A stretch of 64,000 bases of DNA from Thiospirochaeta perfilievii (GTDB lineage: Bacteria > Spirochaetota > Spirochaetia > DSM-2461), in the NCBI RefSeq assembly GCF_008329945.1, contig NZ_CP035807.1:1364001-1428000 (forward strand), given 5' to 3'. The notes beneath the pieces are model-generated. The model was not told the DNA's origin and made no database searches. It saw nothing but the letters and a program-made list of their open reading frames with translations. The translations under genes and the position numbers were made by a program. This document shows positions 1 through 64,000 of the stretch, piece by piece; position 1 is the first letter of the stretch, and each line of letters starts with the position of its first letter.

Positions 1-690
1 CCATCAGCAGTATTTAAGCAGATGTGGGAAACTATAGAGCAGGGGAAAACTTGGAATGGAGAGGTAAGAAATTTAAGGAGAGATGGATCCTGCTACTGGT
101 TTAATGCCTCTATCTCCCCCTTAGTAGATCAATTTAATAGGCACTATGGTTATATGGCTGTTAGACAGGATATAACTGCAGAGAAGAGATTATTAGAAAT
201 TTCAGAGACGGACCAGTTAACAGGAATATATAATCGTAGAAAGTTAGACTCCTCCTTAAAAATGATAAGTTCCCAATATACTAGGAGTAAATCTGATTTT
301 TCTATTATTATGTTAGATATAGACTTTTTTAAAAGTTGTAATGATAATTTTGGCCACTTAGTTGGAGATGATGTTTTAAAAAAACTTTCTCAGATCCTGC
401 TTAAGAATATTAGGAAGACGGATATTCTAGGTAGATGGGGTGGTGAAGAATTTCTAATAATAGCACCTAATACCCAGGAGGATGGAGCTATTAAGTTAGC
501 TGAATTTTTGAGAAAAACTGTTGAAAAAACATTCTTCGAAGGTGTAAAGAGTATAACTTGCAGCTTTGGAGTCTCATCAACAACCAATAGCAGCTTAGAT
601 AAAATTACGGAGTTCGCAGATAAGGCACTCTATTTAGCAAAATATTCTGGTAGAAACTGTGTAAAGTTTTACGATAACACTTTAAAATAG
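1..690 (+). CDS. Diguanylate cyclase with PAS domain (5' end outside window)
   Basis: The reading frame is open from base 1, so the N-terminus lies upstream. The first ~55 residues are the end of a PAS fold with its PAC motif (NGEVRNLRRDG, then YGYMAVRQDIT). A GGDEF domain follows, beginning DQLTGIYNRRKL. The active-site loop reads GGEEF and metal ligands are visible in MLDIDFFK. RKTD lies five residues before GGEEF, so the allosteric c-di-GMP I-site (RxxD) is intact. The protein should make c-di-GMP in response to a signal sensed upstream and be feedback inhibited. It ends six bases before the chromate transporter start, so co-transcription is possible but functional linkage is not obvious. 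Confidence 0.9.
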   Translation, partial: PSAVFKQMWETIEQGKTWNGEVRNLRRDGSCYWFNASISPLVDQFNRHYGYMAVRQDITAEKRLLEISETDQLTGIYNRRKLDSSLKMISSQYTRSKSDFSIIMLDIDFFKSCNDNFGHLVGDDVLKKLSQILLKNIRKTDILGRWGGEEFLIIAPNTQEDGAIKLAEFLRKTVEKTFFEGVKSITCSFGVSSTTNSSLDKITEFADKALYLAKYSGRNCVKFYDNTLK

Positions 691-695
691 TGCTG

Positions 696-1259
696 ATGAA
701 AAATAATATTAAAATTAGTAGGGTAGATCTATTTTTTAGATTCTTTAAAATTAGCATTTTAACTTTTGGTGGTGGATACGCCATGATGCCAATGGTTGAG
801 AAAGAGCTAATTAATCGGGATGGTCTATTAAAAGAGGATGAGATTATAGATGATTATGCTATGGGTCAAAGTATTCCTGGAATTATAGGAGTTAATGCTT
901 CAGCATTAATGGGGTATAGAATTGCAGGAAGAGTTGGTTTATCCATTGCAATTTTAGGCTTTATAACACCTTCGATAATAATTATATCCCTAATTTCATC
1001 CCTACTGTTAGATATAGAAAACAATATATATATTGTCAAAGCCTTTACAGGTCTACGGGCTGGGGTTGTTGCACTAATGCTAAACGCTCTACTTAATATA
1101 GGGAAAAAATCCTTAAAATCTTTATGGGCCTATGGCCTTCTTGTGATAGCAGTTGTTGGAATTCTATTTTTCAAATTCCATCCTATATATTTAATACTGT
1201 TTGGTGGTTTTATTGGTTTTGTTATTGGAGAGACTAAAGAAAGGAGGGGAAAATGTTAA
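696..1259 (+). CDS. chrA: Chromate transporter, CHR family, first half-protein
   Basis: A single CHR domain of about 187 residues with the family signature GGGYAMMPMVEKEL near residue 25 and GQSIPGIIGVNASALMGYRIAG after it. Several hydrophobic segments follow. It is a short-chain CHR protein; such proteins act as pairs whose two halves together equal one long ChrA. The next gene is the second half and overlaps by seven bases, so the two are translationally coupled. The ATG at 696 is preferred to the in-frame GTG at 690, which is part of the previous stop. Substrate is assigned from the family only; chromate is not proven. Confidence 0.85.
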   Translation: MKNNIKISRVDLFFRFFKISILTFGGGYAMMPMVEKELINRDGLLKEDEIIDDYAMGQSIPGIIGVNASALMGYRIAGRVGLSIAILGFITPSIIIISLISSLLLDIENNIYIVKAFTGLRAGVVALMLNALLNIGKKSLKSLWAYGLLVIAVVGILFFKFHPIYLILFGGFIGFVIGETKERRGKC

Positions 1260-1783
1260 CCCTTCTCTATGTATTTTCTATAATTGCCATTACCACAGTT
1301 GGTGGTGGTTATGCTATGATTCCACTAATACAGCAGGAAGCAATAACTATTCACAGGTGGATAACAGAGACTGAATTTGTAAATATACTGGCTGTTTCTC
1401 AAGTGACTCCTGGGGCTATTGCGATAAATTCTGCTACTTTTATCGGGTTTAAAAACTATCATATTTTAGGGGCAATAATCGCCTCGGTAGGTTTTGTTCT
1501 TCCATCTTTTATAATAATTTTTCTTATTGCCCCTATACTAAAAAAGTATGAAAAAAACAGGATTCGTATTAATATATTTAATGGAATAAGACCTATAGTT
1601 ACAGGGTTAATTGGGGCAGCAATAATAGTATTAGCTAAAAATATCTTTATTATAGATAGCAACATAAGTTATATTTCTATTTTTATAACTACTATTTCCT
1701 TTGTTATACTTAGGTTTTTTAAGATAAAGCCAGTTTATACCCTTCTTTTATGTGCAATTTCTGGTGTTATTATACTCCCCTAG
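1253..1783 (+). CDS. chrA: Chromate transporter, CHR family, second half-protein
   Basis: This 176-residue membrane protein repeats the CHR motif near its start (TVGGGYAMIPLIQQEA) and again VSQVTPGAIAINSATFIG, so it is the partner half of the preceding gene. A strong Shine-Dalgarno (AGGAGGGG) lies just before the ATG at 1253, inside the end of the first half. The two halves would form one antiporter-like transporter with opposite topologies, as known for paired short-chain CHR proteins. The 3' end overlaps the convergent LacI gene by 14 bases. Confidence 0.85.
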   Translation: MLTLLYVFSIIAITTVGGGYAMIPLIQQEAITIHRWITETEFVNILAVSQVTPGAIAINSATFIGFKNYHILGAIIASVGFVLPSFIIIFLIAPILKKYEKNRIRINIFNGIRPIVTGLIGAAIIVLAKNIFIIDSNISYISIFITTISFVILRFFKIKPVYTLLLCAISGVIILP

Positions 1784-2759
1784 TATTAACCGAAGAGCTT
1801 TCTCTAATTATTAGTTTTGTATTTATTGTACTAAGAGTTGGTACATTACGCTTTTCTAAAATATCTAGGGCTAATCTAGCTGCAGATAACCCCATAGCAC
1901 TACTTTTACTATCAATAGTTGTTATTAGAGGGTTAGAGCATTGGGAGAAGATAAGGTTATTAAATCCAGTAACAGTAAAATCTATTGGAATAGAAAATCC
2001 CCTTTTGGTTAGTTGCTGAATTATACCCAGGGCTGTAATATCCTCATCGCATACTATTGCTGATGGTCTTATCTCCAAGTCTAATATTTTATTGGCTAAA
2101 ACAGCTGTTGAGTCTAAGCTATTTTCACCAATTAATATTGCACTATTATCTGTACTATTTCGAAACCCTTTTACCTTTCTTTTTGCACTGTAACTATCAC
2201 TTGTTTTAATATATACAAACTCTCTGTGCCCTAACTCTTTTAGGTATAAAACTAATTTCTCTATACCTTCACCCTCATTGGAAACTATAGAGTAGATATT
2301 ATCCCCTTCTACACTCTCGTTAACAATTATAACAGGGACCTTTATTGATACACTTTTAATAACCTCTTTTAGTTCATCATATTTAAAAACTGAACCTACT
2401 AATATTAAAATATCAATTTTTTTTTGCATAAGTAGGGAGATATAATTACGTTGAGTATCTGACTCACCCCCTGTATTACAAAGTATAACATTATATTTAT
2501 GTAGGCTTAACTCCTGTTCTAAAGAGTGGATAACAGAGGCGAAATATTGGTCCCTTATATCTATAGTTAAGATACCTATACTCTTAACAGAACTACCAGA
2601 GAGTCCCCTAGCAAAGGCACTAGGGATGTAGTTCTCCTCTTCCATTAATTTATTTATTTTAGCCCTGGTCTTTTCGCTAACTTTTGGACTGTTATTTATT
2701 ACTCTTGATACAGTTGCTGTTGAAACTCCAGCCTTTTTGGCTATCTCATAAATATTCAT
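1770..2759 (-). CDS. LacI-family regulator, probable galacturonate/hexuronate repressor
   Basis: A full-length LacI protein of 329 residues. The N-terminus has the DNA-binding helix-turn-helix and hinge (IYEIAKKAGVSTATVSRVINNS), followed by the periplasmic-binding-protein-like sensor (SIGILTIDIRDQYFASVIHSLEQ) and C-terminal dimer region. It starts two bases after the end of uxaC on the same strand, so it is the last gene of uxaB-uxaA-uxaC-lacI. A LacI-type palindrome with a central CG lies upstream of uxaB at 7121-7134 and is the likely operator, giving autoregulation. The ligand is inferred from context to be a uronate or pathway intermediate. Confidence 0.85.
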   Translation of the reverse strand: MNIYEIAKKAGVSTATVSRVINNSPKVSEKTRAKINKLMEEENYIPSAFARGLSGSSVKSIGILTIDIRDQYFASVIHSLEQELSLHKYNVILCNTGGESDTQRNYISLLMQKKIDILILVGSVFKYDELKEVIKSVSIKVPVIIVNESVEGDNIYSIVSNEGEGIEKLVLYLKELGHREFVYIKTSDSYSAKRKVKGFRNSTDNSAILIGENSLDSTAVLANKILDLEIRPSAIVCDEDITALGIIQQLTKRGFSIPIDFTVTGFNNLIFSQCSNPLITTIDSKSSAMGLSAARLALDILEKRNVPTLSTINTKLIIRESSSVNTRGV

Positions 2760-2761
2760 TT

Positions 2762-4174
2762 TTATCCTGGGAAATTAAAGTATTTTAGACTGTTATTGTA
2801 ACTTATGTTTGTAACAATTTCACCTAGTAGATCTAAATCCTTTGGAGCTTCACCATTTTCCACCCATGTACCAATTTTATTACACAGTATTCTTCTAAAA
2901 TACTCGTGGCGTGTATAGGAGAGGAAACTTCGCGAATCTGTTAACATTCCTACAAATTGGGATAAAACACCCATATTTGCTAAAGACTCCATCTGTTTCT
3001 CCATTCCAGTTTTTTGATCATTAAACCACCACCCGGAACCAAACTGTATTTTCCCTGCTATAGAACCATCTTGAAAGTTTCCAATCATTGTTCCTACAAT
3101 ATCGTTATCTGCTGAATTTAATACATAGATTATTGTTTTAGGTAGTTGATCTTCTATATCTAGAGAGTTTAATAACCTAGACAGAGGAAGGGCGATGTCC
3201 CCACCACCAATAGAGTCAAAACCAGTATCTGGCCCTAGTTTATTAAACATTCTTGTATTGTTATTTCTAATAGCACCTATATGGAGCTGCATAGTCCAAT
3301 TTTTAGCCTTATTTAATCTACCATAGAGTTGTAAAAGAGCAGTATTTAACTGGGCAGACTCTTTTTCTGAGACCTTTTTTCCATCTAGAAGAGTAGATAT
3401 AGTAGCATCTAGATCTTGTTGTGTGTAACTCTCATATTCTGGTATTCTTATTGCATGATCTGATATTCGGCACCCAAGGCTGTGAAAATAGTTATGCCTA
3501 GACTCTAATGCCCTAGATAATGAAGTAAAATCTACAACATCAACTCCAGAAACTCTAGAGAGCTGCTCTATATAATCTCTATACAGGTAAGGATCTTCAA
3601 CAGCACCTGCCTTATCTGGCCTAAATGTGGGATACATTTTAAAATCTAAATGGGACTTCTCCTGTAAGGCACTATGGTACTCTAGACTATCTATAGGGTC
3701 GTCTGTTGTACATAATACTTTAACATCCATCTGCTTAATAATACCCCATGGGGAAAACTCTGGTTGTTTTAATTTCTCATTAACCTCATTCCATATAGAC
3801 TCTGCAGTTTGGCTATTTAAAACCCTATCCTTAATTCCAAAGGGTCTTCGTAGTTCTAAATGAGTCCAGTGATAAAGGGGATTTCCAATTAACATTGGAA
3901 CACACTTTGCCCAGGCTAGAAACTTCTCGTAGTCTGTTCCATCCCCAGTAATATATTTTTCATCCACACCTAGGCTTCTCATTGCCCTCCACTTATAGTG
4001 GTCTCCCTTTAACCATACCTCTGTTAAATTTTTAAACTGTCTATTCTCTGCAACATCCCTAGGTTGTAAATGACAGTGATAGTCTATTATTGGTTGTTTT
4101 TTTGCGTAATCGTGGTATAGAGTTTTTGCTGTATCACTAAGTAGCAAGAAGTCCTCTGTTAAAAAAGTACTCAT
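2762..4174 (-). CDS. uxaC: Glucuronate/galacturonate isomerase
   Basis: A full-length 470-residue UxaC of the amidohydrolase superfamily. It converts D-galacturonate to tagaturonate (and glucuronate to fructuronate). The N-terminal metal motif is IIDYHCHLQPRDVAENRQF, and LHIGAIRNNNTRMF and GSGWWFNDQKTGMEKQM are typical family blocks. It lies 16 bases downstream of uxaA and directly upstream of the LacI gene. It is the first enzyme of the Ashwell pathway, although it is third in the transcript. No lesion was seen. Confidence 0.97.
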   Translation of the reverse strand: MSTFLTEDFLLLSDTAKTLYHDYAKKQPIIDYHCHLQPRDVAENRQFKNLTEVWLKGDHYKWRAMRSLGVDEKYITGDGTDYEKFLAWAKCVPMLIGNPLYHWTHLELRRPFGIKDRVLNSQTAESIWNEVNEKLKQPEFSPWGIIKQMDVKVLCTTDDPIDSLEYHSALQEKSHLDFKMYPTFRPDKAGAVEDPYLYRDYIEQLSRVSGVDVVDFTSLSRALESRHNYFHSLGCRISDHAIRIPEYESYTQQDLDATISTLLDGKKVSEKESAQLNTALLQLYGRLNKAKNWTMQLHIGAIRNNNTRMFNKLGPDTGFDSIGGGDIALPLSRLLNSLDIEDQLPKTIIYVLNSADNDIVGTMIGNFQDGSIAGKIQFGSGWWFNDQKTGMEKQMESLANMGVLSQFVGMLTDSRSFLSYTRHEYFRRILCNKIGTWVENGEAPKDLDLLGEIVTNISYNNSLKYFNFPG

Positions 4175-4190
4175 TTAATTATCTCCTTAT

Positions 4191-5654
4191 TTATAGGGTA
4201 ACTCCATCCTTAAATATTGAAATTTCCCTGTAATTGTTTATCTCGTTTAAAGTTTGTTTTCCTGAAGCAACTTCTAAAATATACTCTAAAAAATCTTCTG
4301 ACAGTTTATCAATATTACCATTATCAACTAATGTTCCAGCATTATAATCGATCCAATGCCCCTTTTTTTTGGCAAGTAAGTTATTAGTAGATATCTTAAC
4401 CGTTGGTACAGGTCCCCCTAAAGGTGTTCCTCGTCCAGTTGTAAATAGTATCAAGTGGGCTCCTGCTGCAGATAAGTTAGTTACAGCAACAATATCATTA
4501 CCAGGACCATTTAATAGGTTTAAACCAGACTCTGTTGCTATCTCTCCATAGTTTAACACAGCTTGAACCTCCCTCTCTCCACCTTTTTGAATACAACCTA
4601 GAGATTTCTCCTCTAAAGTAGTAATTCCGCCATCCTTATTCCCGGGGGATGGATTTTCATATACAACTTGGTTATATCTTTTAAAATACTCTTTAAAATT
4701 ATTAACTAAACTTACGGTTTTATTATAGATCTCTTTACTTTTAGCACGATTCATTAAAATGGTCTCTGCTCCAAACATCTCTGGAACTTCTGTCAAAATA
4801 GAAATTCCACCCATATCAATTAGTTTATTTGAAAGTTTACCAACTAGAGGATTCGCTGTAATTCCAGATAGACCGTCGGACCCACCACACTTTAGACCTA
4901 TTTTCAATTTTGAAACAGGGAATCTCTCCCTCTTATCCTTAAGAGTTATATTCTTTAGTTCTGCAATAATTTTTAATGCTTCATCTAGCTCGTCCTCTAC
5001 AGTCTGAGTCTCTAAAAACCTTACCCTACTCTCATCATAACTACCTAAAACCTTCTTAAACTCTGTGATATTATTATTTTCACAACCTAAACCTAGAACT
5101 AAAACTCCACCAGCATTAGGATGTTTAACTAAATTCTTTAATATTAATTGTGTATTTTTATGATCACTTCCTAACTGGCTACACCCATATGGATGAACAA
5201 ATGTATATACTCCTTCGCCAGAATTTTTAACAATATTCTCAGCTGTCCTATTAATACAGCCTACAGTATTTATAATCCAAATATCATTTCTAATACCAAC
5301 TTGTCCATCTGACCTTAAAAAACCCATAAAGTATTTATCCTCTGCATAAATACTATATTGTGGCTCTTCTTTGTTATAATTATACTCTAAAATTCCGTCT
5401 AGATTAGTTTTTATATTATGGGAATGAACAAACTCCCCTTGTTTTATATCCTTAATAGCATGGGCTATTGGGGAAGCGTACTTAATAATCATATCCCCAT
5501 TTTTTATATCCATAAGTGCAAACTTATGGGCTTGGCCTATATCTTCTAAAAGTTTAATCTCAACATCATTAACAACAACTATGTCACCTTTATATAGAGG
5601 CTCAAGAGCTACAGCAACACTATCTTTAGGATTGATTTGTATAACTTTTTTCAT
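4191..5654 (-). CDS. uxaA: Altronate dehydratase
   Basis: A 487-residue altronate dehydratase that converts altronate to 2-keto-3-deoxygluconate. The short N-terminal SAF-like domain (DSVAVALEPLYKGDIVVV) is fused to the large catalytic part with typical Cys and Gly blocks (GCSQLGSDH, LGLGCENNN, GLKCGGSDGLSGITANP). The start codon overlaps the stop of uxaB by one base (TAATG), which implies translational coupling. The length fits the full two-domain enzyme. Confidence 0.97.
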   Translation of the reverse strand: MKKVIQINPKDSVAVALEPLYKGDIVVVNDVEIKLLEDIGQAHKFALMDIKNGDMIIKYASPIAHAIKDIKQGEFVHSHNIKTNLDGILEYNYNKEEPQYSIYAEDKYFMGFLRSDGQVGIRNDIWIINTVGCINRTAENIVKNSGEGVYTFVHPYGCSQLGSDHKNTQLILKNLVKHPNAGGVLVLGLGCENNNITEFKKVLGSYDESRVRFLETQTVEDELDEALKIIAELKNITLKDKRERFPVSKLKIGLKCGGSDGLSGITANPLVGKLSNKLIDMGGISILTEVPEMFGAETILMNRAKSKEIYNKTVSLVNNFKEYFKRYNQVVYENPSPGNKDGGITTLEEKSLGCIQKGGEREVQAVLNYGEIATESGLNLLNGPGNDIVAVTNLSAAGAHLILFTTGRGTPLGGPVPTVKISTNNLLAKKKGHWIDYNAGTLVDNGNIDKLSEDFLEYILEVASGKQTLNEINNYREISIFKDGVTL

Positions 5655-7096
5655 TAAAGACTCTCCATTACAGACTTAATACCTTTAGACTCTATTTCAT
5701 TAAAGTAGTGTGTTACCTTCTTATAAAATAATTTGATTAAAGCCAAATCTTGTCCCCAAAAATCTAAGTTAGACATTATATTTTTAGTAAAAATCTCCCC
5801 TGACTCCTTGGTTCCATTAAAATCTTTGTAAGCACGATTAAAATACTCCAAAACTTCAGAACTATCCTTACCATGTTCTTTATAAAAATGCATTAGGGAT
5901 GCCAGTGAGAATGAGAGTAGTTCAGGGGCTTTTTTATTAAGTTCTATATATTCTAGAACTGTAGGTAAAACCCTAGCCTTATATTTAGAGACAGAGTTTA
6001 ATGAGATACTTAAAAGTTCATGTTTAATAAATGGATTTGCAAATCTCTCCATAACATCCTTTGCAAACTCAGTTAACTCTTTTTTATCAAAATTAATACT
6101 TGGTATAATTTCTGTTTCTACAGCTTTATCAATAAATCTTCTAACAGTTTTATTCTCTAGACACTCTCCAACTGTTTCAACACCGTATAGATAAGCAGGG
6201 AGACACATCATTGTATGTATTCCATTTAATATCCGGACCTTTCTTGTTCTATATGGAGTCATGTCCTCTGTCCAGATAACATTACACCCATCTGTTTCTG
6301 CAAGAGGTAGTTCAGCGGAATACTTTTTATCCCCTTCTATAACCCAAAGATTGAAAACTTCAGAGCTATCTAGAAGATTATCTTTGTATCCTAACTCCTT
6401 TGTCAAATCTTCTACCTCATTTCTTGGATATCCAGTTACTATTCTATCTACTAGAGTATTAAAAAATGCACAGGAATTATCTAACCATTGGATAAACTCT
6501 TTATCAAGAATCCACTCATTTGCTAATCTATATACTATTTTTTTAAGATTATCTCCATTTCTATCAATAAGTTCACACGGAATAATTATTAATCCCTTAT
6601 CTATTGATTTATTGAAGGTTTTAAACCTTCTATATAAAAAAGCAGTTAATTTTCCGGGGTATGATATCTGAGGTTTATCATCTATAGATTCCCCCCCTCT
6701 ATATACTATTCCAGCCTCGGTTGTATTTGACACAACAAACCTTAACTCTGGTAAATCTGCAGATTGTATAAAATCATCATATTCAGTGTATGGGTTAATT
6801 CCCCTTTCTATTGAAGTTATAATCTCATTATCATTAATAACTTCACCTTTAAAAAGTCCCCTTCTAATAAGCGTATATAGTCCATTTTGATCATTAAGCA
6901 TAGTAATTAATCCATTCTCTAATGGTTGGACAACTCTGACACTTCCATTAAACAGCCCTTTTTGATTTGTTCTATGTATCATCCAATCAACAAAACCTCT
7001 TAAAAAATTACCTTCTCCAAACTGTAATACCTTAACTGGGTATTCATCTTTTTCTCTACCTATAATAGTTCCTAGATTTTTTTTATTTAGTTCCAT
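5654..7096 (-). CDS. uxaB: Tagaturonate reductase (altronate oxidoreductase)
   Basis: A mannitol-dehydrogenase-family NAD oxidoreductase of about 480 residues that interconverts tagaturonate and altronate. The Rossmann motif is near the N-terminus (VLQFGEGNFLRGFVDWM), and the catalytic region contains KVRILNGIHTMMCLPAYL. It is the first gene of the uxaB-uxaA-uxaC-lacI transcript. Two ATGs lie six bases apart. The one at 7102 abuts the AAGGA ribosome site with no spacing, while the one at 7096 has six bases, so 7096 is chosen. A LacI-type operator lies 25 bases upstream. Confidence 0.95.
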   Translation of the reverse strand: MELNKKNLGTIIGREKDEYPVKVLQFGEGNFLRGFVDWMIHRTNQKGLFNGSVRVVQPLENGLITMLNDQNGLYTLIRRGLFKGEVINDNEIITSIERGINPYTEYDDFIQSADLPELRFVVSNTTEAGIVYRGGESIDDKPQISYPGKLTAFLYRRFKTFNKSIDKGLIIIPCELIDRNGDNLKKIVYRLANEWILDKEFIQWLDNSCAFFNTLVDRIVTGYPRNEVEDLTKELGYKDNLLDSSEVFNLWVIEGDKKYSAELPLAETDGCNVIWTEDMTPYRTRKVRILNGIHTMMCLPAYLYGVETVGECLENKTVRRFIDKAVETEIIPSINFDKKELTEFAKDVMERFANPFIKHELLSISLNSVSKYKARVLPTVLEYIELNKKAPELLSFSLASLMHFYKEHGKDSSEVLEYFNRAYKDFNGTKESGEIFTKNIMSNLDFWGQDLALIKLFYKKVTHYFNEIESKGIKSVMESL

Positions 7097-7120
7097 TTCC
7101 ATTCCTTATTTCCTAGATAA

Positions 7121-7134
7121 TGTAAGCGGTTACA
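7121..7134. promoter_or_regulatory. Candidate LacI-family operator for uxaB
   Basis: The sequence TGTAAGCGGTTACA is a near-perfect palindrome with the central CG dyad typical of LacI-family sites; one pair of positions mismatches. It sits just upstream of the uxaB start, in the divergent region between uxaB and the esterase pair. The LacI gene at the end of the uxa operon is the obvious candidate regulator. Binding is inferred. Confidence 0.6.
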
Positions 7135-7219
7135 CTAGTAATTTAAAATAGAATAACACTAGAGTATAAAAAAGCGCAACTCAAAAAGATATAAATGTAT
7201 TCGGTTTCACTAATATTCT

Positions 7220-7234
7220 TATATACGAATTGAC
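7220..7234 (+). promoter_or_regulatory. 15-base motif shared with the iclR promoter
   Basis: A stretch ending ATATACGAATTGAC is also present at 22461-22474 immediately before iclR-kduI-kduD. Here it lies upstream of the two plus-strand esterase genes. Because both units serve pectin catabolism, a common regulator, possibly the IclR/KdgR protein, is a plausible reading. The TTGAC part could also be a -35 element. No matching -10 was clear here. Confidence 0.4.
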
Positions 7235-7265
7235 CATATAACAATAAGGAGGCTAATGTCTTATT

Positions 7266-8009
7266 ATGCGAGGCAGAAGCACTCTATATATTGTGGGAGA
7301 CTCAACTCTTTGTAGTTTTGAGGATAAAGATTATTTTATTCCTAGATCGGGGTATGGAACAAAAATTCACAAATATGCTGATTCTGATAACTTAGAAATA
7401 GTTAATTTAGCTCTTTCTGGTAGGAGTAGCAAAAGTTTTATCAATGAAGAGAACTACATAACCCTATTAAAAAATATTAAAAAGGGAGACTACTTACTTA
7501 TTGACTTCTCTCATAATGATGAAAAGCCAGATATTACAAGGTATACAGATCCGACCCTTCCAATTACCCATAATGGTAGTTTTAAAAATATTTTAGATAA
7601 GTATTATATAAATATAGCCTTAAATAGTAAGGCGTTCCCAATTCTAGTTACACCTATTGTTAGACGGGGGGAACTAAATAGTCATATATCAAAGGGAACA
7701 AGTCAATTCAGGGGAGGAGACTACCCAAAGGCAATTAGAGAACTTGGACATATGTTAAATATTCCTGTAATTGATATGACAAAAATTACCAAAAATCTAT
7801 ACGACTGTCTAGGAGATGCTGAAACATATAATCTACATGCAAATAAGTATAATAATCCAGAGAGTATAGATAATACACATATAAACAGTAAGGGTGCAGA
7901 CGTAATTGCTTATCTTCTATGTAAATCGATAAAAGAGAACTATCCTCCCCTTGGTCAATATTTATTGGAGAAAGAGGTGGTTGATGGATTGGATAGGGAA
8001 ATATTTTAA
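7266..8009 (+). CDS. SGNH-family rhamnogalacturonan acetylesterase
   Basis: A 247-residue SGNH hydrolase without a signal peptide, so probably cytoplasmic. Block I is VGDSTL (catalytic Ser), block II has the Gly in LSGRSSKSF, block III is the HND in DFSHNDEKPD, and block V is DNTHINSKGAD with the catalytic Asp and His. This arrangement matches CE12-type rhamnogalacturonan acetylesterases, which remove acetyl groups from galacturonate in rhamnogalacturonan I. An AAGGAGG site is 13 bases upstream of the chosen ATG, which is slightly long. The next gene overlaps by 26 bases. Confidence 0.85.
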   Translation: MRGRSTLYIVGDSTLCSFEDKDYFIPRSGYGTKIHKYADSDNLEIVNLALSGRSSKSFINEENYITLLKNIKKGDYLLIDFSHNDEKPDITRYTDPTLPITHNGSFKNILDKYYINIALNSKAFPILVTPIVRRGELNSHISKGTSQFRGGDYPKAIRELGHMLNIPVIDMTKITKNLYDCLGDAETYNLHANKYNNPESIDNTHINSKGADVIAYLLCKSIKENYPPLGQYLLEKEVVDGLDREIF

Positions 8010-8949
8010 AAATAAATGGGATTTAAACCACAATAGTGGTAAAAAAAAACCAGATATCTCAGAAATACTAAAATTATCTAGGCTAACTAAGGTGCCTCAT
8101 AAAGCGAAACTTCTAAGTAGATTAGATATGGATGACTATATAAGAGAAGATTATTATTTGGATTCTGAAGAGTTTTATAAAATTCCATTAACAGTTTTAA
8201 TACCTAAAAGAAATATAAAGAAAACTCCAATAATCTCTCTTCATGGTCATGGAGGTGGTGGTCGATTAGGAGTAATAGGAGATAGAACAGATAGTGATGT
8301 TGCAGCAGCTATAGATAAGTATAACTATGACTATGGCCTTAAACTAGTAAAAAGGGGATATACTGTATTCTGCCCAGACAGTAGGGGTTTTGGGGATAGT
8401 AGAAGTAAAGAATACTCTAATGCTATAACATCCTGTAGCTGTAGGGAGCTATCAAATTTAGCCTTATCCCTTGGTCTTTCCCTTACAGGTATGATGGTTT
8501 TTGACGTAATAACACTTATAGATTATATAAAAGATTACTTTTTAATGGATATAACAGAACTATCCTGTATTGGTTTTTCAGGTGGCGGAGCCTTGACCCT
8601 ATACAGCTCTATTATAGACCCTCGAATCAAGAATATTATAATTAGTGGATATATGTACGGCTTTAAAGAGTCTCTTTTAGAGCTACATGGGAATTGTTCA
8701 TGCAACTATATTCCAAATATGTGGCTATATTATGATATGAAAGATCTGGCCTCATTAATACTAGCAAAAAATATATTTATTGAAAGTGGTGACAGGGATC
8801 ATCTAAATGGTAAGTCTCAAATAAAAAACGTATTAAGTCAGGTAGAAAATATTAAAAGCCCGTCAAACTTTGTACATAAAATATATTCAGGGCCCCATAA
8901 ATTTTACGGTTTAGACTGTTTTGATTGGTTAAGCCAACTTAGACATTGA
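7984..8949 (+). CDS. Alpha/beta hydrolase, probable acetyl esterase
   Basis: About 322 residues of alpha/beta hydrolase fold related to the dienelactone-hydrolase/CE7-like esterases. The oxyanion region is ISLHGHGGGG, the nucleophile elbow is GFSGGGALTLY, and candidate acid and His are in ESGDRDHL and GPHKFYGLD. The ATG at 7984 is preferred over the GTG at 7951 because GAGGTGG lies just before it. It overlaps the preceding acetylesterase by 26 bases and the convergent esterase by 46 bases. It probably deacetylates pectic or xylan oligomers inside the cell; the exact substrate cannot be read from sequence. Confidence 0.75.
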   Translation: MDWIGKYFKNKWDLNHNSGKKKPDISEILKLSRLTKVPHKAKLLSRLDMDDYIREDYYLDSEEFYKIPLTVLIPKRNIKKTPIISLHGHGGGGRLGVIGDRTDSDVAAAIDKYNYDYGLKLVKRGYTVFCPDSRGFGDSRSKEYSNAITSCSCRELSNLALSLGLSLTGMMVFDVITLIDYIKDYFLMDITELSCIGFSGGGALTLYSSIIDPRIKNIIISGYMYGFKESLLELHGNCSCNYIPNMWLYYDMKDLASLILAKNIFIESGDRDHLNGKSQIKNVLSQVENIKSPSNFVHKIYSGPHKFYGLDCFDWLSQLRH

Positions 8950-9728
8950 TCCATCCACCTAGAAACGTGGGAATTTATCTGGCACTCTTCATCAGATGTT
9001 AACGGGATTGCTAAAGAGAGACCATGACCACCGTATGGATATATGTGAAACTCAAAAGGAATATTAAAACTACGTAATTTATGTACAAAAAAGAGGGAGT
9101 TTTCCATAGGAACTGCCCCATCTTCTAAAGTGTGCCAAATAAATGTTTCAGGAGTGTTATGATCTACTTGATTTTCCAAGGAGAGTAGTTCTAATTCATC
9201 TCTTTTTGGAAATTCTCCTAATAAATTTTTAAAAGACCCTCTATGGGAAAACTCTCCAGATGTAATTACAGGATAAGCTAAGATAAGCTTATTAGGTTTA
9301 ATTAGCTTTGTATCTATTCCAGATACCCCTATAAACAAGTTACTACTCCATAAAACACCAATAGAAGCAGCCAAATGTCCTCCAGCAGAAAATCCACAAA
9401 CAATAATATTATCAATATCGATGTTCCAAGTTTCACTATTTTGGCGGATTATAGTTAGGGATCGTGCTAAATCCAATATAGGCTGAGGGTGTGTATATGG
9501 AGCAACAGAGTATTCAAGAACAAAAGCATTATACCCTGCATTATTAAAACTTATAGCTATAGGTTCCCCCTCTCTTTTTGACCTATATTGGTAACCTCCA
9601 CCAGGGCAAATTATAACCGTAGGAACTTTTTTATTAGAGTTTAATATATAACTAGTTAATTTGGGTCTTTCTTCAGAAATCTGGTTAAAATCTAGACCAT
9701 CCCATAAATCAATTTCAATATTTAGCAA
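8904..9728 (-). CDS. Alpha/beta hydrolase, acetylxylan-esterase-like (BD-FAE type)
   Basis: A 274-residue esterase with the PGGGYQ oxyanion motif, the nucleophile elbow GFSAGGHLAAS, acid in TLEDGAVP and His in YGGHGLS. There is no signal peptide. It is the last gene of the long pectin operon, four bases after the GH105 gene. It likely removes acetyl groups from imported oligosaccharides. It is the third esterase in 2.5 kb, which suggests a heavily acetylated substrate such as rhamnogalacturonan. Its 3' end overlaps the convergent esterase gene by 46 bases. Confidence 0.8.
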   Translation of the reverse strand: MLNIEIDLWDGLDFNQISEERPKLTSYILNSNKKVPTVIICPGGGYQYRSKREGEPIAISFNNAGYNAFVLEYSVAPYTHPQPILDLARSLTIIRQNSETWNIDIDNIIVCGFSAGGHLAASIGVLWSSNLFIGVSGIDTKLIKPNKLILAYPVITSGEFSHRGSFKNLLGEFPKRDELELLSLENQVDHNTPETFIWHTLEDGAVPMENSLFFVHKLRSFNIPFEFHIYPYGGHGLSLAIPLTSDEECQINSHVSRWMDQCLSWLNQSKQSKP

Positions 9729-9731
9729 AAA

Positions 9732-10835
9732 CTACTCCTGTAGATAGGCAAGTAAAAATGGTGCAATACCCTTAGCTTCATTCTCAACAACAGGTTCAGA
9801 CATATAGTAGTCAAAACTACCATCCCTATTATCCTTACCTCCAAGACCTGCAACTAAGCATATTCCACCTAAGTTCATCTCTCCATCTCTTTCAAATAGA
9901 TACTTATTACAGATACCATTAAATGCCTTTTCACCAAAGGGTTTAAACTCTTTGGAAATAATACCTAATCTTACAGCCTTTAATATAGCATATGATATTA
10001 TACTTGAACCACTTGTTTCTAAATAGTTCCTTGGTTCATCTATTTTATCAACAACCTGAAACCACATACCACTTATATCTTGATATTTTATAAGTGCTTC
10101 TATTAAATCTAATAGAGTTTTGGAAACAAAAGAGTATAACTCCTCTTTTTTATCTTCTACTATTTCTAAAATGTCAACTAAAGCCATAAGAAACCAACCT
10201 TCAGCCCTTAACCAATAGTTCTGTGATAGCCCTGTCTCTTCATTACTCCAGGAACTATCCCTAGAAGAGTCATAGGCGTGATAGTATAATCCTGTCTCTT
10301 TATTCTTCATTAGCTTAACAACATTCTTTATCTGGTTTAAAATATCTATATAGTTCTTTTTATTGTTAAATCTTTTTTCATACTCAAGATAAAAAGGCTG
10401 AGCCATATACAGACCATCTAACCAAATCTGATTAGGATAGATCCCTTTATGCCAAAAATTACCCTCCTTTGTTCTAGGTTGTAGTTGTAGCTGAATATAA
10501 AGGTTTTCAATCGCTTTTCTATATTTTTTTTTACCTGTATAATCATGAAGTTTATAGAGTGCTCGCCCCTCATTTATATTATCTAAATTATAGGTTTCGA
10601 TATCAAAACTTTTAATACTACCATTATCTTCTATAAAATAATCTATAAAATTATCTACAAAATCTAGATATTTTTTATCAAAACTCTTCTCATATAAGGT
10701 TAAAAATGCAGTCATCATACAGCCATCTATATAGTTCCAGTGTGGCTTTTTATTTCCTATAATCATCTCCTGATTCCACAAAGGCCTTTGGGGAGAACTA
10801 TCTAATAACAATCTATCTATATAACGGTCTATCAT
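9732..10835 (-). CDS. GH105 unsaturated rhamnogalacturonyl hydrolase
   Basis: A 367-residue (alpha/alpha)6-barrel protein of the YteR/YesR family, with no signal peptide. Family blocks include WLDGLYMAQPFYLEY (containing the catalytic Asp position), NYWLRAEGWFLMALVDIL and GICLVAGLGG. It hydrolyses the unsaturated galacturonyl residue from lyase-generated oligosaccharides, giving a product that is channelled to KduI/KduD. It overlaps the upstream isomerase-like gene by four bases (ATGA). GH105 activity implies that a pectin or rhamnogalacturonan lyase acts upstream; none is in this window. Confidence 0.92.
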   Translation of the reverse strand: MIDRYIDRLLLDSSPQRPLWNQEMIIGNKKPHWNYIDGCMMTAFLTLYEKSFDKKYLDFVDNFIDYFIEDNGSIKSFDIETYNLDNINEGRALYKLHDYTGKKKYRKAIENLYIQLQLQPRTKEGNFWHKGIYPNQIWLDGLYMAQPFYLEYEKRFNNKKNYIDILNQIKNVVKLMKNKETGLYYHAYDSSRDSSWSNEETGLSQNYWLRAEGWFLMALVDILEIVEDKKEELYSFVSKTLLDLIEALIKYQDISGMWFQVVDKIDEPRNYLETSGSSIISYAILKAVRLGIISKEFKPFGEKAFNGICNKYLFERDGEMNLGGICLVAGLGGKDNRDGSFDYYMSEPVVENEAKGIAPFLLAYLQE

Positions 10836-11677
10836 AATCGAACTCCTAACTTCTTAATAAAGTTGAAACTATCTTCTATTGTATCTGGCCCATTATTCTC
10901 TAAAAGAGTATGAATATAAGGTTTATGTTTATTTATTAGAGAAAACAGTAGTTCATAATTTAGTCGGCCCTTGCCGGAAGGGATTGTTCCATCTTTTACC
11001 CCATTCTTAATAACATAATCTTTTGCGTGAATTGCGACCATTTTATGGGAGAAAAGTTGGAAAGCCTCTATCATTAATTCATCAGATTTATCCAACTTAT
11101 CATTAGGAAGAAAATTCACAGGATCGTAGATTATCCCTAAATTTGGAGATGGTATCAGCTCTAAAACCCGCATCATCCTCTCGTGGCTAAATATAGTATG
11201 TTTATCTGCAACACCCTCTATTGCCACAGTTACTCCAAATTTCTCACCAGCTTCAACTAATACCTTTAAAGATTCTATAAAGTCTATAAAAGTAGACTCC
11301 TTGTATATATCCTGGGTAAAACCACAATTTGGCAGAGTTGATCCTGTCTCTGTCCCAACTATTGAGCAACCAAAACTACTAGCAAATCTAATATGCTCTA
11401 CAAAGCTATCAAGGTGTCTTTTACGTATGTCCATATTTGGATGAACAGGATTAATATAACAACCTAACACACTAATATTTATACCATTTTTATAAAATTT
11501 ATCCCTTATATAGTTTCCCATACCTGGACTTAAAATACCATTAACATCATCAATTCCATCAATTGCCTTTTTTAATGCTAATTGTATGCTATTAAATCCA
11601 TATTTTGATATTCTATCTGAAAGATCAGAAACGCTTAATTTCCCAAAATCATGGGCTCTTACACCGATATTTAACAT
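10832..11677 (-). CDS. Sugar phosphate isomerase/epimerase-like TIM-barrel protein
   Basis: A 281-residue AP-endonuclease-2/xylose-isomerase-like TIM barrel. Metal-ligand candidates are visible in GTETGS, VAIEGVADKHT, IYDPVNFLP, AIHAKDYV and TLLENNGPD. Family members include hexulose epimerases and inosose dehydratases, so the reaction cannot be fixed. It overlaps GH28 by seven bases and GH105 by four, so it is tightly coupled in the pectin operon and probably handles a sugar released from the same polysaccharide. Confidence 0.75.
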   Translation of the reverse strand: MLNIGVRAHDFGKLSVSDLSDRISKYGFNSIQLALKKAIDGIDDVNGILSPGMGNYIRDKFYKNGINISVLGCYINPVHPNMDIRKRHLDSFVEHIRFASSFGCSIVGTETGSTLPNCGFTQDIYKESTFIDFIESLKVLVEAGEKFGVTVAIEGVADKHTIFSHERMMRVLELIPSPNLGIIYDPVNFLPNDKLDKSDELMIEAFQLFSHKMVAIHAKDYVIKNGVKDGTIPSGKGRLNYELLFSLINKHKPYIHTLLENNGPDTIEDSFNFIKKLGVRL

Positions 11678-12999
11678 AACTCTCCATCTATAACTATATT
11701 TTTTATATAAAGATTCTCTACATTATTCATAACAATTTTATAATCTTCTGGTTGAGAATCAAAAAAGTCCATTGCTGGTTGCATTATCTTTGAATTCCTA
11801 TCTGTTGTAACAATAAAATTCTCTACATTTAGGTTTTTAATTGGACTCTCTGGGATTCCATAAAAAAATGCAGCCGATGACTTAATATTATGAGCTTCTA
11901 TATTTCTAATTATTATATTCTCAATGACAGGGGTAGAAATAGGATCAAAGGTTTTTGTATCTAAAGAACTTAATAGACCAATACTATCTTCTGTAGCTCC
12001 ACACCTGTAATACATATTAACAACAATAGGAGATATCACTCCTTCCATTTTTAGGTCATTTATATTTATATTTTTAATATCCCCCCCACGCCCCCTACGA
12101 GTCTTTATTCTTATTCCTCTATCAGTTCCAGACATAGTACAGTTTTTTATCTTTATATTGTTTATTCCACCTGCTGTCTCAGAACCAAAAACAATTCCAC
12201 CATGTCCTTTATTCATGCTACAGTTAGATATATAGATATTATTACAACTAATCCCAACTCTCTGACCATCCTCATCCATACCTGATTTAAGACAGAGGCA
12301 ATCATCCCCAACATTAAAGTTACAACCTTTGACATCTACAAAGCAACTAGAATCAATATCAAGTCCATCTGTATTTGGTGCATCTGGGGGATTAATAAAA
12401 AATAGATTTTCTAATTCAATATTTTTACTATATAAAATATGGGTATTCCAAAAAGCTGAGTCTTTTAGTGTTAAACCAGATATTTTCACATTATGACAAT
12501 TTTTAAACTGAACTAAAGAAGGCCTTAAAAAATTAGTCTCTATGCCACCACCTCCTGATCCAAACTTTAAATTTCTATTTAATAGCCTTAACTTTTCTTG
12601 AACATTTTTTACTGAATCAGAGACTATACCAGACCTTAGTTTCTGGTATGAACTCCACCATTTTTGGCCTAAACCGTCTAAAACCCCAGGTCCCTCAAGT
12701 ATAATATTCTCACAATCACCTGCAAATAACATAGATCTCAAAGCGTAACACTCTGTACCCTCCCACCTTGTAAATTGAGGATTATAATGGGAAAAATCAT
12801 CACTAAACTGGATGATAACCCCCTGTAAAAATGTTATTTTTAAATTAGATATAAGCTCAATTGGTTTTGACCTATACAATCCAGGATTTAATACAATCTC
12901 ACCTCCGCCTTTTTTTGAGAGGGAGTTTATTACATCCTGAATTTTACTATCAAATTCTCGATTTGTTGATGGGTATATAACAACTCTCTCTGATGACAT
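11671..12999 (-). CDS. GH28 polygalacturonase, probably exo-acting and intracellular
   Basis: A 442-residue right-handed beta-helix protein. All four GH28 signature blocks are present: NTDGLDID, VGDDCLCLKSG, KGHGGIVFGSE and RIKTRRGRGGD. The Asp residues in NTD and DD are the catalytic set, the His in GHG is conserved and RIK binds substrate. No signal peptide is visible (it starts MSSERVVIYPSTNREF), so it should cut imported galacturonides in the cytoplasm. It is the first hydrolase gene after the binding protein and is separated from it by a hairpin at 13019-13036. Confidence 0.95.
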   Translation of the reverse strand: MSSERVVIYPSTNREFDSKIQDVINSLSKKGGGEIVLNPGLYRSKPIELISNLKITFLQGVIIQFSDDFSHYNPQFTRWEGTECYALRSMLFAGDCENIILEGPGVLDGLGQKWWSSYQKLRSGIVSDSVKNVQEKLRLLNRNLKFGSGGGGIETNFLRPSLVQFKNCHNVKISGLTLKDSAFWNTHILYSKNIELENLFFINPPDAPNTDGLDIDSSCFVDVKGCNFNVGDDCLCLKSGMDEDGQRVGISCNNIYISNCSMNKGHGGIVFGSETAGGINNIKIKNCTMSGTDRGIRIKTRRGRGGDIKNININDLKMEGVISPIVVNMYYRCGATEDSIGLLSSLDTKTFDPISTPVIENIIIRNIEAHNIKSSAAFFYGIPESPIKNLNVENFIVTTDRNSKIMQPAMDFFDSQPEDYKIVMNNVENLYIKNIVIDGELC

Positions 13000-13018
13000 T
13001 AAAATTCCTCTTATTTAA

Positions 13019-13036
13019 AGCCGGGAAAACCCGGCT
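13019..13036 (-). terminator. Intercistronic hairpin after the sugar-binding-protein gene
   Basis: AGCCGGG-AAAA-CCCGGCT forms a 7-bp GC-rich stem with a 4-base loop. It lies between the stop of the binding-protein gene and the start of the GH28 gene. The downstream minus-strand T content is weak, so it likely acts as a partial terminator or an mRNA-stabilising 3' end. Either would give more binding protein than hydrolase. Confidence 0.7.
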
Positions 13037-13042
13037 ATATTT

Positions 13043-14473
13043 TTATCTATTTAATTCTGCTATAATTTCGTCAATTCCAAGTGCTTTAGCCTTAGTTTTG
13101 TAAATAGCTATAGCCTCTGCTGGTGTATATGCTCCAATAATTGTTTCAGCAAAGATCTCTTGTTTTAAAGTTAAGATTTCACTATTTCGTTTTAAGAATA
13201 CATCTCCACCCTGGGGTAAACCTAATTGTCTTGCATTTGAATCATGGTTTTTAGCAGAAAGTCTAATTAACTCAGGAACTTCAATTAAAGCTTCCATTCC
13301 ATTAGGTGCTAAGTTAGGATCACAATACGCCTTAGTTAATAACTTATCAGGGTTTGAAGGTTCAGCTAACATCTCTATTCCATTAGCTGTTGTTTTATAG
13401 TGTAAACCCTCTACCCCATAGATAAACAGTTTCTGACCTTCAGCTTTATCAATCATTAAGTTCATAAACTTATCAAATACCATTTTTGGATCTGCTGCTT
13501 TTGAAGTTATAGAGAACGCTGGAACAACTCTGTTTATATAGTATGCATTTTCGATAGCAGGCATAGAAACAACACTTGCTTTAGGATTAATATTTTTAGC
13601 ACTATCATCAAATCTTGTTGCCCAAGAACCGATCCAATACTCCATTACACCCGCTTGACCTTCAAATATTTTTGATCTAGCAGTAGAAGTTTTATTTGTG
13701 AAAAACTCATTATCAAGAATTCCCTCTTTATATAATAAAGAAAATCTCTCTAATGCTTTAATCATCTCTGGTTGTTGGAAACCATCAACCCATTTACCAT
13801 TTTTCTGATCATAACCAAAGTATGCATCCTGCATAATCATACGATTATAATAGTCAAACTCATATCCTGTTTGGAATGGTAGAGTTATACCAACTGTATC
13901 CTTAACCCCATTACCATCTGGGTCGTCATAGGTAAAAGCTTTTAAAACTTTATAATACTCATCCCAATTTGTTGGCATATCTAGACCAAGATTATCTAAC
14001 CAATCCTGTCTAATATAAGTAACACAACCATCAGCATTAGTTGAAGGTACACCGTATATATGTCCATCTTTTAACCTATAAGCTTCTATTAAATCTTTAG
14101 AAACATCCTTAAATTGCTCTGATTCAGCTATATAATCTTCAAGAGGAACTAAATGACCTGAATTTGCGAATGTTAGGTAGTCATTTGTCTGTATCTCTAA
14201 TACATCAGGGTAGTCTCCAGAGGCAAAGATTGTAGATAATATTTGAGAATACTGGTTATGAGCAGGTTTTGTTATACTTAATTTCAATCCAGAAATTTCG
14301 CTATACTTCTCACCCCACTCTTTTAAACCGTTCTCTTCAGTTAAACATCTGTCAAATACTGCAGAAATTTTTGTTACTGAATCTGTTCCATTTGCTTCAC
14401 CATTTCCATTTGCAAAAATACCTGCTGGTAGCAGAGATATTGCAAATACTAAAACACACATTTTAGATTTCAT
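13043..14473 (-). CDS. ABC transporter sugar-binding protein (LplA/YtcQ type)
   Basis: About 476 residues, starting MKSKMCVLVFAISLLPAGIFA as a signal peptide followed by NGNGEANG, the start typical of spirochaete binding proteins (no lipobox Cys). The rest is a family-1 extracellular binding protein with YGVPSTNADGCVTYIRQDW and GKWVDGF blocks. ATG 14473 is preferred to 14485 because GGAGGA sits five bases before it. It lies directly downstream of two LplC/LplB-like permease genes and delivers oligogalacturonides or rhamnogalacturonides, as inferred from the operon. The frameshifted gene at 18792-20215 is its paralogue. Confidence 0.92.
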   Translation of the reverse strand: MKSKMCVLVFAISLLPAGIFANGNGEANGTDSVTKISAVFDRCLTEENGLKEWGEKYSEISGLKLSITKPAHNQYSQILSTIFASGDYPDVLEIQTNDYLTFANSGHLVPLEDYIAESEQFKDVSKDLIEAYRLKDGHIYGVPSTNADGCVTYIRQDWLDNLGLDMPTNWDEYYKVLKAFTYDDPDGNGVKDTVGITLPFQTGYEFDYYNRMIMQDAYFGYDQKNGKWVDGFQQPEMIKALERFSLLYKEGILDNEFFTNKTSTARSKIFEGQAGVMEYWIGSWATRFDDSAKNINPKASVVSMPAIENAYYINRVVPAFSITSKAADPKMVFDKFMNLMIDKAEGQKLFIYGVEGLHYKTTANGIEMLAEPSNPDKLLTKAYCDPNLAPNGMEALIEVPELIRLSAKNHDSNARQLGLPQGGDVFLKRNSEILTLKQEIFAETIIGAYTPAEAIAIYKTKAKALGIDEIIAELNR

Positions 14474-14525
14474 AAAATCCTCCATTTTTTTTATTAAAGG
14501 TCTACGACCCTTTTTTAATTATTAT

Positions 14526-15397
14526 TTAACCCTTAACTCCACCTAGATTAATTCCTTTAACAAAATGTTTTTGTACAAAAGGATATAGGATAAGTACAGG
14601 TATAATTGAAACTGTTATTGCTGCATTTTTAAGTGATTGAGTTGCAAAGGAGAAACCTTCGAAACCTTGAGTATCTGTTTCAATAACAAGACTTCTTAAA
14701 AATACTTGAAAGTTGTGTAAGTGGGGCTTTGTCTGAATATATAGAATATAGTCAAAGAATTGATTCCAGAAGAATACTATATAAAATAGACCTATAGCTG
14801 CTAAACCCGGTTTCGATAGGGGTAGAACAACCCTTACAAAAGTTTGAAACGGAGTACACCCATCAATCTCAGCCGCATCAAAGATTGAAGAGGGAATACC
14901 CTCAAAAAAGTTTTTAAGTAGAATTAAATAGTAAGCATCCATTGCATGTACTAAAAATATTGGAAAAATTGTATTCAATAAACCTAATTGATTTACCACT
15001 AAAAAGAGAGGAATCATACCAGCTCTAAATACCATTGTAACAAGCGCAATTCCCATAAAAAACTTTCTACCAGGAAGATCCTTTTTAGATAACCCGTAGG
15101 CGTATAACGATGTAATTGTCATAGCCACAGCTGATCCAATAATTGTTACGACAACACTTATAATTAGAGGTCTAAAAATAACAGGCCTGCTAATAATTAC
15201 CTTATATGCATCGAGTGTAAAACTCTCTGGAAAAAACCTAAAAACTGTTTCAGATGCCTTTCCATCAAAAGAGTCAATTATGATTTTTAAAAGAGGAATC
15301 ATAACTGTAACAATTATAAGACACATAAATAGTGTATTTAAAACTTTAAACGTAGTGTAAGATGCTGAATCTCTGTGCAGCACACTTTTTTCTTCAT
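14526..15397 (-). pseudogene. lplC: ABC sugar permease, LplC/YtcP type, frameshifted at codon ~4
   Basis: A MalG-like permease with about six membrane spans and the EAA loop DAAEIDGCTPFQTFVRVVLPLSKP, which contacts the ATPase. A good AGGAG ribosome site precedes an ATG at 15397, but that frame is MIMKKK-type and leaves the permease frame at an A6 run (15386-15391). One extra A would give MKKKSVLHRDS and join the long frame. The alternative is a GTG start at 15383 without a ribosome site. The rest of the gene is intact, so an undercalled homopolymer or a very recent lesion is more likely than a dead gene. No ATPase gene is nearby; a shared MsmK-type ATPase is expected. Confidence 0.75.
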
Positions 15398-15406
15398 TAT
15401 CATCTC

Positions 15407-16324
15407 CTATAATACCGATTCGCCACGTAGACGTTTTACAATTTGGTTTGTACCCATAACAAGAACAAATGCTATTACAGACCTTGTTAGACCTACAGCG
15501 GTACCATAACCAAACCTAAACTCTGTTACACCTGTCCTATATGTATAGGTCTGAATAACATCTGAAACCTTATATACCAGTGGGTTATAGAGAACAAAAA
15601 CTGATTCAAAAAGATTAAATATTTTTGCTAGATTCATTATAAGAACAATAATTATAGTAGGTATAAGATGGGGGAAGGTTATATGAACCATCTGCTTCCA
15701 TCGATTAGCACCATCCATTTTCGCTGCTTCATATAGTTGAGGGTCAATACCTGAAAGTGCTGCTAAAAATATAACAGTACCCCATCCTATCTCTCTCCAG
15801 CTCAAGATAAACAGAAAAGTCTGTCTCCATAGGGATTGATCTCCTAAGAAGTGCTTAGCTTCTCCTCCAAACGTTGTAACTACCTCATTAACCAAACCAC
15901 CCTGACGTGATAAAAGAAGATTAAAAACAGCACCAACTACAACCCATGATAAAAAGTGGGGTAGATATATTACTGTCTGAACAACTTTCTTAAAAAACTG
16001 ATTTTTTATCTCATTTAATAATAAAGAGATAGAGACTATTAGAGTCATCTGTATAACGATATTTAATGAACTTAAGATTAGTGTATTTTTAAAAGCTCTA
16101 ATAAAATTATCACTTGTAAATGCATCTCTAAAGTGAGAAAAACCAATAAAGTCTCCTAAACCTCTTAAATCGAAATCATAAAAAGCATAACGAAGCCCTA
16201 ACATAGGCACGTATCTAAATACAATTAAAAATAGAAACCCAGGGAGCATTAATAGATAAAACATTTTAAATCTATTAAGTTTACTTAAAAGATTCCCCTT
16301 ATTATTAGCAAGACTTTGCCCCAT
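15407..16324 (-). CDS. lplB: ABC sugar permease, LplB type
   Basis: About 305 residues with six predicted membrane spans and the EAA motif YEAAKMDGANRWKQMVHITFPHLIP. The start MGQSLANNKG at 16324 is chosen because GGAGG lies about 11 bases before it; the longer 16393 frame has no ribosome site. It is the first gene of the pectin operon (lplB, lplC, binding protein, GH28, isomerase-like, GH105, esterase). It forms the membrane channel with the LplC protein for oligo-uronide uptake. Confidence 0.9.
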   Translation of the reverse strand: MGQSLANNKGNLLSKLNRFKMFYLLMLPGFLFLIVFRYVPMLGLRYAFYDFDLRGLGDFIGFSHFRDAFTSDNFIRAFKNTLILSSLNIVIQMTLIVSISLLLNEIKNQFFKKVVQTVIYLPHFLSWVVVGAVFNLLLSRQGGLVNEVVTTFGGEAKHFLGDQSLWRQTFLFILSWREIGWGTVIFLAALSGIDPQLYEAAKMDGANRWKQMVHITFPHLIPTIIIVLIMNLAKIFNLFESVFVLYNPLVYKVSDVIQTYTYRTGVTEFRFGYGTAVGLTRSVIAFVLVMGTNQIVKRLRGESVL

Positions 16325-16403
16325 AAAAACAATACCTCCAAAAAATTGAATAATTATTATCTGAACGGTTTTCATAATCTGCATAGAGGGCAATAATTAT
16401 ATT

Positions 16404-16435
16404 TTGTCCCAAATCTTAAGAATCCATAGGGACAA
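16404..16435. promoter_or_regulatory. Inverted repeat in the lplB / AraC intergenic region
   Basis: TTGTCCC (16404-16410) and GGGACAA (16429-16435) form a perfect 7-base inverted repeat with an 18-base spacer between the divergent lplB operon and the YesN-type regulator. The two arms are about two helical turns apart, which suits a dimeric regulator. The neighbouring AraC-type protein is the natural candidate. Function is inferred from position only. Confidence 0.45.
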
Positions 16436-16513
16436 TTCTTTGGATATAGGCCAATTTCTTAGAATAAGCTTTTAAAATTTACTTCTTGGGCTTCTAATAG
16501 TAGAATAATTTTA

Positions 16514-18802
16514 ATGAAACATATAAATAGAATTTTTATAACTTTTTTAATTGCCTACTTGATATTAATTTTAATCCCCCTACTCACTGGGATTTCAATG
16601 AATAGAGCAATTGTTTTAGAGTATGAGCAGCATGTAAAGAAGTCACACCTCTCAAACTTACAAAAAACCCAAGAGATTTTGGAAGGATTTATTGATGATA
16701 TAAAGTGGTCGACATACCAGCTAGCAGGAAATACTAAGCTTCTAAGATTGATATCTGATGATAAGAACCAGATAACAAATATGGAAAAAAGCCAGTTAAT
16801 TCGGGATATTATGATTGAGCTACGCCACTCTATTTTATATAACACATCCAATAACTCTATTTTTTATATCTATCTAAAAAATCAAGACATTATAATAACT
16901 CCCTACTCTGTATACCGCCATAGTGACTTTAATACTTCTATTAACTTTTTTAATATGGATGGTATTAGTTCTAAGGATTGGCACAATCTAATTACAACCA
17001 AAATACAGCACGGAAAAATATTCCCTGTTAGGTCTACAATAATTGAGGATTTTAAAAATAAACCAATGATCCCTTATGTTCAAAGTATTCCACTTAACTC
17101 ATCTAAAAAATTATCATCAATCCAAGGGGCTATCGTCTACTTGATAGGAGAAGCTGACCTTGTAAAATTTTTAGACTACCAAAATCTACCACTAGGAGGA
17201 TACTCGTACATATCTGACGATACTAATAAAATAATTAGTTATGTTTCAAACTCTGTTAAAAATATAGAACCAATTGAACTTGTTGGTAATGAGGGGATGA
17301 TAGAATTAAATATAGATGGAGAGAAGAAATTTATTATTTACACCACTAGTAGTAGAAACAGCTGGAAATATGTTTCTGTATTACCAACGGAATGGGTACT
17401 AAAAAATGTTAGGTTTTACCATATATTATCTATAACTGTTATGCTCTTAACCCTAATTATTTGCCTTTTTGTTGCATATAAAATATCTAAAAGGTGGTCG
17501 AAGCCAATAGAAACAACATTTGAATCAATTGAGGAGTTTTTAAAAACAGATAATATAAAAAAAGAGTCTTTCCAGTCATTAAACATAAGTGTTAATGAAT
17601 TAATAGATAGGGGAGAAGTGATGCAAGATGAACTTTTAAATCAGAAGTTTTTTTTGCATAATGCATTTGTAAATAGGGTAATAAATGGCTTTTTCAACGA
17701 TGAAAAAAGCCTTGAGAAATACCTCTCCCATTTAGGATTTGAGCTAAATGAGAACCAATTTAGTGTAGTAATCCTCTCCCAATGCTGTGATAAAAACATA
17801 GGTTCAACAGAGTCCTTTGATGAGCTAAATAGATTAAAAAATATAGTAAAAAACAGACTACAAAAAAACTTTGTTTATAGAATAATGATTTCTGAACAAG
17901 ATAACAGTGATATTATATTAATTGTTTTATCAAATAATATTGATAATCATGTAGAGGTTTTGAAAAATGAACTTATTTCTTTTCTTCCAAACCTGCCACC
18001 ACTATATAAAGAGAACCTTGTAATAGGACTAGGCTACTCAGTAGACTCTCTAATGCATATACACAAGTCCTATCTTGAAGCAAAGGAGATAGTATCTTCT
18101 AGTTCTGAGGGAATTAAACCCCTTATATTAGATATTAGTGATATAGATAAAAAATTAGACCACTACTACTATCCATTAGAAATAGAGTCACGCCTAATAA
18201 ACTCAATTAAGGCAGGGAATAGCGATGGCATGGAGAGTATATTAACAATTTTATCCCATGAAAATCTTAAAAAGAGAACCCTTGATAAAAAAAGATTAGA
18301 ATCCTTTATTTCCAACCTTCTAACATCAGTTTATAGAGTAAAAAGTCATCTATGCTCAGAAAATAGAGATCTTATCGATGAGTATTATAAAACAGGAGTT
18401 ATAGATTTTGCCAATATAAAAGAGTTATATAACCAACTATGCTCCAATCAAAACAAGAATAAAAAGAGCCACAATAATACACTTATTGAGGAGATTGAGG
18501 AGTATTTAAAAAATAATTTTAATGATAAAAACCTCTCCTTAAATGCTGTAGGTGACTATTTTTCTATAACAGAATCCTACCTATCTTTCTTTTTTAAAGA
18601 ACAAACTGGTATTAACTTTTCAACTTATTTAGAGGAGATTAGAGTCGAAAATGCAAAGGAGCTATTACTTAACACAACAGATCCTATTCATTATATTGCA
18701 GGGGAAGTTGGTTATAATAGTGATAAAACATTTAGAAGAGTATTTCAAAAAACCCTAAATATTAGCCCAAGTAAATTTAGGAGGGAGAATACTACTCATT
18801 AA
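16514..18802 (+). CDS. Membrane-anchored AraC-family regulator (YesN/LplR type)
   Basis: A 762-residue protein with an N-terminal membrane span (residues ~8-28), a large extracytoplasmic sensor-like region, a second span near residue 300 (ILSITVMLLTLIICLFVAYKIS), and a C-terminal AraC helix-turn-helix pair (LSLNAVGDYFSITESYLSFFFKEQTGINFSTYLEEIR… and DPIHYIAGEVGYNSDKTFRRVFQK). Such one-component transmembrane AraC regulators usually control adjacent lplB-lplC transport operons. It is divergent from the pectin transporter and probably activates it on sensing extracellular oligomers. Its 3' end overlaps the convergent binding-protein gene by 11 bases. Confidence 0.9.
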   Translation: MKHINRIFITFLIAYLILILIPLLTGISMNRAIVLEYEQHVKKSHLSNLQKTQEILEGFIDDIKWSTYQLAGNTKLLRLISDDKNQITNMEKSQLIRDIMIELRHSILYNTSNNSIFYIYLKNQDIIITPYSVYRHSDFNTSINFFNMDGISSKDWHNLITTKIQHGKIFPVRSTIIEDFKNKPMIPYVQSIPLNSSKKLSSIQGAIVYLIGEADLVKFLDYQNLPLGGYSYISDDTNKIISYVSNSVKNIEPIELVGNEGMIELNIDGEKKFIIYTTSSRNSWKYVSVLPTEWVLKNVRFYHILSITVMLLTLIICLFVAYKISKRWSKPIETTFESIEEFLKTDNIKKESFQSLNISVNELIDRGEVMQDELLNQKFFLHNAFVNRVINGFFNDEKSLEKYLSHLGFELNENQFSVVILSQCCDKNIGSTESFDELNRLKNIVKNRLQKNFVYRIMISEQDNSDIILIVLSNNIDNHVEVLKNELISFLPNLPPLYKENLVIGLGYSVDSLMHIHKSYLEAKEIVSSSSEGIKPLILDISDIDKKLDHYYYPLEIESRLINSIKAGNSDGMESILTILSHENLKKRTLDKKRLESFISNLLTSVYRVKSHLCSENRDLIDEYYKTGVIDFANIKELYNQLCSNQNKNKKSHNNTLIEEIEEYLKNNFNDKNLSLNAVGDYFSITESYLSFFFKEQTGINFSTYLEEIRVENAKELLLNTTDPIHYIAGEVGYNSDKTFRRVFQKTLNISPSKFRRENTTH

Positions 18803-20215
18803 GCTCTTCTAAGACCTTATCAAGGAAGAGGGTTTTAGTTAGTTTTTTATATAACTCAAGCCCATCTTCTATAGAGATTTCATTGTTAATTATTCTATTC
18901 ATTATATCTGGTTTAGTCTCTTTTTCTATCTCTAGGTAGTATTGACTAAAGTATTCTCCACCAATTAACAACCTATCTTGAGTTGAATAGTTATTAATAA
19001 TATCAATAGAAGGTTTTACTGCTTTATCTAATACCATAGGTTGATCCCAATCATTTAATATTGAAACAGGGGGAACAAATGCTTTAGTAAAGGGTACTGT
19101 ATATGGATCATTTTTATTTATCTTAAAGAGAGTCTCTCCATCTACAACCTCCCAATGATACCCCTCAACTCCATAGGTGAATAGGGATTGAATTCTACCT
19201 TTATCATACTGTCTATCAATAAAGTTTGAGAAGACAATCTCTGGATAAGAAGCTTTATCTGTTATAACCAGAAGAGGAGCTACCCTCTTAATATATCTAC
19301 TTCCTTCTAAAGGGGGAATTGGAACTATCTCCGCTTGAACTCCTGATATAGCATGGGTTCTCTCCTTTAAATTCCTTGCCCAGTGGTTTGCCCAATATGT
19401 TATTACCCCAACATCCCCATTAATAAACCTATTTCTAGCTGTAAATGTAGTATTATTAATTATGTTTAAGTCGGTTAACCCCTCCTGATATATTTTTTTT
19501 AATCTTCCAAGGGCATCTACCATTTGAGGCTCTGTAAAACCATCGATCCACTTACCATTTTTATAGTAAATTTCAACCCGTGCATTTAACATTACAGCTC
19601 TATTATACCAATCCTGACTAGCTCCATTAATATCAGTATATCCCCTTGTATCATCTTCCCCATTCCCATCAGGGTCATTAAATGTAAATTGATATAGAAC
19701 ATTATAAAACTCATCCCAAGTAGTTGGAATAGAGAGACCTAAGTTATCTAACCAGTCTTTTCTAATATAGGTAACACAGCCCCCCCATCCCTTGTAGGAA
19801 AACCATATAGTTCTCCACTAGATGTTCTGTAACTCTCCAGGAACTCCTCGTTAAAGGATTTTATATAAGAAGAATTTTTTATAAATGGGTTTAAATCAAT
19901 TATGCTTTTATTTGAAATAAATAGGGATAGATACTCTGGAAGTATCTCACAAACATCTGGCGCATTAGGTTCCGAAAAACTAACAATAAGTTTATCCATA
20001 TACTGTTGATGGGGTGGTTGCACAATTGTTAAATCTGTTTCCGTAAGTCTATTAAACTCCTTAATAAACTCTTTCTGCCCCTCCCAGTCTTGGATTATAG
20101 TATCTAAATATGCTGTAATTCTGACTTTGGACATATTTTCAGTTGGATCTTTACTACATGATACTAAAATAGTGATTGAGAGTAATATTAGGAGATATTT
20201 TTTAAAATTATTCAT
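18792..20215 (-). pseudogene. Second sugar-binding protein, frameshifted at a G7 run
   Basis: The first 150 codons encode a lipoprotein (ILLSITILVSCSKD lipobox) and a binding-protein N-lobe; the remainder continues in another frame. The break is a run of seven G on the minus strand (19780-19786). Removing one G gives GFPTRDGGCVTYIRKDWLDNL, which matches the block GVPSTNADGCVTYIRQDWLDNL of the intact paralogue at 13043. The C-terminal part keeps GKWIDGF and typical blocks. It stands alone without permeases and could feed the same transporter. A sequencing overcall, true decay or slippage are all possible. Confidence 0.85.
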
Positions 20216-20260
20216 ATTTGAATTATTATATGGTCCAATTTGTTATGGTGCAAGTTAATA

Positions 20261-21595
20261 TTATATAATCTCCCGATCCCTCCATTTCCCCTTGCGAAAA
20301 GCAAATCGTAATATGATTAAACTTATATATTTCTCAATAACAGTGGCAATCCATGCACCATAAAGGCCAAGATTAAATACTTTAATAAATAAATACACCA
20401 GTGGAAGTCTAATAAATATTAAACCTATCAAAGATGTTAATAGAGGCCACCTTGTCTCTCCTGCACCCTTAAGAGCTCCACTTAAAACAAGAAGACTATT
20501 TTGTGCAGGATTAATAATTGCTAGAATAATAATAACAGGAACAAGTAGCTCTATAACATCGGTATCATCTGTATAAAAGCTAGCAATAGCCTGGCCTTTA
20601 AATAGAAAAAAAAGACTTATTATACCCGAAATCCCTAAACCTATTAAAATTAATTTGACAATATACTCTATAGTTAACTTTTTCTCTTTTGCCCCTAAAA
20701 GTCGTCCTGTAAATGAAGTAGATGCCATACCTAAGGCGTGTCCAAAATTTGTAGATAAATTAGAAATATTAAGACAGACCTGATGGGCAGCAAATGCTAT
20801 AGTTCCAAGATTAGCAATAGTCTTAGTATAAAGAAAAAAACCAACTCTTAATATAATCTGCTCAGCAGCAGATGCCGAACCAATATTAATTATTTTACCT
20901 ATGATTTTTTTATCAAACCCTAAACTAATATTTTGATCCAGTCTAATATCTAGCTTAGTTACAAAAAGTAGAATAATAGCTATAACAGTCTGGACAACCT
21001 TTGCTGATGTAGCGGCAATACCCGCACCTAAAATACCTAAACGAGGAAACCCTAAGTTACCAAATATTAACAAATAACCAAGAATTACATTTATCAAGTT
21101 TGCAACAATATTAATTATCATAGGATTTTTAGAATCACCTGCTCCCCTAAACAGAGAGGAGATGGCAAGGGGAATTATCTGAAAAAGAATACCAATTGCC
21201 ATAAATTTCATATATATTGTGGCTCCTTCTATGGAGTCCTTATTAGCACCCATAAAGAGTACAATTTGCCTTGCAAAAACAAAAACGGGAATTGTTAGTG
21301 TTACACCCATTAAAATTGAGATTTGTAAAGTCTGAATAATAACACTTTTAGCTTTTATATAATTCTTAGCCCCAACATATCGAGCAATTAATGCTGTTGC
21401 ACCAATATTGAAAGATTGAAATACAGCTAGACTAATGTTAATTGGCTGGCTAGTTAACCCTACAGCACTAATGGCCTGGGGTCCTAGCCTACCAACCATT
21501 ATTAAGTTAACAACAGAAATCATCGAGAATAACATAAGCTCTGTAATGCATGGAATTGTAAAACGTCCTATCTCTTTATACTGTATACTTATCAT
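20261..21595 (-). CDS. MATE-family efflux transporter
   Basis: A 444-residue, roughly twelve-span membrane protein with two-fold repeated MATE organisation: PCITELMLFSMISVVNLIMVGRLGPQA at the start and SASAAEQIILRVGFFLYTKTIANLG at the second half. It resembles NorM/DinF-type Na+- or H+-coupled exporters. It is divergent from an AraC-family regulator with a 64-base gap, so that regulator may control it. Substrate unknown. Confidence 0.88.
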   Translation of the reverse strand: MISIQYKEIGRFTIPCITELMLFSMISVVNLIMVGRLGPQAISAVGLTSQPINISLAVFQSFNIGATALIARYVGAKNYIKAKSVIIQTLQISILMGVTLTIPVFVFARQIVLFMGANKDSIEGATIYMKFMAIGILFQIIPLAISSLFRGAGDSKNPMIINIVANLINVILGYLLIFGNLGFPRLGILGAGIAATSAKVVQTVIAIILLFVTKLDIRLDQNISLGFDKKIIGKIINIGSASAAEQIILRVGFFLYTKTIANLGTIAFAAHQVCLNISNLSTNFGHALGMASTSFTGRLLGAKEKKLTIEYIVKLILIGLGISGIISLFFLFKGQAIASFYTDDTDVIELLVPVIIILAIINPAQNSLLVLSGALKGAGETRWPLLTSLIGLIFIRLPLVYLFIKVFNLGLYGAWIATVIEKYISLIILRFAFRKGKWRDREII

Positions 21596-21659
21596 GAATA
21601 TATTCTACTACTATACATAATCATAAAATGAACATATATTGATAAATAGGACTTATATT

Positions 21660-22454
21660 GTGCAAAATATGACAACCAACAAAGATTTTAGATTTATAAC
21701 AGATAACAAATCTCTCTCTTTAGGATATAAAAAGTGGATAAAAGGTTCCCAAAACAGGCACCTCCACGATGGGTACGAGATTCTATATGTGGTAAATGGA
21801 AGTAGGGATATGTTTGTTGGGAATCAAACATTTAAAATGGAGGCAGGGGACCTTCTTTTTATCCCTCCAAACATACTTCATAAGTCTTTTAATAACCATA
21901 AAGGCTCAGAAATTTACTCCTTACACCTATACAGAAATTATAACCATAATTTAGAAGAACCGTTTATTCTTAAATCAAATAGAGTTATTAACCTTATAAT
22001 AAGGATCCGTGATGAATTTGTTAGAAAACAGAGTGGCTATCAAGATTTAGTAGAAGCCTTTGCTCTAGAAATTTTTATATATATTGTTAGAAATAGATTC
22101 AATAATATAGATAGTATTATTGATAATATAGATGGACAAAATAGTAAAATAATGAGCATTGTTAATTACATAAACATAAATTTCACTATGGATTTATCCC
22201 TATCCAATATTTCAGAAAAATTTGATATTAGTAATGAGCACCTAAGTAGATCATTCTCAAAGAATACAGGATTTTCTATAATCGACTATATAAACCATGT
22301 AAGAATTCAATACGCAAAAAAAATGTTATTAAATAAAAAACTCTCCATTGTGGATATTTGTTATAAATCTGGATTTGGAAGTGTAACGAACTTTGGTAGA
22401 GTTTTTAAAAAACTAAATGGACTAACCCCCAGGGATTATAGAAAAACTCTATAG
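21660..22454 (+). CDS. AraC-family regulator with cupin sensor
   Basis: About 265 residues: an N-terminal cupin-type sugar-sensing domain (RHLHDGYEILYVVNGSRDMFVG, then AGDLLFIPPNILHKSF) and a C-terminal AraC DNA-binding domain (DLSLSNISEKFDISNEHLSRSFSKNTGFSIIDYI, then SIVDICYKSGFGSVTNFGRVFKKLNG). The GTG at 21660 has an AGGA site eight bases upstream and is preferred to TTG 21639. It sits between a divergent MATE gene and the iclR-kduID operon, so it may regulate either. Confidence 0.85.
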   Translation: MQNMTTNKDFRFITDNKSLSLGYKKWIKGSQNRHLHDGYEILYVVNGSRDMFVGNQTFKMEAGDLLFIPPNILHKSFNNHKGSEIYSLHLYRNYNHNLEEPFILKSNRVINLIIRIRDEFVRKQSGYQDLVEAFALEIFIYIVRNRFNNIDSIIDNIDGQNSKIMSIVNYININFTMDLSLSNISEKFDISNEHLSRSFSKNTGFSIIDYINHVRIQYAKKMLLNKKLSIVDICYKSGFGSVTNFGRVFKKLNGLTPRDYRKTL

Positions 22455-22460
22455 TGTTTG

Positions 22461-22498
22461 TATATACGAATTGACTTTCGAAGTATCGAGAATATAAT
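22461..22498 (+). promoter_or_regulatory. Promoter of iclR-kduI-kduD, possibly leaderless
   Basis: TTGACT (22471-22476) and TATAAT (22493-22498) are near-consensus sigma-70 elements with a 16-base spacer. The -10 ends six bases before the iclR ATG at 22505, so transcription should begin at or next to the start codon and the message may be leaderless. The -35 is embedded in the 15-base motif also found at 7220-7234. Confidence 0.7.
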
Positions 22499-22504
22499 GA
22501 AATC

Positions 22505-23278
22505 ATGCAAAACAGAAGTTTAGTTCGTAGTATTCAAATATTAACTTTGATATCACAATCAAAAAATGGTCTATCTTTAAACCAGATAGTAGAAGCAACT
22601 TCTATACCTAAAACAACAGTTTACGAGATTTTACTAATGTTAATAGAGACTGATATGGTACAAACCCTAGAGGGAAAAGCAAGACTTTATCAAATTGGTC
22701 TTAAGGCATTTGTTATTGGGAACAGATATATACAAAATATGGATCTAGTATCTGAATCAAAACCCATTGTTAAAAGAGTTTCCCAAGAGCTGGATAAAAC
22801 TATTTTTATTGCGATTTTGGATGGTAACCAAATAATATACTTACATAAACATGAACCAGAAAATGTCCCTATTTATACTGCAAACGTAACAAATAGAGAG
22901 GATGCATACTGCACATCCCTTGGTAAGGCTATGTTAGCCTTCTTACCTAATGACAAGTTAGAAGATTTAATAGATTCAATGAATTTTAAGCAGAGAACAG
23001 AGAGAACTATTCTTAATAAAAAAAGTCTTATTAAAGAGTTAGAAATAACTAAAAAACGGGGTTATGCAATTGATGATAGGGAGATTATAGATTTTGTCCA
23101 GTGCCTAGGTGCTCCAATTTTTAATCACCGAGGAGAAGTTGTAGCAGGAATAAGCACTGCAGGTTTATACAGTGAAGAACGGGATATAAAAAAAGAGGGA
23201 GAAGTCTTAGTATGCGCAGCTAAAGAGATCTCTACTCGTTTAGGATATATAAAACAGACACTAAGGAGCTATATATGA
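22505..23278 (+). CDS. kdgR: IclR-family regulator, probable KdgR-like
   Basis: A 257-residue IclR protein. The N-terminal winged helix is SIQILTLISQSKNGLSLNQIVEATSIPKTTVYEIL and the C-terminal effector domain contains AYCTSLGKAMLAFLP and DDREIIDFVQCLGAPIFNHRGEVVAGIS. It is the first gene of an operon with kduI (four-base overlap) and kduD, so it most likely senses KDG or a related intermediate, as KdgR does in enterobacteria. No canonical ribosome site precedes the ATG, consistent with a leaderless message. Confidence 0.85.
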   Translation: MQNRSLVRSIQILTLISQSKNGLSLNQIVEATSIPKTTVYEILLMLIETDMVQTLEGKARLYQIGLKAFVIGNRYIQNMDLVSESKPIVKRVSQELDKTIFIAILDGNQIIYLHKHEPENVPIYTANVTNREDAYCTSLGKAMLAFLPNDKLEDLIDSMNFKQRTERTILNKKSLIKELEITKKRGYAIDDREIIDFVQCLGAPIFNHRGEVVAGISTAGLYSEERDIKKEGEVLVCAAKEISTRLGYIKQTLRSYI

Positions 23279-24111
23279 ATTTAAATGTTCGGTATGCAAA
23301 TCATCCAGATGATGCAAAAAAATACACAACTGAGGAGAATAGAAAACACTACTTAATTGATGATCTATTTTCAGATAATGAAATGAATTTCACCTACTCC
23401 CATGTGGATAGAATTATTACTGGTGGTGTTAAACCAGTAGAGAAAGAGTTAGTTTTAGAAGCTGGAAAGGAGATGGGTGTAGACTACTTCTTAGAGCGAA
23501 GAGAGATGGGAGTAATTAACATTGGTGGTTCAGGTGTAATAACTTTAGATGACAAAGAGTTTAAAGTTAATAACAGAGAGGGTGCCTATATTGGGATGGG
23601 AGTAAAGGATGTAACTTTTAAAAGTGATGATGCTAAAAATCCAGCTAAGTTCTATATAAATAGCTGCCCAGCACATAAAGCCTACCCAACTGTAATAATT
23701 GACCTTTCAAAGGCAAAAAAAGTTAGCCTTGGATCAGATGAAAACTTAAATAAAAGGGTAATACACCAGTTTGTACACCCTGCTGTTTGTGATAGCTGTC
23801 AATTAGTAATGGGAATGACAATCTTAGAGCCAGGTAGTGTGTGGAATACAATGCCTTGCCATACCCATGAGAGAAGAATGGAGGTATATTTCTACTTCGA
23901 TATGGCAGAAGATACAAAAGTCTTCCACCTAATGGGTCAACCTAATGAAACACGACATATTGTAATGGCAAATGAGCAGGCTGTAATATCCCCTAGTTGG
24001 TCAATACATTCAGGAGTAGGAACAAGTAACTACACTTTTATATGGGGTATGTGTGGTGAAAACCAAACATTCGATGATATGGATTTTGTAGAGATGAAGG
24101 ATCTTAAATAA
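23275..24111 (+). CDS. kduI: 5-keto-4-deoxyuronate isomerase
   Basis: A 278-residue cupin isomerase that converts 5-keto-4-deoxyuronate to 2,5-diketo-3-deoxygluconate. The zinc-binding cupin motif is PCHTHERRMEVYFYF, with the last ligand in PSWSIHSGVG. Length and blocks match E. coli KduI. The start overlaps the iclR stop by four bases (ATGA) and kduD follows one base after its stop. Substrate is the open form of the unsaturated galacturonate released by the GH105 enzyme. Confidence 0.97.
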   Translation: MNLNVRYANHPDDAKKYTTEENRKHYLIDDLFSDNEMNFTYSHVDRIITGGVKPVEKELVLEAGKEMGVDYFLERREMGVINIGGSGVITLDDKEFKVNNREGAYIGMGVKDVTFKSDDAKNPAKFYINSCPAHKAYPTVIIDLSKAKKVSLGSDENLNKRVIHQFVHPAVCDSCQLVMGMTILEPGSVWNTMPCHTHERRMEVYFYFDMAEDTKVFHLMGQPNETRHIVMANEQAVISPSWSIHSGVGTSNYTFIWGMCGENQTFDDMDFVEMKDLK

Positions 24112-24112
24112 A

Positions 24113-24874
24113 ATGATATTAAATAGTTTTAACTTAGAAGGAAAAGTTGCAATTGTAACTGGTGCATCTAGAGGTTTAGGACAGGGGGTTGCGTTATCCC
24201 TTGCAGAAGCTGGATGTAATATTGTTGGTGTAAGTACAAAAAACTCTGCAGAGACAAAAAAACTAGTTGAAGATATGGGTAGAAAATACCTAGATATATC
24301 CTGTGACCTAACAAAGCAGGATAAGATTCCAGATGTTGTAAAACAGAGTGTTGAGACATTTGGTAAAATTGATATATTAGTTAATAATTCAGGTATTATT
24401 AGAAGAGAAGATGCAATTAACTTTACAGAACAGGATTGGGATGATGTTATGAATGTAAACTTAAAAAGCGCTTTTTTCTTCTGTCAGAATGTGGCTAAAC
24501 AGTTTATGTCCCAGGGGAATGGAGGCAAAATTATTAATATCGCATCTCTATTATCCTACCAGGGAGGAATCCGAGTCCCTTCATATACTTCAAGTAAGGG
24601 TGGTATTAAAGGTTTAACTATGGCCCTAGCAAATGAGTGGGCTAGCCATAATATCAATGTAAATGGGATTGCTCCAGGTTATATGGCTACAGATAATACC
24701 CAAGCTTTACGGGATGATGAGAAGAGAAGTGGAGAAATCCTAGGTCGAATTCCAGCTGGACGATGGGGTAAACCATCGGATATTGGTGGCACGGCTGTTT
24801 TTCTAGCCTCACAAGCTGCAGACTATATTAATGGTTTTACAATAGCAGTTGATGGTGGTTGGTTAGGTAGATAA
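24113..24874 (+). CDS. kduD: 2-deoxy-D-gluconate 3-dehydrogenase / DKII reductase
   Basis: A 253-residue short-chain dehydrogenase. The NAD motif is TGASRGLGQG, the NNSG block is present, and the catalytic Ser, Tyr and Lys are in ASLLSYQGGIRVPSYTSSKGG. It reduces 2,5-diketo-3-deoxygluconate to KDG, joining the UxaCBA branch. It is the last gene of the iclR-kduI-kduD operon and is followed by a strong hairpin at 24883-24905. Confidence 0.95.
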   Translation: MILNSFNLEGKVAIVTGASRGLGQGVALSLAEAGCNIVGVSTKNSAETKKLVEDMGRKYLDISCDLTKQDKIPDVVKQSVETFGKIDILVNNSGIIRREDAINFTEQDWDDVMNVNLKSAFFFCQNVAKQFMSQGNGGKIINIASLLSYQGGIRVPSYTSSKGGIKGLTMALANEWASHNINVNGIAPGYMATDNTQALRDDEKRSGEILGRIPAGRWGKPSDIGGTAVFLASQAADYINGFTIAVDGGWLGR

Positions 24875-24882
24875 CAATATTT

Positions 24883-24905
24883 ACCGGAAGTTTTTAACTT
24901 CCGGT
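24883..24905. terminator. Hairpin terminator between kduD and the convergent DUF6320 gene
   Basis: ACCGGAAGTT-TTT-AACTTCCGGT is a perfect 10-bp stem with a 3-base loop, flanked by AT-rich sequence on both sides. It sits between two convergent genes and can serve both strands. Confidence 0.8.
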
Positions 24906-24915
24906 ATATTTATAC

Positions 24916-25584
24916 TTATAGATGAAATATCTTAAGAATTTCCCTACTGAATTTTTTAAAAGAGAACATTAAAAAACCTAAAAAAGTTAACAGAGTATAG
25001 ATAGCCGAAGTAATACTAGGCCAAAAAACATGGGTAAACCCTAACCAATACAGAATTATAGGAATAAAACCGATTGATATTAATATAATTAAATATACTG
25101 AGTAATCCCTCCACTTAATTCTTTGGTGGATAATTCTAATTGTAAGCAGAAGATTACATATAATGATAAATATTGGTATAACATAGTCTACAGACCAACT
25201 TAAACCGGTATTTACAATATCAATTATAAAAATTAGAAGGGATAGTCCAACTAACTGTATAATAATTTTTGTTCCAAAATGAGATCTACTTACTACTAGG
25301 TTTTTAATTAACACCCAAACATATCCTAGGGATGAGAGCACTAATAGAAACCAGGGGAAACCTCTCCATAGCAGGAGATTAACTATTGTAGATATAATTG
25401 AGATGGATAAAAATACAAATGATAGTATATGTAACCCAAAATGTTGTATCGATTTATCAGACTTATTGTAGCTTGGATACTCTCTACTATTTGTAGACTC
25501 AAAAGTATTAACAGATTTAAAACAGAGGGGACAAATTTTAGAGTCTCCACAAATATTAACACCACAGGATTTACATCTATTCAT
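24916..25584 (-). CDS. Zinc-ribbon membrane protein, DUF6320-like
   Basis: A protein of about 222 residues with an N-terminal rubredoxin-like zinc ribbon (CKSCGVNICGDSKICPLC), a polar linker, and about six hydrophobic segments from residue 45 onward. The ATG at 25584 overlaps the stop of the upstream acyltransferase gene by eight bases, so the two are coupled. Proteins of this type (recalled as DUF6320) are often next to condensation-like alcohol acetyltransferases. Function is unknown; a membrane partner for the acyltransferase is a reasonable inference. Confidence 0.7.
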   Translation of the reverse strand: MNRCKSCGVNICGDSKICPLCFKSVNTFESTNSREYPSYNKSDKSIQHFGLHILSFVFLSISIISTIVNLLLWRGFPWFLLVLSSLGYVWVLIKNLVVSRSHFGTKIIIQLVGLSLLIFIIDIVNTGLSWSVDYVIPIFIIICNLLLTIRIIHQRIKWRDYSVYLIILISIGFIPIILYWLGFTHVFWPSITSAIYTLLTFLGFLMFSFKKFSREILKIFHL

Positions 25585-26857
25585 AATTAACATCCCAGTG
25601 GTTTGAAAATATAGAGACTTCTAGTCCCTCTCTTTGTGATAGGTGGGTAAAAAAGTCCTTTATTATACTAGGCTCTAAAATAGTTCTAGAAAAAGTTATG
25701 GATAACCTGTTATTAAAAGAACAAATAGCACAATTAATTCTGTTTTCCCTAGATGAGTAGAGTACAGCTTCCACATGATCCACATGGGGATCCATACCCT
25801 TTGGTAGGTTTACTACACCTAAATTACTTACAGATGCTGTCTGATTTTTAGTCCCCCTATTAAAAGCTATTCTAAGTATTAGATTTTTAATAAAAAGAGG
25901 AGCTACTCTAATTAAAAGAAGTTTTTCACTTCTAAAGTTGGCACTTATGTCGTTATCTAAAACTCTACTATTTATCTTGACTTTAAATTGTGCCACAACT
26001 TCTTTTTCAATATCCTTTAATTCCATACCCTCTTTTGGTGTAATAGTTATTGGGATTACAGAGAAAAAGTTTCTTAATGTTCTAGATGGGAAAAAAGATC
26101 TTAAGTTTACGGGAACAACAATGTTTATATCTTTTTTAAAATCTCCACTCTTTGACTGTTCTAAAAATATTGAGTATATAAAGAGGGATATTATATATTG
26201 GGTTATCGTAACCCCATCCCTATTGCAAACCTCTTTTAGCTCAGAAATATTAATAATTCCCTTTACAACATTATTACCAAAATTATTAAAATTAGACCCC
26301 TTTAACTTATAGGCTGGCCTTACTTTAATCTTCTCTCCCTTTTTATTTTTAAAATAAGTTCTAAAACTATCCTCTGTCTCATAGGGGGAGGCTTCATCGT
26401 GGATGGAGAGGGTTTCCCCACTGTTATCTATTTTATTGCCATCTAATTTTAGATACTCTAGAGCTAAAAGTTTTAATAATTCTAATGCCCCTACCCCATC
26501 TGTTATAGAGTGAAAACACTCTATTGATATCTTCTTATTATAATATAAAACTCTTATTTGATACTCATTATTTTTAAACTTATCAATCTTCCCACAGGGA
26601 GTATCCTCCTCTTCTTGTATTAGCAGTTTTTCATCATTTGACTCAAGGAAATACCAGAAAAGACCACGTCTTATTCTAACTGCAAACATTGGGAATCTAG
26701 TAATAACAAGGTCTAAGGCATTTTGTAGAAGATCTGGTTTTATTTCACGTTTTAATATAATAGAGACTCTAAAAGTTGAACTGTTTCGCCCAGTGGTTAC
26801 GGCGGGAAATAGTTTAGCAACATTATCAAGTTTATACCAATTATTTAAACTATTCAT
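25577..26857 (-). CDS. Condensation/acyltransferase-superfamily protein (alcohol acetyltransferase-like)
   Basis: About 426 residues resembling CoA-dependent acyltransferases of the condensation/WS-DGAT group. The catalytic HxxxD-type motif reads CFHSITDGVGALELLK and the later structural block is SVSNLGVVNLP. It likely transfers an acyl group to an alcohol or glycolipid. The start is uncertain: ATG 26857 (MNSLNNWYKLDN) is used because the longer frame begins with TTG; neither has a clear ribosome site. The DUF6320-like gene overlaps its 3' end. Confidence 0.7.
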   Translation of the reverse strand: MNSLNNWYKLDNVAKLFPAVTTGRNSSTFRVSIILKREIKPDLLQNALDLVITRFPMFAVRIRRGLFWYFLESNDEKLLIQEEEDTPCGKIDKFKNNEYQIRVLYYNKKISIECFHSITDGVGALELLKLLALEYLKLDGNKIDNSGETLSIHDEASPYETEDSFRTYFKNKKGEKIKVRPAYKLKGSNFNNFGNNVVKGIINISELKEVCNRDGVTITQYIISLFIYSIFLEQSKSGDFKKDINIVVPVNLRSFFPSRTLRNFFSVIPITITPKEGMELKDIEKEVVAQFKVKINSRVLDNDISANFRSEKLLLIRVAPLFIKNLILRIAFNRGTKNQTASVSNLGVVNLPKGMDPHVDHVEAVLYSSRENRINCAICSFNNRLSITFSRTILEPSIIKDFFTHLSQREGLEVSIFSNHWDVNYE

Positions 26858-26920
26858 ATATAGATAATAATCACTAATATGCAAAAGTTAAACAAAAAAA
26901 TATCTAAATTATTATGAAGT

Positions 26921-29479
26921 TTAATTAGTAGAGACAAATTCGAAGTCAAACTGAGGTTCAGGGTTTGGTTTACCTATAAAATAACCCTGGGCATAATCAA
27001 CACTCATTCCTTCCAAAATATTCATAATAGTATCACTTTCTACAAACTCAGCTATGGTCTGTATATCAAAACCTTTAGCAACTGCTGTCATTGCCTTTAC
27101 TATAGCTTGATCATACTTGTTTTCGTAAACTTGCTTAACAAAGGCACCATCTATCTTTATATAATCCACATCCAGATCTCTTAAATAGCTAAAAGAGGTA
27201 AATCCTACTCCAAAATCATCTAAGGAGAATGAACACCCCATATTTTTAAGCTCTTTTATAAAAACTATTGCCCTATTAATATCCTTTATTGCAGCAGTCT
27301 CTGTTATCTCGAATATTAGACTTTTAGGAAGAACACCTATTCTTCCTATTAAACTTTTAATCTCCTCCAGTTGGTCTAAATCCTCAATCTCTTTACCGGA
27401 TAAATTTAGTGCAAAAGTTACATTATACCCATTATCATTTAGAATTTTTAACTTTTTCATAGCCTTTTCTGCAATAACTTTATCTATCTTCCCAATTAGA
27501 TTTAAGGATTCTGCTGCAGATATAAAAGCACCAGGAAGAACGATTGCCCCCTCTTCATTCCTCATCCTAGCAAGGATTTCAAAGTGATGGATCTTTCCTT
27601 CTTTAAAGTTGTAAATAGGTTGATACCAAGGTTCAAACCTATCCTCTTTTAATGCCTTTAATATCCGCTCCCTCTGGTTATACTGCATAGAACGTTCAGA
27701 AAGATTCTGATCTCTATTCTCGTATAAATAACATCGGTTTTTACCCTTACTCTTAGCGATAAAAAGGCTATCATCTAGGGCATTTAATAACTGATCAATA
27801 TTTTTACCATTATCTGGAGATGAGACTATACCTGCACTAATAGATATATGTATTCCAATAGATTCAAAATTAAGTTTAAAAAAATCATCTCTTAAATTAT
27901 TGGCAAATAGCTTTGCCTCCTGGGGAAATACTTCATCTAAAAATATAATAAACTTATTCTCTCCAAATCGAGCCAATACATATCTTTTATTATAATCTTT
28001 ATCTAGGGAATTTTTAAAAAAACCAGCACTTCTTTGTAGAACAACATCCCCAGTATTATTTCCATAATTTTCATTTATAAAGTTAAAATTATCGATGTCA
28101 AAAACTATTAAAGATGCGTTTATATTACTAAAAAGGTGTTTTTCTATTTTTTCTATTGCATACTTTCGATTATAGAGGTGGGTTAGATGGTCATGGGTAT
28201 TTAAGTATTTATAATTTTTCTTAGCTAAATACTTGGTTGAGATATCCTCTTGAATAGCCATAAACTTAATAATTTTACCAGTCTCATCTTTAATAGGAAG
28301 TATGGTGCATCTAACCCAAAAGTTCTCCCCCTGTTTATTTCTATTTTGAAACTCACCATTCCATATCTTTCCAGAAGTTATACTATCCCACAAATCCTCA
28401 TATCTTATTTGAGATGCACTTCCTGATGAAAATATCCTAGGATTTTGGTTGATTACCTCATGTTTTAAGTATCCAGTTACTGTTTCAAACGCCTTATTTA
28501 CATAAATTATAGATCCTGACAAGTTAGTAATAAAAATAATATTCATACTCTCATCTATAGCACTCGACAACATCTTAATCTCAGATTCTATACGTTTTTT
28601 ATCAGTAATATCCTGTACTATACCAAATAATCGAACTGCTTTCCCATTTTTATTGGTTTCAACTTTCCCCTTACCAAAAACAAACTTAATACTACCATCA
28701 GTTAATAGCACCCTATGTTCTACTGTATAAGGATTAAGTGTTGCTAACGATTGTTGGACCTTTTCCCCAAGCATTTTTTGGTCATCAGGGTGAACAAAGG
28801 ACATATAATTATCCAATGTAGCATTAAAGCTCTCTGGATCAACACCAAATATTTTATATACTTCATTGGACCAAACTATTTTGTCCTCTATGATATCCCA
28901 CTCCCAACTTCCCATCTGCCCTATTTTTTGAGCTTCAAGTAGGTGAAGGCGACTCTTTCTAAGTTCACTGTTAATATCTAAAAGCTCTTTAGTTCTCTCT
29001 GATATTTTACTCTCAAGGGTTGAGTTAAGAGCTTCTAGCTCCTCCTCAGCTTTTTTCCTATCTGTAATATCTATAACAAATGTTACTTTTTTGGGGCTGT
29101 TATCTTTACCAAGAATAAAGGCAGCATCAGCCAAAATATTAACTATATCTCCAGACTTATTTAATACTTCCCACTCCCCCCTAATCTCAATTTTGTCTTT
29201 TAAAAACTTATCATGAAGATTTATAAGAGTTTCTTTGTTCTCATCCGGAACAACTATAGTAAAGTGTTTACCTATTAAGTCCTCTTTATTATATCCGTAA
29301 ATTTTACAATAAGAAGCATTTACATACTCATAAACCCCATCCTCATTTGTAATACAGACTCCAGCTGGGGTTTTTTTTATTATTTCATCAAACCTCTCTT
29401 CGCTTTGATCTAATAAAAGATCTATATCATCTGTCATCTTCTTAATTGTATAATCAGCCATAGGATTAATTATAGCCAC
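26921..29479 (-). CDS. Multi-PAS GGDEF-EAL protein, probable c-di-GMP phosphodiesterase
   Basis: An 852-residue soluble signalling protein. Three PAS/PAC units (starting near residues 25, 175 and 300) are followed by a GGDEF domain (HDHLTHLYNRKYA) and an EAL domain. The GGDEF loop reads FGENKF, so cyclase activity is probably lost. The EAL domain keeps its metal and catalytic residues: FEILARM (EIL variant of EAL), ALNLSG, FEITETAA, LDDFGVGF, IKIDGAF and IAEFVES. It should therefore degrade c-di-GMP, with the GGDEF domain possibly a GTP sensor. The GTG at 29479 and ATG at 29461 are both possible starts; neither has a good ribosome site. Confidence 0.88.
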   Translation of the reverse strand: MAIINPMADYTIKKMTDDIDLLLDQSEERFDEIIKKTPAGVCITNEDGVYEYVNASYCKIYGYNKEDLIGKHFTIVVPDENKETLINLHDKFLKDKIEIRGEWEVLNKSGDIVNILADAAFILGKDNSPKKVTFVIDITDRKKAEEELEALNSTLESKISERTKELLDINSELRKSRLHLLEAQKIGQMGSWEWDIIEDKIVWSNEVYKIFGVDPESFNATLDNYMSFVHPDDQKMLGEKVQQSLATLNPYTVEHRVLLTDGSIKFVFGKGKVETNKNGKAVRLFGIVQDITDKKRIESEIKMLSSAIDESMNIIFITNLSGSIIYVNKAFETVTGYLKHEVINQNPRIFSSGSASQIRYEDLWDSITSGKIWNGEFQNRNKQGENFWVRCTILPIKDETGKIIKFMAIQEDISTKYLAKKNYKYLNTHDHLTHLYNRKYAIEKIEKHLFSNINASLIVFDIDNFNFINENYGNNTGDVVLQRSAGFFKNSLDKDYNKRYVLARFGENKFIIFLDEVFPQEAKLFANNLRDDFFKLNFESIGIHISISAGIVSSPDNGKNIDQLLNALDDSLFIAKSKGKNRCYLYENRDQNLSERSMQYNQRERILKALKEDRFEPWYQPIYNFKEGKIHHFEILARMRNEEGAIVLPGAFISAAESLNLIGKIDKVIAEKAMKKLKILNDNGYNVTFALNLSGKEIEDLDQLEEIKSLIGRIGVLPKSLIFEITETAAIKDINRAIVFIKELKNMGCSFSLDDFGVGFTSFSYLRDLDVDYIKIDGAFVKQVYENKYDQAIVKAMTAVAKGFDIQTIAEFVESDTIMNILEGMSVDYAQGYFIGKPNPEPQFDFEFVSTN

Positions 29480-29492
29480 ATTTTATATGGAT

Positions 29493-29963
29493 TCAACTTA
29501 TTTTTATTATCGCTTCCGGAAATATTTTTATAAATAACATACGAACTCCAGGGGAAACAATAAGTAGATTAAGGGGTAGTGCTACAATAAAGTTCATAAA
29601 CACTGTTCTAGGATAAACGTCTATTGCAGATAGAGTAAAACCTTGGGACATTATTGAACCAAAAATGGACATTAAAAGAACCATACAAACTACCATTGAA
29701 CAGGATATTCCCAGTATGACATATATTTTTTTTGTATATTTATTAGTCACTTTAGACACTATTTTTTTAACAAATGGACCTACAATAAACAAGTCTAATA
29801 ATAATGCGATAATAAAAACTAACCATAACTCTTTAAATAGTAGAACTATCAAATTAGAATTAAATCCACTATGTAGTATAATATTGTAAATTGTCATCCC
29901 TAAAACCATTCCTAAGCACATTAACATTGTAAAAATCTTTTTTTGTACTGCTGTTTCTCCCAT
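29493..29963 (-). CDS. DUF2798-family membrane protein
   Basis: A 156-residue protein with four hydrophobic segments arranged as two similar halves (LLFKELWLVFIIALLLDLFIVGPFVKKIV and TVFMNFIVALPLNLLIVSPGVRMLF), typical of DUF2798. An AGGAG site lies seven bases before the ATG. It is divergent from a MarR regulator and the shared intergenic region carries a perfect inverted repeat, so it is very likely repressed by that MarR protein. Function unknown. Confidence 0.75.
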   Translation of the reverse strand: MGETAVQKKIFTMLMCLGMVLGMTIYNIILHSGFNSNLIVLLFKELWLVFIIALLLDLFIVGPFVKKIVSKVTNKYTKKIYVILGISCSMVVCMVLLMSIFGSIMSQGFTLSAIDVYPRTVFMNFIVALPLNLLIVSPGVRMLFIKIFPEAIIKIS

Positions 29964-30011
29964 ATAAAACTCCTATTATTTATGTATAATAGAGAAGATA
30001 TATATTTTACC

Positions 30012-30040
30012 TATTATTGTCAATAAAGTTGACAATAATA
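30012..30040. promoter_or_regulatory. Perfect inverted repeat, candidate MarR operator
   Basis: The arms TATTATTGTCAA (30012-30023) and TTGACAATAATA (30029-30040) are exact reverse complements separated by TAAAG. The right arm contains TTGACA, a perfect -35 element, directed toward the marR gene. Binding would block RNA polymerase at the divergent promoters of DUF2798 and marR. Confidence 0.8.
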
Positions 30041-30056
30041 GGATTGGAGTTACATA

Positions 30057-30488
30057 TTGAATAAATTAAATAGAGAAAATTTAACTATAATTGACCTTAT
30101 AAGTGAACAACACTTGGTTTTACGTAAATTAGTAGAGGATAGATGGATGGAAATATCAAACATTGAGTTCTCACATACAGAATGGTTTCTATTAAGTAAG
30201 ACCGAACAGGAGAGTTTAACTATTTCTAAAGCTGCAACTCTAATAGGGATATCAAGGCAAGCTATGCAAAAATGTGCAAAAAAGCTTGAGGAGAGAGGAT
30301 ATATTAATTTTTTCTATAAAAAAGATAATAAGAGGGATAAATATATAGTATTGACCGAAACAGGTAGAGATTGTTGTAATAAAAACAACAATTTAAAAAA
30401 AAGAATTGAAAATGAAATTATAGAGAACATAGGTAATGTTAAAGTAAAAGATTTTAAGGAGCTCTTAAAAAAGGATTGGCTTAAATAG
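30057..30488 (+). CDS. MarR-family transcriptional regulator
   Basis: A 143-residue winged-helix protein. The recognition region is LTISKAATLIGISRQAMQKCAKKLEERGYI and the wing is KKDNKRDKYIVLTETGR. TTG is taken as the start because GGAG lies seven bases upstream and no ATG fits. It is divergent from the DUF2798 gene over a perfect 12-bp inverted repeat and presumably represses both. Its ligand is unknown. Confidence 0.85.
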   Translation: MNKLNRENLTIIDLISEQHLVLRKLVEDRWMEISNIEFSHTEWFLLSKTEQESLTISKAATLIGISRQAMQKCAKKLEERGYINFFYKKDNKRDKYIVLTETGRDCCNKNNNLKKRIENEIIENIGNVKVKDFKELLKKDWLK

Positions 30489-30489
30489 T

Positions 30490-31209
30490 TTAAAACCACT
30501 TATTATATATTTTATCAATCTCACCATCCAGTATTAACTCATCAAGTGCTATATTTACTTTTTTTATCATATCATAATTACCCTTTGGAACAGCGACACA
30601 TACAGGTGAGCCGGGGTCTGGAGCGTATAGAACTTTTACTTCAAGCCCCATCTCTTTAGCTAAATACAAACCAACAACCTTAGGCATAATAACACCTTCA
30701 ACACTCTTTTCTTTTAATAACTACATAGAATCAGATTTTGATTCTGTCTGCCTAATCCTAAACTTATTAATTATACCCTCTTCTATCCAATCTAGTTCAA
30801 TATATGAGTGTCTGTCCCCAGTAATAATTTTATTTGTTAAATCATCTAGGGTTTTAATCTCCGTATTATCCGCCCGGACAAATAGAACATCTTCTCTTGT
30901 ATAGTAGGCTTTAGAGAATTCAAAATAGATTCTCCTAATTTCATTGTTTTCGATACCAACAATTGCATCTATTGTCCCTGCCCTTAACATATTAAAAACT
31001 CTATCCCACTCGTCTTGAACAAAAATAATATCTATACCCATCTTAAAAAATAGTAGATTAGCAACATCAACATCGAAACCTGTTACTTTACCTTCAACAT
31101 TGAACTGATAGGGGGGGAATTCAGATGCTACCCCAATAAAGATTGCATCACTATATAAAATATTTATACTGAATAAAAATATAAATGCAGCTGAAATATA
31201 ACGTCTCAT
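30490..31209 (-). pseudogene. Family 3 periplasmic binding protein with in-frame amber codon
   Basis: A signal peptide (MRRYISAAFIFLFSINILYSDA) is followed by an amino-acid-type binding domain (VASEFPPYQFNVEGKVTGFDVDVANLLFFKMG). Codon 163 is TAG (30721-30723), but the same frame continues LLKEKSVEGVIMPKVVGLYLAKEMGLEVKVL to the normal C-terminus INKIYNKWF-like end. So a single base change splits the gene; there is no frameshift. No permease is adjacent. It may be a real nonsense mutation or a base error. Amber decoding is unlikely without other examples. Confidence 0.85.
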
Positions 31210-31326
31210 ACCTGCATTATAGTATTAATAAAGTTAACATTCATCCTTGTTACAATAAAACTTTAATCCCTTATTACAGTCATTTTTTGGATATGATTAA
31301 TTCCTTCTAATATCTGTAATTATTAA

Positions 31327-31355
31327 TTGACTTATGCAAGCGCTTTTATTAGTAT
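31327..31355 (+). promoter_or_regulatory. Promoter of GH13 gene with embedded LacI-type palindrome
   Basis: TTGACT (31327-31332) and TAGTAT (31350-31355) are spaced by 17 bases. The spacer contains GCAAGCGCTTTT, whose core AAGCGCTT is a perfect palindrome with the central CG of MalR/LacI-type operators. Occupancy would block the promoter. The predicted start of transcription falls within a few bases of the ATG at 31364. Confidence 0.6.
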
Positions 31356-31363
31356 ATGGAATT

Positions 31364-33016
31364 ATGGAATGGTGGAAAGAGAGCGTAATTTATCAGATAT
31401 ACCCTAGATCATTTGCCGATGGCAATGGAGATGGAATGGGTGATTTAAAAGGAATAATCAATAGACTTGATTATTTAAAAGATTTAGGAATTGGTGGTAT
31501 ATGGCTAAGTCCCCACTACCCTTCTCCTTTTCTAGATTGTGGTTATGATGTTTCGGATTATTGTAAAGTCGGGGCAGAGTATGGAGATATGGATGATTTT
31601 AAAGAGTTTTTAGAAGAGTCCCATAATAGGGGAATAAAGGTAATCCTAGATTTAGTTATGAACCATACATCAGATCAGCATCCATGGTTTTTAGAATCTA
31701 AGTCATCTAAAGATAATCCTAAAAGAGACTGGTATGTATGGAAACCTAATAATGGGAACCTACCTAATGATTGGCAAAGTTGTTTTAAAGGACCTGCATG
31801 GACCTTAGATGAGGAGACAAATGAGTACTATTATCACTTCTTTTTAAAAGAACAACCGGACCTTAACTGGAGAAACCCAGAGGTTAAAAAAGCGATGTTT
31901 GACTCTATGCGTTTTTGGCTTGATATGGGTGTTGATGGTTTTAGAATAGATGCTATAACTTCAATTTTTGAGGATGAGAATTTAACAAACCAGGGCTGGA
32001 CCCATGAAGAGTTTGAAAAAGAGATAAGTAAAAACAGTAAAGATTCTGAATTTACACCTGGTGATACATGGGATCACTATATGCGATACCAGACAAAACA
32101 GCCAGAGCTCCATACTCTTTTACAAGAGATGCGAGATTTAGTTGATAGCTACCCAGATGATAAACTTTTAGTTGGAGAGTTATCAGATACAGAGTATCTT
32201 GGTAATGGAACAGATGAATTGCACATGGTATTTAACTTCCCCTTAATGGCAGCAGGAATTACAAAAGAGATTGTAAGTCAAAACCAGAAAGAGAGACTGC
32301 CTCTACATCCAAAAGGGTCCTGGCAGGGAAATACCTTAAGTAACCATGATGTTTCTAGAATTAGAAGTAAATATGGGAAAGATTTAATAACAGACCAATC
32401 ATTAAAGCACTCCGCTTTCCTTATGGCTACACTTAAAGGAACTCCCTTTATCTATTATGGTGAAGAGATTGGAATGAAAAACTTCGACCTTGATAACATC
32501 GAAGATTTTATGGATTTAAAATCGGTTAATCTTTACAATAAAGAGATCCAAAGAGGTTTAACTAAGGATGAGGCTCTAAAAGTAGCTCAACTAGATACAA
32601 GGGATCGATGTAGAACTCCAATGCCATGGGCTAACTCACCAAATGGAGGGTTCTCTCCAGAAGGTATTAAAACCTGGTTACCTGTAGACCCTGAGTATAA
32701 AGAGGGTATTAATGTTGCAGATGAATTAGTTGATAAGAATTCAATATTAAATTTTTATAAGGACATTATTAACTTTAGAAACTCTAGTGATATCTTAAAA
32801 TTTGGGGATTATAAAGAGATAATAACTAATAATAAAGAGTTATTAATATTTAGAAGGACATATAAAGATAAATCCTTATATGTTGTAATTAACTATTCTA
32901 ATAATAAAATAGAGATAGAAAAGTTAATTCCCCAAGGTTTAAAAACTATGTGGCCAAAGAGTAGTAACTATATAGATGGAATCTTAAATAGTGGAGAAGT
33001 GATAATATTAGGATAA
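31364..33016 (+). CDS. GH13 alpha-glucosidase (oligo-1,6-glucosidase type)
   Basis: A protein of about 550 residues that hydrolyses alpha-glucosides such as isomaltose or sucrose-like sugars. It starts MEWWKESVIYQIYPRSFADGNGDG. The catalytic nucleophile is in GVDGFRIDAIT, the acid/base Glu in LLVGELSD and the third Asp in LSNHDVSRI, with LVMNHTSDQHPWF as conserved region I. No signal peptide, so cytoplasmic. ATG 31364 is used rather than 31334, because 31334 lies inside the predicted promoter and family members start at this WWKE motif. Confidence 0.93.
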   Translation: MEWWKESVIYQIYPRSFADGNGDGMGDLKGIINRLDYLKDLGIGGIWLSPHYPSPFLDCGYDVSDYCKVGAEYGDMDDFKEFLEESHNRGIKVILDLVMNHTSDQHPWFLESKSSKDNPKRDWYVWKPNNGNLPNDWQSCFKGPAWTLDEETNEYYYHFFLKEQPDLNWRNPEVKKAMFDSMRFWLDMGVDGFRIDAITSIFEDENLTNQGWTHEEFEKEISKNSKDSEFTPGDTWDHYMRYQTKQPELHTLLQEMRDLVDSYPDDKLLVGELSDTEYLGNGTDELHMVFNFPLMAAGITKEIVSQNQKERLPLHPKGSWQGNTLSNHDVSRIRSKYGKDLITDQSLKHSAFLMATLKGTPFIYYGEEIGMKNFDLDNIEDFMDLKSVNLYNKEIQRGLTKDEALKVAQLDTRDRCRTPMPWANSPNGGFSPEGIKTWLPVDPEYKEGINVADELVDKNSILNFYKDIINFRNSSDILKFGDYKEIITNNKELLIFRRTYKDKSLYVVINYSNNKIEIEKLIPQGLKTMWPKSSNYIDGILNSGEVIILG

Positions 33017-33025
33017 AAAGATATT

Positions 33026-33053
33026 GTATGGGACCTATTACTAGGTCTCATAC
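33026..33053. terminator. Bidirectional hairpin between GH13 and acyl-CoA synthetase genes
   Basis: GTATGGGACCTA and TAGGTCTCATAC form a 12-bp stem (one G·T pair) with a 4-base TTAC loop, exactly between two convergent genes. The T run is weak on both sides. Confidence 0.65.
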
Positions 33054-33062
33054 TAGCTATTA

Positions 33063-34718
33063 TTAATCCTTCTTCTTATTTCTAATCTCAACCCGTCTAA
33101 CCTTACCACTTATTGTTTTAGGTAAGTTTTCAACAAACTCTATTACCCTAGGGTATTTATATGGAGCAGTTGCAGACTTAACATGGTCTTGAATCTCTTT
33201 TTTTAGTTTATCCAAGCTGGTAGCAACACCCTTAACAAGGACTATTGTAGCCTTAACTATCTGTCCCCTTAAATCATCGGAAACTCCTGTAACAGCACAC
33301 TCTAAAACTGCAGGATGTGTCATTAGTGCACTCTCAACTTCAAAGGGACCTATTCTATACCCAGAACTTTTTATAATATCATCGGACCTACCTACAAACC
33401 AGTAATATCCATCCTGATCCATATAAGCTGTATCCCCAGTTAAGTAGTATTTATCTGTTCGTACTTCATCTGTTTTGGCCTTATCCCTATAGTACTCAAT
33501 AAACATTCCTATAGGTTTAGAGATATCTAAACGAAGAGCTATTTGACCTACATCCCCTTCCTTACATAGATTTCCATCCTTATCTATAATTTCAATAACA
33601 TACCCAGGAGCTGCCTTACCCATAGATCCTGGCTTTGGAATCATTCCAGTAAAGTTACCTATTGTTACAGTTAACTCAGTCTGTCCATAGGCCTCCATAA
33701 GTTTAAGCCCTGTTAAATCATAAAAGGTATTAAAAACCTTTGGACTTAATGGCTCTCCAGCTGTGGTACAATAGGAGAGAGAACTAAGATCATATTTAGA
33801 AAAATCCTCTTTTATCATAAACCTGTAAACGGTAGGAGGAGCACAAAATGTTGTGACCTTATATTTACTTAATATTGAGAGCATCTCTTGGGCATTAAAT
33901 CGATCGTAGTCATAAACCATAACAGCACTACCACAAATCCACTGTCCGTATATTTTCCCCCAAACAGCCTTAGCCCATCCAGTATCAGCAACTGTTAAAT
34001 GTAGTCCATCATCTACCACATTGTGCCAATATTTTGCAGTTACAATATGCCCTAAAGGGTAGTCGAAATTATGGCTAACCATTTTAGGATTTCCAGTTGT
34101 TCCAGATGTAAAATATAGCAGGGAGATATCAGTACTTGTTAAATCCTTAACATCATCTGAAGGGTTAAAAATATCAGAAGCCTTATCTACCTCAGAATCA
34201 AAATTAAGCCAACCATCTCTAGAACCTCCAACAACAACTTTTTTTGTAAGATATTGTGAATCTTTTTGAGAAGCATCAATATTATCTAAAATTTGATCAT
34301 CATTTACTGTAACTATCATCTTTACATCTGCTGCGTTATTTCTATATATATAATCCTTTTTTGTCAAAAGATGGGTAGCTGGAATACAAATAGCTCCTAA
34401 CTTATGAAGAGCTAAAATAGTAAACCAAAATTCATACCGCCTTTTAAGAACAACCATAACAACATCACCCTTGCCTATGCCCTGCTCTCTTAACATATTT
34501 GCAGTTTTATCACTATAAAACTTTATATCTTTAAATGAGAACTCCCTCTCACTTCCTTTATCATCACACCAAGCTATAGCCCTCTTATTTGGTGAAATCT
34601 CAGCCCACTTATCAACAACATCGTAGGCAAAATTAAATGAACTCTTAGTGTTAATTTTGAAATTATGATACAAGTTCTCATAGTTTCCTTGTTTAAACTT
34701 AGTAAAATTTTCTAGCAT
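33063..34718 (-). CDS. Acyl-CoA synthetase (acetyl/medium-chain, AMP-forming)
   Basis: A 551-residue adenylate-forming enzyme. The AMP-binding P-loop is [18 protein letters not shown], the second block YGQTELT, then [39 protein letters not shown] and the C-terminal lysine block [13 protein letters not shown]. This matches the medium-chain acyl-CoA synthetase (MACS) subfamily rather than Acs. It activates a carboxylic acid to its CoA thioester in the cytoplasm. It stands alone between a terminator and the metallo-hydrolase gene, so the substrate cannot be inferred. Confidence 0.88.
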
Positions 34719-34781
34719 ATTTACTCCTAGTTTTTAATTATGACACAATTTAAAAAAACGTCAATATACTACAAGGTGATG

Positions 34782-35537
34782 TTATTTTTTATTGTTAATA
34801 AATGATATCTTTTCACCATCTAATGGAACAACTAAGTTACCTCTACTACACTGTTTAAATAGTTTAACTCTTGTATCAAAACAGTGATTGATAGAATCCA
34901 TATGTACTACAATAATTTTACAATTATTATTTAACCTTGCAAGTTTATCTATATCCTTATTATTCATAGTTACTTTTCCTAACATTTTAATTTTAGCTCC
35001 TCCCCCATTGGCTATAATGTAGTTAGGTTTAATTTTTTTAAGATTCTGTATTACTGATATAGTTAGTAGAGTATCTCCTGTAAGATAAATCTTAGATTGG
35101 GTGGATGTTAATAGATAGGATGAACTTACTCCTAATTTTTTATTAAAGATATGTCCGCCATGTGTTCCTATAAATCTTTGAACTTTAATACCTAGCCATA
35201 TAGTCTTTTCTTTTACCAGTGTAAGGTTTACAAAACCTAACTTTTTAAAGTTTAAATAATCCTCTTCTTGACACAAAATAGGAACATCCCTAGCTAATAT
35301 CTTTTTTGCAACTATATCAAAATGATCATTGTGATTATGGGTTATAATTATACCGTCAACATCTAATATATCCTCTATTTCTGCAGGTAGATTTACCAAT
35401 GGATTTTTTCTGGGATTTTTACTGTTAGTAATTGCTGGATAAACCCCTTTATCACCTAAAACAGGATCAATTAGTATTCTCTTATTATCGATTTCTATAA
35501 CTGATGTAGCGTGTCTGTAGTGTTTGATTGTTTTCAT
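34782..35537 (-). CDS. Metallo-beta-lactamase-fold hydrolase, UlaG-like
   Basis: A 251-residue MBL-fold protein. The metal motif is IITHNHNDHFD, followed by GTHGGHIF, the Asp of YLTGDTLL and a later His in VVHMDSINHC. It resembles the UlaG/YtkL-like L-ascorbate lactonase branch. It is preceded by a MerR gene and a long-spacer MerR-type promoter, so it is probably induced by whatever that MerR regulator senses. Substrate unknown. Confidence 0.8.
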   Translation of the reverse strand: MKTIKHYRHATSVIEIDNKRILIDPVLGDKGVYPAITNSKNPRKNPLVNLPAEIEDILDVDGIIITHNHNDHFDIVAKKILARDVPILCQEEDYLNFKKLGFVNLTLVKEKTIWLGIKVQRFIGTHGGHIFNKKLGVSSSYLLTSTQSKIYLTGDTLLTISVIQNLKKIKPNYIIANGGGAKIKMLGKVTMNNKDIDKLARLNNNCKIIVVHMDSINHCFDTRVKLFKQCSRGNLVVPLDGEKISFINNKK

Positions 35538-35557
35538 ATTAATGCTCCTTTATATAA

Positions 35558-35589
35558 AACATAAAGGTTGTACTATAGTACAAGGTCAA
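35558..35589 (-). promoter_or_regulatory. MerR-type promoter with over-long spacer and perfect 16-base palindrome
   Basis: On the minus strand, TTGACC (35584-35589) is followed by the perfect palindrome TTGTACTATAGTACAA (35568-35583) and then TTATGT/TATGTT (35558-35564). The -35 to -10 spacing is 19-20 bases, the hallmark of promoters activated by MerR-family DNA distortion. The -35 overlaps the stop codon of the merR gene at 35586-35588. It drives the metallo-hydrolase gene. Confidence 0.8.
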
Positions 35590-35966
35590 TATTTATTTAG
35601 ATAATTTGAAAATTTTTTGCATCTCTCCCTATCCTCTTTATCCCTGAATATAGTCAATGATTGTTTTAGACTATTTAATGATTCAATTTTTTTATCAATA
35701 TCAGATATCTTACTGTTTAAATAAGTATTAAACCTTTTTGGATCTTCTTTTGACCGGTATATTAACTCAAAAAACAGTTTAATCTCTTTTAAAGTGAAAC
35801 CTAAGGTTTTAAAAGAGATTATCAGCTCGAGTTTCTCAAATAGCTCTTCATTATAATAACGATAACTATTTTCTAGAATCATAGGGGTTATTAACCCTAC
35901 TTTCTCATAGTATCTAATTGTTTCTGGATTAACTTTTAGTTTATTGGCTATTTGTCCTCGAGTCAT
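35586..35966 (-). CDS. MerR-family transcriptional regulator
   Basis: A 126-residue MerR protein. The winged helix is MTRGQIANKLKVNPETIRYYEKVGLI with SYRYYNEE, then the FKTLGFTLKEIKLF block and a long dimerisation coiled coil. The C-terminus has only one Cys and no metal-binding loop, so a metal sensor is unlikely. Its target promoter is visible immediately downstream, overlapping its own stop codon. Confidence 0.88.
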   Translation of the reverse strand: MTRGQIANKLKVNPETIRYYEKVGLITPMILENSYRYYNEELFEKLELIISFKTLGFTLKEIKLFFELIYRSKEDPKRFNTYLNSKISDIDKKIESLNSLKQSLTIFRDKEDRERCKKFSNYLNKY

Positions 35967-36033
35967 ATTAGATAATATTATATTTGATAGAGAGAATTTT
36001 ATAGGGTTAATGTGTAGAAGAGATTTAAATATG

Positions 36034-36696
36034 TTATTTTTTTATATAGTAAATGATATTGTTCTTATTCCTAACCTCTATAATAGGGCTACTATGTTTA
36101 TATTTTAGTTCTAGATATTTGATAAAATTACTATCTTCTAAATCTACTTCAAAGGATAAATATACTCCCTTTGGCAGTAGTTTATAGGTGTAATAGGGGT
36201 CCTGGACAAGTTTTGACTGCTCTCCTCTAAAATCTAACTCTCTAATATAGATATTACCCCTATCAGACTTAGATAAAACTAGTTCTGGCAACTTAACCAC
36301 TCTTTTAACTATATCTGCCCTATTTTCAGAGAACCAGAGATCTTCACTTTTTATTACATCCAGTCCACTCCAGTTCTTATCTACTATTAGTTCTCCCGGA
36401 ACTTTATTAAAATACTTTTTACAATTTCTAATAAAAACTTCATGGGAATTAAATCCGTACTCAAAGGCTATATCTACAATATTTCCAGGGGATTTTTTAT
36501 ACTCTCTAATCCCCTCTGTTATCTTCCTCATTTTAATATAATCTAAAACGGTTATACCCACGGTACTATTAAAAATTCTATTTATATAGTTTTTAGAGTA
36601 ACCTAAGTAGTTTGATACATACTCAATAGACGTAAGGCTTTTTATTTCTCTCTCTATAACTTTTATTGTCTCATTTATTATTTCTAGCCGATCCAT
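36034..36696 (-). CDS. AraC-family regulator
   Basis: A 220-residue protein with the AraC DNA-binding domain at the N-terminus (SLTSIEYVSNYLGYSKNYINRIFNSTVGITVLDYIK and GNIVDIAFEYGFNSHEVFIRNCKKYFNKVP), followed by a ~110-residue domain ending IIEVRNKNNIIYYIKK, perhaps ligand binding. It follows the preceding gene by two bases and is the third gene of an MFS/unknown/AraC unit. It may control the MFS gene. Confidence 0.8.
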   Translation of the reverse strand: MDRLEIINETIKVIEREIKSLTSIEYVSNYLGYSKNYINRIFNSTVGITVLDYIKMRKITEGIREYKKSPGNIVDIAFEYGFNSHEVFIRNCKKYFNKVPGELIVDKNWSGLDVIKSEDLWFSENRADIVKRVVKLPELVLSKSDRGNIYIRELDFRGEQSKLVQDPYYTYKLLPKGVYLSFEVDLEDSNFIKYLELKYKHSSPIIEVRNKNNIIYYIKK

Positions 36697-36698
36697 TA

Positions 36699-37249
36699 TT
36701 ATCCCTTTATAGGGTAATAAACTGTAACTAACAACTTACTATACTCAATTATCTCATTAAGATCATATTCAATAATAAAGTAGTTTTCTAAATCCTTATT
36801 ATTATGGAGTTCATTTTCAAACTCTTTGGAGGTCATATACTCCTCCATGGTAAGGGTTATAGCCTTATATTTTTTTTTAGGAAATCTCATCCCAGTAAAA
36901 TTAGGAGGCATAACATTTAGATCTTTTACCATAAGACCTACTATGTTATATGATGGGGTATCCTCGTTTATATCCTCTCCAAACTTTATGATTTCATATT
37001 TTTTATCTTTATTTACTAAATTCCCAGACTCTTTTAAAAGTAAATGCATGTTCTGCTTTAGTAAGTTATGGGTAGGATATAACTCTTCCCAGTTTATCTC
37101 CCTATGAGCCTCGATACTGTGATCTTCACCACAATAGGGGCATATATTATCCCCTATATTCCCCCATGAACTATATTCAATATCTCCATCACCTTGACTT
37201 CTATTACCCTTAAAAACAAAATCTATAAATCCTATTATTTTAAACTCAT
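36699..37249 (-). pseudogene. Effector-binding-like protein, frameshifted near codon 4
   Basis: The visible frame from 37049 gives 116 residues without a domain start, but coding sequence extends upstream in the same frame (GFIDFVFKGNRSQGDGDIEYSSWGN, then CPYCGEDH, a possible metal knuckle) with no start codon. An ATG at 37249 overlaps the MFS stop (ATGA), but its frame hits TAA after four codons. One extra A in the A4 run (37238-37241) joins it: MSLKIIGFIDFVF. So the likely gene is about 183 codons, one base short. The C-terminal part resembles GyrI-like effector-binding folds, at low confidence. Confidence 0.6.
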
Positions 37250-38475
37250 CTAATAGGACATCTTAAAATTTCATATTTTGCCTCCTTATGACTACTATAA
37301 GACATTCTAGAATAGAATATTATTGATATTACACCAAATATGCTAAATAGTGCTATTGAGTATCTAATACCTATAAAGTCTGTAACTAAGCCTATAAATA
37401 ATCCTGCAACAGCACCAACAACGGAGTACATCATACTCATAACAGATCCAATTGTAGCACGATTTTTAGAGTCTATTTGACTCTGTATAAATGTTGAAGT
37501 TAAAGGGGACTCAAATGAGCTTAATGAAGCTAAAATAATAAACAGTATTACACCTAACATAACAGTACTGTTATTTATAAAGAGTGCAGAGATTAAAATA
37601 AGAACTCTGAGTATTGTGGTGAAAATTAGAGCTCTTTTAATGGATAGTACACTTTTACTTAACCATGGTAAAAATATAATAAAGATGGATGTAATAGCAG
37701 CAATAATACTTAGACTACTTTGCGGAACCCCATTTTCTGTTAAAAAGATATTCCATAGATCCCTTTGTACAAACATAACTGTTAAAATAGTAGAACCTAT
37801 TAAGTAGTTTAAAAAAGTTTTATTGCTCCTAATAAAATTAAATGAGGATTTAACAGGGGATATTATTTTTTTAAAATATGAGCTTTTATCACTATGTGGG
37901 ACAAAACCAAACTCCTTAATAAATAGTAATAAAATAGCAGAAAAGAGATACCCACCACCCCAAATATACCATAGAGGTTTAATTCCATACATCTTTACAA
38001 TAAGAGAGCCTATAAGAAATGCTACAACAGTGCCTAGCCCCATAAATGATGACATTTTTATATAGTACTCTTTTATTAAGTCCTCCCTTTTATGAAATTT
38101 TAGATTATCCACAATCAGAGCATCCTCCGCTCCACTTATAAATGTTATTCCTAACCCAATAAAGATATAGCTAATAAGTATTATAAAATAGTTGTTACTT
38201 AAACTAATAATTATGGGAGCGACTCCAGTTATTAAAAGCCCTATAAACACAGACTTTTTTCTTCCGTAGAGATCCGCAACAATACCTGTTGGAACTTCAA
38301 AAATAAAAAGTGATATCATCATTGCCGATGTAAATGAAGCTATTTGAGTAAAGGTAAAACCTAACTCTCTAAAGTATATATAGGTATAGGGCTGAATCAT
38401 AAGTGAAAATGTCCAGAATAGTAGATAGATATAAAAATTCCACAATAGCTTTAGTTCGTCATTTTTAAAAATCAT
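37246..38475 (-). CDS. Major facilitator superfamily transporter
   Basis: A 409-residue protein with about twelve spans. The MFS motif A-like loop is VADLYGRKKSVFIG after the second span, and SFESPLTSTFIQSQIDSKNRATIGSVMSM lies in the C-terminal half. It resembles small drug-efflux-type MFS proteins of Firmicutes and spirochaetes. AGGAGG lies upstream of the ATG. Its stop overlaps the next ATG by four bases. Substrate unknown. Confidence 0.85.
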   Translation of the reverse strand: MIFKNDELKLLWNFYIYLLFWTFSLMIQPYTYIYFRELGFTFTQIASFTSAMMISLFIFEVPTGIVADLYGRKKSVFIGLLITGVAPIIISLSNNYFIILISYIFIGLGITFISGAEDALIVDNLKFHKREDLIKEYYIKMSSFMGLGTVVAFLIGSLIVKMYGIKPLWYIWGGGYLFSAILLLFIKEFGFVPHSDKSSYFKKIISPVKSSFNFIRSNKTFLNYLIGSTILTVMFVQRDLWNIFLTENGVPQSSLSIIAAITSIFIIFLPWLSKSVLSIKRALIFTTILRVLILISALFINNSTVMLGVILFIILASLSSFESPLTSTFIQSQIDSKNRATIGSVMSMMYSVVGAVAGLFIGLVTDFIGIRYSIALFSIFGVISIIFYSRMSYSSHKEAKYEILRCPIR

Positions 38476-39038
38476 AATATAAACCTCCTAAGGTATATTA
38501 AGAATACCCTTATTCAGTTAGAGGCTCTTGACCTTTAAAACACTGGTTTGTAAGAAAAAGACCTATAATTGATGTTTTTAATCTTAACTATCAAACTTCA
38601 CATTGCCCTCTGCCCCATAATCTACTAAGAAAATAATTGACAAGAAAGGAAGTTACGCAGTATTTCTAAGCCAAATAACAAACTTATAGATATTTTTGTA
38701 GTCTAATTGAAAGATAACATAACAAATATAATATTATTTACATTACTGAATTATAAAATATCCATTTATAATTATTAAATTCTACACTAAAAATGTGGAT
38801 AGAATGCAACATTGGTTTCTTAAAAAAAATTAAGACAGTTATTATCTCAATATCAAATTTAAAACATTAAAAAGTATTTTACCAAGCAATAAATTTAGGA
38901 TAATGTAGAAGTGAAGCAAAAACGCAATATGACGTCATTGCTTGAGTTGAACAAAACCGCCTGACGGCGATGACTTTTTTACTTAACTTATAAATATTAA
39001 AGAGAACTTTAAGATAATTATTCTTAAGGAGCTTTAAT
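38476..39038. other. Non-coding gap left of the IS91-type element
   Basis: This AT-rich 563-base stretch has no credible gene. Near its right end (38931-38977) GTCAT and ATGAC arms enclose a small CGCC-TGAC-GGCG hairpin followed by TTTTTT. This could be a terminator or one end of the IS91-type element. The MFS promoter must lie at the left end. No integron integrase or attI was recognised here. Confidence 0.5.
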
Positions 39039-39878
39039 ATGCAAAATATAATAACACGTTTTCAGAGGGATTTAAATCTTCGGGGTTATAGTCCTAAAAC
39101 CTGCCAGGTGTATACTTCACAAATAGTACAATTTCTACAACATACGAATCTTTCGGAAAAAATTCCCAAAGCAGAAGAACTAAAAGATTACCTCTACCAC
39201 CTGGTATCCGAACATCATTTATCTAACTCAAGTTTAAAACAGACAAGTAGTGCTATAAAATATCTTTATACTCAAACACTAGGGCTATCTTGGGAATCTC
39301 TAAATATTCCTAATATCAAAGTAAAAAGAAAACTTCCTGTGTGGTATACGGCAAATGAAGTCCATTCTATTTTAGATAATGCCAAAAACCTTAAACATAA
39401 AACTATTTTAACATTAATCTATTCATCTGGGTTACGGCTTAGTGAATCTGTAAACATAAAAATAAGTGATGTGTATAGGAATCAAAAACGTCTACTTGTT
39501 AGGCAGGGGAAAGGAGGAAAAGATCGTTATACTATTCTATCAGATAGAGCTTTAAAACTCTTAGAACAATACTGGCTTGCCTACAAACCGACAACATATT
39601 TCTTTCAAGGCCGAGATGGTAAACCATATTCCCCGCGTTCATGTCAGCAAGCGTTTTATTTAGCAAAGGAAAGAGCAGGAGTTACAAGAGATGGAGGGAT
39701 TCATGGACTAAGACATTCTTTTGCAACCCATTATTTAGAAAATGGAGGTGGAATATTTCAACTTCAAAAATTTCTTGGCCATAAAAACCTTACAACAACT
39801 TTAGTATATGCCCATGTTTTAGAAGAAAAAAATGAGATTATTAGCCCTTTGGATTATTACTATGAAAACAGTAAATGA
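39039..39878 (+). CDS. Tyrosine recombinase (phage-integrase family) of the IS91-type element
   Basis: A 279-residue tyrosine recombinase. The SAM-like N-terminal domain (RGYSPKTCQVYTSQIVQFL) is followed by the catalytic core: Arg in YSSGLRLSESVNI, Lys in QGKGGKDR, HxxR in HGLRHSFATH, His in LGHKNLTTT and Tyr in LVYAHV. It lacks the extra helix between patches II and III that defines integron integrases, so it is not IntI. The next gene starts 17 bases before its stop. It precedes an IS91-type transposase and probably travels with it. Confidence 0.85.
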   Translation: MQNIITRFQRDLNLRGYSPKTCQVYTSQIVQFLQHTNLSEKIPKAEELKDYLYHLVSEHHLSNSSLKQTSSAIKYLYTQTLGLSWESLNIPNIKVKRKLPVWYTANEVHSILDNAKNLKHKTILTLIYSSGLRLSESVNIKISDVYRNQKRLLVRQGKGGKDRYTILSDRALKLLEQYWLAYKPTTYFFQGRDGKPYSPRSCQQAFYLAKERAGVTRDGGIHGLRHSFATHYLENGGGIFQLQKFLGHKNLTTTLVYAHVLEEKNEIISPLDYYYENSK

Positions 39879-41030
39879 TATCTTGCGTAAATATGGTAAT
39901 GATTATCGTAAAGAAAATCCATTTTTAACTATCCACGAAAAGAAAGTAATGAGAGCAATTGAAATATGTAGAACAGAGGAACTTGGGGGGCGAATAGAAA
40001 CTTGTGATAAATGTGGGCATACTAAGAAAGTCTTTCATTCCTGTAGAAATAGACATTGCCCCCAGTGTCAGTTTATGAAAAAGAGGCATGGATAACAAAA
40101 AAGAAGGAAGAAATATTTCCTTATCAATATTTTCATGTTGTTTTTACTCTCCCTTCAGAACTTGATGCAATCGTTCTGCGGAATAAAAAAACTATGTATA
40201 ATCTTCTTTTTAGTAGTGCTAAACAGGCTTTACTTAGCATGGCAGGAGAATCAAAATATCTAGGAGCAGATATTGGGTTTTTTAGTATTCTTCATACATG
40301 GGGACAAAAATTAAATCTTCATCCACATTTACATTGCGTTGTTCCTGGAGGCGGATATTCTAAAGAGAAAAGAAAGTGGATAAAGTGTAGTAAAAATTAT
40401 CTTATTCCGGTAGAACCTTTAAAGCAAAGGTTTAGATCAATATTCCTTAAAGAATTAAAAATATTATATAAAAATGATGAACTGTTCTTAGGAGGATGTT
40501 TGTATGCTGATAGAATAAAATTTCAGAAACTGATAGATCAACTATTTTCTAAAAACTGGGTTGTTTATCTAAAAGAATCATTTAATAATTCATCTACAGT
40601 AATAGAGTATCTGGCAAGGTATACCCACAGAATTGCAATTAGTAATTACCGTATTATTAATGTGGATAATGATAATGTCTCTTTTTTATATAAAGATTAC
40701 AAAGAAGGTAATAAGAAAAAGCTTTATATAATGAATGTTATGGATTTTATATCCTCCTTTATGCTTCATATCGTTCCTTCAAGATTTGTTAGGATTAGAT
40801 ATTATGGACTAATGTCAAACAGAAATAAAAAGTCTAATCTTCAGCTGTGCCGTGAATATTATGATGTAAAAATTAAACCAATGATCCCAAATGATACATG
40901 GGATAAAATACTTTTAGATGTAACAGGAATTGATATACATAAATGCCCTAATTGTAATGAAGGTCAGCTTGTTTTGACAAACTTTATCCCATCGATAAGG
41001 TATAGACCCCCACCAACAAAGACAGCATAA
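39862..41030 (+). pseudogene. tnpA: IS91-type transposase, two frames (frameshifted or recoded)
   Basis: The N-terminal part carries the zinc finger (CDKCGHTKKVFHSCRNRHCPQCQ) and the second part the HUH motif LNLHPHLHCVVPGGG, the YLARYTHR region and a C-terminal CPNC zinc pair. They are in different frames. The join is at ATGAAAAAGAGG (A5 at 40078-40082), where a -1 shift after AAG gives MKKEAWITKKKE, matching the family. This could be programmed -1 frameshifting at AAAAAG, a real one-base deletion, or an undercalled run. Start is ATG 39862. Confidence 0.8.
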
Positions 41031-41363
41031 GGACATTTTCTGGACATATATCTCACTTTATATCTATAACAATTGAGGTTTGTTTAAATAATTTTAAAAT
41101 TACCTTATAAACTGTATTAAATTATCAGCATGGAAAAAAATAAGTATTTTTGCTTTCTTTTTTATATATTTAAAGGATAATATTATAAAACAGTTAGGGA
41201 ATTTATTTTTTTAAGAAGTTTAGAGTTTTATTGAAACTCCATGAAGGATATTCGCTAAGTAGCAGTTCGGTTTCGTCCAACTTGAAGTCAATATTCCCTC
41301 ATGCTTCGGGAGAGATTGACTCCTAACCGTTATGTGCAATATTTACAAAGGAATAATTGAGTA
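41031..41363. other. Gap between IS91-type element and first cassette
   Basis: The stretch has no gene. Its right part holds the first attC-like site (41254-41335). The left part may contain the right terminus of the IS91-type element, but no defining hairpin was fixed. Confidence 0.5.
41254..41335 (+). repeat. attC-like site 1
   Basis: The right end reads AACCGTTATGT. An internal hairpin pairs GTCAATATTCCCTC with GGGAGAGATTGAC around an ATGCTTC loop. The left core is weak (GCTAAG). Confidence 0.5.
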
Positions 41364-41603
41364 ATGAAGAATAAAACTATTTTAAAAAAGAGCTTAATAG
41401 AGTCTCTTAAATTTATGCTAGTAGCTTTTCTTGCACAGGCAATATCAACATTATGGGATAATGACTTCAAATTTAGCTCTATCTTTAATTTGAATTGGCT
41501 TCAAGGTGAATTATTAGTCTCAGTCATTATTTTCCCTATTCTTTATATTATAGTTTTTATTGTTTTATTTATATATTTTAAACGTAAAGGTAAAGGTAAA
41601 TAA
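41364..41603 (+). CDS. Small membrane protein, cassette gene
   Basis: A 79-residue protein with two hydrophobic segments (residues ~14-28 and ~50-72) and a basic C-terminus KRKGKGK. No family was recognised. It starts about 30 bases after an attC-like right core and its stop is four bases before the next attC-like site, the compact spacing expected of an integron cassette. A candidate ribosome site AAGGAA lies upstream. Confidence 0.65.
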   Translation: MKNKTILKKSLIESLKFMLVAFLAQAISTLWDNDFKFSSIFNLNWLQGELLVSVIIFPILYIIVFIVLFIYFKRKGKGK

Positions 41604-41606
41604 AGC

Positions 41607-41771
41607 ACCTAACACAGCCTAAACGTTGCGCTTCGCTTAGCCTTCGGCCAATTTTTTGTGAGGTACACAGGGATGTATTTGAGGTAATATAAATTGAGTT
41701 AGATTATTCTGCAAATTTTTGAGTTATAGGTAACTTTCAAAAAGCTGCGTCTGGGCTCGGAAACGTTATAG
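41607..41771 (+). repeat. attC-like site 2 (long 165-base family)
   Basis: It starts ACCTAAC and ends AACGTTATAG. The inner arms AGCCTAAACGTTGCG and TGCGTCTGGGCT pair imperfectly. The first ~45 bases (CAGCCTAAACGTTGCGCTTC…) recur at 46177 and 49289. Confidence 0.75.
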
Positions 41772-41820
41772 GAAATTGTAATAATTTGACTTATAACCAA
41801 AATATAATTATCATATAATT

Positions 41821-42098
41821 ATGATTTCTTTTGAATGGGACAAAAATAAAGCAGAAATTAACTACAATAAGCATGGGGTGTCTTTTGAAGAAGCACAATC
41901 AGTTTTTTATGATGAAAATGCTAAAGAGTTTTTTACAATTCTCATTCTCAAGAAGAAGATCGATTCATTATGCTTGGATTTAGTAACCAAATTCGACTTT
42001 TAGTGGTATGCCATTGTATTAGGACGCGTGGTTCTAAGATTAGGATTATATCAGCTAGAAAAGCAACAAAAAATGAATCAAAACATTATAAGGGGTGA
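41821..42098 (+). pseudogene. brnT: BrnT toxin, frameshifted at a T6 run
   Basis: The first frame reads MISFEWDKNKAEINYNKHGVSFEEA, the classic BrnT ribonuclease start, then stops after 60 codons. From the T6 run at 41929-41934 a second frame continues YNSHSQEEDRFIMLGFSNQIRLLVVCHC and RIISARKATKNE, the normal BrnT core and C-terminus. One added T restores the gene. BrnT is a RelE-fold toxin that cleaves RNA. Its antitoxin BrnA follows after four bases. The lesion is at a homopolymer, so a base-call error cannot be excluded. Confidence 0.88.
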
Positions 42099-42102
42099 TG
42101 TT

Positions 42103-42318
42103 ATGAGAGATGAGTATGACTTTTCAACTATGAAATCTAGAAAGAATCCGTATGCAAAAAAACTTAAAAAACAAATAACAATTAGATTGGCAGTAGAGAC
42201 CATAGATTACTTCAAGGAGTTATCTCAGGATTCAGGACTTCCGTATCAAAATTTAATTGATTTATATCTTGAGGATTGTGCTAGAAATCATAAAAAATTG
42301 GAAGTTCAGTGGAGTTAG
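42103..42318 (+). CDS. brnA: BrnA antitoxin
   Basis: A 71-residue protein with the BrnA layout: an N-terminal toxin-binding stretch (DEYDFSTMKSRKNPYAKKL) and a C-terminal ribbon-helix-helix DNA-binding part (KKQITIRLAVETIDYFKELSQDSGLPYQNLIDLYL). ATG 42103 is preferred to upstream starts because AAGGGG precedes it by seven bases. It appears intact although its toxin gene is frameshifted. Confidence 0.88.
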   Translation: MRDEYDFSTMKSRKNPYAKKLKKQITIRLAVETIDYFKELSQDSGLPYQNLIDLYLEDCARNHKKLEVQWS

Positions 42319-42334
42319 AAATTATTTAAACTTC

Positions 42335-42350
42335 CTATAACAGACAATAT
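42335..42350 (+). repeat. Left half of an attC-like site, right half missing
   Basis: CTATAACAGACAATAT matches the start of other sites (43640, 46910) but runs straight into the sequence that begins the next cassette (CAATATTTTCCTATG…). A deletion probably removed the rest of this site. Confidence 0.6.
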
Positions 42351-42448
42351 TTTCCTATGTTTATTAGGCAATAAAATATTATTGGTAAAACCCAATAATT
42401 TTATTGACTTATCAAGTTAGAAAAAATAATATTAAATAGGTGGAATAA

Positions 42449-42634
42449 ATGTATAGTATAAAAGAATCCTCTATAAAGTTGATAATGCAGCTTCCTGACG
42501 ATTGTACGATAGAAGATATTCAGTATGAATTATATTCAAAAGCTAAAATAGAATTAGGTTTAAAGGATATCGAGACGGGAAATATCATTTCTGAAAATGA
42601 AATGGACTATGAAATTAATTCATGGCTTCAATAA
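42449..42634 (+). CDS. Antitoxin of ParE/RelE-type pair, copy 1
   Basis: A 61-residue acidic protein (KLIMQLPDDCTIEDIQYELYSKAKIELGLKD) resembling the short antitoxins that accompany RelE/ParE toxins, with the recurring pattern LP-x3-T-x-EDIxYELY. AGGTGGAATAA precedes the ATG. Its end overlaps the toxin start by 13 bases. A near-identical but damaged copy lies at 47102. Confidence 0.8.
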   Translation: MYSIKESSIKLIMQLPDDCTIEDIQYELYSKAKIELGLKDIETGNIISENEMDYEINSWLQ

Positions 42635-42912
42635 TTTGGACAACATTAGCAAAAAGTGATTTAAAAGAAATATTTAAGTATATTGCTAGAGATTCTCTTT
42701 ATTACGGAGAATCATTTGTAAAAAAGATACAATATGAAACAAAAAAATTGAAAGATTTTCCTAAAATGGGAAGAATAGTCCCAGAATTTAATGATGAAAA
42801 TCTTCGTGAAATCATATTTCAGAATTATAGAATAATTTATAAAATTAGAGATGAAGAGGTAGCAATCCTTACAATATTTCATCTTGCTAGAATTATTAAA
42901 TTTATAAAATAA
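42622..42912 (+). CDS. ParE/RelE-type toxin, copy 1 (intact)
   Basis: A 96-residue toxin of the RelE/ParE superfamily. The start SIIWTTLAKSDLKEIFKYIARDS is the usual first strand and helix pair, then KKLKDFPKMGRIVPEFNDENLREI and the core strand NYRIIYKIRDEEVAILTIFHLAR. It overlaps the antitoxin gene by 13 bases, so the pair is coupled. Whether it targets gyrase (ParE) or mRNA (RelE) cannot be told from this sequence. A copy with two stop codons lies at 47275. Confidence 0.88.
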   Translation: MASIIWTTLAKSDLKEIFKYIARDSLYYGESFVKKIQYETKKLKDFPKMGRIVPEFNDENLREIIFQNYRIIYKIRDEEVAILTIFHLARIIKFIK

Positions 42913-42934
42913 AATATTAAACGGAAAATACTGC

Positions 42935-42993
42935 CTATAACAGCGGGTATAGAAAATGGCTTCGCCACTTCCCATACCCGCAGAACGTTATAC
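42935..42993 (+). repeat. attC-like site, 59-base family, best example
   Basis: The outer arms CTATAAC and GTTATAC pair; the inner arms GCGGGTAT (42943-42950) and ATACCCGC (42974-42981) pair perfectly; the centre folds as TGGC-TTC-GCCA. A shifted base between inner and outer arms gives the asymmetry expected of attC. Confidence 0.82.
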
Positions 42994-43062
42994 AACATTT
43001 CTAACTATTCTATCTTTGCAAATCTAATGTTATTACTATATAATTACATTAAGAGGTGTGAG

Positions 43063-43311
43063 ATGCAGATATCAGTAATACCAATAGGTAACTCAAAAGG
43101 TATAAGAATCCCTAAAAATATACTTACTCAATTACACATAGAAGATTCTGTAGAACTTGAAGTTCATAACAAAGAGATATTAATAAAACCTATTCATAAG
43201 AATGTAAGAGAAGGTTGGACAACAGCATTTAAAAGCATGTCAGTAAATAATGAAGATGATTTATTAATTCCAGATAATATGGATTTAGAGGAATCTGAGT
43301 GGGAATGGTAA
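43063..43311 (+). CDS. mazE: MazE-like antitoxin
   Basis: An 82-residue AbrB-fold antitoxin: the swapped-hairpin DNA-binding part is IPIGNSKGIRIPKNILTQLHIEDSVELEV, and the acidic tail DLLIPDNMDLEESEWEW binds the toxin. ATG 43063 is chosen because GAGGTGTG lies just upstream; the longer frame to 43027 crosses the promoter. It overlaps mazF by seven bases. A second mazF without mazE lies at 49818. Confidence 0.9.
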   Translation: MQISVIPIGNSKGIRIPKNILTQLHIEDSVELEVHNKEILIKPIHKNVREGWTTAFKSMSVNNEDDLLIPDNMDLEESEWEW

Positions 43312-43628
43312 TAAATCAATATGATATTTTACTTGTAAACCTAGATCATACAGTAGGTCATGAAATTCAAAAAACACGTCCATGTGTTGTAATTTCACCG
43401 GATGAAATGAATCATTCTATAAAAACAGTCATAATTTCACCAATGACAACTAAATCTCATAATTACCCTACACGGATATCCATAACTTTTGAGAAAAAAG
43501 ATGGTTGGGTTGTTTTAGATCAAATTAGAACGATTGATAAAAAAAGAGTTATTAAAAAAATTGGAAAGTTAAAAAAGAGTGATATTGTAAGCATTAAAAG
43601 TGTTTTAAACGAGATGTTGATAGAATAA
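43305..43628 (+). CDS. mazF: MazF-family endoribonuclease toxin
   Basis: A toxin of about 107 residues with the family start INQYDILLVNLDHTVGHEIQKTRPCVVISPDEMN, the strand TVIISPMTTKSHNYPTRI, and GWVVLDQIRTIDKKRVIKKIGKL. The Arg of KTRPCVV and the Thr of SPMTT are the catalytic positions in MazF. It cuts mRNA at short sequences. The GTG at 43299 is also possible; ATG 43305 was chosen. It is intact and paired with mazE. Confidence 0.93.
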   Translation: MVINQYDILLVNLDHTVGHEIQKTRPCVVISPDEMNHSIKTVIISPMTTKSHNYPTRISITFEKKDGWVVLDQIRTIDKKRVIKKIGKLKKSDIVSIKSVLNEMLIE

Positions 43629-43639
43629 TTAGAAACGTC

Positions 43640-43759
43640 GTATAACAGACAATATACGTTCCGCTTCGCTTCAGCCTTCGGCATATTTAAATAGTCCTGT
43701 TTCTTGCAGAGCAAGAATCTAGTCCAATTGAAACATCGTACATCGTTGGAACGTTATCT
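43640..43759 (+). repeat. attC-like site after mazEF
   Basis: It starts GTATAACAGACAATATACG and ends TTGGAACGTTATCT. TTTCTTGCAGAGCAAGAA forms an internal hairpin. It shares its first ~25 bases with the sites at 44418 and 46910. Confidence 0.7.
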
Positions 43760-43821
43760 AAAATTTAAAAACGACGATACTGATAATTGACGTTACTAAC
43801 GCTAAGAGTTATTATTAAATT

Positions 43822-44103
43822 ATGATTAAAGATTTTACATCGAAAGAGACTGAAAAAATATGGAAAGGTGTAAAATCCCGTAAACTACCACAGGATATTT
43901 AAAATACTGCACGTAGAAAACTTAGAATGCTGAATAATGCCCAAGAACTTAACGACTTGAGAATACCACCAAATAATAGACTTGAAGCATTAAAAGGTAA
44001 TAGAAAAGGTTTGTACAGTATTAGAATAAATAATCAATGGAGAATTTGCTTCTCTTGGCATAATGGAGATTGTGCTGATGTCGAAATAGTAGATTATCAT
44101 TAG
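43822..44103 (+). pseudogene. higB: HigB toxin with nonsense codon 27
   Basis: Read through, the 94-codon gene is a complete HigB: IKDFTSKETEKIWKGVKSRKLPQDI, stop, NTARRKLRMLNNAQELNDLRIPP, GNRKGLYSIRINNQWRICFSW and DVEIVDYH. Codon 27 is TAA (43900-43902), where relatives have CAA (Gln), so one C to T change inactivates it. There is no frameshift and no nearby restart codon before the core. The HigA gene nine bases downstream is intact. It lies between two attC-like sites. Confidence 0.92.
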
Positions 44104-44112
44104 GAGATTTTT

Positions 44113-44412
44113 ATGAATGATAGATTGGATAATATTCATCCTGGAGAAATTCTACAAGAAGAGTTTCTTTTACCAATGGGAATTAGTGCATATAAGCTTT
44201 CGAAAGATTTACATATCCCACAAACAAGAATTTCTCAGATAGTTAAAGGTAATAGGCGTATTACAGCAGATACAGCACTAAGATTATCTGCATACTTTGG
44301 AACTTCTCCTCAGTTCTGGTTAGGGCTACAAGATGATTATGATCTTGAAGAACAAGAATTTATTTTGGAAGATGAGTTAAAAACTATACATAAAGAACAG
44401 CGTAGCTTTTAA
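44113..44412 (+). CDS. higA: HigA antitoxin
   Basis: A 99-residue HigA/VapI-type protein with HTH_3: HPGEILQEEFLLPMGISAYKLSKDLHIPQTRISQIVKGNRRITADTALRLSAYFGTSPQFWLGLQ. GGAG lies seven bases before the ATG. The toxin gene usually precedes the antitoxin in this family, as here, but the toxin carries a stop codon, so this antitoxin is now orphaned. Confidence 0.93.
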   Translation: MNDRLDNIHPGEILQEEFLLPMGISAYKLSKDLHIPQTRISQIVKGNRRITADTALRLSAYFGTSPQFWLGLQDDYDLEEQEFILEDELKTIHKEQRSF

Positions 44413-44417
44413 ACATC

Positions 44418-44513
44418 AGATAACAGACAGTATATGCTCCGCTCCGCTTCGCTGCGGTCTTCGACAAATCTATCATTGCGTGCTAGACTTCATATATTGC
44501 TGAAACGTTAGGT
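44418..44513 (+). repeat. attC-like site after higBA
   Basis: It starts AGATAACAGACAGTATATG and ends GCTGAAACGTTAGGT. The right core GTTAGGT fits the canonical GTTRRRY. The inner arms CAGTATATG and CATATATTGCTG pair; a GC-rich inner hairpin lies at 44440-44456. Confidence 0.78.
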
Positions 44514-44533
44514 GAAATAATTTAGTATTATAT

Positions 44534-44542
44534 ATAAAATAT
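44534..44542 (+). repeat. 9-base target duplication, left copy
   Basis: ATAAAATAT here and at 45821-45829 flank the IS4-type element exactly. Confidence 0.9.
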
Positions 44543-45820
44543 CATAGCTGTCCAATACAATCAAAACAACTCCTTTTGTAGCAGATAACTTTTCTGTGGA
44601 GCTTGTTTATCAGGCGGAACTGTTAACCAATCAAATAAATTAAGATTTGCAAATAATATAGTTGATAATATTGCCATTATTGAAGATACAGTCCAACCTA
44701 AAGTAGATTGAAATTCCATATATTTCAATAACAGAAACGAAATCGTAACGATCCAAACTTGAGTTAGAACAGCATTTCGGCTTGTTCCTAAAAAGCTTTT
44801 AATTTTTAGGTTTTGCTTAATTGTTTTAAAGAAAATCTCAATCTGCCATCTATCTTTATATATTGCTGAAATAGTTCTGGGAGACCATGAAAAGTTATTT
44901 GTAATTAGTGTTATACTTTTCTTCAAATCAGGATCATAACTTTCAACAAGCCGCAGTTTTAGAGGCTTTCCTTTCTTAGATATTATTTTATCAAAAACTA
45001 TGATTTTTTCAGACAGTATATTTTCATACTTTGAAACGTCTTTATCATCAAGCACAGAATATTTGGCATTTTTCTTCAATCTTGTAACAAAATAGATACC
45101 TTCTTCACTTAAATCTGAATAATATTGGTAATCGGTATACCCTCTATCAAATACAATAACATCATCTTTTTTAAAAGGAACATTTTTAATTTCATTAGAT
45201 TCATGTACTTTTGCATCCGTAACAGTAACAAAAGATGGAATATAACTGGAATGATCCAAAGTAACATGGAGTTTAATTCCACCCTTCTTTTTCCTAAAAT
45301 GAGCCCAATCAAACATGTTCAGGCAGAGATCAATAGTACTCGCATCTACGCTATAAAGTGGGTTTTTAAATCTAAATTTATGATTTTTATGTTTACTATG
45401 AAGCTTTGATAATAAAGAGTAAAATAGTTTTTCATAGATCTCATTTGGACGAATATTATTTGCATAAGAGAGCGTTGAGCGTTTAGTTTTGGATATCCCT
45501 AAATGATACAGCTTTTTACTTTGAAGCTCTAAACCGTTCTCAATTCCCCTTAGACCTGTTTGTCCGCTTAATTGAGCAAATAGCATTGCTGAAAACTGGT
45601 TCCAACAGGAAAATCCTTTATTCGCGAAGTCTCCTTTTTCTGATTTTACAATTTTTTCAAATTCATATCTCGGAATTAATTGTAGTATTTGTCGAAAAAT
45701 AGTATCATGAAAACTCATAGTAATCTCCTTGTGTGTGCTTTGTGTGGTACTTAGATTATACCTTGGAGATTACTTTTATAAAATACTTAAATTGTAGTTT
45801 TTTTGTTTTGGACAGCTATG
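44543..45820 (-). mobile_element. Complete IS4-type insertion sequence, 1,278 bases
   Basis: The ends are CATAGCTGTCCAA… and its inverted copy …TTGGACAGCTATG (one mismatch in the next bases). The element is bounded by 9-base direct repeats ATAAAATAT, so insertion is recent and the ends are exact. It landed between an attC-like right core and the ribosome site of a lipoprotein cassette gene. One minus-strand transposase gene fills it. Confidence 0.93.
44561..45718 (-). CDS. IS4-family transposase
   Basis: A 385-residue DDE transposase. An N-terminal DUF4372-like region (HDTIFRQILQLIPRYEFEKIV) is followed by YSVDASTIDLCL (first Asp), VIVFDRGYTDYQYYSDLSEEGIYFVTRLKKNA (second Asp) and DRWQIEIFFKTIKQNLKIKSFLG with the YREK-like Glu. 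The gene is intact and the element has clean ends, so it may still be mobile. Confidence 0.93.
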   Translation of the reverse strand: MSFHDTIFRQILQLIPRYEFEKIVKSEKGDFANKGFSCWNQFSAMLFAQLSGQTGLRGIENGLELQSKKLYHLGISKTKRSTLSYANNIRPNEIYEKLFYSLLSKLHSKHKNHKFRFKNPLYSVDASTIDLCLNMFDWAHFRKKKGGIKLHVTLDHSSYIPSFVTVTDAKVHESNEIKNVPFKKDDVIVFDRGYTDYQYYSDLSEEGIYFVTRLKKNAKYSVLDDKDVSKYENILSEKIIVFDKIISKKGKPLKLRLVESYDPDLKKSITLITNNFSWSPRTISAIYKDRWQIEIFFKTIKQNLKIKSFLGTSRNAVLTQVWIVTISFLLLKYMEFQSTLGWTVSSIMAILSTILFANLNLFDWLTVPPDKQAPQKSYLLQKELF

Positions 45821-45829
45821 ATAAAATAT
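45821..45829 (+). repeat. 9-base target duplication, right copy
   Basis: ATAAAATAT, identical to 44534-44542. It directly abuts the inverted repeat of the IS4-type element. Confidence 0.9.
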
Positions 45830-45850
45830 TTAAAATTTTAGGAGAATTAA

Positions 45851-46168
45851 ATGAAAAATAAGATAATTTTGATTTTAATAAGTATATTTTTTATATCTTG
45901 TAATCTGTTTAATAATAATAGAGCATTTAGCAAGGAGTCTTGGGAAAATGACCCAGATCATAGATATGAAATGATTGATGATTTAAAAAATAGCTACTTA
46001 AAAATTGGAATGAATAAAGATGATGTTATTGATTTACTAGGAGAACCTGAGAGTGAAAGCTCAGTCTATTATTTAGGAAATTCTAGCAATTATAATCCAA
46101 ACCCAGAGTTTTTAGATATAAAATACAGCAACAATAAAGTTTTGTCCTTTGGGGTTTTTGAAGGATAA
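45851..46168 (+). CDS. Small lipoprotein with BamE/SmpA-like domain, cassette gene
   Basis: A 105-residue protein with a lipoprotein signal (IILILISIFFISCNLF, lipobox Cys at ~17), then a short acidic linker and the BamE/SmpA-like stretch YLKIGMNKDDVIDLLGEPESES. AGGAGAA lies upstream of the ATG. The IS4-type element separates it from the preceding attC-like core, possibly removing its promoter. It likely faces the periplasm on a membrane; role unknown. Confidence 0.75.
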   Translation: MKNKIILILISIFFISCNLFNNNRAFSKESWENDPDHRYEMIDDLKNSYLKIGMNKDDVIDLLGEPESESSVYYLGNSSNYNPNPEFLDIKYSNNKVLSFGVFEG

Positions 46169-46176
46169 TTTACTTC

Positions 46177-46338
46177 ACCTAACACAGCCTAAACGTTGCG
46201 CTTCGCTTAGCCTTCTACCAATTTTTTTATAGGACAATGGATTGCAATTAGGTTAATATAAATTAAAGAGTTTATTCTGCAAATTAGAGTGTTTTAGCAA
46301 CCGTTCAAAAAACTGCGTCTATGCCCCGAACGTTAGAT
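46177..46338 (+). repeat. attC-like site, long 165-base family
   Basis: It starts ACCTAACACAGCCTAAACG and ends CCGAACGTTAGAT. About two thirds is identical to the site at 41607. The right core GTTAGAT fits GTTRRRY. Confidence 0.78.
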
Positions 46339-46386
46339 GAAATATCAAATATTGATTTTATTTAGAACGTACAATATAATGTACTT

Positions 46387-46641
46387 ATGAATGCAGTTAA
46401 TTACACCGATTTACGCCAGAATTTAAAATCTCACATGGACAGCGTCTATCAAGATCATGAACCTCTTATTGTTACTAGAAAAGACAACCAGAATGTTGTT
46501 TTAATTTCTTTAGAAGATTATAACAGTTTAACTGAAACTCAGTATTTATTATCTTCTCAAAACAACGCAAACAGATTGTTAAGATCATTATCTGATGCAA
46601 GAAATGGAAATACTTTTACAAAAGAACTTATTGAAGAATGA
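46387..46641 (+). CDS. yefM: YefM antitoxin
   Basis: An 84-residue Phd/YefM protein: MNAVNYTDLRQNLKSHMDSVYQDHEPLIVTRKDNQNVVLISLEDYNSLTETQYLL is the dimeric DNA-binding part and the tail binds the toxin. It overlaps yoeB by four bases. It autoregulates with YoeB in known systems. Confidence 0.95.
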   Translation: MNAVNYTDLRQNLKSHMDSVYQDHEPLIVTRKDNQNVVLISLEDYNSLTETQYLLSSQNNANRLLRSLSDARNGNTFTKELIEE

Positions 46642-46892
46642 ACATAACATTTACATCTGATTCTTGGGATGATTATCTTTACTGGCAAAAAAATGATAAG
46701 AAAATAATAAAAAGAATTAATGAACTTATTAAAGAAATTAAAAGATGTCCTTTTGAGGGGATTGGAAAACCAGAACCTTTAAAATTCCAACTCCAGGGCT
46801 GTTGGTCAAGAAGAATTGATCAAGAGCACAGAATAGTTTACGAAGTAGCTGATAAATCGATTTTAATTATTGGTTGTAGGTTCCATTACTAA
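46638..46892 (+). CDS. yoeB: YoeB mRNA interferase toxin
   Basis: An 84-residue YoeB: ITFTSDSWDDYLYWQKNDKKIIKRINELIKEIKRCPFEGIGKPEPLKFQLQGCWSRRIDQEHRIVYEV, ending CRFHY. The catalytic Glu (FEGIGKPE), Arg (EHRIVY) and terminal His-Tyr are all present. It cuts mRNA at the ribosome. Intact and coupled to yefM. Confidence 0.96.
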   Translation: MNITFTSDSWDDYLYWQKNDKKIIKRINELIKEIKRCPFEGIGKPEPLKFQLQGCWSRRIDQEHRIVYEVADKSILIIGCRFHY

Positions 46893-46909
46893 TCAATATT
46901 TGATACATC

Positions 46910-46999
46910 ATCTAACAGACAATATATGCTCCGCTGTGCTGCAGTCTTAGACAAATCTATCACTGCGTTATAGACTTTATATATCTCGGAACGTTTGTC
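46910..46999 (+). repeat. attC-like site after yefM-yoeB
   Basis: It starts ATCTAACAGACAATATATG, a perfect RYYYAAC core, and ends CTCGGAACGTTTGTC, an altered right core. The inner arms CAATATATG and TATATATCTCGG pair. Confidence 0.72.
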
Positions 47000-47101
47000 A
47001 ATATTTTCCTATGTTTATTAGGCAATAAATTATTATAGGTAAAACCCAATAATTTTATTGACTTATCAAGTTAGAAAAAAAATATTAAATAGGAGGAATA
47101 A

Positions 47102-47275
47102 ATGTATAGTATAAAAGAATCCTCAATAAAGTTGATAATGCAGCTTCCTGACGATTGTACGATAGAAGATATTCAGTATGAATTATATTCAAAAGCTAAA
47201 ATAAAATTAGGTTTAAAGGATATCGAGACGGGAAATATCATTTCTGAAAATGAAATGGACTATGAAATTAATTAA
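47102..47275 (+). CDS. Antitoxin of ParE/RelE-type pair, copy 2 (four residues shorter)
   Basis: A 57-residue protein nearly identical to the copy at 42449 (one Glu to Lys change near residue 38). A C to A change turns the Ser58 codon into TAA, removing the last four residues SWLQ. AGGAGGAATAA precedes the ATG. It may still fold, but its partner toxin gene is dead. Confidence 0.75.
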   Translation: MYSIKESSIKLIMQLPDDCTIEDIQYELYSKAKIKLGLKDIETGNIISENEMDYEIN

Positions 47276-47565
47276 TGGCTTCAATAATTTAGACAAAATA
47301 AGCAAAAAGTGATTTAAAAGAAATATTTAAGTATATTGCTAGAGATTCTGTTTATTATGGAGAATCATTTGTAAAAAAGATACAATATGAAACAAAGAAA
47401 TTGAAAGATTTTCCTAAAATGGGAAGAATAGTCCCAGAATTTAATGATGAAAATCTTCGTGAAATCATATTTCAGAATTATAGAATAATTTATAAAATTA
47501 GAGATGAAGAGGTAGCAATCCTTACAATATTTCATCTTGCTAGAATTATTAAATTTATAAAATAA
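47275..47565 (+). pseudogene. ParE/RelE-type toxin, copy 2, two nonsense codons
   Basis: It aligns over its whole length with the intact toxin at 42622. Codon 6 (TGG to TAG) and codon 9 (TTA to TAA) are stops, and no in-frame start lies before the core helix. The remaining 85 codons keep the frame and nearly every residue (for example KKLKDFPKMGRIVPEFNDENLREI). Confidence 0.93.
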
Positions 47566-47587
47566 AATATTAGACGGAAAATACTGA

Positions 47588-47646
47588 CTATAACAGCGGT
47601 TATACTAAATGGCTTCGCCACTTCGCATACCCGCGGAACGTTAGAC
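47588..47646 (+). repeat. attC-like site, 59-base family, second copy
   Basis: It starts CTATAACAGCGGTTATACT and ends CGCGGAACGTTAGAC; right core GTTAGAC fits GTTRRRY. It differs from the site at 42935 by a few bases, some of which weaken the inner stem. Confidence 0.8.
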
Positions 47647-47689
47647 TCAATATGGTTAAATATGATATAATAATACCAGAGAGGGACAT

Positions 47690-47866
47690 ATGACTAATAA
47701 GCAAAAAGCAATTAAAGTCATTTCTAATCTTCCTGAAACTGTAAACTTTGAAGAAATAATGTACAAACTTTATGTTTTAGAACAAATTCATCGAGGTCAA
47801 GAGGAAGTTGAAGCAGGAAATATAACTGCTATTACAGACTTAGAGCAGGAAGCTGCGAATTGGTAG
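47690..47866 (+). CDS. Antitoxin of a third ParE/RelE-type pair
   Basis: A 58-residue acidic protein (KAIKVISNLPETVNFEEIMYKLYVLEQIHRGQEEVEAGNITAI) of the same general design as the antitoxin at 42449 (LP-x-T-x-x-EEIxYxLY), too short for many gene callers. GAGGGA lies six bases before the ATG. Its stop overlaps the toxin start. Confidence 0.78.
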   Translation: MTNKQKAIKVISNLPETVNFEEIMYKLYVLEQIHRGQEEVEAGNITAITDLEQEAANW

Positions 47867-48141
47867 CATGGACAGATAAGGCAAAATCTTCACTAAGAAA
47901 TATCTTTAACTATATAAAAGAAGATTCTCCTTTTTATGCAAAAGAAGTTAAAAAGAAATTTATTTTTGAATCAAAGAAATTATCAGATTTTTTGAAATTA
48001 GGAAGAATTGTTCCAGAAGTTGAAGATGATAATATCAGAGAGTTATTCATATATTCCTATAGGATGATATACCAAATCGTCGATAATAATGTTTTTATAC
48101 TTACTATAATTCATTCTATACAGGAATTCTCTAACCTTTAA
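47860..48141 (+). CDS. ParE/RelE-type toxin of the third pair
   Basis: A 93-residue toxin (VAWTDKAKSSLRNIFNYIKEDSPFYAKEVKKKFIFESKKLSDFLKLGRIVPEVEDDNIRELFIYSYRMIYQI) clearly related to the duplicated toxin at 42622 but diverged. A TTG start at 47860 gives a seven-base overlap with the antitoxin and includes the conserved first strand; no ATG fits. It appears intact. Confidence 0.82.
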   Translation: MVAWTDKAKSSLRNIFNYIKEDSPFYAKEVKKKFIFESKKLSDFLKLGRIVPEVEDDNIRELFIYSYRMIYQIVDNNVFILTIIHSIQEFSNL

Positions 48142-48143
48142 TT

Positions 48144-48206
48144 TAACCATACTGCGTCTAGCGTTCCGACAATATATGCTCCGCTATCGCTCCGAAAACG
48201 ATTTAA
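48144..48206 (+). repeat. Degenerate attC-like site
   Basis: It contains TAACCATACTGCGTC, GCGTTCCGACAATATATGCTCCGCT and CCGAAAACG, fragments of other sites in scrambled order, and lacks a GTTA core. A recombined or decayed site. Confidence 0.5.
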
Positions 48207-48278
48207 TATAAATTGAACAACAAGCAAGAGAAATACTTATATAATGGAAATAGCTTTTATCTTAGAAGGGGTAGACTT

Positions 48279-49127
48279 ATGAAAAAAATAATTATCGTAG
48301 CAACAATAGTAACCATCGCACTAATTTTTATATTAATAATCACTTTTTTGATAGGAGCGTGGCGATTTAATAAGCAAGTTACAAAAAAAGAAAATCAAAT
48401 TTTGGAGTACACTAATCAGTTAGGAAAAACTGTAACGGAAGAGGATATTAACGTTTTCCCGAATCCGGTTCGAAATTGGTTAAAAAGTTCTGGTATAGTT
48501 GGGCAAAAAAAGGTTAGCACTGGTTCGCTTAAACAAAAAGGTGAAATGAAATTGAATGCTGACGATGAAGATTGGATGAAAGCTGAAGCGAAACAAGTTT
48601 TCAGTATAGATGAGCCTGCATTTGTTTGGTCTATAAAAACTAGTAAATCTGGCATTCCTGTCTATGGAGAAGATCTTTATATAAACGGTAAAGGTTCAAT
48701 GGTTATGAAACTAGCTGCTTTATTTCCGGTTGTAAATATTGAAGATAATGAAAAGATTAACAAAGCCGCTTTACAAAGATACTTAGCAGAAATGATTTGG
48801 TTTCCTAGTGCTTTTGTTGATAACGAATACATAACCTGGAAAGTAATTGATAACTTGTCTGCTACAGCCACAATGAACTATCAAGGAATAAAAGGAGATA
48901 TGACCTTTTATTTCAAAGAATCGGGTAAAATTGAACGAGTTGAAGCTATGCGTTATAAAGGCGTCGAATATGGTGATAAAGAAGAAAAATGGATTGGCTA
49001 TATCAGGAAGAACAACAAAGTTGATGGTATCGTCATTCCTACAGAAGTTGATATAGCTTGGCATTCGCAAGATGAAGAAGAGTTTATTTGGTATAAATTT
49101 GAAGTTTATGATATGGTTTTTCATTAA
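48279..49127 (+). CDS. DUF6544-like membrane-anchored protein, cassette gene
   Basis: A protein of about 282 residues. After MKK a single hydrophobic segment (IIIVATIVTIALIFILIITFLIGAW) anchors it, followed by a polar domain with FPNPVRNWLKSSGIVG, IRLKQKGEMKL-like, PVYGEDLYINGKGSMVMKLAALFPVV and LAEMIWFPSAFV blocks. This matches proteins I recall as DUF6544/DUF6920, of unknown function. ATG 48279 is preceded by GAAGGGG. At ~850 bases it is the largest cassette gene in the array. Confidence 0.72.
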   Translation: MKKIIIVATIVTIALIFILIITFLIGAWRFNKQVTKKENQILEYTNQLGKTVTEEDINVFPNPVRNWLKSSGIVGQKKVSTGSLKQKGEMKLNADDEDWMKAEAKQVFSIDEPAFVWSIKTSKSGIPVYGEDLYINGKGSMVMKLAALFPVVNIEDNEKINKAALQRYLAEMIWFPSAFVDNEYITWKVIDNLSATATMNYQGIKGDMTFYFKESGKIERVEAMRYKGVEYGDKEEKWIGYIRKNNKVDGIVIPTEVDIAWHSQDEEEFIWYKFEVYDMVFH

Positions 49128-49143
49128 GAAGTTTTGAAAAATA

Positions 49144-49200
49144 CGCAAGGCACGTTGCACTCTCACTCCGCAAAACATCGCATATACTGAAACGTTATGT
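49144..49200 (+). repeat. attC-like site after the DUF6544-like gene
   Basis: It ends CTGAAACGTTATGT. The inner part GCAAGGCACGTTGC can fold. The left core is not clear. Confidence 0.55.
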
Positions 49201-49228
49201 GAAATATATTTTTAAAGGACTAAATAAA

Positions 49229-49357
49229 ATGAATATTAAATTAATTGAAAAAAGGGATTTAAAACGCTTTCTCTTTAAAACTATACATCACATACACAGC
49301 CTAAACGTAGCGCTTCACCTATCCTTCGGCCAATTTTTTATAGGGGACACAGGATAA
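49229..49357 (+). other. Short ORF, probably a truncated cassette gene
   Basis: ATG 49229 with AAAGGAC upstream opens a 42-residue frame (MNIKLIEKRDLKRFLFKTIH) that runs directly into the next attC-like site at 49289. Only about 20 codons precede the site, so the original gene was probably cut by a deletion. The start resembles many small acetyltransferases, but this is too short to assign. Confidence 0.45.
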
Positions 49358-49456
49358 TATTTGGGTTAATATAAATTCAAAGAGTTTATTCAGTAAATTT
49401 GAGGGTTCTAGGTAACTTTCAAAAAAACTGCGTACAGGCTCTCGGAAACGTTATAC
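49289..49456 (+). repeat. attC-like site, long 165-base family
   Basis: It starts ACATACACAGCCTAAACG and ends TCGGAAACGTTATAC. Much of it matches the sites at 41607 and 46177, including the internal TAATATAAATT stretch. Confidence 0.72.
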
Positions 49457-49479
49457 AAAATTTAATAAAGGATATAATA

Positions 49480-49773
49480 GTGAAAAAGTATTTAATTTTA
49501 TTAGCTGCCCTATTGTTACTAGGTTGTCAGGATAACTCGTTTACAGAACATATAATAAATCGAAGAGATAATAAAATAATTTCCGAATACATTGAAAGAG
49601 AGAATATTCAAATAATAATTAATTATTACAATGATGGAAGTATAGCTAACTTCCAGGTATCTGATAGAAATTATAGTATCGCAGGTGTTTTGTCTTTAGA
49701 TGGAAAACCTAAAGTATCGATAACCGATAAATTAGAACCAAGTAAAATAGAGCAATTCCCATCAGAGAATTAA
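49480..49773 (+). CDS. Small lipoprotein, cassette gene
   Basis: A 97-residue protein beginning at GTG 49480: a signal peptide KKYLILLAALLLLGCQ with lipobox LLGC, then a polar domain (RRDNKIISEYIERENIQIIINYYNDGSIANFQV) with no recognised family. AAAGGA lies upstream. It lies 24 bases after an attC-like right core. Confidence 0.7.
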   Translation: MKKYLILLAALLLLGCQDNSFTEHIINRRDNKIISEYIERENIQIIINYYNDGSIANFQVSDRNYSIAGVLSLDGKPKVSITDKLEPSKIEQFPSEN

Positions 49774-49781
49774 AAATCTAC

Positions 49782-49797
49782 ATATAACAAACCTTAT
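49782..49797 (+). repeat. Left half of an attC-like site joined to a mazF fragment
   Basis: ATATAACAAACCTTAT matches a left core, but no right core follows. After about 20 bases the sequence becomes mazF coding sequence. Confidence 0.5.
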
Positions 49798-49817
49798 AGC
49801 TACAATGGATAACTCGG

Positions 49818-50138
49818 GTAATAAATCAATATGATATTTTACTTGTTAACTTAGACCCTACAGTTGGACATGAAATACAAAAAACACGTCCATGCGTAGT
49901 TATTTCGCCGGATGAAATGAATCATGGGATAAAAACTGCAATAATAGCCCCAATGACAACTAATTCTCATAATTACTTAACACGTATATCTTTAACATTT
50001 GAAAAAAATGATGGTTGGGTTGTTTTAGATCAAATTAGAACCATTAATAAAAAAAGAATTATAAAAAAACTTGGGAAGTTAAAAAAGAGTGATATACTTA
50101 ATATTAAATGTGCATTAAACGAGATGTTGATAGAATAA
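49818..50138 (+). pseudogene. mazF: Orphan MazF without antitoxin or start codon
   Basis: The frame VINQYDILLVNLDPTVGHEIQKTRPCVVISPDEMNHGIKTAIIAPMTTNSHNY matches the intact MazF at 43305 from its second residue onward. There is no mazE, and no ATG, GTG or TTG in frame before codon 34, upstream of which TAG closes the frame. A deletion fused a half attC site to the second codon. The C-terminal region is complete (LNEMLIE), and catalytic positions are kept, so selection may have tolerated it only because it is not translated. Confidence 0.88.
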
Positions 50139-50565
50139 TCAGTAATGTCGTATAAAAGCATCTATATCTTCCATATTATATTTTGACATCAAACTAGTTC
50201 GCGCAATTAAAAGTGTAGAAATACAGGGAATAGAGGGTTATTAGGTAGATTATTTGGAACATTTATGAAGTGAGCAAGGCCTAAGGATTTATATATTCCT
50301 GGAAAAACTAAAATTCTAACAACTTACCACGATTCCCCAGATATTACAGAGGAAGAGAAACTAAAGACAGGGTAAGTGTATGTATAACATTACCTCAAAG
50401 CACAAATGCGGAGGGAATGTAATCCTACTGAATCAATAAAGTAATGATGTCAGTTTAGAATTATTAATTATGTTACTTTATCTATTTTGACGGATACTAT
50501 GAAACCATGCACAAATTTGGTATATTTATTAAAAGTACCGTCCGTAACGACTAAAGGAGGATAAT
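50139..50565. other. Gap between array end and trkH
   Basis: It begins with GTCGTATAAAAGCA, a mutated copy of the left core that follows the intact mazEF (GTCGTATAACAGACA). The rest has no gene that I recognise. The trkH ribosome site AAAGGAGG is at the right end. Confidence 0.55.
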
Positions 50566-52089
50566 ATGAAGCAGAATTTATTACTATTTAAAAGCAACCG
50601 ACCAGAAACATCTTTAGTTTGGGGATATTTGAGTTATGCCATAATCGGCGTTATTCTTTTATCACTTCCTTGGTTCAGAAATGTCGGGATCACATTTATC
50701 GACAATTTATTTATTACTATTTCGGCAATTTCGACAACAGGACTTGCCACTGTTAGCGTACCTGACAGCTATTCTATTATTGGGCAGGTTGTTATTTTAT
50801 TATTGATTCAGCTTGGAGGTATTGGTTATATGACCTTTGGATCGTTTGTCGTTTTATCGACAAGTCAGTCATTATCCGACAGCCGATTAAATGTTCATCG
50901 AACGGCTTTTAGCCTTCCAAAAGATTTCAGTATCAAGAAATTTGTGAAAAGTGTTGTTATTTATACAGCAATAATTGAATTCATTGGTGCCATTCTTCTT
51001 ACATTTGTTTTTTGGAATGATGATCGTGCAAACCCGGTTTGGAGTGGTATTTTTCACAGTATTTCTTCTTTTTGTACCGCAGGTTTCAGTCTTTATAACA
51101 ACAGTTTTGAAAGTTATACTAATAATTATCAACTAAATATAATTGTATCAATTCTCAGTTTTTTGGGTGCAATTGGCTATATTGTCATGGTTGATATTTG
51201 GCTTCTATTCAAGGGGAAAAAGACTTCAATAACTTTTACAAGCAAGATTATACTAGGAACAACTTTTGTCTTATTTACTTTAGGTGCCAGTTTATTGTTG
51301 CTGGAGAACTACTTAAAAAGTAATTCTGACTCTAATAATTTTATTCAGTCCTGTTTCCAGGCTATGACTGCATTAACTACTGTAGGTTTTAATACTATTC
51401 CAATTGGAGAACTACGATCTTTTTCATTATTCGTGTTACTAATTCTCATGATTATAGGCGCGTCTCCTTCTGGAACAGGTGGTGGAATAAAGTCCACTAC
51501 AATCAGCAGTATTGTAGGAATTATTAATAGCGTATTTTCGAGTCATAAAGAATATATTAATTATAGTTTATCGGTACAAGATCAAAATATAATTCCAGAA
51601 ACTGATACTAAAAAATCTGCATTAAGTCATTTTGTTCATATTTTTTCAAAGAAACAGAAAGCCAAACCAAATCAACCATTATCATCAGATATTTCTGAAA
51701 GTAATTCTGATAAAGTCAATAACGAATTGACAAAAATTCTGGGGGATATTTTTAAGGTAAAACTATTAGGAAGAACAATTCCTTTTGACCGAATCATACA
51801 TGCAATTGCAACATTTGCCTTTTATTTCATTATTTTGTTTATAGGTGTTTTGCTTTTATTAATGAGTGAATCGTTTAGTTTTGAACAAGTCTTTTTCGAA
51901 GCTGCTTCTGGTTTAGGAACTGTTGGATTGAGTGCTGGAATTACCAGTCAACTAACAGTTTTCGGTAAAATAATTATTACAATCTTAATGTTTATTGGAC
52001 GGTTGGGACCAATTACATTTGGAGTATTTTTGTTTAGCAAAAAAACAATAAAAAAACCGATAGAAGAGCATGAAGACTTAGTAATATAA
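50566..52089 (+). CDS. trkH: TrkH/KtrB-type potassium transporter subunit
   Basis: A 507-residue K+ channel-like transporter. Four selectivity-filter loops are visible: ISTTGLATVSV, FCTAGFSLY, LTTVGFNTI and LGTVGLSAG, each with the conserved Gly. A cytoplasmic insertion of ~60 polar residues (DTKKSALSHFVHIFSKKQKAKPN…) lies between the third and fourth units. A strong AGGAGG site precedes the ATG. No KtrA/TrkA subunit is adjacent. Its base composition is somewhat less AT-rich than its neighbours, and it sits between the array and a catB remnant, which suggests acquisition by transfer. Confidence 0.9.
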   Translation: MKQNLLLFKSNRPETSLVWGYLSYAIIGVILLSLPWFRNVGITFIDNLFITISAISTTGLATVSVPDSYSIIGQVVILLLIQLGGIGYMTFGSFVVLSTSQSLSDSRLNVHRTAFSLPKDFSIKKFVKSVVIYTAIIEFIGAILLTFVFWNDDRANPVWSGIFHSISSFCTAGFSLYNNSFESYTNNYQLNIIVSILSFLGAIGYIVMVDIWLLFKGKKTSITFTSKIILGTTFVLFTLGASLLLLENYLKSNSDSNNFIQSCFQAMTALTTVGFNTIPIGELRSFSLFVLLILMIIGASPSGTGGGIKSTTISSIVGIINSVFSSHKEYINYSLSVQDQNIIPETDTKKSALSHFVHIFSKKQKAKPNQPLSSDISESNSDKVNNELTKILGDIFKVKLLGRTIPFDRIIHAIATFAFYFIILFIGVLLLLMSESFSFEQVFFEAASGLGTVGLSAGITSQLTVFGKIIITILMFIGRLGPITFGVFLFSKKTIKKPIEEHEDLVI

Positions 52090-52107
52090 CATGGCATTAT
52101 AATGGGA

Positions 52108-52126
52108 TCTCCCACTTCGTGGGAGA
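52108..52126 (+). terminator. Hairpin just after trkH
   Basis: TCTCCCAC-TTC-GTGGGAGA is a perfect 8-bp stem with a 3-base loop 19 bases after the trkH stop. No T run follows, so it may be a terminator or the core of an attC-like site (TATAAC precedes it, but no GTTA core follows). Confidence 0.5.
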
Positions 52127-52156
52127 CTTCATATTTCGGGGCAAACCCTTCACCAT

Positions 52157-52257
52157 GTTGGTGGAAATGCAGCAAAAGAAATAAAAAAAGATTTTCTGAA
52201 GTTGTAATAAAAAAGCTATTAGAATTAAAATGGTGGAATTTGGATATTGAATATTAA
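52157..52257 (+). pseudogene. 3' remnant of a CatB-type acetyltransferase
   Basis: Reading VGGNAAKEIKK and then, after a one-base shift in an A7 run, RFSEVVIKKLLELKWWNLDIEY and stop. This is the C-terminus of hexapeptide-repeat xenobiotic acetyltransferases (VGGNPAKxIKKRF… LLxLxWW). The upstream ~170 codons are absent. CatB genes are classic integron cassettes, so the remnant hints that the array once extended past trkH. Confidence 0.75.
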
Positions 52258-52263
52258 AAAAGA

Positions 52264-52291
52264 CTGTTACAGTTTTTTACTTCTGTAACAG
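52264..52291 (-). terminator. Rho-independent terminator of the Hsp20 operon
   Basis: CTGTTACAG and CTGTAACAG form a perfect 9-bp stem with a 10-base loop. On the minus strand it is followed by a T-rich stretch, and it lies 13 bases after the stop of the downstream Hsp20 gene. It may also end the plus-strand trkH transcript. Confidence 0.85.
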
Positions 52292-52303
52292 CCCTTATTT
52301 CTT

Positions 52304-52660
52304 TTAAGATGTTGTAATTTTAATTGTTCTAGGTTTTGCAGACTCTTTTATACCTAGAGTTAGTGTTACAACACCATTTTTAATAGTAGCATCAATATTT
52401 TCTCTATCAATAGTGTTATCTATTGTATACTCCTGGTGATAGTCATAATCTTTTATCTCTTTTACTAAGTACTCACCATCCTCTGGATATAAATCTCTCT
52501 TCCCATGAATTATTAATAAGTCTTTATCTACTTTTATATCAAGATTCTCTTTTGTTACACCAGGCATCTCTAAGCTCATTATTATAGAATTTTCATCATG
52601 GTAAATATTGCAAAATGCTGCCATTGTTTTTCTTGTATCTAATTCCTTTTTATCTTTCAT
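52304..52660 (-). CDS. Small heat-shock protein Hsp20 (118 residues)
   Basis: An alpha-crystallin-domain chaperone: IYHDENSIIMSLEMPGVTKENLDIKVDKDLLIIHGKRDLY, then GVVTLTLGIKESAKPRTIKI. The C-terminal IxI anchor is present (RTIKITTS). It lies 12 bases downstream of a longer Hsp20 gene and is shorter at the N-terminus, so the two may form mixed oligomers. Confidence 0.92.
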   Translation of the reverse strand: MKDKKELDTRKTMAAFCNIYHDENSIIMSLEMPGVTKENLDIKVDKDLLIIHGKRDLYPEDGEYLVKEIKDYDYHQEYTIDNTIDRENIDATIKNGVVTLTLGIKESAKPRTIKITTS

Positions 52661-52672
52661 ACTGTTACCCCC

Positions 52673-53131
52673 TTATTGAACATTAATAGTTATCTGTTTT
52701 GGTTTTGCCTCTTCTCTCTTAGGAACAGAGATTGAAAGAAAACCATTATCTAGTTGAGCCACAATTTTTTCACTATCTACATCGGTAGGAAGAGAGAGTG
52801 TTCTTTGAAATGAACCTTCCCAAATCTCTTTTCTGTAGAACTTACCTTTATCACTAACCTTATCCTTCTGTTTTGTTCCCTTAATAGTAAGAACATTGGA
52901 TACTATTGATAATTCAATATCACTTTGCTCCATTCCAGGTAATTCACAGGTTATTTTATATTCACTTTTACTATCAGAGACATTAACTGCAGGAGTAAAA
53001 TTTCTATCAAATAACCCTGAGTGTTTTGGGATACGATCATTGTTAAAAAGTTCATTTATTTCACTTTGCAATCTTGTGAAATCTTCCCAAGGATCATAGA
53101 TGTTTCTGTTTTTTAATTTTACGATAGCCAT
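52673..53131 (-). CDS. Small heat-shock protein Hsp20 (152 residues)
   Basis: About 152 residues: an N-terminal DPWEDFTRLQSEINELF segment, the alpha-crystallin domain (FTPAVNVSDSKSEYKITCELPGMEQSDIELSIVSNVLTIKG, WEGSFQRTLSLPTDVD, NGFLSISVPKREEAKPKQI) and an IxI-type tail (ITINVQ). ATG 53131 is used because GGAGG lies seven bases upstream. First gene of a two-gene hsp20 operon ending at the hairpin 52264. No CIRCE element was found upstream. Confidence 0.93.
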   Translation of the reverse strand: MAIVKLKNRNIYDPWEDFTRLQSEINELFNNDRIPKHSGLFDRNFTPAVNVSDSKSEYKITCELPGMEQSDIELSIVSNVLTIKGTKQKDKVSDKGKFYRKEIWEGSFQRTLSLPTDVDSEKIVAQLDNGFLSISVPKREEAKPKQITINVQ

Positions 53132-53330
53132 ATTAGCACCTCCAAAATTTGATTTCACTAATAGATATGCATTTTATGTGCCAACTTTATTGATGTTGGA
53201 TATCAATGTTTGTAGGTTTTATAGGGTTAAACTCTGTTTTTATTCCAATATTTAGATATTTTTTGACACATAACAGCAGGAGCTGTCACAATAACTCTGT
53301 CATAGTGACTCTATTATATTTAATTAAATC

Positions 53331-54011
53331 CTAAATATGTGTATTTTTTACACGATTTAAGGTATTTATATATGGGAGGTTTTTAATATGACTCTCAACA
53401 CTTTTAGTAACTGGGATTTTAAAAACATATCTCTTTTTTACTTTTAACCTCTTCTCTTTAATAACTAGAAGCTTAGTTGGATTCATTAATAAAAATCTTA
53501 ATAAAAAGTTTAACTCCTTAATTTCTATAGTTGTATTAAAACTATATGGAAGAAAATTATAATCATAATACCCCTGAATTATTTTATTTAAGTCAAACCA
53601 CACAATTTTTAATCCAACTATCCTATTTGCTATAAATGTAATTTTATCATTATTAAAGTATAGAGTTCCTGGGAGTTCATCTCCAAAATACTTTCTAATT
53701 ACTGGGACAGAGAAGATAAACTCCTTATCAAAACGTTTAGCATCCTTATTATCTTCGATTCGACTATTTAGATTCCTTAGATTGTTATGTTTACGATCAT
53801 ATATATAACCTATAATAAATATCATTAAGCTTAGTACTAAAATGGATAGATCCTTTAAATAACTTATTAATGAAAAGTTAGCTAAATTTATAAACAACAA
53901 AATTACTCCTATTAATATTATAAGAATAAGTATTCTTGAAGGTTGTAACTTTAGTGAATCTTGGAGATACTTCTCATAATCTTGTTGGTCAATTAACTCT
54001 TTATTTAACAT
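53331..54011 (-). CDS. Membrane protein with PH-like C-terminal domain
   Basis: A 226-residue protein with two adjacent hydrophobic segments (ILILIILIGVILLFINLANF and ILVLSLMIFIIGYIYD) followed by a C-terminal part rich in beta-type sequence (GTLYFNNDKITFIANRIVGLKIVWFDLNKIIQGYY… TTIEIKELNF), suggestive of a bacterial PH or GRAM-like fold. No function is assigned. It is flanked by unrelated genes and divergent from the next one. Confidence 0.6.
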   Translation of the reverse strand: MLNKELIDQQDYEKYLQDSLKLQPSRILILIILIGVILLFINLANFSLISYLKDLSILVLSLMIFIIGYIYDRKHNNLRNLNSRIEDNKDAKRFDKEFIFSVPVIRKYFGDELPGTLYFNNDKITFIANRIVGLKIVWFDLNKIIQGYYDYNFLPYSFNTTIEIKELNFLLRFLLMNPTKLLVIKEKRLKVKKRYVFKIPVTKSVESHIKNLPYINTLNRVKNTHI

Positions 54012-54083
54012 ATATATAATCCTTGTATAAAAATCACAATAAAACTAAGATTAATGATAGAGGGAGAGAGAATTAATTAACAG

Positions 54084-54817
54084 ATGAAACAAAGAAAAAT
54101 TCTAATACTTATATATATTTTATTAAACTTCCAACTCTTCTCACAAAACACCCTAGATATTCCAGAACTATTAAGTTTTATATTTCCTCCCTTTACCGAT
54201 GGTATGGGAAACGGAATTACAGAAAAGTACCTTATCGATGTATTTAAGAGCCAAGATTTAGAACTAAAAATAAATAAGTATCCTTTTACTAGAGCTTTTT
54301 CATATTTGAAAGATAAGGGAAATTACAACAAGATAATGATAATGGGGAAACTGTATGATTCATATAATCTTGAAGAAGATTTTGAAAAAATTATTTTATC
54401 CATTAATTATAGTACTTATATATTTAATAAGGATATTCACCCTACATGGGTGGAACATAAACCTAATTTAGAAGGAAAAAAATAGGGGTTCTTAGGGGGA
54501 CTATTTTAAATGATGAAAGCTTAATAAACACTGCACAAATAGTAGAAGTAAATAGTATTGATAATGTGGATAAACTTTTAGCAAGCAATAGAATTGATAT
54601 TTTCCAGACCTTGTACGGTACAGCACTATCTTACATTCAAGAAAATATTGAGGATAGGAAAGATCTTGAAATAGCTATGTGGTATAGAAATAAAATAGTA
54701 ATTAATTTAGTAATACCTAAAAAAAATAAAAAGCTAATTAGTAGTATTAGACAAGGTATTTTAGATGTAGGATCGTATAATACATATAAAGAAAGAGTAG
54801 ATATTTCACCGGATTAG
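54084..54817 (+). pseudogene. Periplasmic binding protein (family 3-like), frameshifted at an A7 run
   Basis: A signal peptide (QRKILILIYILLNFQLFS) and N-lobe (YLIDVFKSQDLELKINKYPFTRAFSYLKD) run to a stop at codon 134. The rest continues in another frame: IGVLRGTILNDESLINTAQIVEV to KERVDISPD. The join is GGAAAAAAATAGGGG (A7 at 54476-54482); one added A, or a -1 slip on A AAA AAA, gives EGKKIGVLRG, the usual start of the second lobe. A near-perfect slippery heptamer makes slippage possible, but an undercalled run is simpler. No permease is adjacent. Confidence 0.8.
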
Positions 54818-54832
54818 AGCTATATTGAAAAT

Positions 54833-55306
54833 ATGACACAACTGATTATTTACTACTCTTATGAGGGAAATACCGAATTTATGGCAACAAAAATGGCTCA
54901 AAGTGTTGGAGCAGATTTAATGAAACTAAAGCCACTTAATGAGAAAAAGTTTACAGGTTTTATGAAATATGTATGGGGCGGAAGAGCTGCTGTGATGAGA
55001 CAAAAACCTAAGCTAGGGGACCTAAGCCATAATATTGAAGAGTACAATAGAATAATTTTATGTACACCTGTATGGGCTGGGACATTCACACCTCCATTTA
55101 ATACTCTTTTGCACAGTTATGATTTAAAAAACAGAGAGATCGGGCTATTTTGCTGTAATGCAGGAGGGATGGGAAAGGTTTTTACTAATTTTAAGAGGTT
55201 ACTTTCTGGTAGTAAGATAATAGGGGAACTTGGAATCCTTGATCCCCTCAAATCAGATAGAGAGAAGAAGGTAGAACAAGCAGTTAACTGGGTTAAGAGT
55301 CTATAA
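54833..55306 (+). CDS. Flavodoxin-family protein
   Basis: A 157-residue flavodoxin-like fold: the FMN phosphate loop YYSYEGNTEFMA at the start, VWAGTFTPPFNTLL for the isoalloxazine site and GLFCCNAGG as the second loop. It resembles small flavodoxins that serve as electron carriers or NADPH:flavin partners. It precedes prs by 62 bases. Confidence 0.82.
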   Translation: MTQLIIYYSYEGNTEFMATKMAQSVGADLMKLKPLNEKKFTGFMKYVWGGRAAVMRQKPKLGDLSHNIEEYNRIILCTPVWAGTFTPPFNTLLHSYDLKNREIGLFCCNAGGMGKVFTNFKRLLSGSKIIGELGILDPLKSDREKKVEQAVNWVKSL

Positions 55307-55368
55307 TACGGGTTGAAAAATTATCCTAACTCATAGATATTTATAGGTGAATAATTTAGGAGTGATTA

Positions 55369-56316
55369 ATGTTTGGAGACTTAAAAATCTTTTCAGGGAA
55401 TGCCAATAGACCTTTAGCAGAGGAAATATGTAGACATGCAGGTGTAAAGCTTGGGGATTGTAAAATAATAAAGTTTAGTAACGACAATATAAAAGTCGCA
55501 TATAAGGAGAGCCTACGTGGTAAGGATGTTTACCTTGTACAACCATCCTGTATCCCTGTAAATGAAGGTCTTATGGAACTTTTAATCATGATTGATGCAG
55601 CAAAACATGCCAATGCAAGTAGAGTAACTGCTGTTATTCCATATTTCCCCTATGTAAGATCTGATAAAAAAGATCAACCTAGGATTTCTATTACTGCTAA
55701 ATTAGTAGCGGACCTACTACAAACTGCTGGTGCAGATAGGGTAATGACAATGAATCTACACTCAGCCCAGATCCAAGGCTTCTTTAATATTCCTATTGAC
55801 CACCTAATGGCTGGAAAGATACTAACAGAACACTGTAAAAATGATGGAATCGAAAACTCTGTTGTAGTAGCACCGGATGCTGGTAGTGCTAAACACGCAG
55901 GTCACCACGCAAAGAGACTAGGCCTTCCACTAGCCATATTAGATAAGAGACGATCAGATGATAGCGAGTCCCCTGTTATGGAAAATATAATTGGGGATGT
56001 TAAGGGAAAAAAAGCTCTAATCTTTGACGATGAAGTTGCATCAGCGGGCTCCTTAGTAGAGGCTGCAGAGGTTTTAGAGAAGTTTGGTGCTAGGGAGATA
56101 GTAGCATTTTGTGTACACGGTGTTTTATCCGGTAAGGCCATTGATAGAATTAATAGTTCAAACATTAAAAAACTTGTTGTAACTGATAGTGTTTTTATAT
56201 CTAAAGAGAAGAGATGCAAGAAACTTGAAATTGTCTCTGTTGCAGAGCTCTTCGCTAAAGTAATTACCTATACCCACAATGGGCAACCTATAAGTGATCT
56301 ATACAGCAGGCATTAA
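55369..56316 (+). CDS. prs: Ribose-phosphate pyrophosphokinase (PRPP synthetase)
   Basis: A 315-residue class I PRPP synthetase making PRPP from ribose-5-phosphate and ATP. Blocks include FSGNANRPLAEEI, PYFPYVRSDKKDQPRISITAKLVADLL (catalytic loop), MNLHSAQIQGFFNIPIDHL, VVAPDAGSAKHA and the ribose-phosphate loop IFDDEVASAGSLVEAA, where DDE replaces the usual DDxxDT. The AGGAG site lies before ATG 55369. It converges with the GH95 gene with an 18-base overlap. Confidence 0.93.
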   Translation: MFGDLKIFSGNANRPLAEEICRHAGVKLGDCKIIKFSNDNIKVAYKESLRGKDVYLVQPSCIPVNEGLMELLIMIDAAKHANASRVTAVIPYFPYVRSDKKDQPRISITAKLVADLLQTAGADRVMTMNLHSAQIQGFFNIPIDHLMAGKILTEHCKNDGIENSVVVAPDAGSAKHAGHHAKRLGLPLAILDKRRSDDSESPVMENIIGDVKGKKALIFDDEVASAGSLVEAAEVLEKFGAREIVAFCVHGVLSGKAIDRINSSNIKKLVVTDSVFISKEKRCKKLEIVSVAELFAKVITYTHNGQPISDLYSRH

Positions 56317-58536
56317 AATATAATCTTTCCCCTTTTCTGTAACCATATCACATAATATTAAATTGTCTGGTAGTATAACTTTTAATTTATTACCAGATAT
56401 AGATTTAACACTAAGGCTATTTATCTCACAATCCTTCCAGCGAAAATCTAATATAAAGCCGCCTCTTACATGTAGCCCCTTGATCTCACCTCTACTTACC
56501 TCATTGGGAAGAGCAGGAAGTAAATGAATAGCACTACTACTACTTTGCACTATCATCTCAAGAATACCACTGGCTCCTCCTATATTTCCATCAAGTTGAA
56601 ACGGAGGGTGATTATCAAAAAGGTTAGTTAGTGTAGAGTTTTCAATTAGTGCATTCATATTTTCCCACACCTTATCTCCACACTTTAATCTTGCCCATAG
56701 ATTAATAATCCAAGCACGACTCCAACCTGTATGTCCTCCCCCACTCTCAAGTCTCTTATTCAAGGTGACTTTAGCAGCATCTAGATATTTCTGATTATTT
56801 TGAAACTGGAATCCAGGATATACACCATAGACATGGGATATATGCCTATGGCCAGGGTCTACCTCTGTAAACTCCATATCCCACTCCATAATTCTTCCGT
56901 CAGAACCTATAACACTCTCCTTTAAATTATTAAAAGCCTCTTTTATTTGGATTTTATACTCTTCATCCTTGTTGAGAATTTTAAGTGCCCTTAGATAGTT
57001 ATAAAAGGTCTCCCACACTATCTGTTGAGCCATAGTAGAGCCTAGTGTGATATTACAAATTTCACTGGTTTTAGGGTCATAAAACATATTTTCAGGGGAA
57101 CTAGCTGGTCCAAAAATAAGCTCTCCATTTTTATCATCTGTTAAATAATCCAGGAAAAAGAGACTAGCTTCTCTTAAGTACGGCAGAGCCCTTTTTAAAA
57201 GAAAATCCCTATCTCCTGTATAGTCATAATGCTCCATAAAGTGTCTACTGTTCCAACCTGAAGCTAGAGGCCACATACCATACTCAACCTCTCCAAAAGG
57301 TGCTGTAAATAACCAGACATCACTACAGTGATGACTTACACTACCTCTACAGTTGTAAACATTTTTAGCAGTTTCTCTTCCATTTGGAACTAAAGCTTCC
57401 ACATAATCAAAAAATGGATTGTGACACTCAGGCAAACCAACAGCTTCACATAACCAGTAGATCATCTGAATATTAACATTTAAATGGTAATCACTATTCC
57501 ATGGTGCTTCCATATCCTTACACCAAATTCCCTGTAGGTTAGAACAGAGGGTATTCTCTCTAGATGATGAGATTGTTAAATATCTTGCAAAGTTAAAATA
57601 TAGGCTTAAGAAGGATAAGCTCCGATTTTTTTTATAATTAGTTAACCTAAGGTCTGTAGGTTCCAAGTCATAATCCTGTATGGATCCTAGGTTTAATGAC
57701 ATTCTATTATAGAGCTCTCTATGGTTTATTATATGCTGATCTTTAATGCTGTTATATTGATTTAAAACTTCAACATTTTCTGCATCATATGTTATTTTAG
57801 GAGAAGATGGATCTTTAAAGTTATAGTCTGTATTACATGTTATAACTATAATAAATGAGTTAGCGTTTTTTATAATAATTTTATCTTCATCTTTGACACA
57901 ACTTCCTCCATTGACCTCAATAGAAACAATAGATTTAAACTTAACCCCCTTATGGGTACCACTATGTTCTGCTTGGCCTAAAATAGAAATTTTATTAAAA
58001 GATGATGCTACAATTTCCACATCACCCTCCCTTTCAAATTCTATCTCCCCACTTAAACTGCCAGGTAAGGATGAGACTGTTCTAGAGATTACACACTGCT
58101 CCTTCACAGGTATAAATGTTTCCCTAGTATAGTCTATTCCATCCTTTACCCATGTTATAGTTCCAATGGCCTTTGAAAGATCTAACTCTCTTTTATAATT
58201 AGAAAACCCCTCCATACTCTTTAAGGAGACTAAAAGATTACCAAGGGGTTGATAACTTCTTGGAGATATTCTATCGTCCATTACTCTCTCTTGAATTAGC
58301 TTTTGAGACTCAAGATACTTACCCTTTTTAAGCATTTTAACTGCTTTTTTTATATACTTATTGGCTCCAGATCTATTTTCTGGAACAGGAGGTCCAGCCC
58401 ATATTGACTCATGGTTAAGCTGTAAAACCTCTTTTTCTACTCCTCCATAAAACATACAACCAAGGGTGCCATTTCCTAAGGGGAGCGCTTCATTCCACTC
58501 TGAAGCAGCTTGCAGATAATATAACTTAGAATTCAT
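56299..58536 (-). CDS. GH95 alpha-L-fucosidase / alpha-L-galactosidase
   Basis: A 745-residue glycoside hydrolase. Family-95 blocks: EALPLGNGTLGCMFYGG and LQLNHESIWAGPP at the N-terminus, DMEAPWNSDYHLNVNIQMIYW (substrate-binding Asn pair), FGPASSPEN, GGHTGWSRAW, FQLDGNIGGASGILEMI (catalytic Asp) and HLLPALPNEVSRGEIKGLHVRGGF. No signal peptide, so cytoplasmic. It removes alpha-1,2-linked L-fucose or L-galactose from oligosaccharides. It overlaps the GH42 gene by 11 bases. Confidence 0.93.
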   Translation of the reverse strand: MNSKLYYLQAASEWNEALPLGNGTLGCMFYGGVEKEVLQLNHESIWAGPPVPENRSGANKYIKKAVKMLKKGKYLESQKLIQERVMDDRISPRSYQPLGNLLVSLKSMEGFSNYKRELDLSKAIGTITWVKDGIDYTRETFIPVKEQCVISRTVSSLPGSLSGEIEFEREGDVEIVASSFNKISILGQAEHSGTHKGVKFKSIVSIEVNGGSCVKDEDKIIIKNANSFIIVITCNTDYNFKDPSSPKITYDAENVEVLNQYNSIKDQHIINHRELYNRMSLNLGSIQDYDLEPTDLRLTNYKKNRSLSFLSLYFNFARYLTISSSRENTLCSNLQGIWCKDMEAPWNSDYHLNVNIQMIYWLCEAVGLPECHNPFFDYVEALVPNGRETAKNVYNCRGSVSHHCSDVWLFTAPFGEVEYGMWPLASGWNSRHFMEHYDYTGDRDFLLKRALPYLREASLFFLDYLTDDKNGELIFGPASSPENMFYDPKTSEICNITLGSTMAQQIVWETFYNYLRALKILNKDEEYKIQIKEAFNNLKESVIGSDGRIMEWDMEFTEVDPGHRHISHVYGVYPGFQFQNNQKYLDAAKVTLNKRLESGGGHTGWSRAWIINLWARLKCGDKVWENMNALIENSTLTNLFDNHPPFQLDGNIGGASGILEMIVQSSSSAIHLLPALPNEVSRGEIKGLHVRGGFILDFRWKDCEINSLSVKSISGNKLKVILPDNLILCDMVTEKGKDYILMPAV

Positions 58537-60547
58537 TTTTATTCCTTAACAGTATTTTTATACCCTTAGGTTCTAATTCTATAAAACCATTTACGTTTTT
58601 TTGGGATGTTAAATCTATATAATTAACTTGATCCCAAGTTATATGGCGATGTTCTCCTGTATGGTTTAAAAAGAAGTGTAACTCCTTATTTTCATCTTCC
58701 CTCTTAGAGTACTCAACATTACTTGGAATATTAAAGACATGTTTTTTCAAACCTATGGATAGTTCTACAACATTATCTATTCCATCCTGTTCAAGGGAGG
58801 ATCCAACATAAAGAGCTCTCCCGGAACCAAAACGATTCTCAGTAATAACTGGTGTATTCTGATAATAGTCACTACCATATTTTGCTAATACCTTTGCACC
58901 TTCTAGGTGTATCACATCAAAAATAAGATCACATTTTACTTCTTTTTTAAATGATGGATCTACAGGTATAGCGGAATTGTAAACACCCATTGGTAGGGAA
59001 TCTGTCTCTTCGACCCAGATTCCTAGTAGCTTTCTAAGTGGCCCAGGATATCCCCCGGGATGAACCGTATCACTCTCATCAACAATTCCACTTTGGAATG
59101 TTGTCAATAGTGTTCCACCTTCCTTAACATAGGTAATAATATTTAATGCATTTTCATTTGATAAAAGGTATAGGGTTGGAGCTATTATGGTTTTATATTC
59201 ACCTAGTTTAGAGTCTGGAGTTATAAAATCCACTCCAATACTACTTTTAAATAGTGCATAATAATACTTCTCCATCTCTTTAAGATACTCCAACTGTGTT
59301 GATGGTCCACTTGAGTACTCTAAAGCCCACCAGTTTTCCCAATCAAATAAAATTGCTACATCATTTTTTTGTATTGTCCCTGTAATACTATCTCCAATAT
59401 TATTTAATAATTTTCCTAGTTCGGCACACTCCTTAAAAACCCTAGTATTCCCATGACCAACATGATCAATTAATCCACTATGGAACTTTTCACATGCACC
59501 AATCGAACGTCTTAATTGAAAAAACATGACTGAATCTGATCCATGGGCAACTGCTTGAAAACTCTGTAAAGCCATATCTCCTGGGCGTTTTTGGCTATTA
59601 AACTGGGACCAATTTGTTTGGGATGGTGTCTGCTCCATTAATAAAAAGGGTCTATCTTTTTTAAGACTCCTCATTAAGTCGTGTCTCATTGATGTTAAAT
59701 ATGCGGGATCATTTACTCCAGGATATGAGTCCCATGATATAATATCTATATAAGGGGCCCATTTAAAATAGTTTATAGGTTTGAAAAAACCCATAAAGTT
59801 TGTAGTGATAGGAATATTGGGATAAGCTTTTTTAATAATATCATATTCAGCTTTATAACAGTTAAAAATTGATTCAGACATAAATCTTGCGTAGTCTAGA
59901 CTTATGGATTGGAATGTAGTTCTAATTCGTCCATTGTCATTCCACATCTCTGTTAATCCAGAAGGGGCAACTATATCATCCCAGGAGTAGAGTGTATGCC
60001 CCCAAAAAGACGTATACCAGGCTCTATTTAGATTATCTACAGTTTTATACCTTTTTTTTAGAAATAATTTAAAATCATTTTCACACTTCTCGCAATAACA
60101 CCAGTTATCATATTCATTCCCAATATGCCAAAATTTTATATTTTTATTATCCCCGTATCTCTCTACTAACTGTTCAACTAGTTTTGTAGAAAATTTATTA
60201 TATTCTTTACTATTAGGGCAGAATTTCACTCTTCCCCCAAACTTACGTCTATTTCCTTGAAAGTCTACAGGAAGAATATTTGGATACTTTCTAGACATCC
60301 AAGCTGGTTGTACCGCTGTAGATGTGGCAAAACATATACTTAGTCCAGCATCAGTTATTCTATCAATAATTTTGTCAAACCACTGAAAGTGATAACTTGT
60401 TTCATCGGACTGAAATTTAGCCCAGCTAAAGACTGGAAGGGTTACAATATTTACCCCTGCTTCCTTAAATAATTTCATATCCTCTTCAATAATCTCTTCT
60501 GACCATTGGTCAGGATTATAGTCTCCACCGTAATAAAATGGTTTCAC
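58526..60547 (-). CDS. GH42 beta-galactosidase
   Basis: A 673-residue GH42 enzyme. The start is YYGGDYNPDQWSEEIIEEDMKLFKEAGVN, the acid/base Glu is in WHIGNEYDNWCYCEKCENDF (which also carries the CxCxxC zinc site) and the nucleophile Glu in FLLMEQTPSQTNW. The C-terminal beta domain follows. It cuts terminal beta-galactose in the cytoplasm. It lies downstream of its transporter's binding-protein gene across a terminator hairpin and upstream of GH95. Confidence 0.95.
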   Translation of the reverse strand: MKPFYYGGDYNPDQWSEEIIEEDMKLFKEAGVNIVTLPVFSWAKFQSDETSYHFQWFDKIIDRITDAGLSICFATSTAVQPAWMSRKYPNILPVDFQGNRRKFGGRVKFCPNSKEYNKFSTKLVEQLVERYGDNKNIKFWHIGNEYDNWCYCEKCENDFKLFLKKRYKTVDNLNRAWYTSFWGHTLYSWDDIVAPSGLTEMWNDNGRIRTTFQSISLDYARFMSESIFNCYKAEYDIIKKAYPNIPITTNFMGFFKPINYFKWAPYIDIISWDSYPGVNDPAYLTSMRHDLMRSLKKDRPFLLMEQTPSQTNWSQFNSQKRPGDMALQSFQAVAHGSDSVMFFQLRRSIGACEKFHSGLIDHVGHGNTRVFKECAELGKLLNNIGDSITGTIQKNDVAILFDWENWWALEYSSGPSTQLEYLKEMEKYYYALFKSSIGVDFITPDSKLGEYKTIIAPTLYLLSNENALNIITYVKEGGTLLTTFQSGIVDESDTVHPGGYPGPLRKLLGIWVEETDSLPMGVYNSAIPVDPSFKKEVKCDLIFDVIHLEGAKVLAKYGSDYYQNTPVITENRFGSGRALYVGSSLEQDGIDNVVELSIGLKKHVFNIPSNVEYSKREDENKELHFFLNHTGEHRHITWDQVNYIDLTSQKNVNGFIELEPKGIKILLRNKNEF

Positions 60548-60579
60548 AATGTTCTCCTATGCTTATTTTATAAGTAAAA

Positions 60580-60600
60580 AAGCCGGCTTTTACACCGGCT
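60580..60600 (-). terminator. Intercistronic terminator after the second binding-protein gene
   Basis: On the minus strand AGCCGG-TGTAAAAG-CCGGCT is followed by TTTTTT. It lies between the binding-protein stop (60606) and the GH42 start (60547). It should lower expression of GH42 and GH95 relative to the binding protein, as the hairpin at 13019 does in the pectin operon. Confidence 0.8.
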
Positions 60601-60605
60601 AATAA

Positions 60606-62261
60606 TTAGTCGTTCCAAAGTTGGATTCGTTTTTTAATGTATTTAGAGTACTCTTTCTCCATTTCTGTAGCGTTAATAGCTTCTAACTCTTCAAGAAGTT
60701 GATCGTACACTTCATCAAACTCTGCTGGAGTTGCTAAAATAGCCTCTGGGATCAACCTTCTTACAATATCCTGCTCTTTTTGTTGGAAAACTGTAATTGG
60801 AGAGTCATTTGGGATTGGAATATTCCACGCTGCACCCCAAGGTTTAACAGGGAACTCATCCTCTTTAGGGAATAGGTCTTTCCAGAATGTAGCTCCATAA
60901 CCTGCTAAAACTTCTTTTTCTAAATCTGAGTAATCCTTTAAAATCATCTCTGGGTTATTAGTAGTAAAGTAGTTTCCTGTAGAGTCCTTGTTTCCATCAC
61001 CATATCTTGCAGATAGAAGATAGTTTCCAATTCCTGTCTCCATTTTAAACTTGTTATTATCATTTACTTTCATATCCATAACATCATCTGGTATTACCCT
61101 TTTACCATTTTCATCATAGTTATAATGTATTCCCTCAAGACCCCAGTTAACAACGATCTGACCCTCTTCAGATGCAAGGTAGTCTAAAAACTTAATAGCT
61201 TTTACTGGATCTTTACAAGATGTAGTAATTGCAAGTCCCCAACCACCAGAGAACCCAGTTTGTTGAAATACTGGAATTTTATAATCTTTATTTAACGTAA
61301 CAGGGAATCGCCCATAGATTCTATTATATTTACCCTCTGATTTCAGAGAGTTAACAGCTTGGGATATTTCCCAATCCTGATCAATTGCAGCTAAAACTCT
61401 ACCTGAAGCTATTTTTGCAATATATTGGTCATACTTTTGAACAAAGCTCTCTTGGTCTAATAACCCTATATCATTCATATGGTTTAACCATCTAAAATAC
61501 TCTCTCTCTGCAGGTCTTTTATAGTGAATTTGAGCATCAAAAGTCTCTGGGTCTATTGTAAACTCACCATCATCTGGAGCTCCTGTTGCAAAAAAAGCTG
61601 GATTGGTAGTAGAGATCATTATTCTCCAGTCATCAGCTAGTAGCGAAAGCCCTATGGTTTTTTGGCCATCAATTGTAGGATATTTATTAACATAGGCTTG
61701 AATTGCAGCCTCATACTGTTCTAAAGTTCTAATTTCTGGATAACCTAACTCTTTTACAACGTCTAATTGTAAGTTAAAAGGTCCTCCTACTCTGTAGTAG
61801 TACTGGTTTAAGGCATCACTAGGGATAAAGTAGATACTTTTGTCATCATTACTATATCGAAGACGCTTCATTTGATCCCCTAATACAGCCTTAATATTAG
61901 GAGCGTGTTGATCAATTAATTCTGTAAGATCTAATAGAGCACCCGCTTCGATTAAAGCACCTGACGCACCCTTTGGACTAATTAAGTCAGGGTAAACACC
62001 AGAAGCGGCAATTAAGTTTATTTTTTGTTCCGGATCTCCAACTGCCATTTCAACATCTAGTTTAACACCAGTTTTTTCCATTATATACTTCCCTGTATCA
62101 CTCTCCATGTTATCCCAGTTAGGGTTAGGGTCTGAGAAAAAACCTGTAAATGTTACAGTTCCATCTTCTGATTGCACCTCTTGATTACCATTTGAATAGA
62201 CTGGTAAAACAAGGGAAACAACTAGTGCCAATAAAACACTAATTTTTGTTAGTTTTGACAT
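60606..62261 (-). CDS. ABC transporter sugar-binding protein (LipO/LplA type)
   Basis: A 551-residue protein with signal peptide SKLTKISVLLALVVSLVLPVYS followed by NGNQEV, with no lipobox Cys. The N-lobe has SGVYPDLISPKGASGALIEAGALLDLTELIDQHAPNI, and the C-lobe has TTSCKDPVKAIKFLDYLASEEGQIVVNWG. It is the third gene of the second transport operon, after two permeases, and feeds GH42/GH95 substrates. Confidence 0.92.
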   Translation of the reverse strand: MSKLTKISVLLALVVSLVLPVYSNGNQEVQSEDGTVTFTGFFSDPNPNWDNMESDTGKYIMEKTGVKLDVEMAVGDPEQKINLIAASGVYPDLISPKGASGALIEAGALLDLTELIDQHAPNIKAVLGDQMKRLRYSNDDKSIYFIPSDALNQYYYRVGGPFNLQLDVVKELGYPEIRTLEQYEAAIQAYVNKYPTIDGQKTIGLSLLADDWRIMISTTNPAFFATGAPDDGEFTIDPETFDAQIHYKRPAEREYFRWLNHMNDIGLLDQESFVQKYDQYIAKIASGRVLAAIDQDWEISQAVNSLKSEGKYNRIYGRFPVTLNKDYKIPVFQQTGFSGGWGLAITTSCKDPVKAIKFLDYLASEEGQIVVNWGLEGIHYNYDENGKRVIPDDVMDMKVNDNNKFKMETGIGNYLLSARYGDGNKDSTGNYFTTNNPEMILKDYSDLEKEVLAGYGATFWKDLFPKEDEFPVKPWGAAWNIPIPNDSPITVFQQKEQDIVRRLIPEAILATPAEFDEVYDQLLEELEAINATEMEKEYSKYIKKRIQLWND

Positions 62262-62302
62262 ATAATCTCCTTTTTTGTTTATTATATATATAAAGAGCTT
62301 TG

Positions 62303-63207
62303 TTAACTCTTTACTGCACCAATTGTCATTCCTTTAACAAAATATCTTTGTAGGAATGGATAAACCATTAAAATTGGAACTACTGTAACAATTGTAATAG
62401 CCATTTTTATACTCTCAGGAGTTATTGATTTCATCACCTCTAAAGTGGAATTATTTCTAGCTTGATCCGCACCGGTTTGTGTACTTTGTAAAATCTTCAT
62501 TAGCTCAAATTGTAATGTAGTTAAAATATCGCTAGAACCGTTGTATAGATATGTATCAAACCATGAGTTCCACTGCCCAACAGCTATAAAAAGGGCTATT
62601 GTCGCTATAACAGGGGTACATAGAGGAAGCACTATTTTAAAGAAAATCTTTATATCATTGGCTCCATCTATAAATGCAGACTCCTGTAGTTCAAAGGGTA
62701 GACCATCCATATATGTTCTAATCATAAAGATGTAGAAGGCATTAACCATTGAAGGAAATATATAGACCCAGAAGTTATTCATTAAATGAAGGTCCCTTAT
62801 TAATATAAAACCAGGAATTAGCCCTCCGGAAACATATAAGGTCAAGGCTAGGAATACGGAAAAAGGTCCCCTTGCCTGGAAGTCCTTTCTACTAAGAGTA
62901 AAGGCAACCATAGTACATGCTGTTAACCCTGTAATTGTTCCTACAACCGTCCTTAGTGTGGACATAATAAATGCGTTTAACAGGTTCTCGTATGTAAATA
63001 TTATTTTATAATTATCAAGGGTAAATTTTCTTGGAAATATGGTTAATCCCCCTTAACCGAATCCAAAGACTCATTTAAAGAGATAGCTAAAACGTTTAAA
63101 AATGGATATAGGGTAACAACCCCTACTATTATCATAATAATAATGTTTGTTAAATCAAAAATATTATCACCAGTAATCTTCTTTTTTCTCATCAACTTCT
63201 TCTCCAT
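62303..63207 (-). pseudogene. lplC: ABC sugar permease, LplC/YtcP type, frameshifted at a G5 run
   Basis: ATG 63207 overlaps the LplB stop (TAATG) and encodes the N-terminal span (NIFDLTNIIIMIIVGVVTLYPFLNVLAISLNESLDSVKG). At a G5 run (63048-63052) the frame breaks to GD-stop; one added G gives VKGGLTIFPRKFTLDNYKIIF and joins the downstream 220-residue frame, which has the EAA loop ESAFIDGANDIKIFFKIVLPLCTP. So the whole gene is one base short, as in the permease at 14526. Confidence 0.85.
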
Positions 63208-64000
63208 TACATTACACTCTCATCGCTATACCGTTTAAATAGACCATTAGCGGTTAATAGAAGCCCAACACTAACAAGTGAGCTAACCATTCCTATGGCA
63301 GTACCAAAGGAGAACCGGTTTAATCCTAGACCATATTTAAGAGCATAAAGATCTAAAACTTCAGAATAGTCGTACACAAGTGAGTTTGCTAATAACATCT
63401 GCTTCTCGAAACCTATTCTAATCAGGTTTCCTATGGATAAAATAAGTAAAACAGTAATAACACTTCTTATACCAGGAAGGGTAATATGCCATATTTGCTT
63501 AAATCTTCCACAACCATCCACTTTGGCTGCATCGTACAATTCAGGGCTTATAGCAGATATGGATGCTATAAAAATAATGGAGTTCCAGCCCATCTCTTTC
63601 CATAAATCCGCAATAGTAACTATCCACCAGAATAGTTTTCCCTTAGCCATAAACTGTATTGGTTGGTTAATAAAGCCCAATTTAACTAGAACATCGTTAA
63701 CGACCCCACCATCAACTGATAATATTTTATAGAAAATACCTGCTACAACTACCCAAGAGACAAAATGGGGAAGATAAGATATTGTTTGTATAGCCTTTTT
63801 GAAAGGACCATTTTTTACTTCATTAATTGATACTGCAAATATTACCGGGATTGTAAAACCACCAATAAGTCCCATAATACTCATCGCTAATGTATTTCTT
63901 AATACTTTATAGAAAAGTGGATCAGCAAATATTTCAATAAAATTGGCAAAACCAACCCATTCCTGTTCAAAAAAAGATCTTCCCAATCGAAATTTCTGAA
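63207..64000 (-). CDS. lplB: ABC sugar permease, LplB type (5' end outside window)
   Basis: The frame stays open to the window edge and includes FRLGRSFFEQEWVGFANFIEIFADPLFYKVLRNTLAMS, so the TTG at 63986 is not the start. It has about five visible membrane spans and the EAA loop YDAAKVDGCGRFKQIWHITLPGIRS. It pairs with the LplC protein encoded directly downstream (one-base overlap). Confidence 0.88.
   Translation of the reverse strand, partial: QKFRLGRSFFEQEWVGFANFIEIFADPLFYKVLRNTLAMSIMGLIGGFTIPVIFAVSINEVKNGPFKKAIQTISYLPHFVSWVVVAGIFYKILSVDGGVVNDVLVKLGFINQPIQFMAKGKLFWWIVTIADLWKEMGWNSIIFIASISAISPELYDAAKVDGCGRFKQIWHITLPGIRSVITVLLILSIGNLIRIGFEKQMLLANSLVYDYSEVLDLYALKYGLGLNRFSFGTAIGMVSSLVSVGLLLTANGLFKRYSDESVM

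Follow-up and report, generated by a model that had tools for sequence, protein, structure and literature searches.

Promoters controlled by MerR-family regulators typically possess spacers of 19-20 bp, and their activation proceeds through distortion or kinking of the operator (PMC9909328). In mercury resistance, the sequence TTGACCCTGTACTATGGTACAGGGTTTATACT lies upstream of one staphylococcal merR1 gene (L080), and in merR-Pmer-merTPCA of the Glaciecola plasmid pGLAAG01 (L087) the regulator, a dyad promoter TTGACTCCGTACATCGGTACGGAG and the target all lie on one strand. On the Morganella plasmid p48659_1, a MerR-type promoter (L081:1902-1932, TTGACTTAAAGTTAACTTGAAGTTGTATCAT), whose -35 element contains the regulator TGA, precedes the gene of an MFS transporter. 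The enzyme SaxA breaks electrophilic isothiocyanates down to amines (PMC12903958).

Here we describe a locus of Thiospirochaeta perfilievii, in a window (the whole stretch of DNA analysed) of 64,000 nucleotides, in which a MerR-family gene is followed by the gene of a SaxA-like hydrolase. It is not unusual for a regulator to share its strand with the promoter and the target, and such layouts are seen elsewhere. The locus resembles that of Glaciecola in this layout, but in the latter the stop codon precedes the promoter, the genes are true mercury genes and the set of cysteines is complete. The Morganella pair is similar in that TTGACT overlaps the regulator TGA in the same register before a same-strand target; its dyad is imperfect, with a 19-nt spacer to TATCAT. 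It differs in the regulator, merely about 35% identical, and in its target, the MFS transporter.

The probable MerR-type promoter between merR and the hydrolase gene

The features of the locus are as follows.

35586..35966, minus strand: merR, MerR-family regulator of 126 aa (Pfam MerR_1 and MerR-DNA-bind; orthologues; single invariant Cys116)
35586..35588, minus strand: TGA, the stop codon of merR, lying within the -35 hexamer (from the sequence)
35584..35589, minus strand: -35 element TTGACC (from the sequence; invariant in the four orthologous loci and in the staphylococcal merR1 promoter)
35568..35583, minus strand: predicted operator for MerR, the perfect 16-bp palindrome TTGTACTATAGTACAA (TGTA...TACA half-sites shared without change by four spirochaetes and the staphylococcal mer operator)
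35558..35563, minus strand: -10 element TATGTT, 20-nt spacer (from the sequence; TATATT, TATCAT and TAGGTT in the orthologues at the same 20-nt spacing)
35545..35551, minus strand: ribosome-binding site AAAGGAG of the hydrolase gene (from the sequence)
34782..35537, minus strand: predicted target gene, SaxA-like metallo-beta-lactamase-fold hydrolase of 251 aa (6BRM match, model and metal motif)

The original prediction had set a MerR-type promoter at 35558-35589, embedded in the end of its regulator's gene, and direct reading of the sequence found all of its elements exactly there, on the minus strand. Both the long spacer (20 nt, within the 19-20 bp of MerR-regulated promoters) and the internal dyad (a perfect 16 bp) are present. 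A spacer of 19 nt was dropped in favour of 20 nt, as 19 nt gives poor hexamers (here TTATGT) at each of the four orthologous loci. A sigma-70 scan with spacers limited to 16-18 nt missed this promoter, as expected of a MerR promoter. Transcription is predicted to start at about 35551, about 7 nt past the -10 element, and the hydrolase ATG is read at 35537 on the minus strand, so that the leader would be merely ~13 nt long.

The palindrome with its 19-20-base spacer had been taken as diagnostic of MerR-type activation, which for the palindrome in itself is too strong. The window (32% GC) contains four perfect 16-bp palindromes, where a first-order Markov model of it predicts about 2.2. TTGAC followed within the next 20 nt by a perfect dyad (length at least 14) occurs once in the window against 0.09 expected, and this composite motif is only moderately rare. 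Comparison must therefore carry the case. The site occurs only once in the 3.7-Mb genome; the next-best copy of the palindrome there carries 2 mismatches and has no adjoining TTGAC, and allowing 1 mismatch to the footprint gave no further promoter-like copy. The search for the palindrome elsewhere in the genome, which had been suggested as a check, thus gave no credible further regulon site. A scan of 393 genomes of the phylum yielded no convincing regulon sites; two one-mismatch hits lay outside this genome, one of which (L079) was inspected only briefly.

Staphylococcal MerR1 proteins are among the best plasmid matches of the window MerR, with 37-39% identity; the L080 regulator is 34% identical. 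Using the 32-nt L080 merR1 operator as the query in an ungapped comparison on both strands, the best place in the window was exactly 35558-35589, with 25/32 bases identical, followed by the reverse of the same site (22/32) and by unrelated places (20/32 at most). The two promoters share the pattern TTGACC-yTGTAC-TATr-GTACAr and the 20-nt spacer. In addition, the recognition-helix region is nearly identical, NPETIRYYE in the window MerR and NKETIRYYE in L080 MerR1. The operator match together with this region marks the dyad as a mer-like operator, as judged from the sequence, and 35558-35589 is very probably a MerR-type promoter activated by distortion. Unlike in the staphylococcal system, the window promoter lies after merR and not before it, the window MerR is without two of the three Hg-binding cysteines, and the predicted target is a SaxA-like hydrolase, not merA.

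Conservation of the merR-hydrolase pair in spirochaetes

Whole-genome searches revealed close orthologues of both proteins, adjacent and in the same order, in G001, G006 and G043, which belong to the same genus, the same family and the same class, respectively, as the window genome (G000). The G001 contig is the same as in the Spirochaetales MAG, isolate ZodW_Metabat.93 (L033). The identities in this order are 65%, 54% and 34% for MerR, and 64%, 54% and 43% for the hydrolase. In all four genomes with a close hydrolase orthologue, merR and the hydrolase gene adjoin on the same strand, 48-61 nt apart, and the gap holds TTGACCyTGTA-N6-TACA-N3-TTTA at or just after the stop codon, with the -10 element at 20 nt. 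Between G000 and G001, 31 of the 32 promoter bases are identical, compared with 70-71% of the bases and 53-55% of the third positions in the flanking genes. In neither G006 nor G043 is the dyad perfect. The two G043 half-sites carry a paired change at their fifth base, from TGTAC/GTACA to TGTAG/CTACA, which retains the dyad symmetry. The overlap of the -35 element with the merR stop codon, a point of the original prediction, is real, with TGA inside TTGACC, yet it is not essential. It is found in three of the four loci, and in G006 the stop lies 6 nt before TTGACC, indicating that retention of the promoter does not depend on its overlap with the coding sequence. The comparison comprises these four orthologous loci only, and wider sampling, at the level of the order, the class and the phylum, gave no further close orthologues.

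More distant hydrolase homologues come without a co-directional merR, and most SaxA-like homologues were found without an adjacent MerR; beside the more distant hydrolases L090 and L091 no MerR was found. In G302 (L074), a 116-aa MerR-family protein (2497-2847, plus strand) is encoded divergently from a more distant SaxA-like hydrolase (1498-2295, minus strand). This pair was not counted as the same system, as its regulator is 25% identical and has no Cys at the C116 position, and no clear operator was found.

The next gene in the window (34718-33063), for an AMP-binding ligase, comes with a promoter-like site of its own and is not beside the pair in the relatives. Therefore, the conserved unit is the merR-hydrolase pair. 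Upstream of merR on the minus strand are genes for an AraC-type regulator with a SoxS/Rob-like helix-turn-helix (36034-36696), a protein without Pfam or NCBIfam hit (36699-37049) and an MFS transporter with a weak resemblance to TetA(P) (37246-38475). The genes of 36034-38475 form a small stress/efflux neighbourhood, which is not kept beside merR in the relatives. Elsewhere in the window, a tyrosine recombinase resembling XerA/integron integrases is encoded at 39039-39878 on the plus strand (191.9 bits for NF040815 and 165.9 bits for TIGR02249, both below cut-off). It is followed at 41600-49430 by imperfect repeats of 42-130 nt (TAACAGACAATATAYGYTCCGCT..., CACCTAACACAGCCTAAACGTTGCGCTTCGCTTAGCC...) spaced every 0.7-3 kb, and the recombinase and repeats make a candidate chromosomal integron with attC-like sites.

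The SaxA-like hydrolase

The only single-sequence PDB hits of the hydrolase are SaxA (6BRM, E = 1.9e-36) and 3RPC (3.1e-31). Comparison of its AlphaFold model (pLDDT 91) with the solved structures yields a Z of 35.1 and a TM of 0.92 to 6BRM, and a Z of 36.0 to 3RPC. The di-metal motif H67xH69xD71H72, H126, D155 and H212 is invariant in 11 homologues. The window hydrolase thus combines the sequence, the fold and the intact metal site of SaxA, an isothiocyanate hydrolase, which is the closest solved relative by sequence and tied closest by fold, with the metal-ligand motif kept. The identity to SaxA is about 30%. The description of the enzyme as UlaG-like proved imprecise. The metallo-beta-lactamase fold is indeed common to both, but the L-ascorbate-6-phosphate lactonase UlaG (2WYL) is only 13-14% identical, gives a Z of 22.3 against 35-36 for SaxA and 3RPC, and is absent among the single-sequence PDB hits, so that the enzyme stands nearer to SaxA and 3RPC in sequence and fold. 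A literature search found no paper joining MerR and SaxA, and SaxA under MerR control is unreported there.

Other SaxA-like hydrolases are accompanied by other genes. In L071 and L076, a small regulator is encoded upstream on the same strand (L071:2301-2660, L076:2501-2836); by eye it is HxlR-family-like, with an N-terminal Cys (EYTCPLEII), and is possibly a thiol-type sensor. In Paenibacillus/Cohnella, a regulator named by eye as Lrp/AsnC-like is divergent from the hydrolase (L042:2438-2920, L043:2420-2905, L046:2421-2900). On the E. coli IncHI2 plasmid pFLI21_4 (L085), two metallo-beta-lactamase-fold hydrolases, at least one of them SaxA-like and 34.5% identical to the window enzyme, flank an MFS transporter.

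The regulator and its signal

The window MerR matches PF13411 (MerR_1, 4e-16) and PF09278 (MerR-DNA-bind, 1.3e-8) above the cut-offs, placing it in the MerR family, whose members have a winged helix-turn-helix at the N-terminus and then a dimerisation helix. A structure model from two sequences was poor (pLDDT 67) and was left out of the evidence. The whole protein has one Cys, C116, which is invariant in the four orthologues, and it accordingly falls short of the four-Cys [2Fe-2S] cluster of SoxR. The electrophile sensors NmlR and AdhR have a conserved Cys near residue 52-54. No such Cys was found at residues 49-57 in any of the four orthologues, and the NF041849 score of the window MerR is 38 bits against a cut-off of 175.

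An ordinary mercury-type metal sensor that happens to control a hydrolase would agree with the staphylococcal matches of the regulator and with the mer-like operator, and C116 aligns with the second metal-loop Cys of L080 MerR1 and of the proteobacterial L087 mer regulator, which is encoded beside merT/P/C/A. However, C116 is the only one present of the three residues of the metal-sensing subfamily (two loop Cys and a dimer-helix Cys/Ser). The dimer-helix Cys (C79) is replaced by Arg78 in the window MerR and is a Cys in none of the four orthologues, and all of them have lost the first metal-loop Cys through a four-residue deletion. The loss of two of the three Hg-ligand cysteines argues against a canonical metal sensor, and these residues rule out the canonical three-Cys metal site. 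In addition, the scores for TIGR02051 MerR, CueR, ZntR and CadR-PbrR are less than half of their curated cut-offs, no mer genes adjoin the pair, and no MerA over the cut-off was found in the genome, making a metal sensor quite unlikely. A still weaker case, highly improbable in our judgement, would have the dyad terminate merR transcription, with any promoter being fortuitous. The dyad does come directly after the merR stop, and a 6-bp stem, UUGUAC-UAUA-GUACAA, is possible in the RNA. But the dyad is absent from the output of a terminator scan and no T-run follows it; conservation extends beyond the stem to TTGACC and TTTA, and in G006 the arms weaken while the hexamers stay.

A much closer contender, which we place just short of even odds, is the same switch answering to a non-covalent ligand or metabolite unrelated to isothiocyanates, with a hydrolase of a different substrate. 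The SaxA-like family is broad and has members in archaea, in Bacillota and on E. coli plasmids, settings in which plant isothiocyanates do not suggest themselves as the substrate. MerR sensors vary widely, and 30% identity does not fix the substrate. The short regulator (126 aa), with no separate ligand-binding domain, speaks against it, as does the invariant Cys of the C-terminal region, a candidate sensor residue.

We propose, with a probability of about 85% that leaves aside the identity of the inducer, that the locus is a local one-regulator, one-target MerR switch driving the SaxA-like hydrolase. MerR-type activation of the downstream hydrolase, as originally predicted, appears well supported by the conservation in four genomes and the match to the mer operator. 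In the proposed switch, a MerR dimer would occupy the mer-like dyad, which separates a good -35 element from a -10 element at 20 nt, a spacing 2-3 nt too long for RNA polymerase, and the promoter would be held nearly silent. Upon binding or modification of MerR by its ligand, the operator would be kinked and the hexamers realigned. The hydrolase gene would then be transcribed from ~35551, almost directly onto the ribosome-binding site. Repression, kinking and activation are assumed here by analogy with the MerR family.

As the most likely inducer we would guess a thiol-reactive, isothiocyanate-like electrophile, sensed via Cys116 and removed by the hydrolase, a guess from the 30% identity to SaxA and the one conserved Cys; that most SaxA-like homologues found lack a neighbouring MerR counts against it. 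The full proposal, that in free-living spirochaetes a mercury-type MerR without its metal site, on a near-unchanged mer operator, has been rewired to sense electrophiles through a single cysteine and to drive an isothiocyanate-type hydrolase, is tentative and, taken as a whole, rather unlikely.

The wiring is of a well-known kind, and the point of mild interest is the signal of a mercury-type MerR without a mercury site on a mer-type operator. With its defined operator, regulator and enzyme, the locus offers a genetic circuit amenable to testing in a group that has received little study. Should the inducer prove to be an electrophile, the locus would show a mercury-type sensor changing its signal with the DNA site kept, and would link SaxA-like hydrolases with a dedicated stress switch in bacteria other than plant pathogens. 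The rewired single-cysteine sensor, if true, would represent an induction circuit dedicated to a SaxA-like enzyme and a new class of MerR signal.
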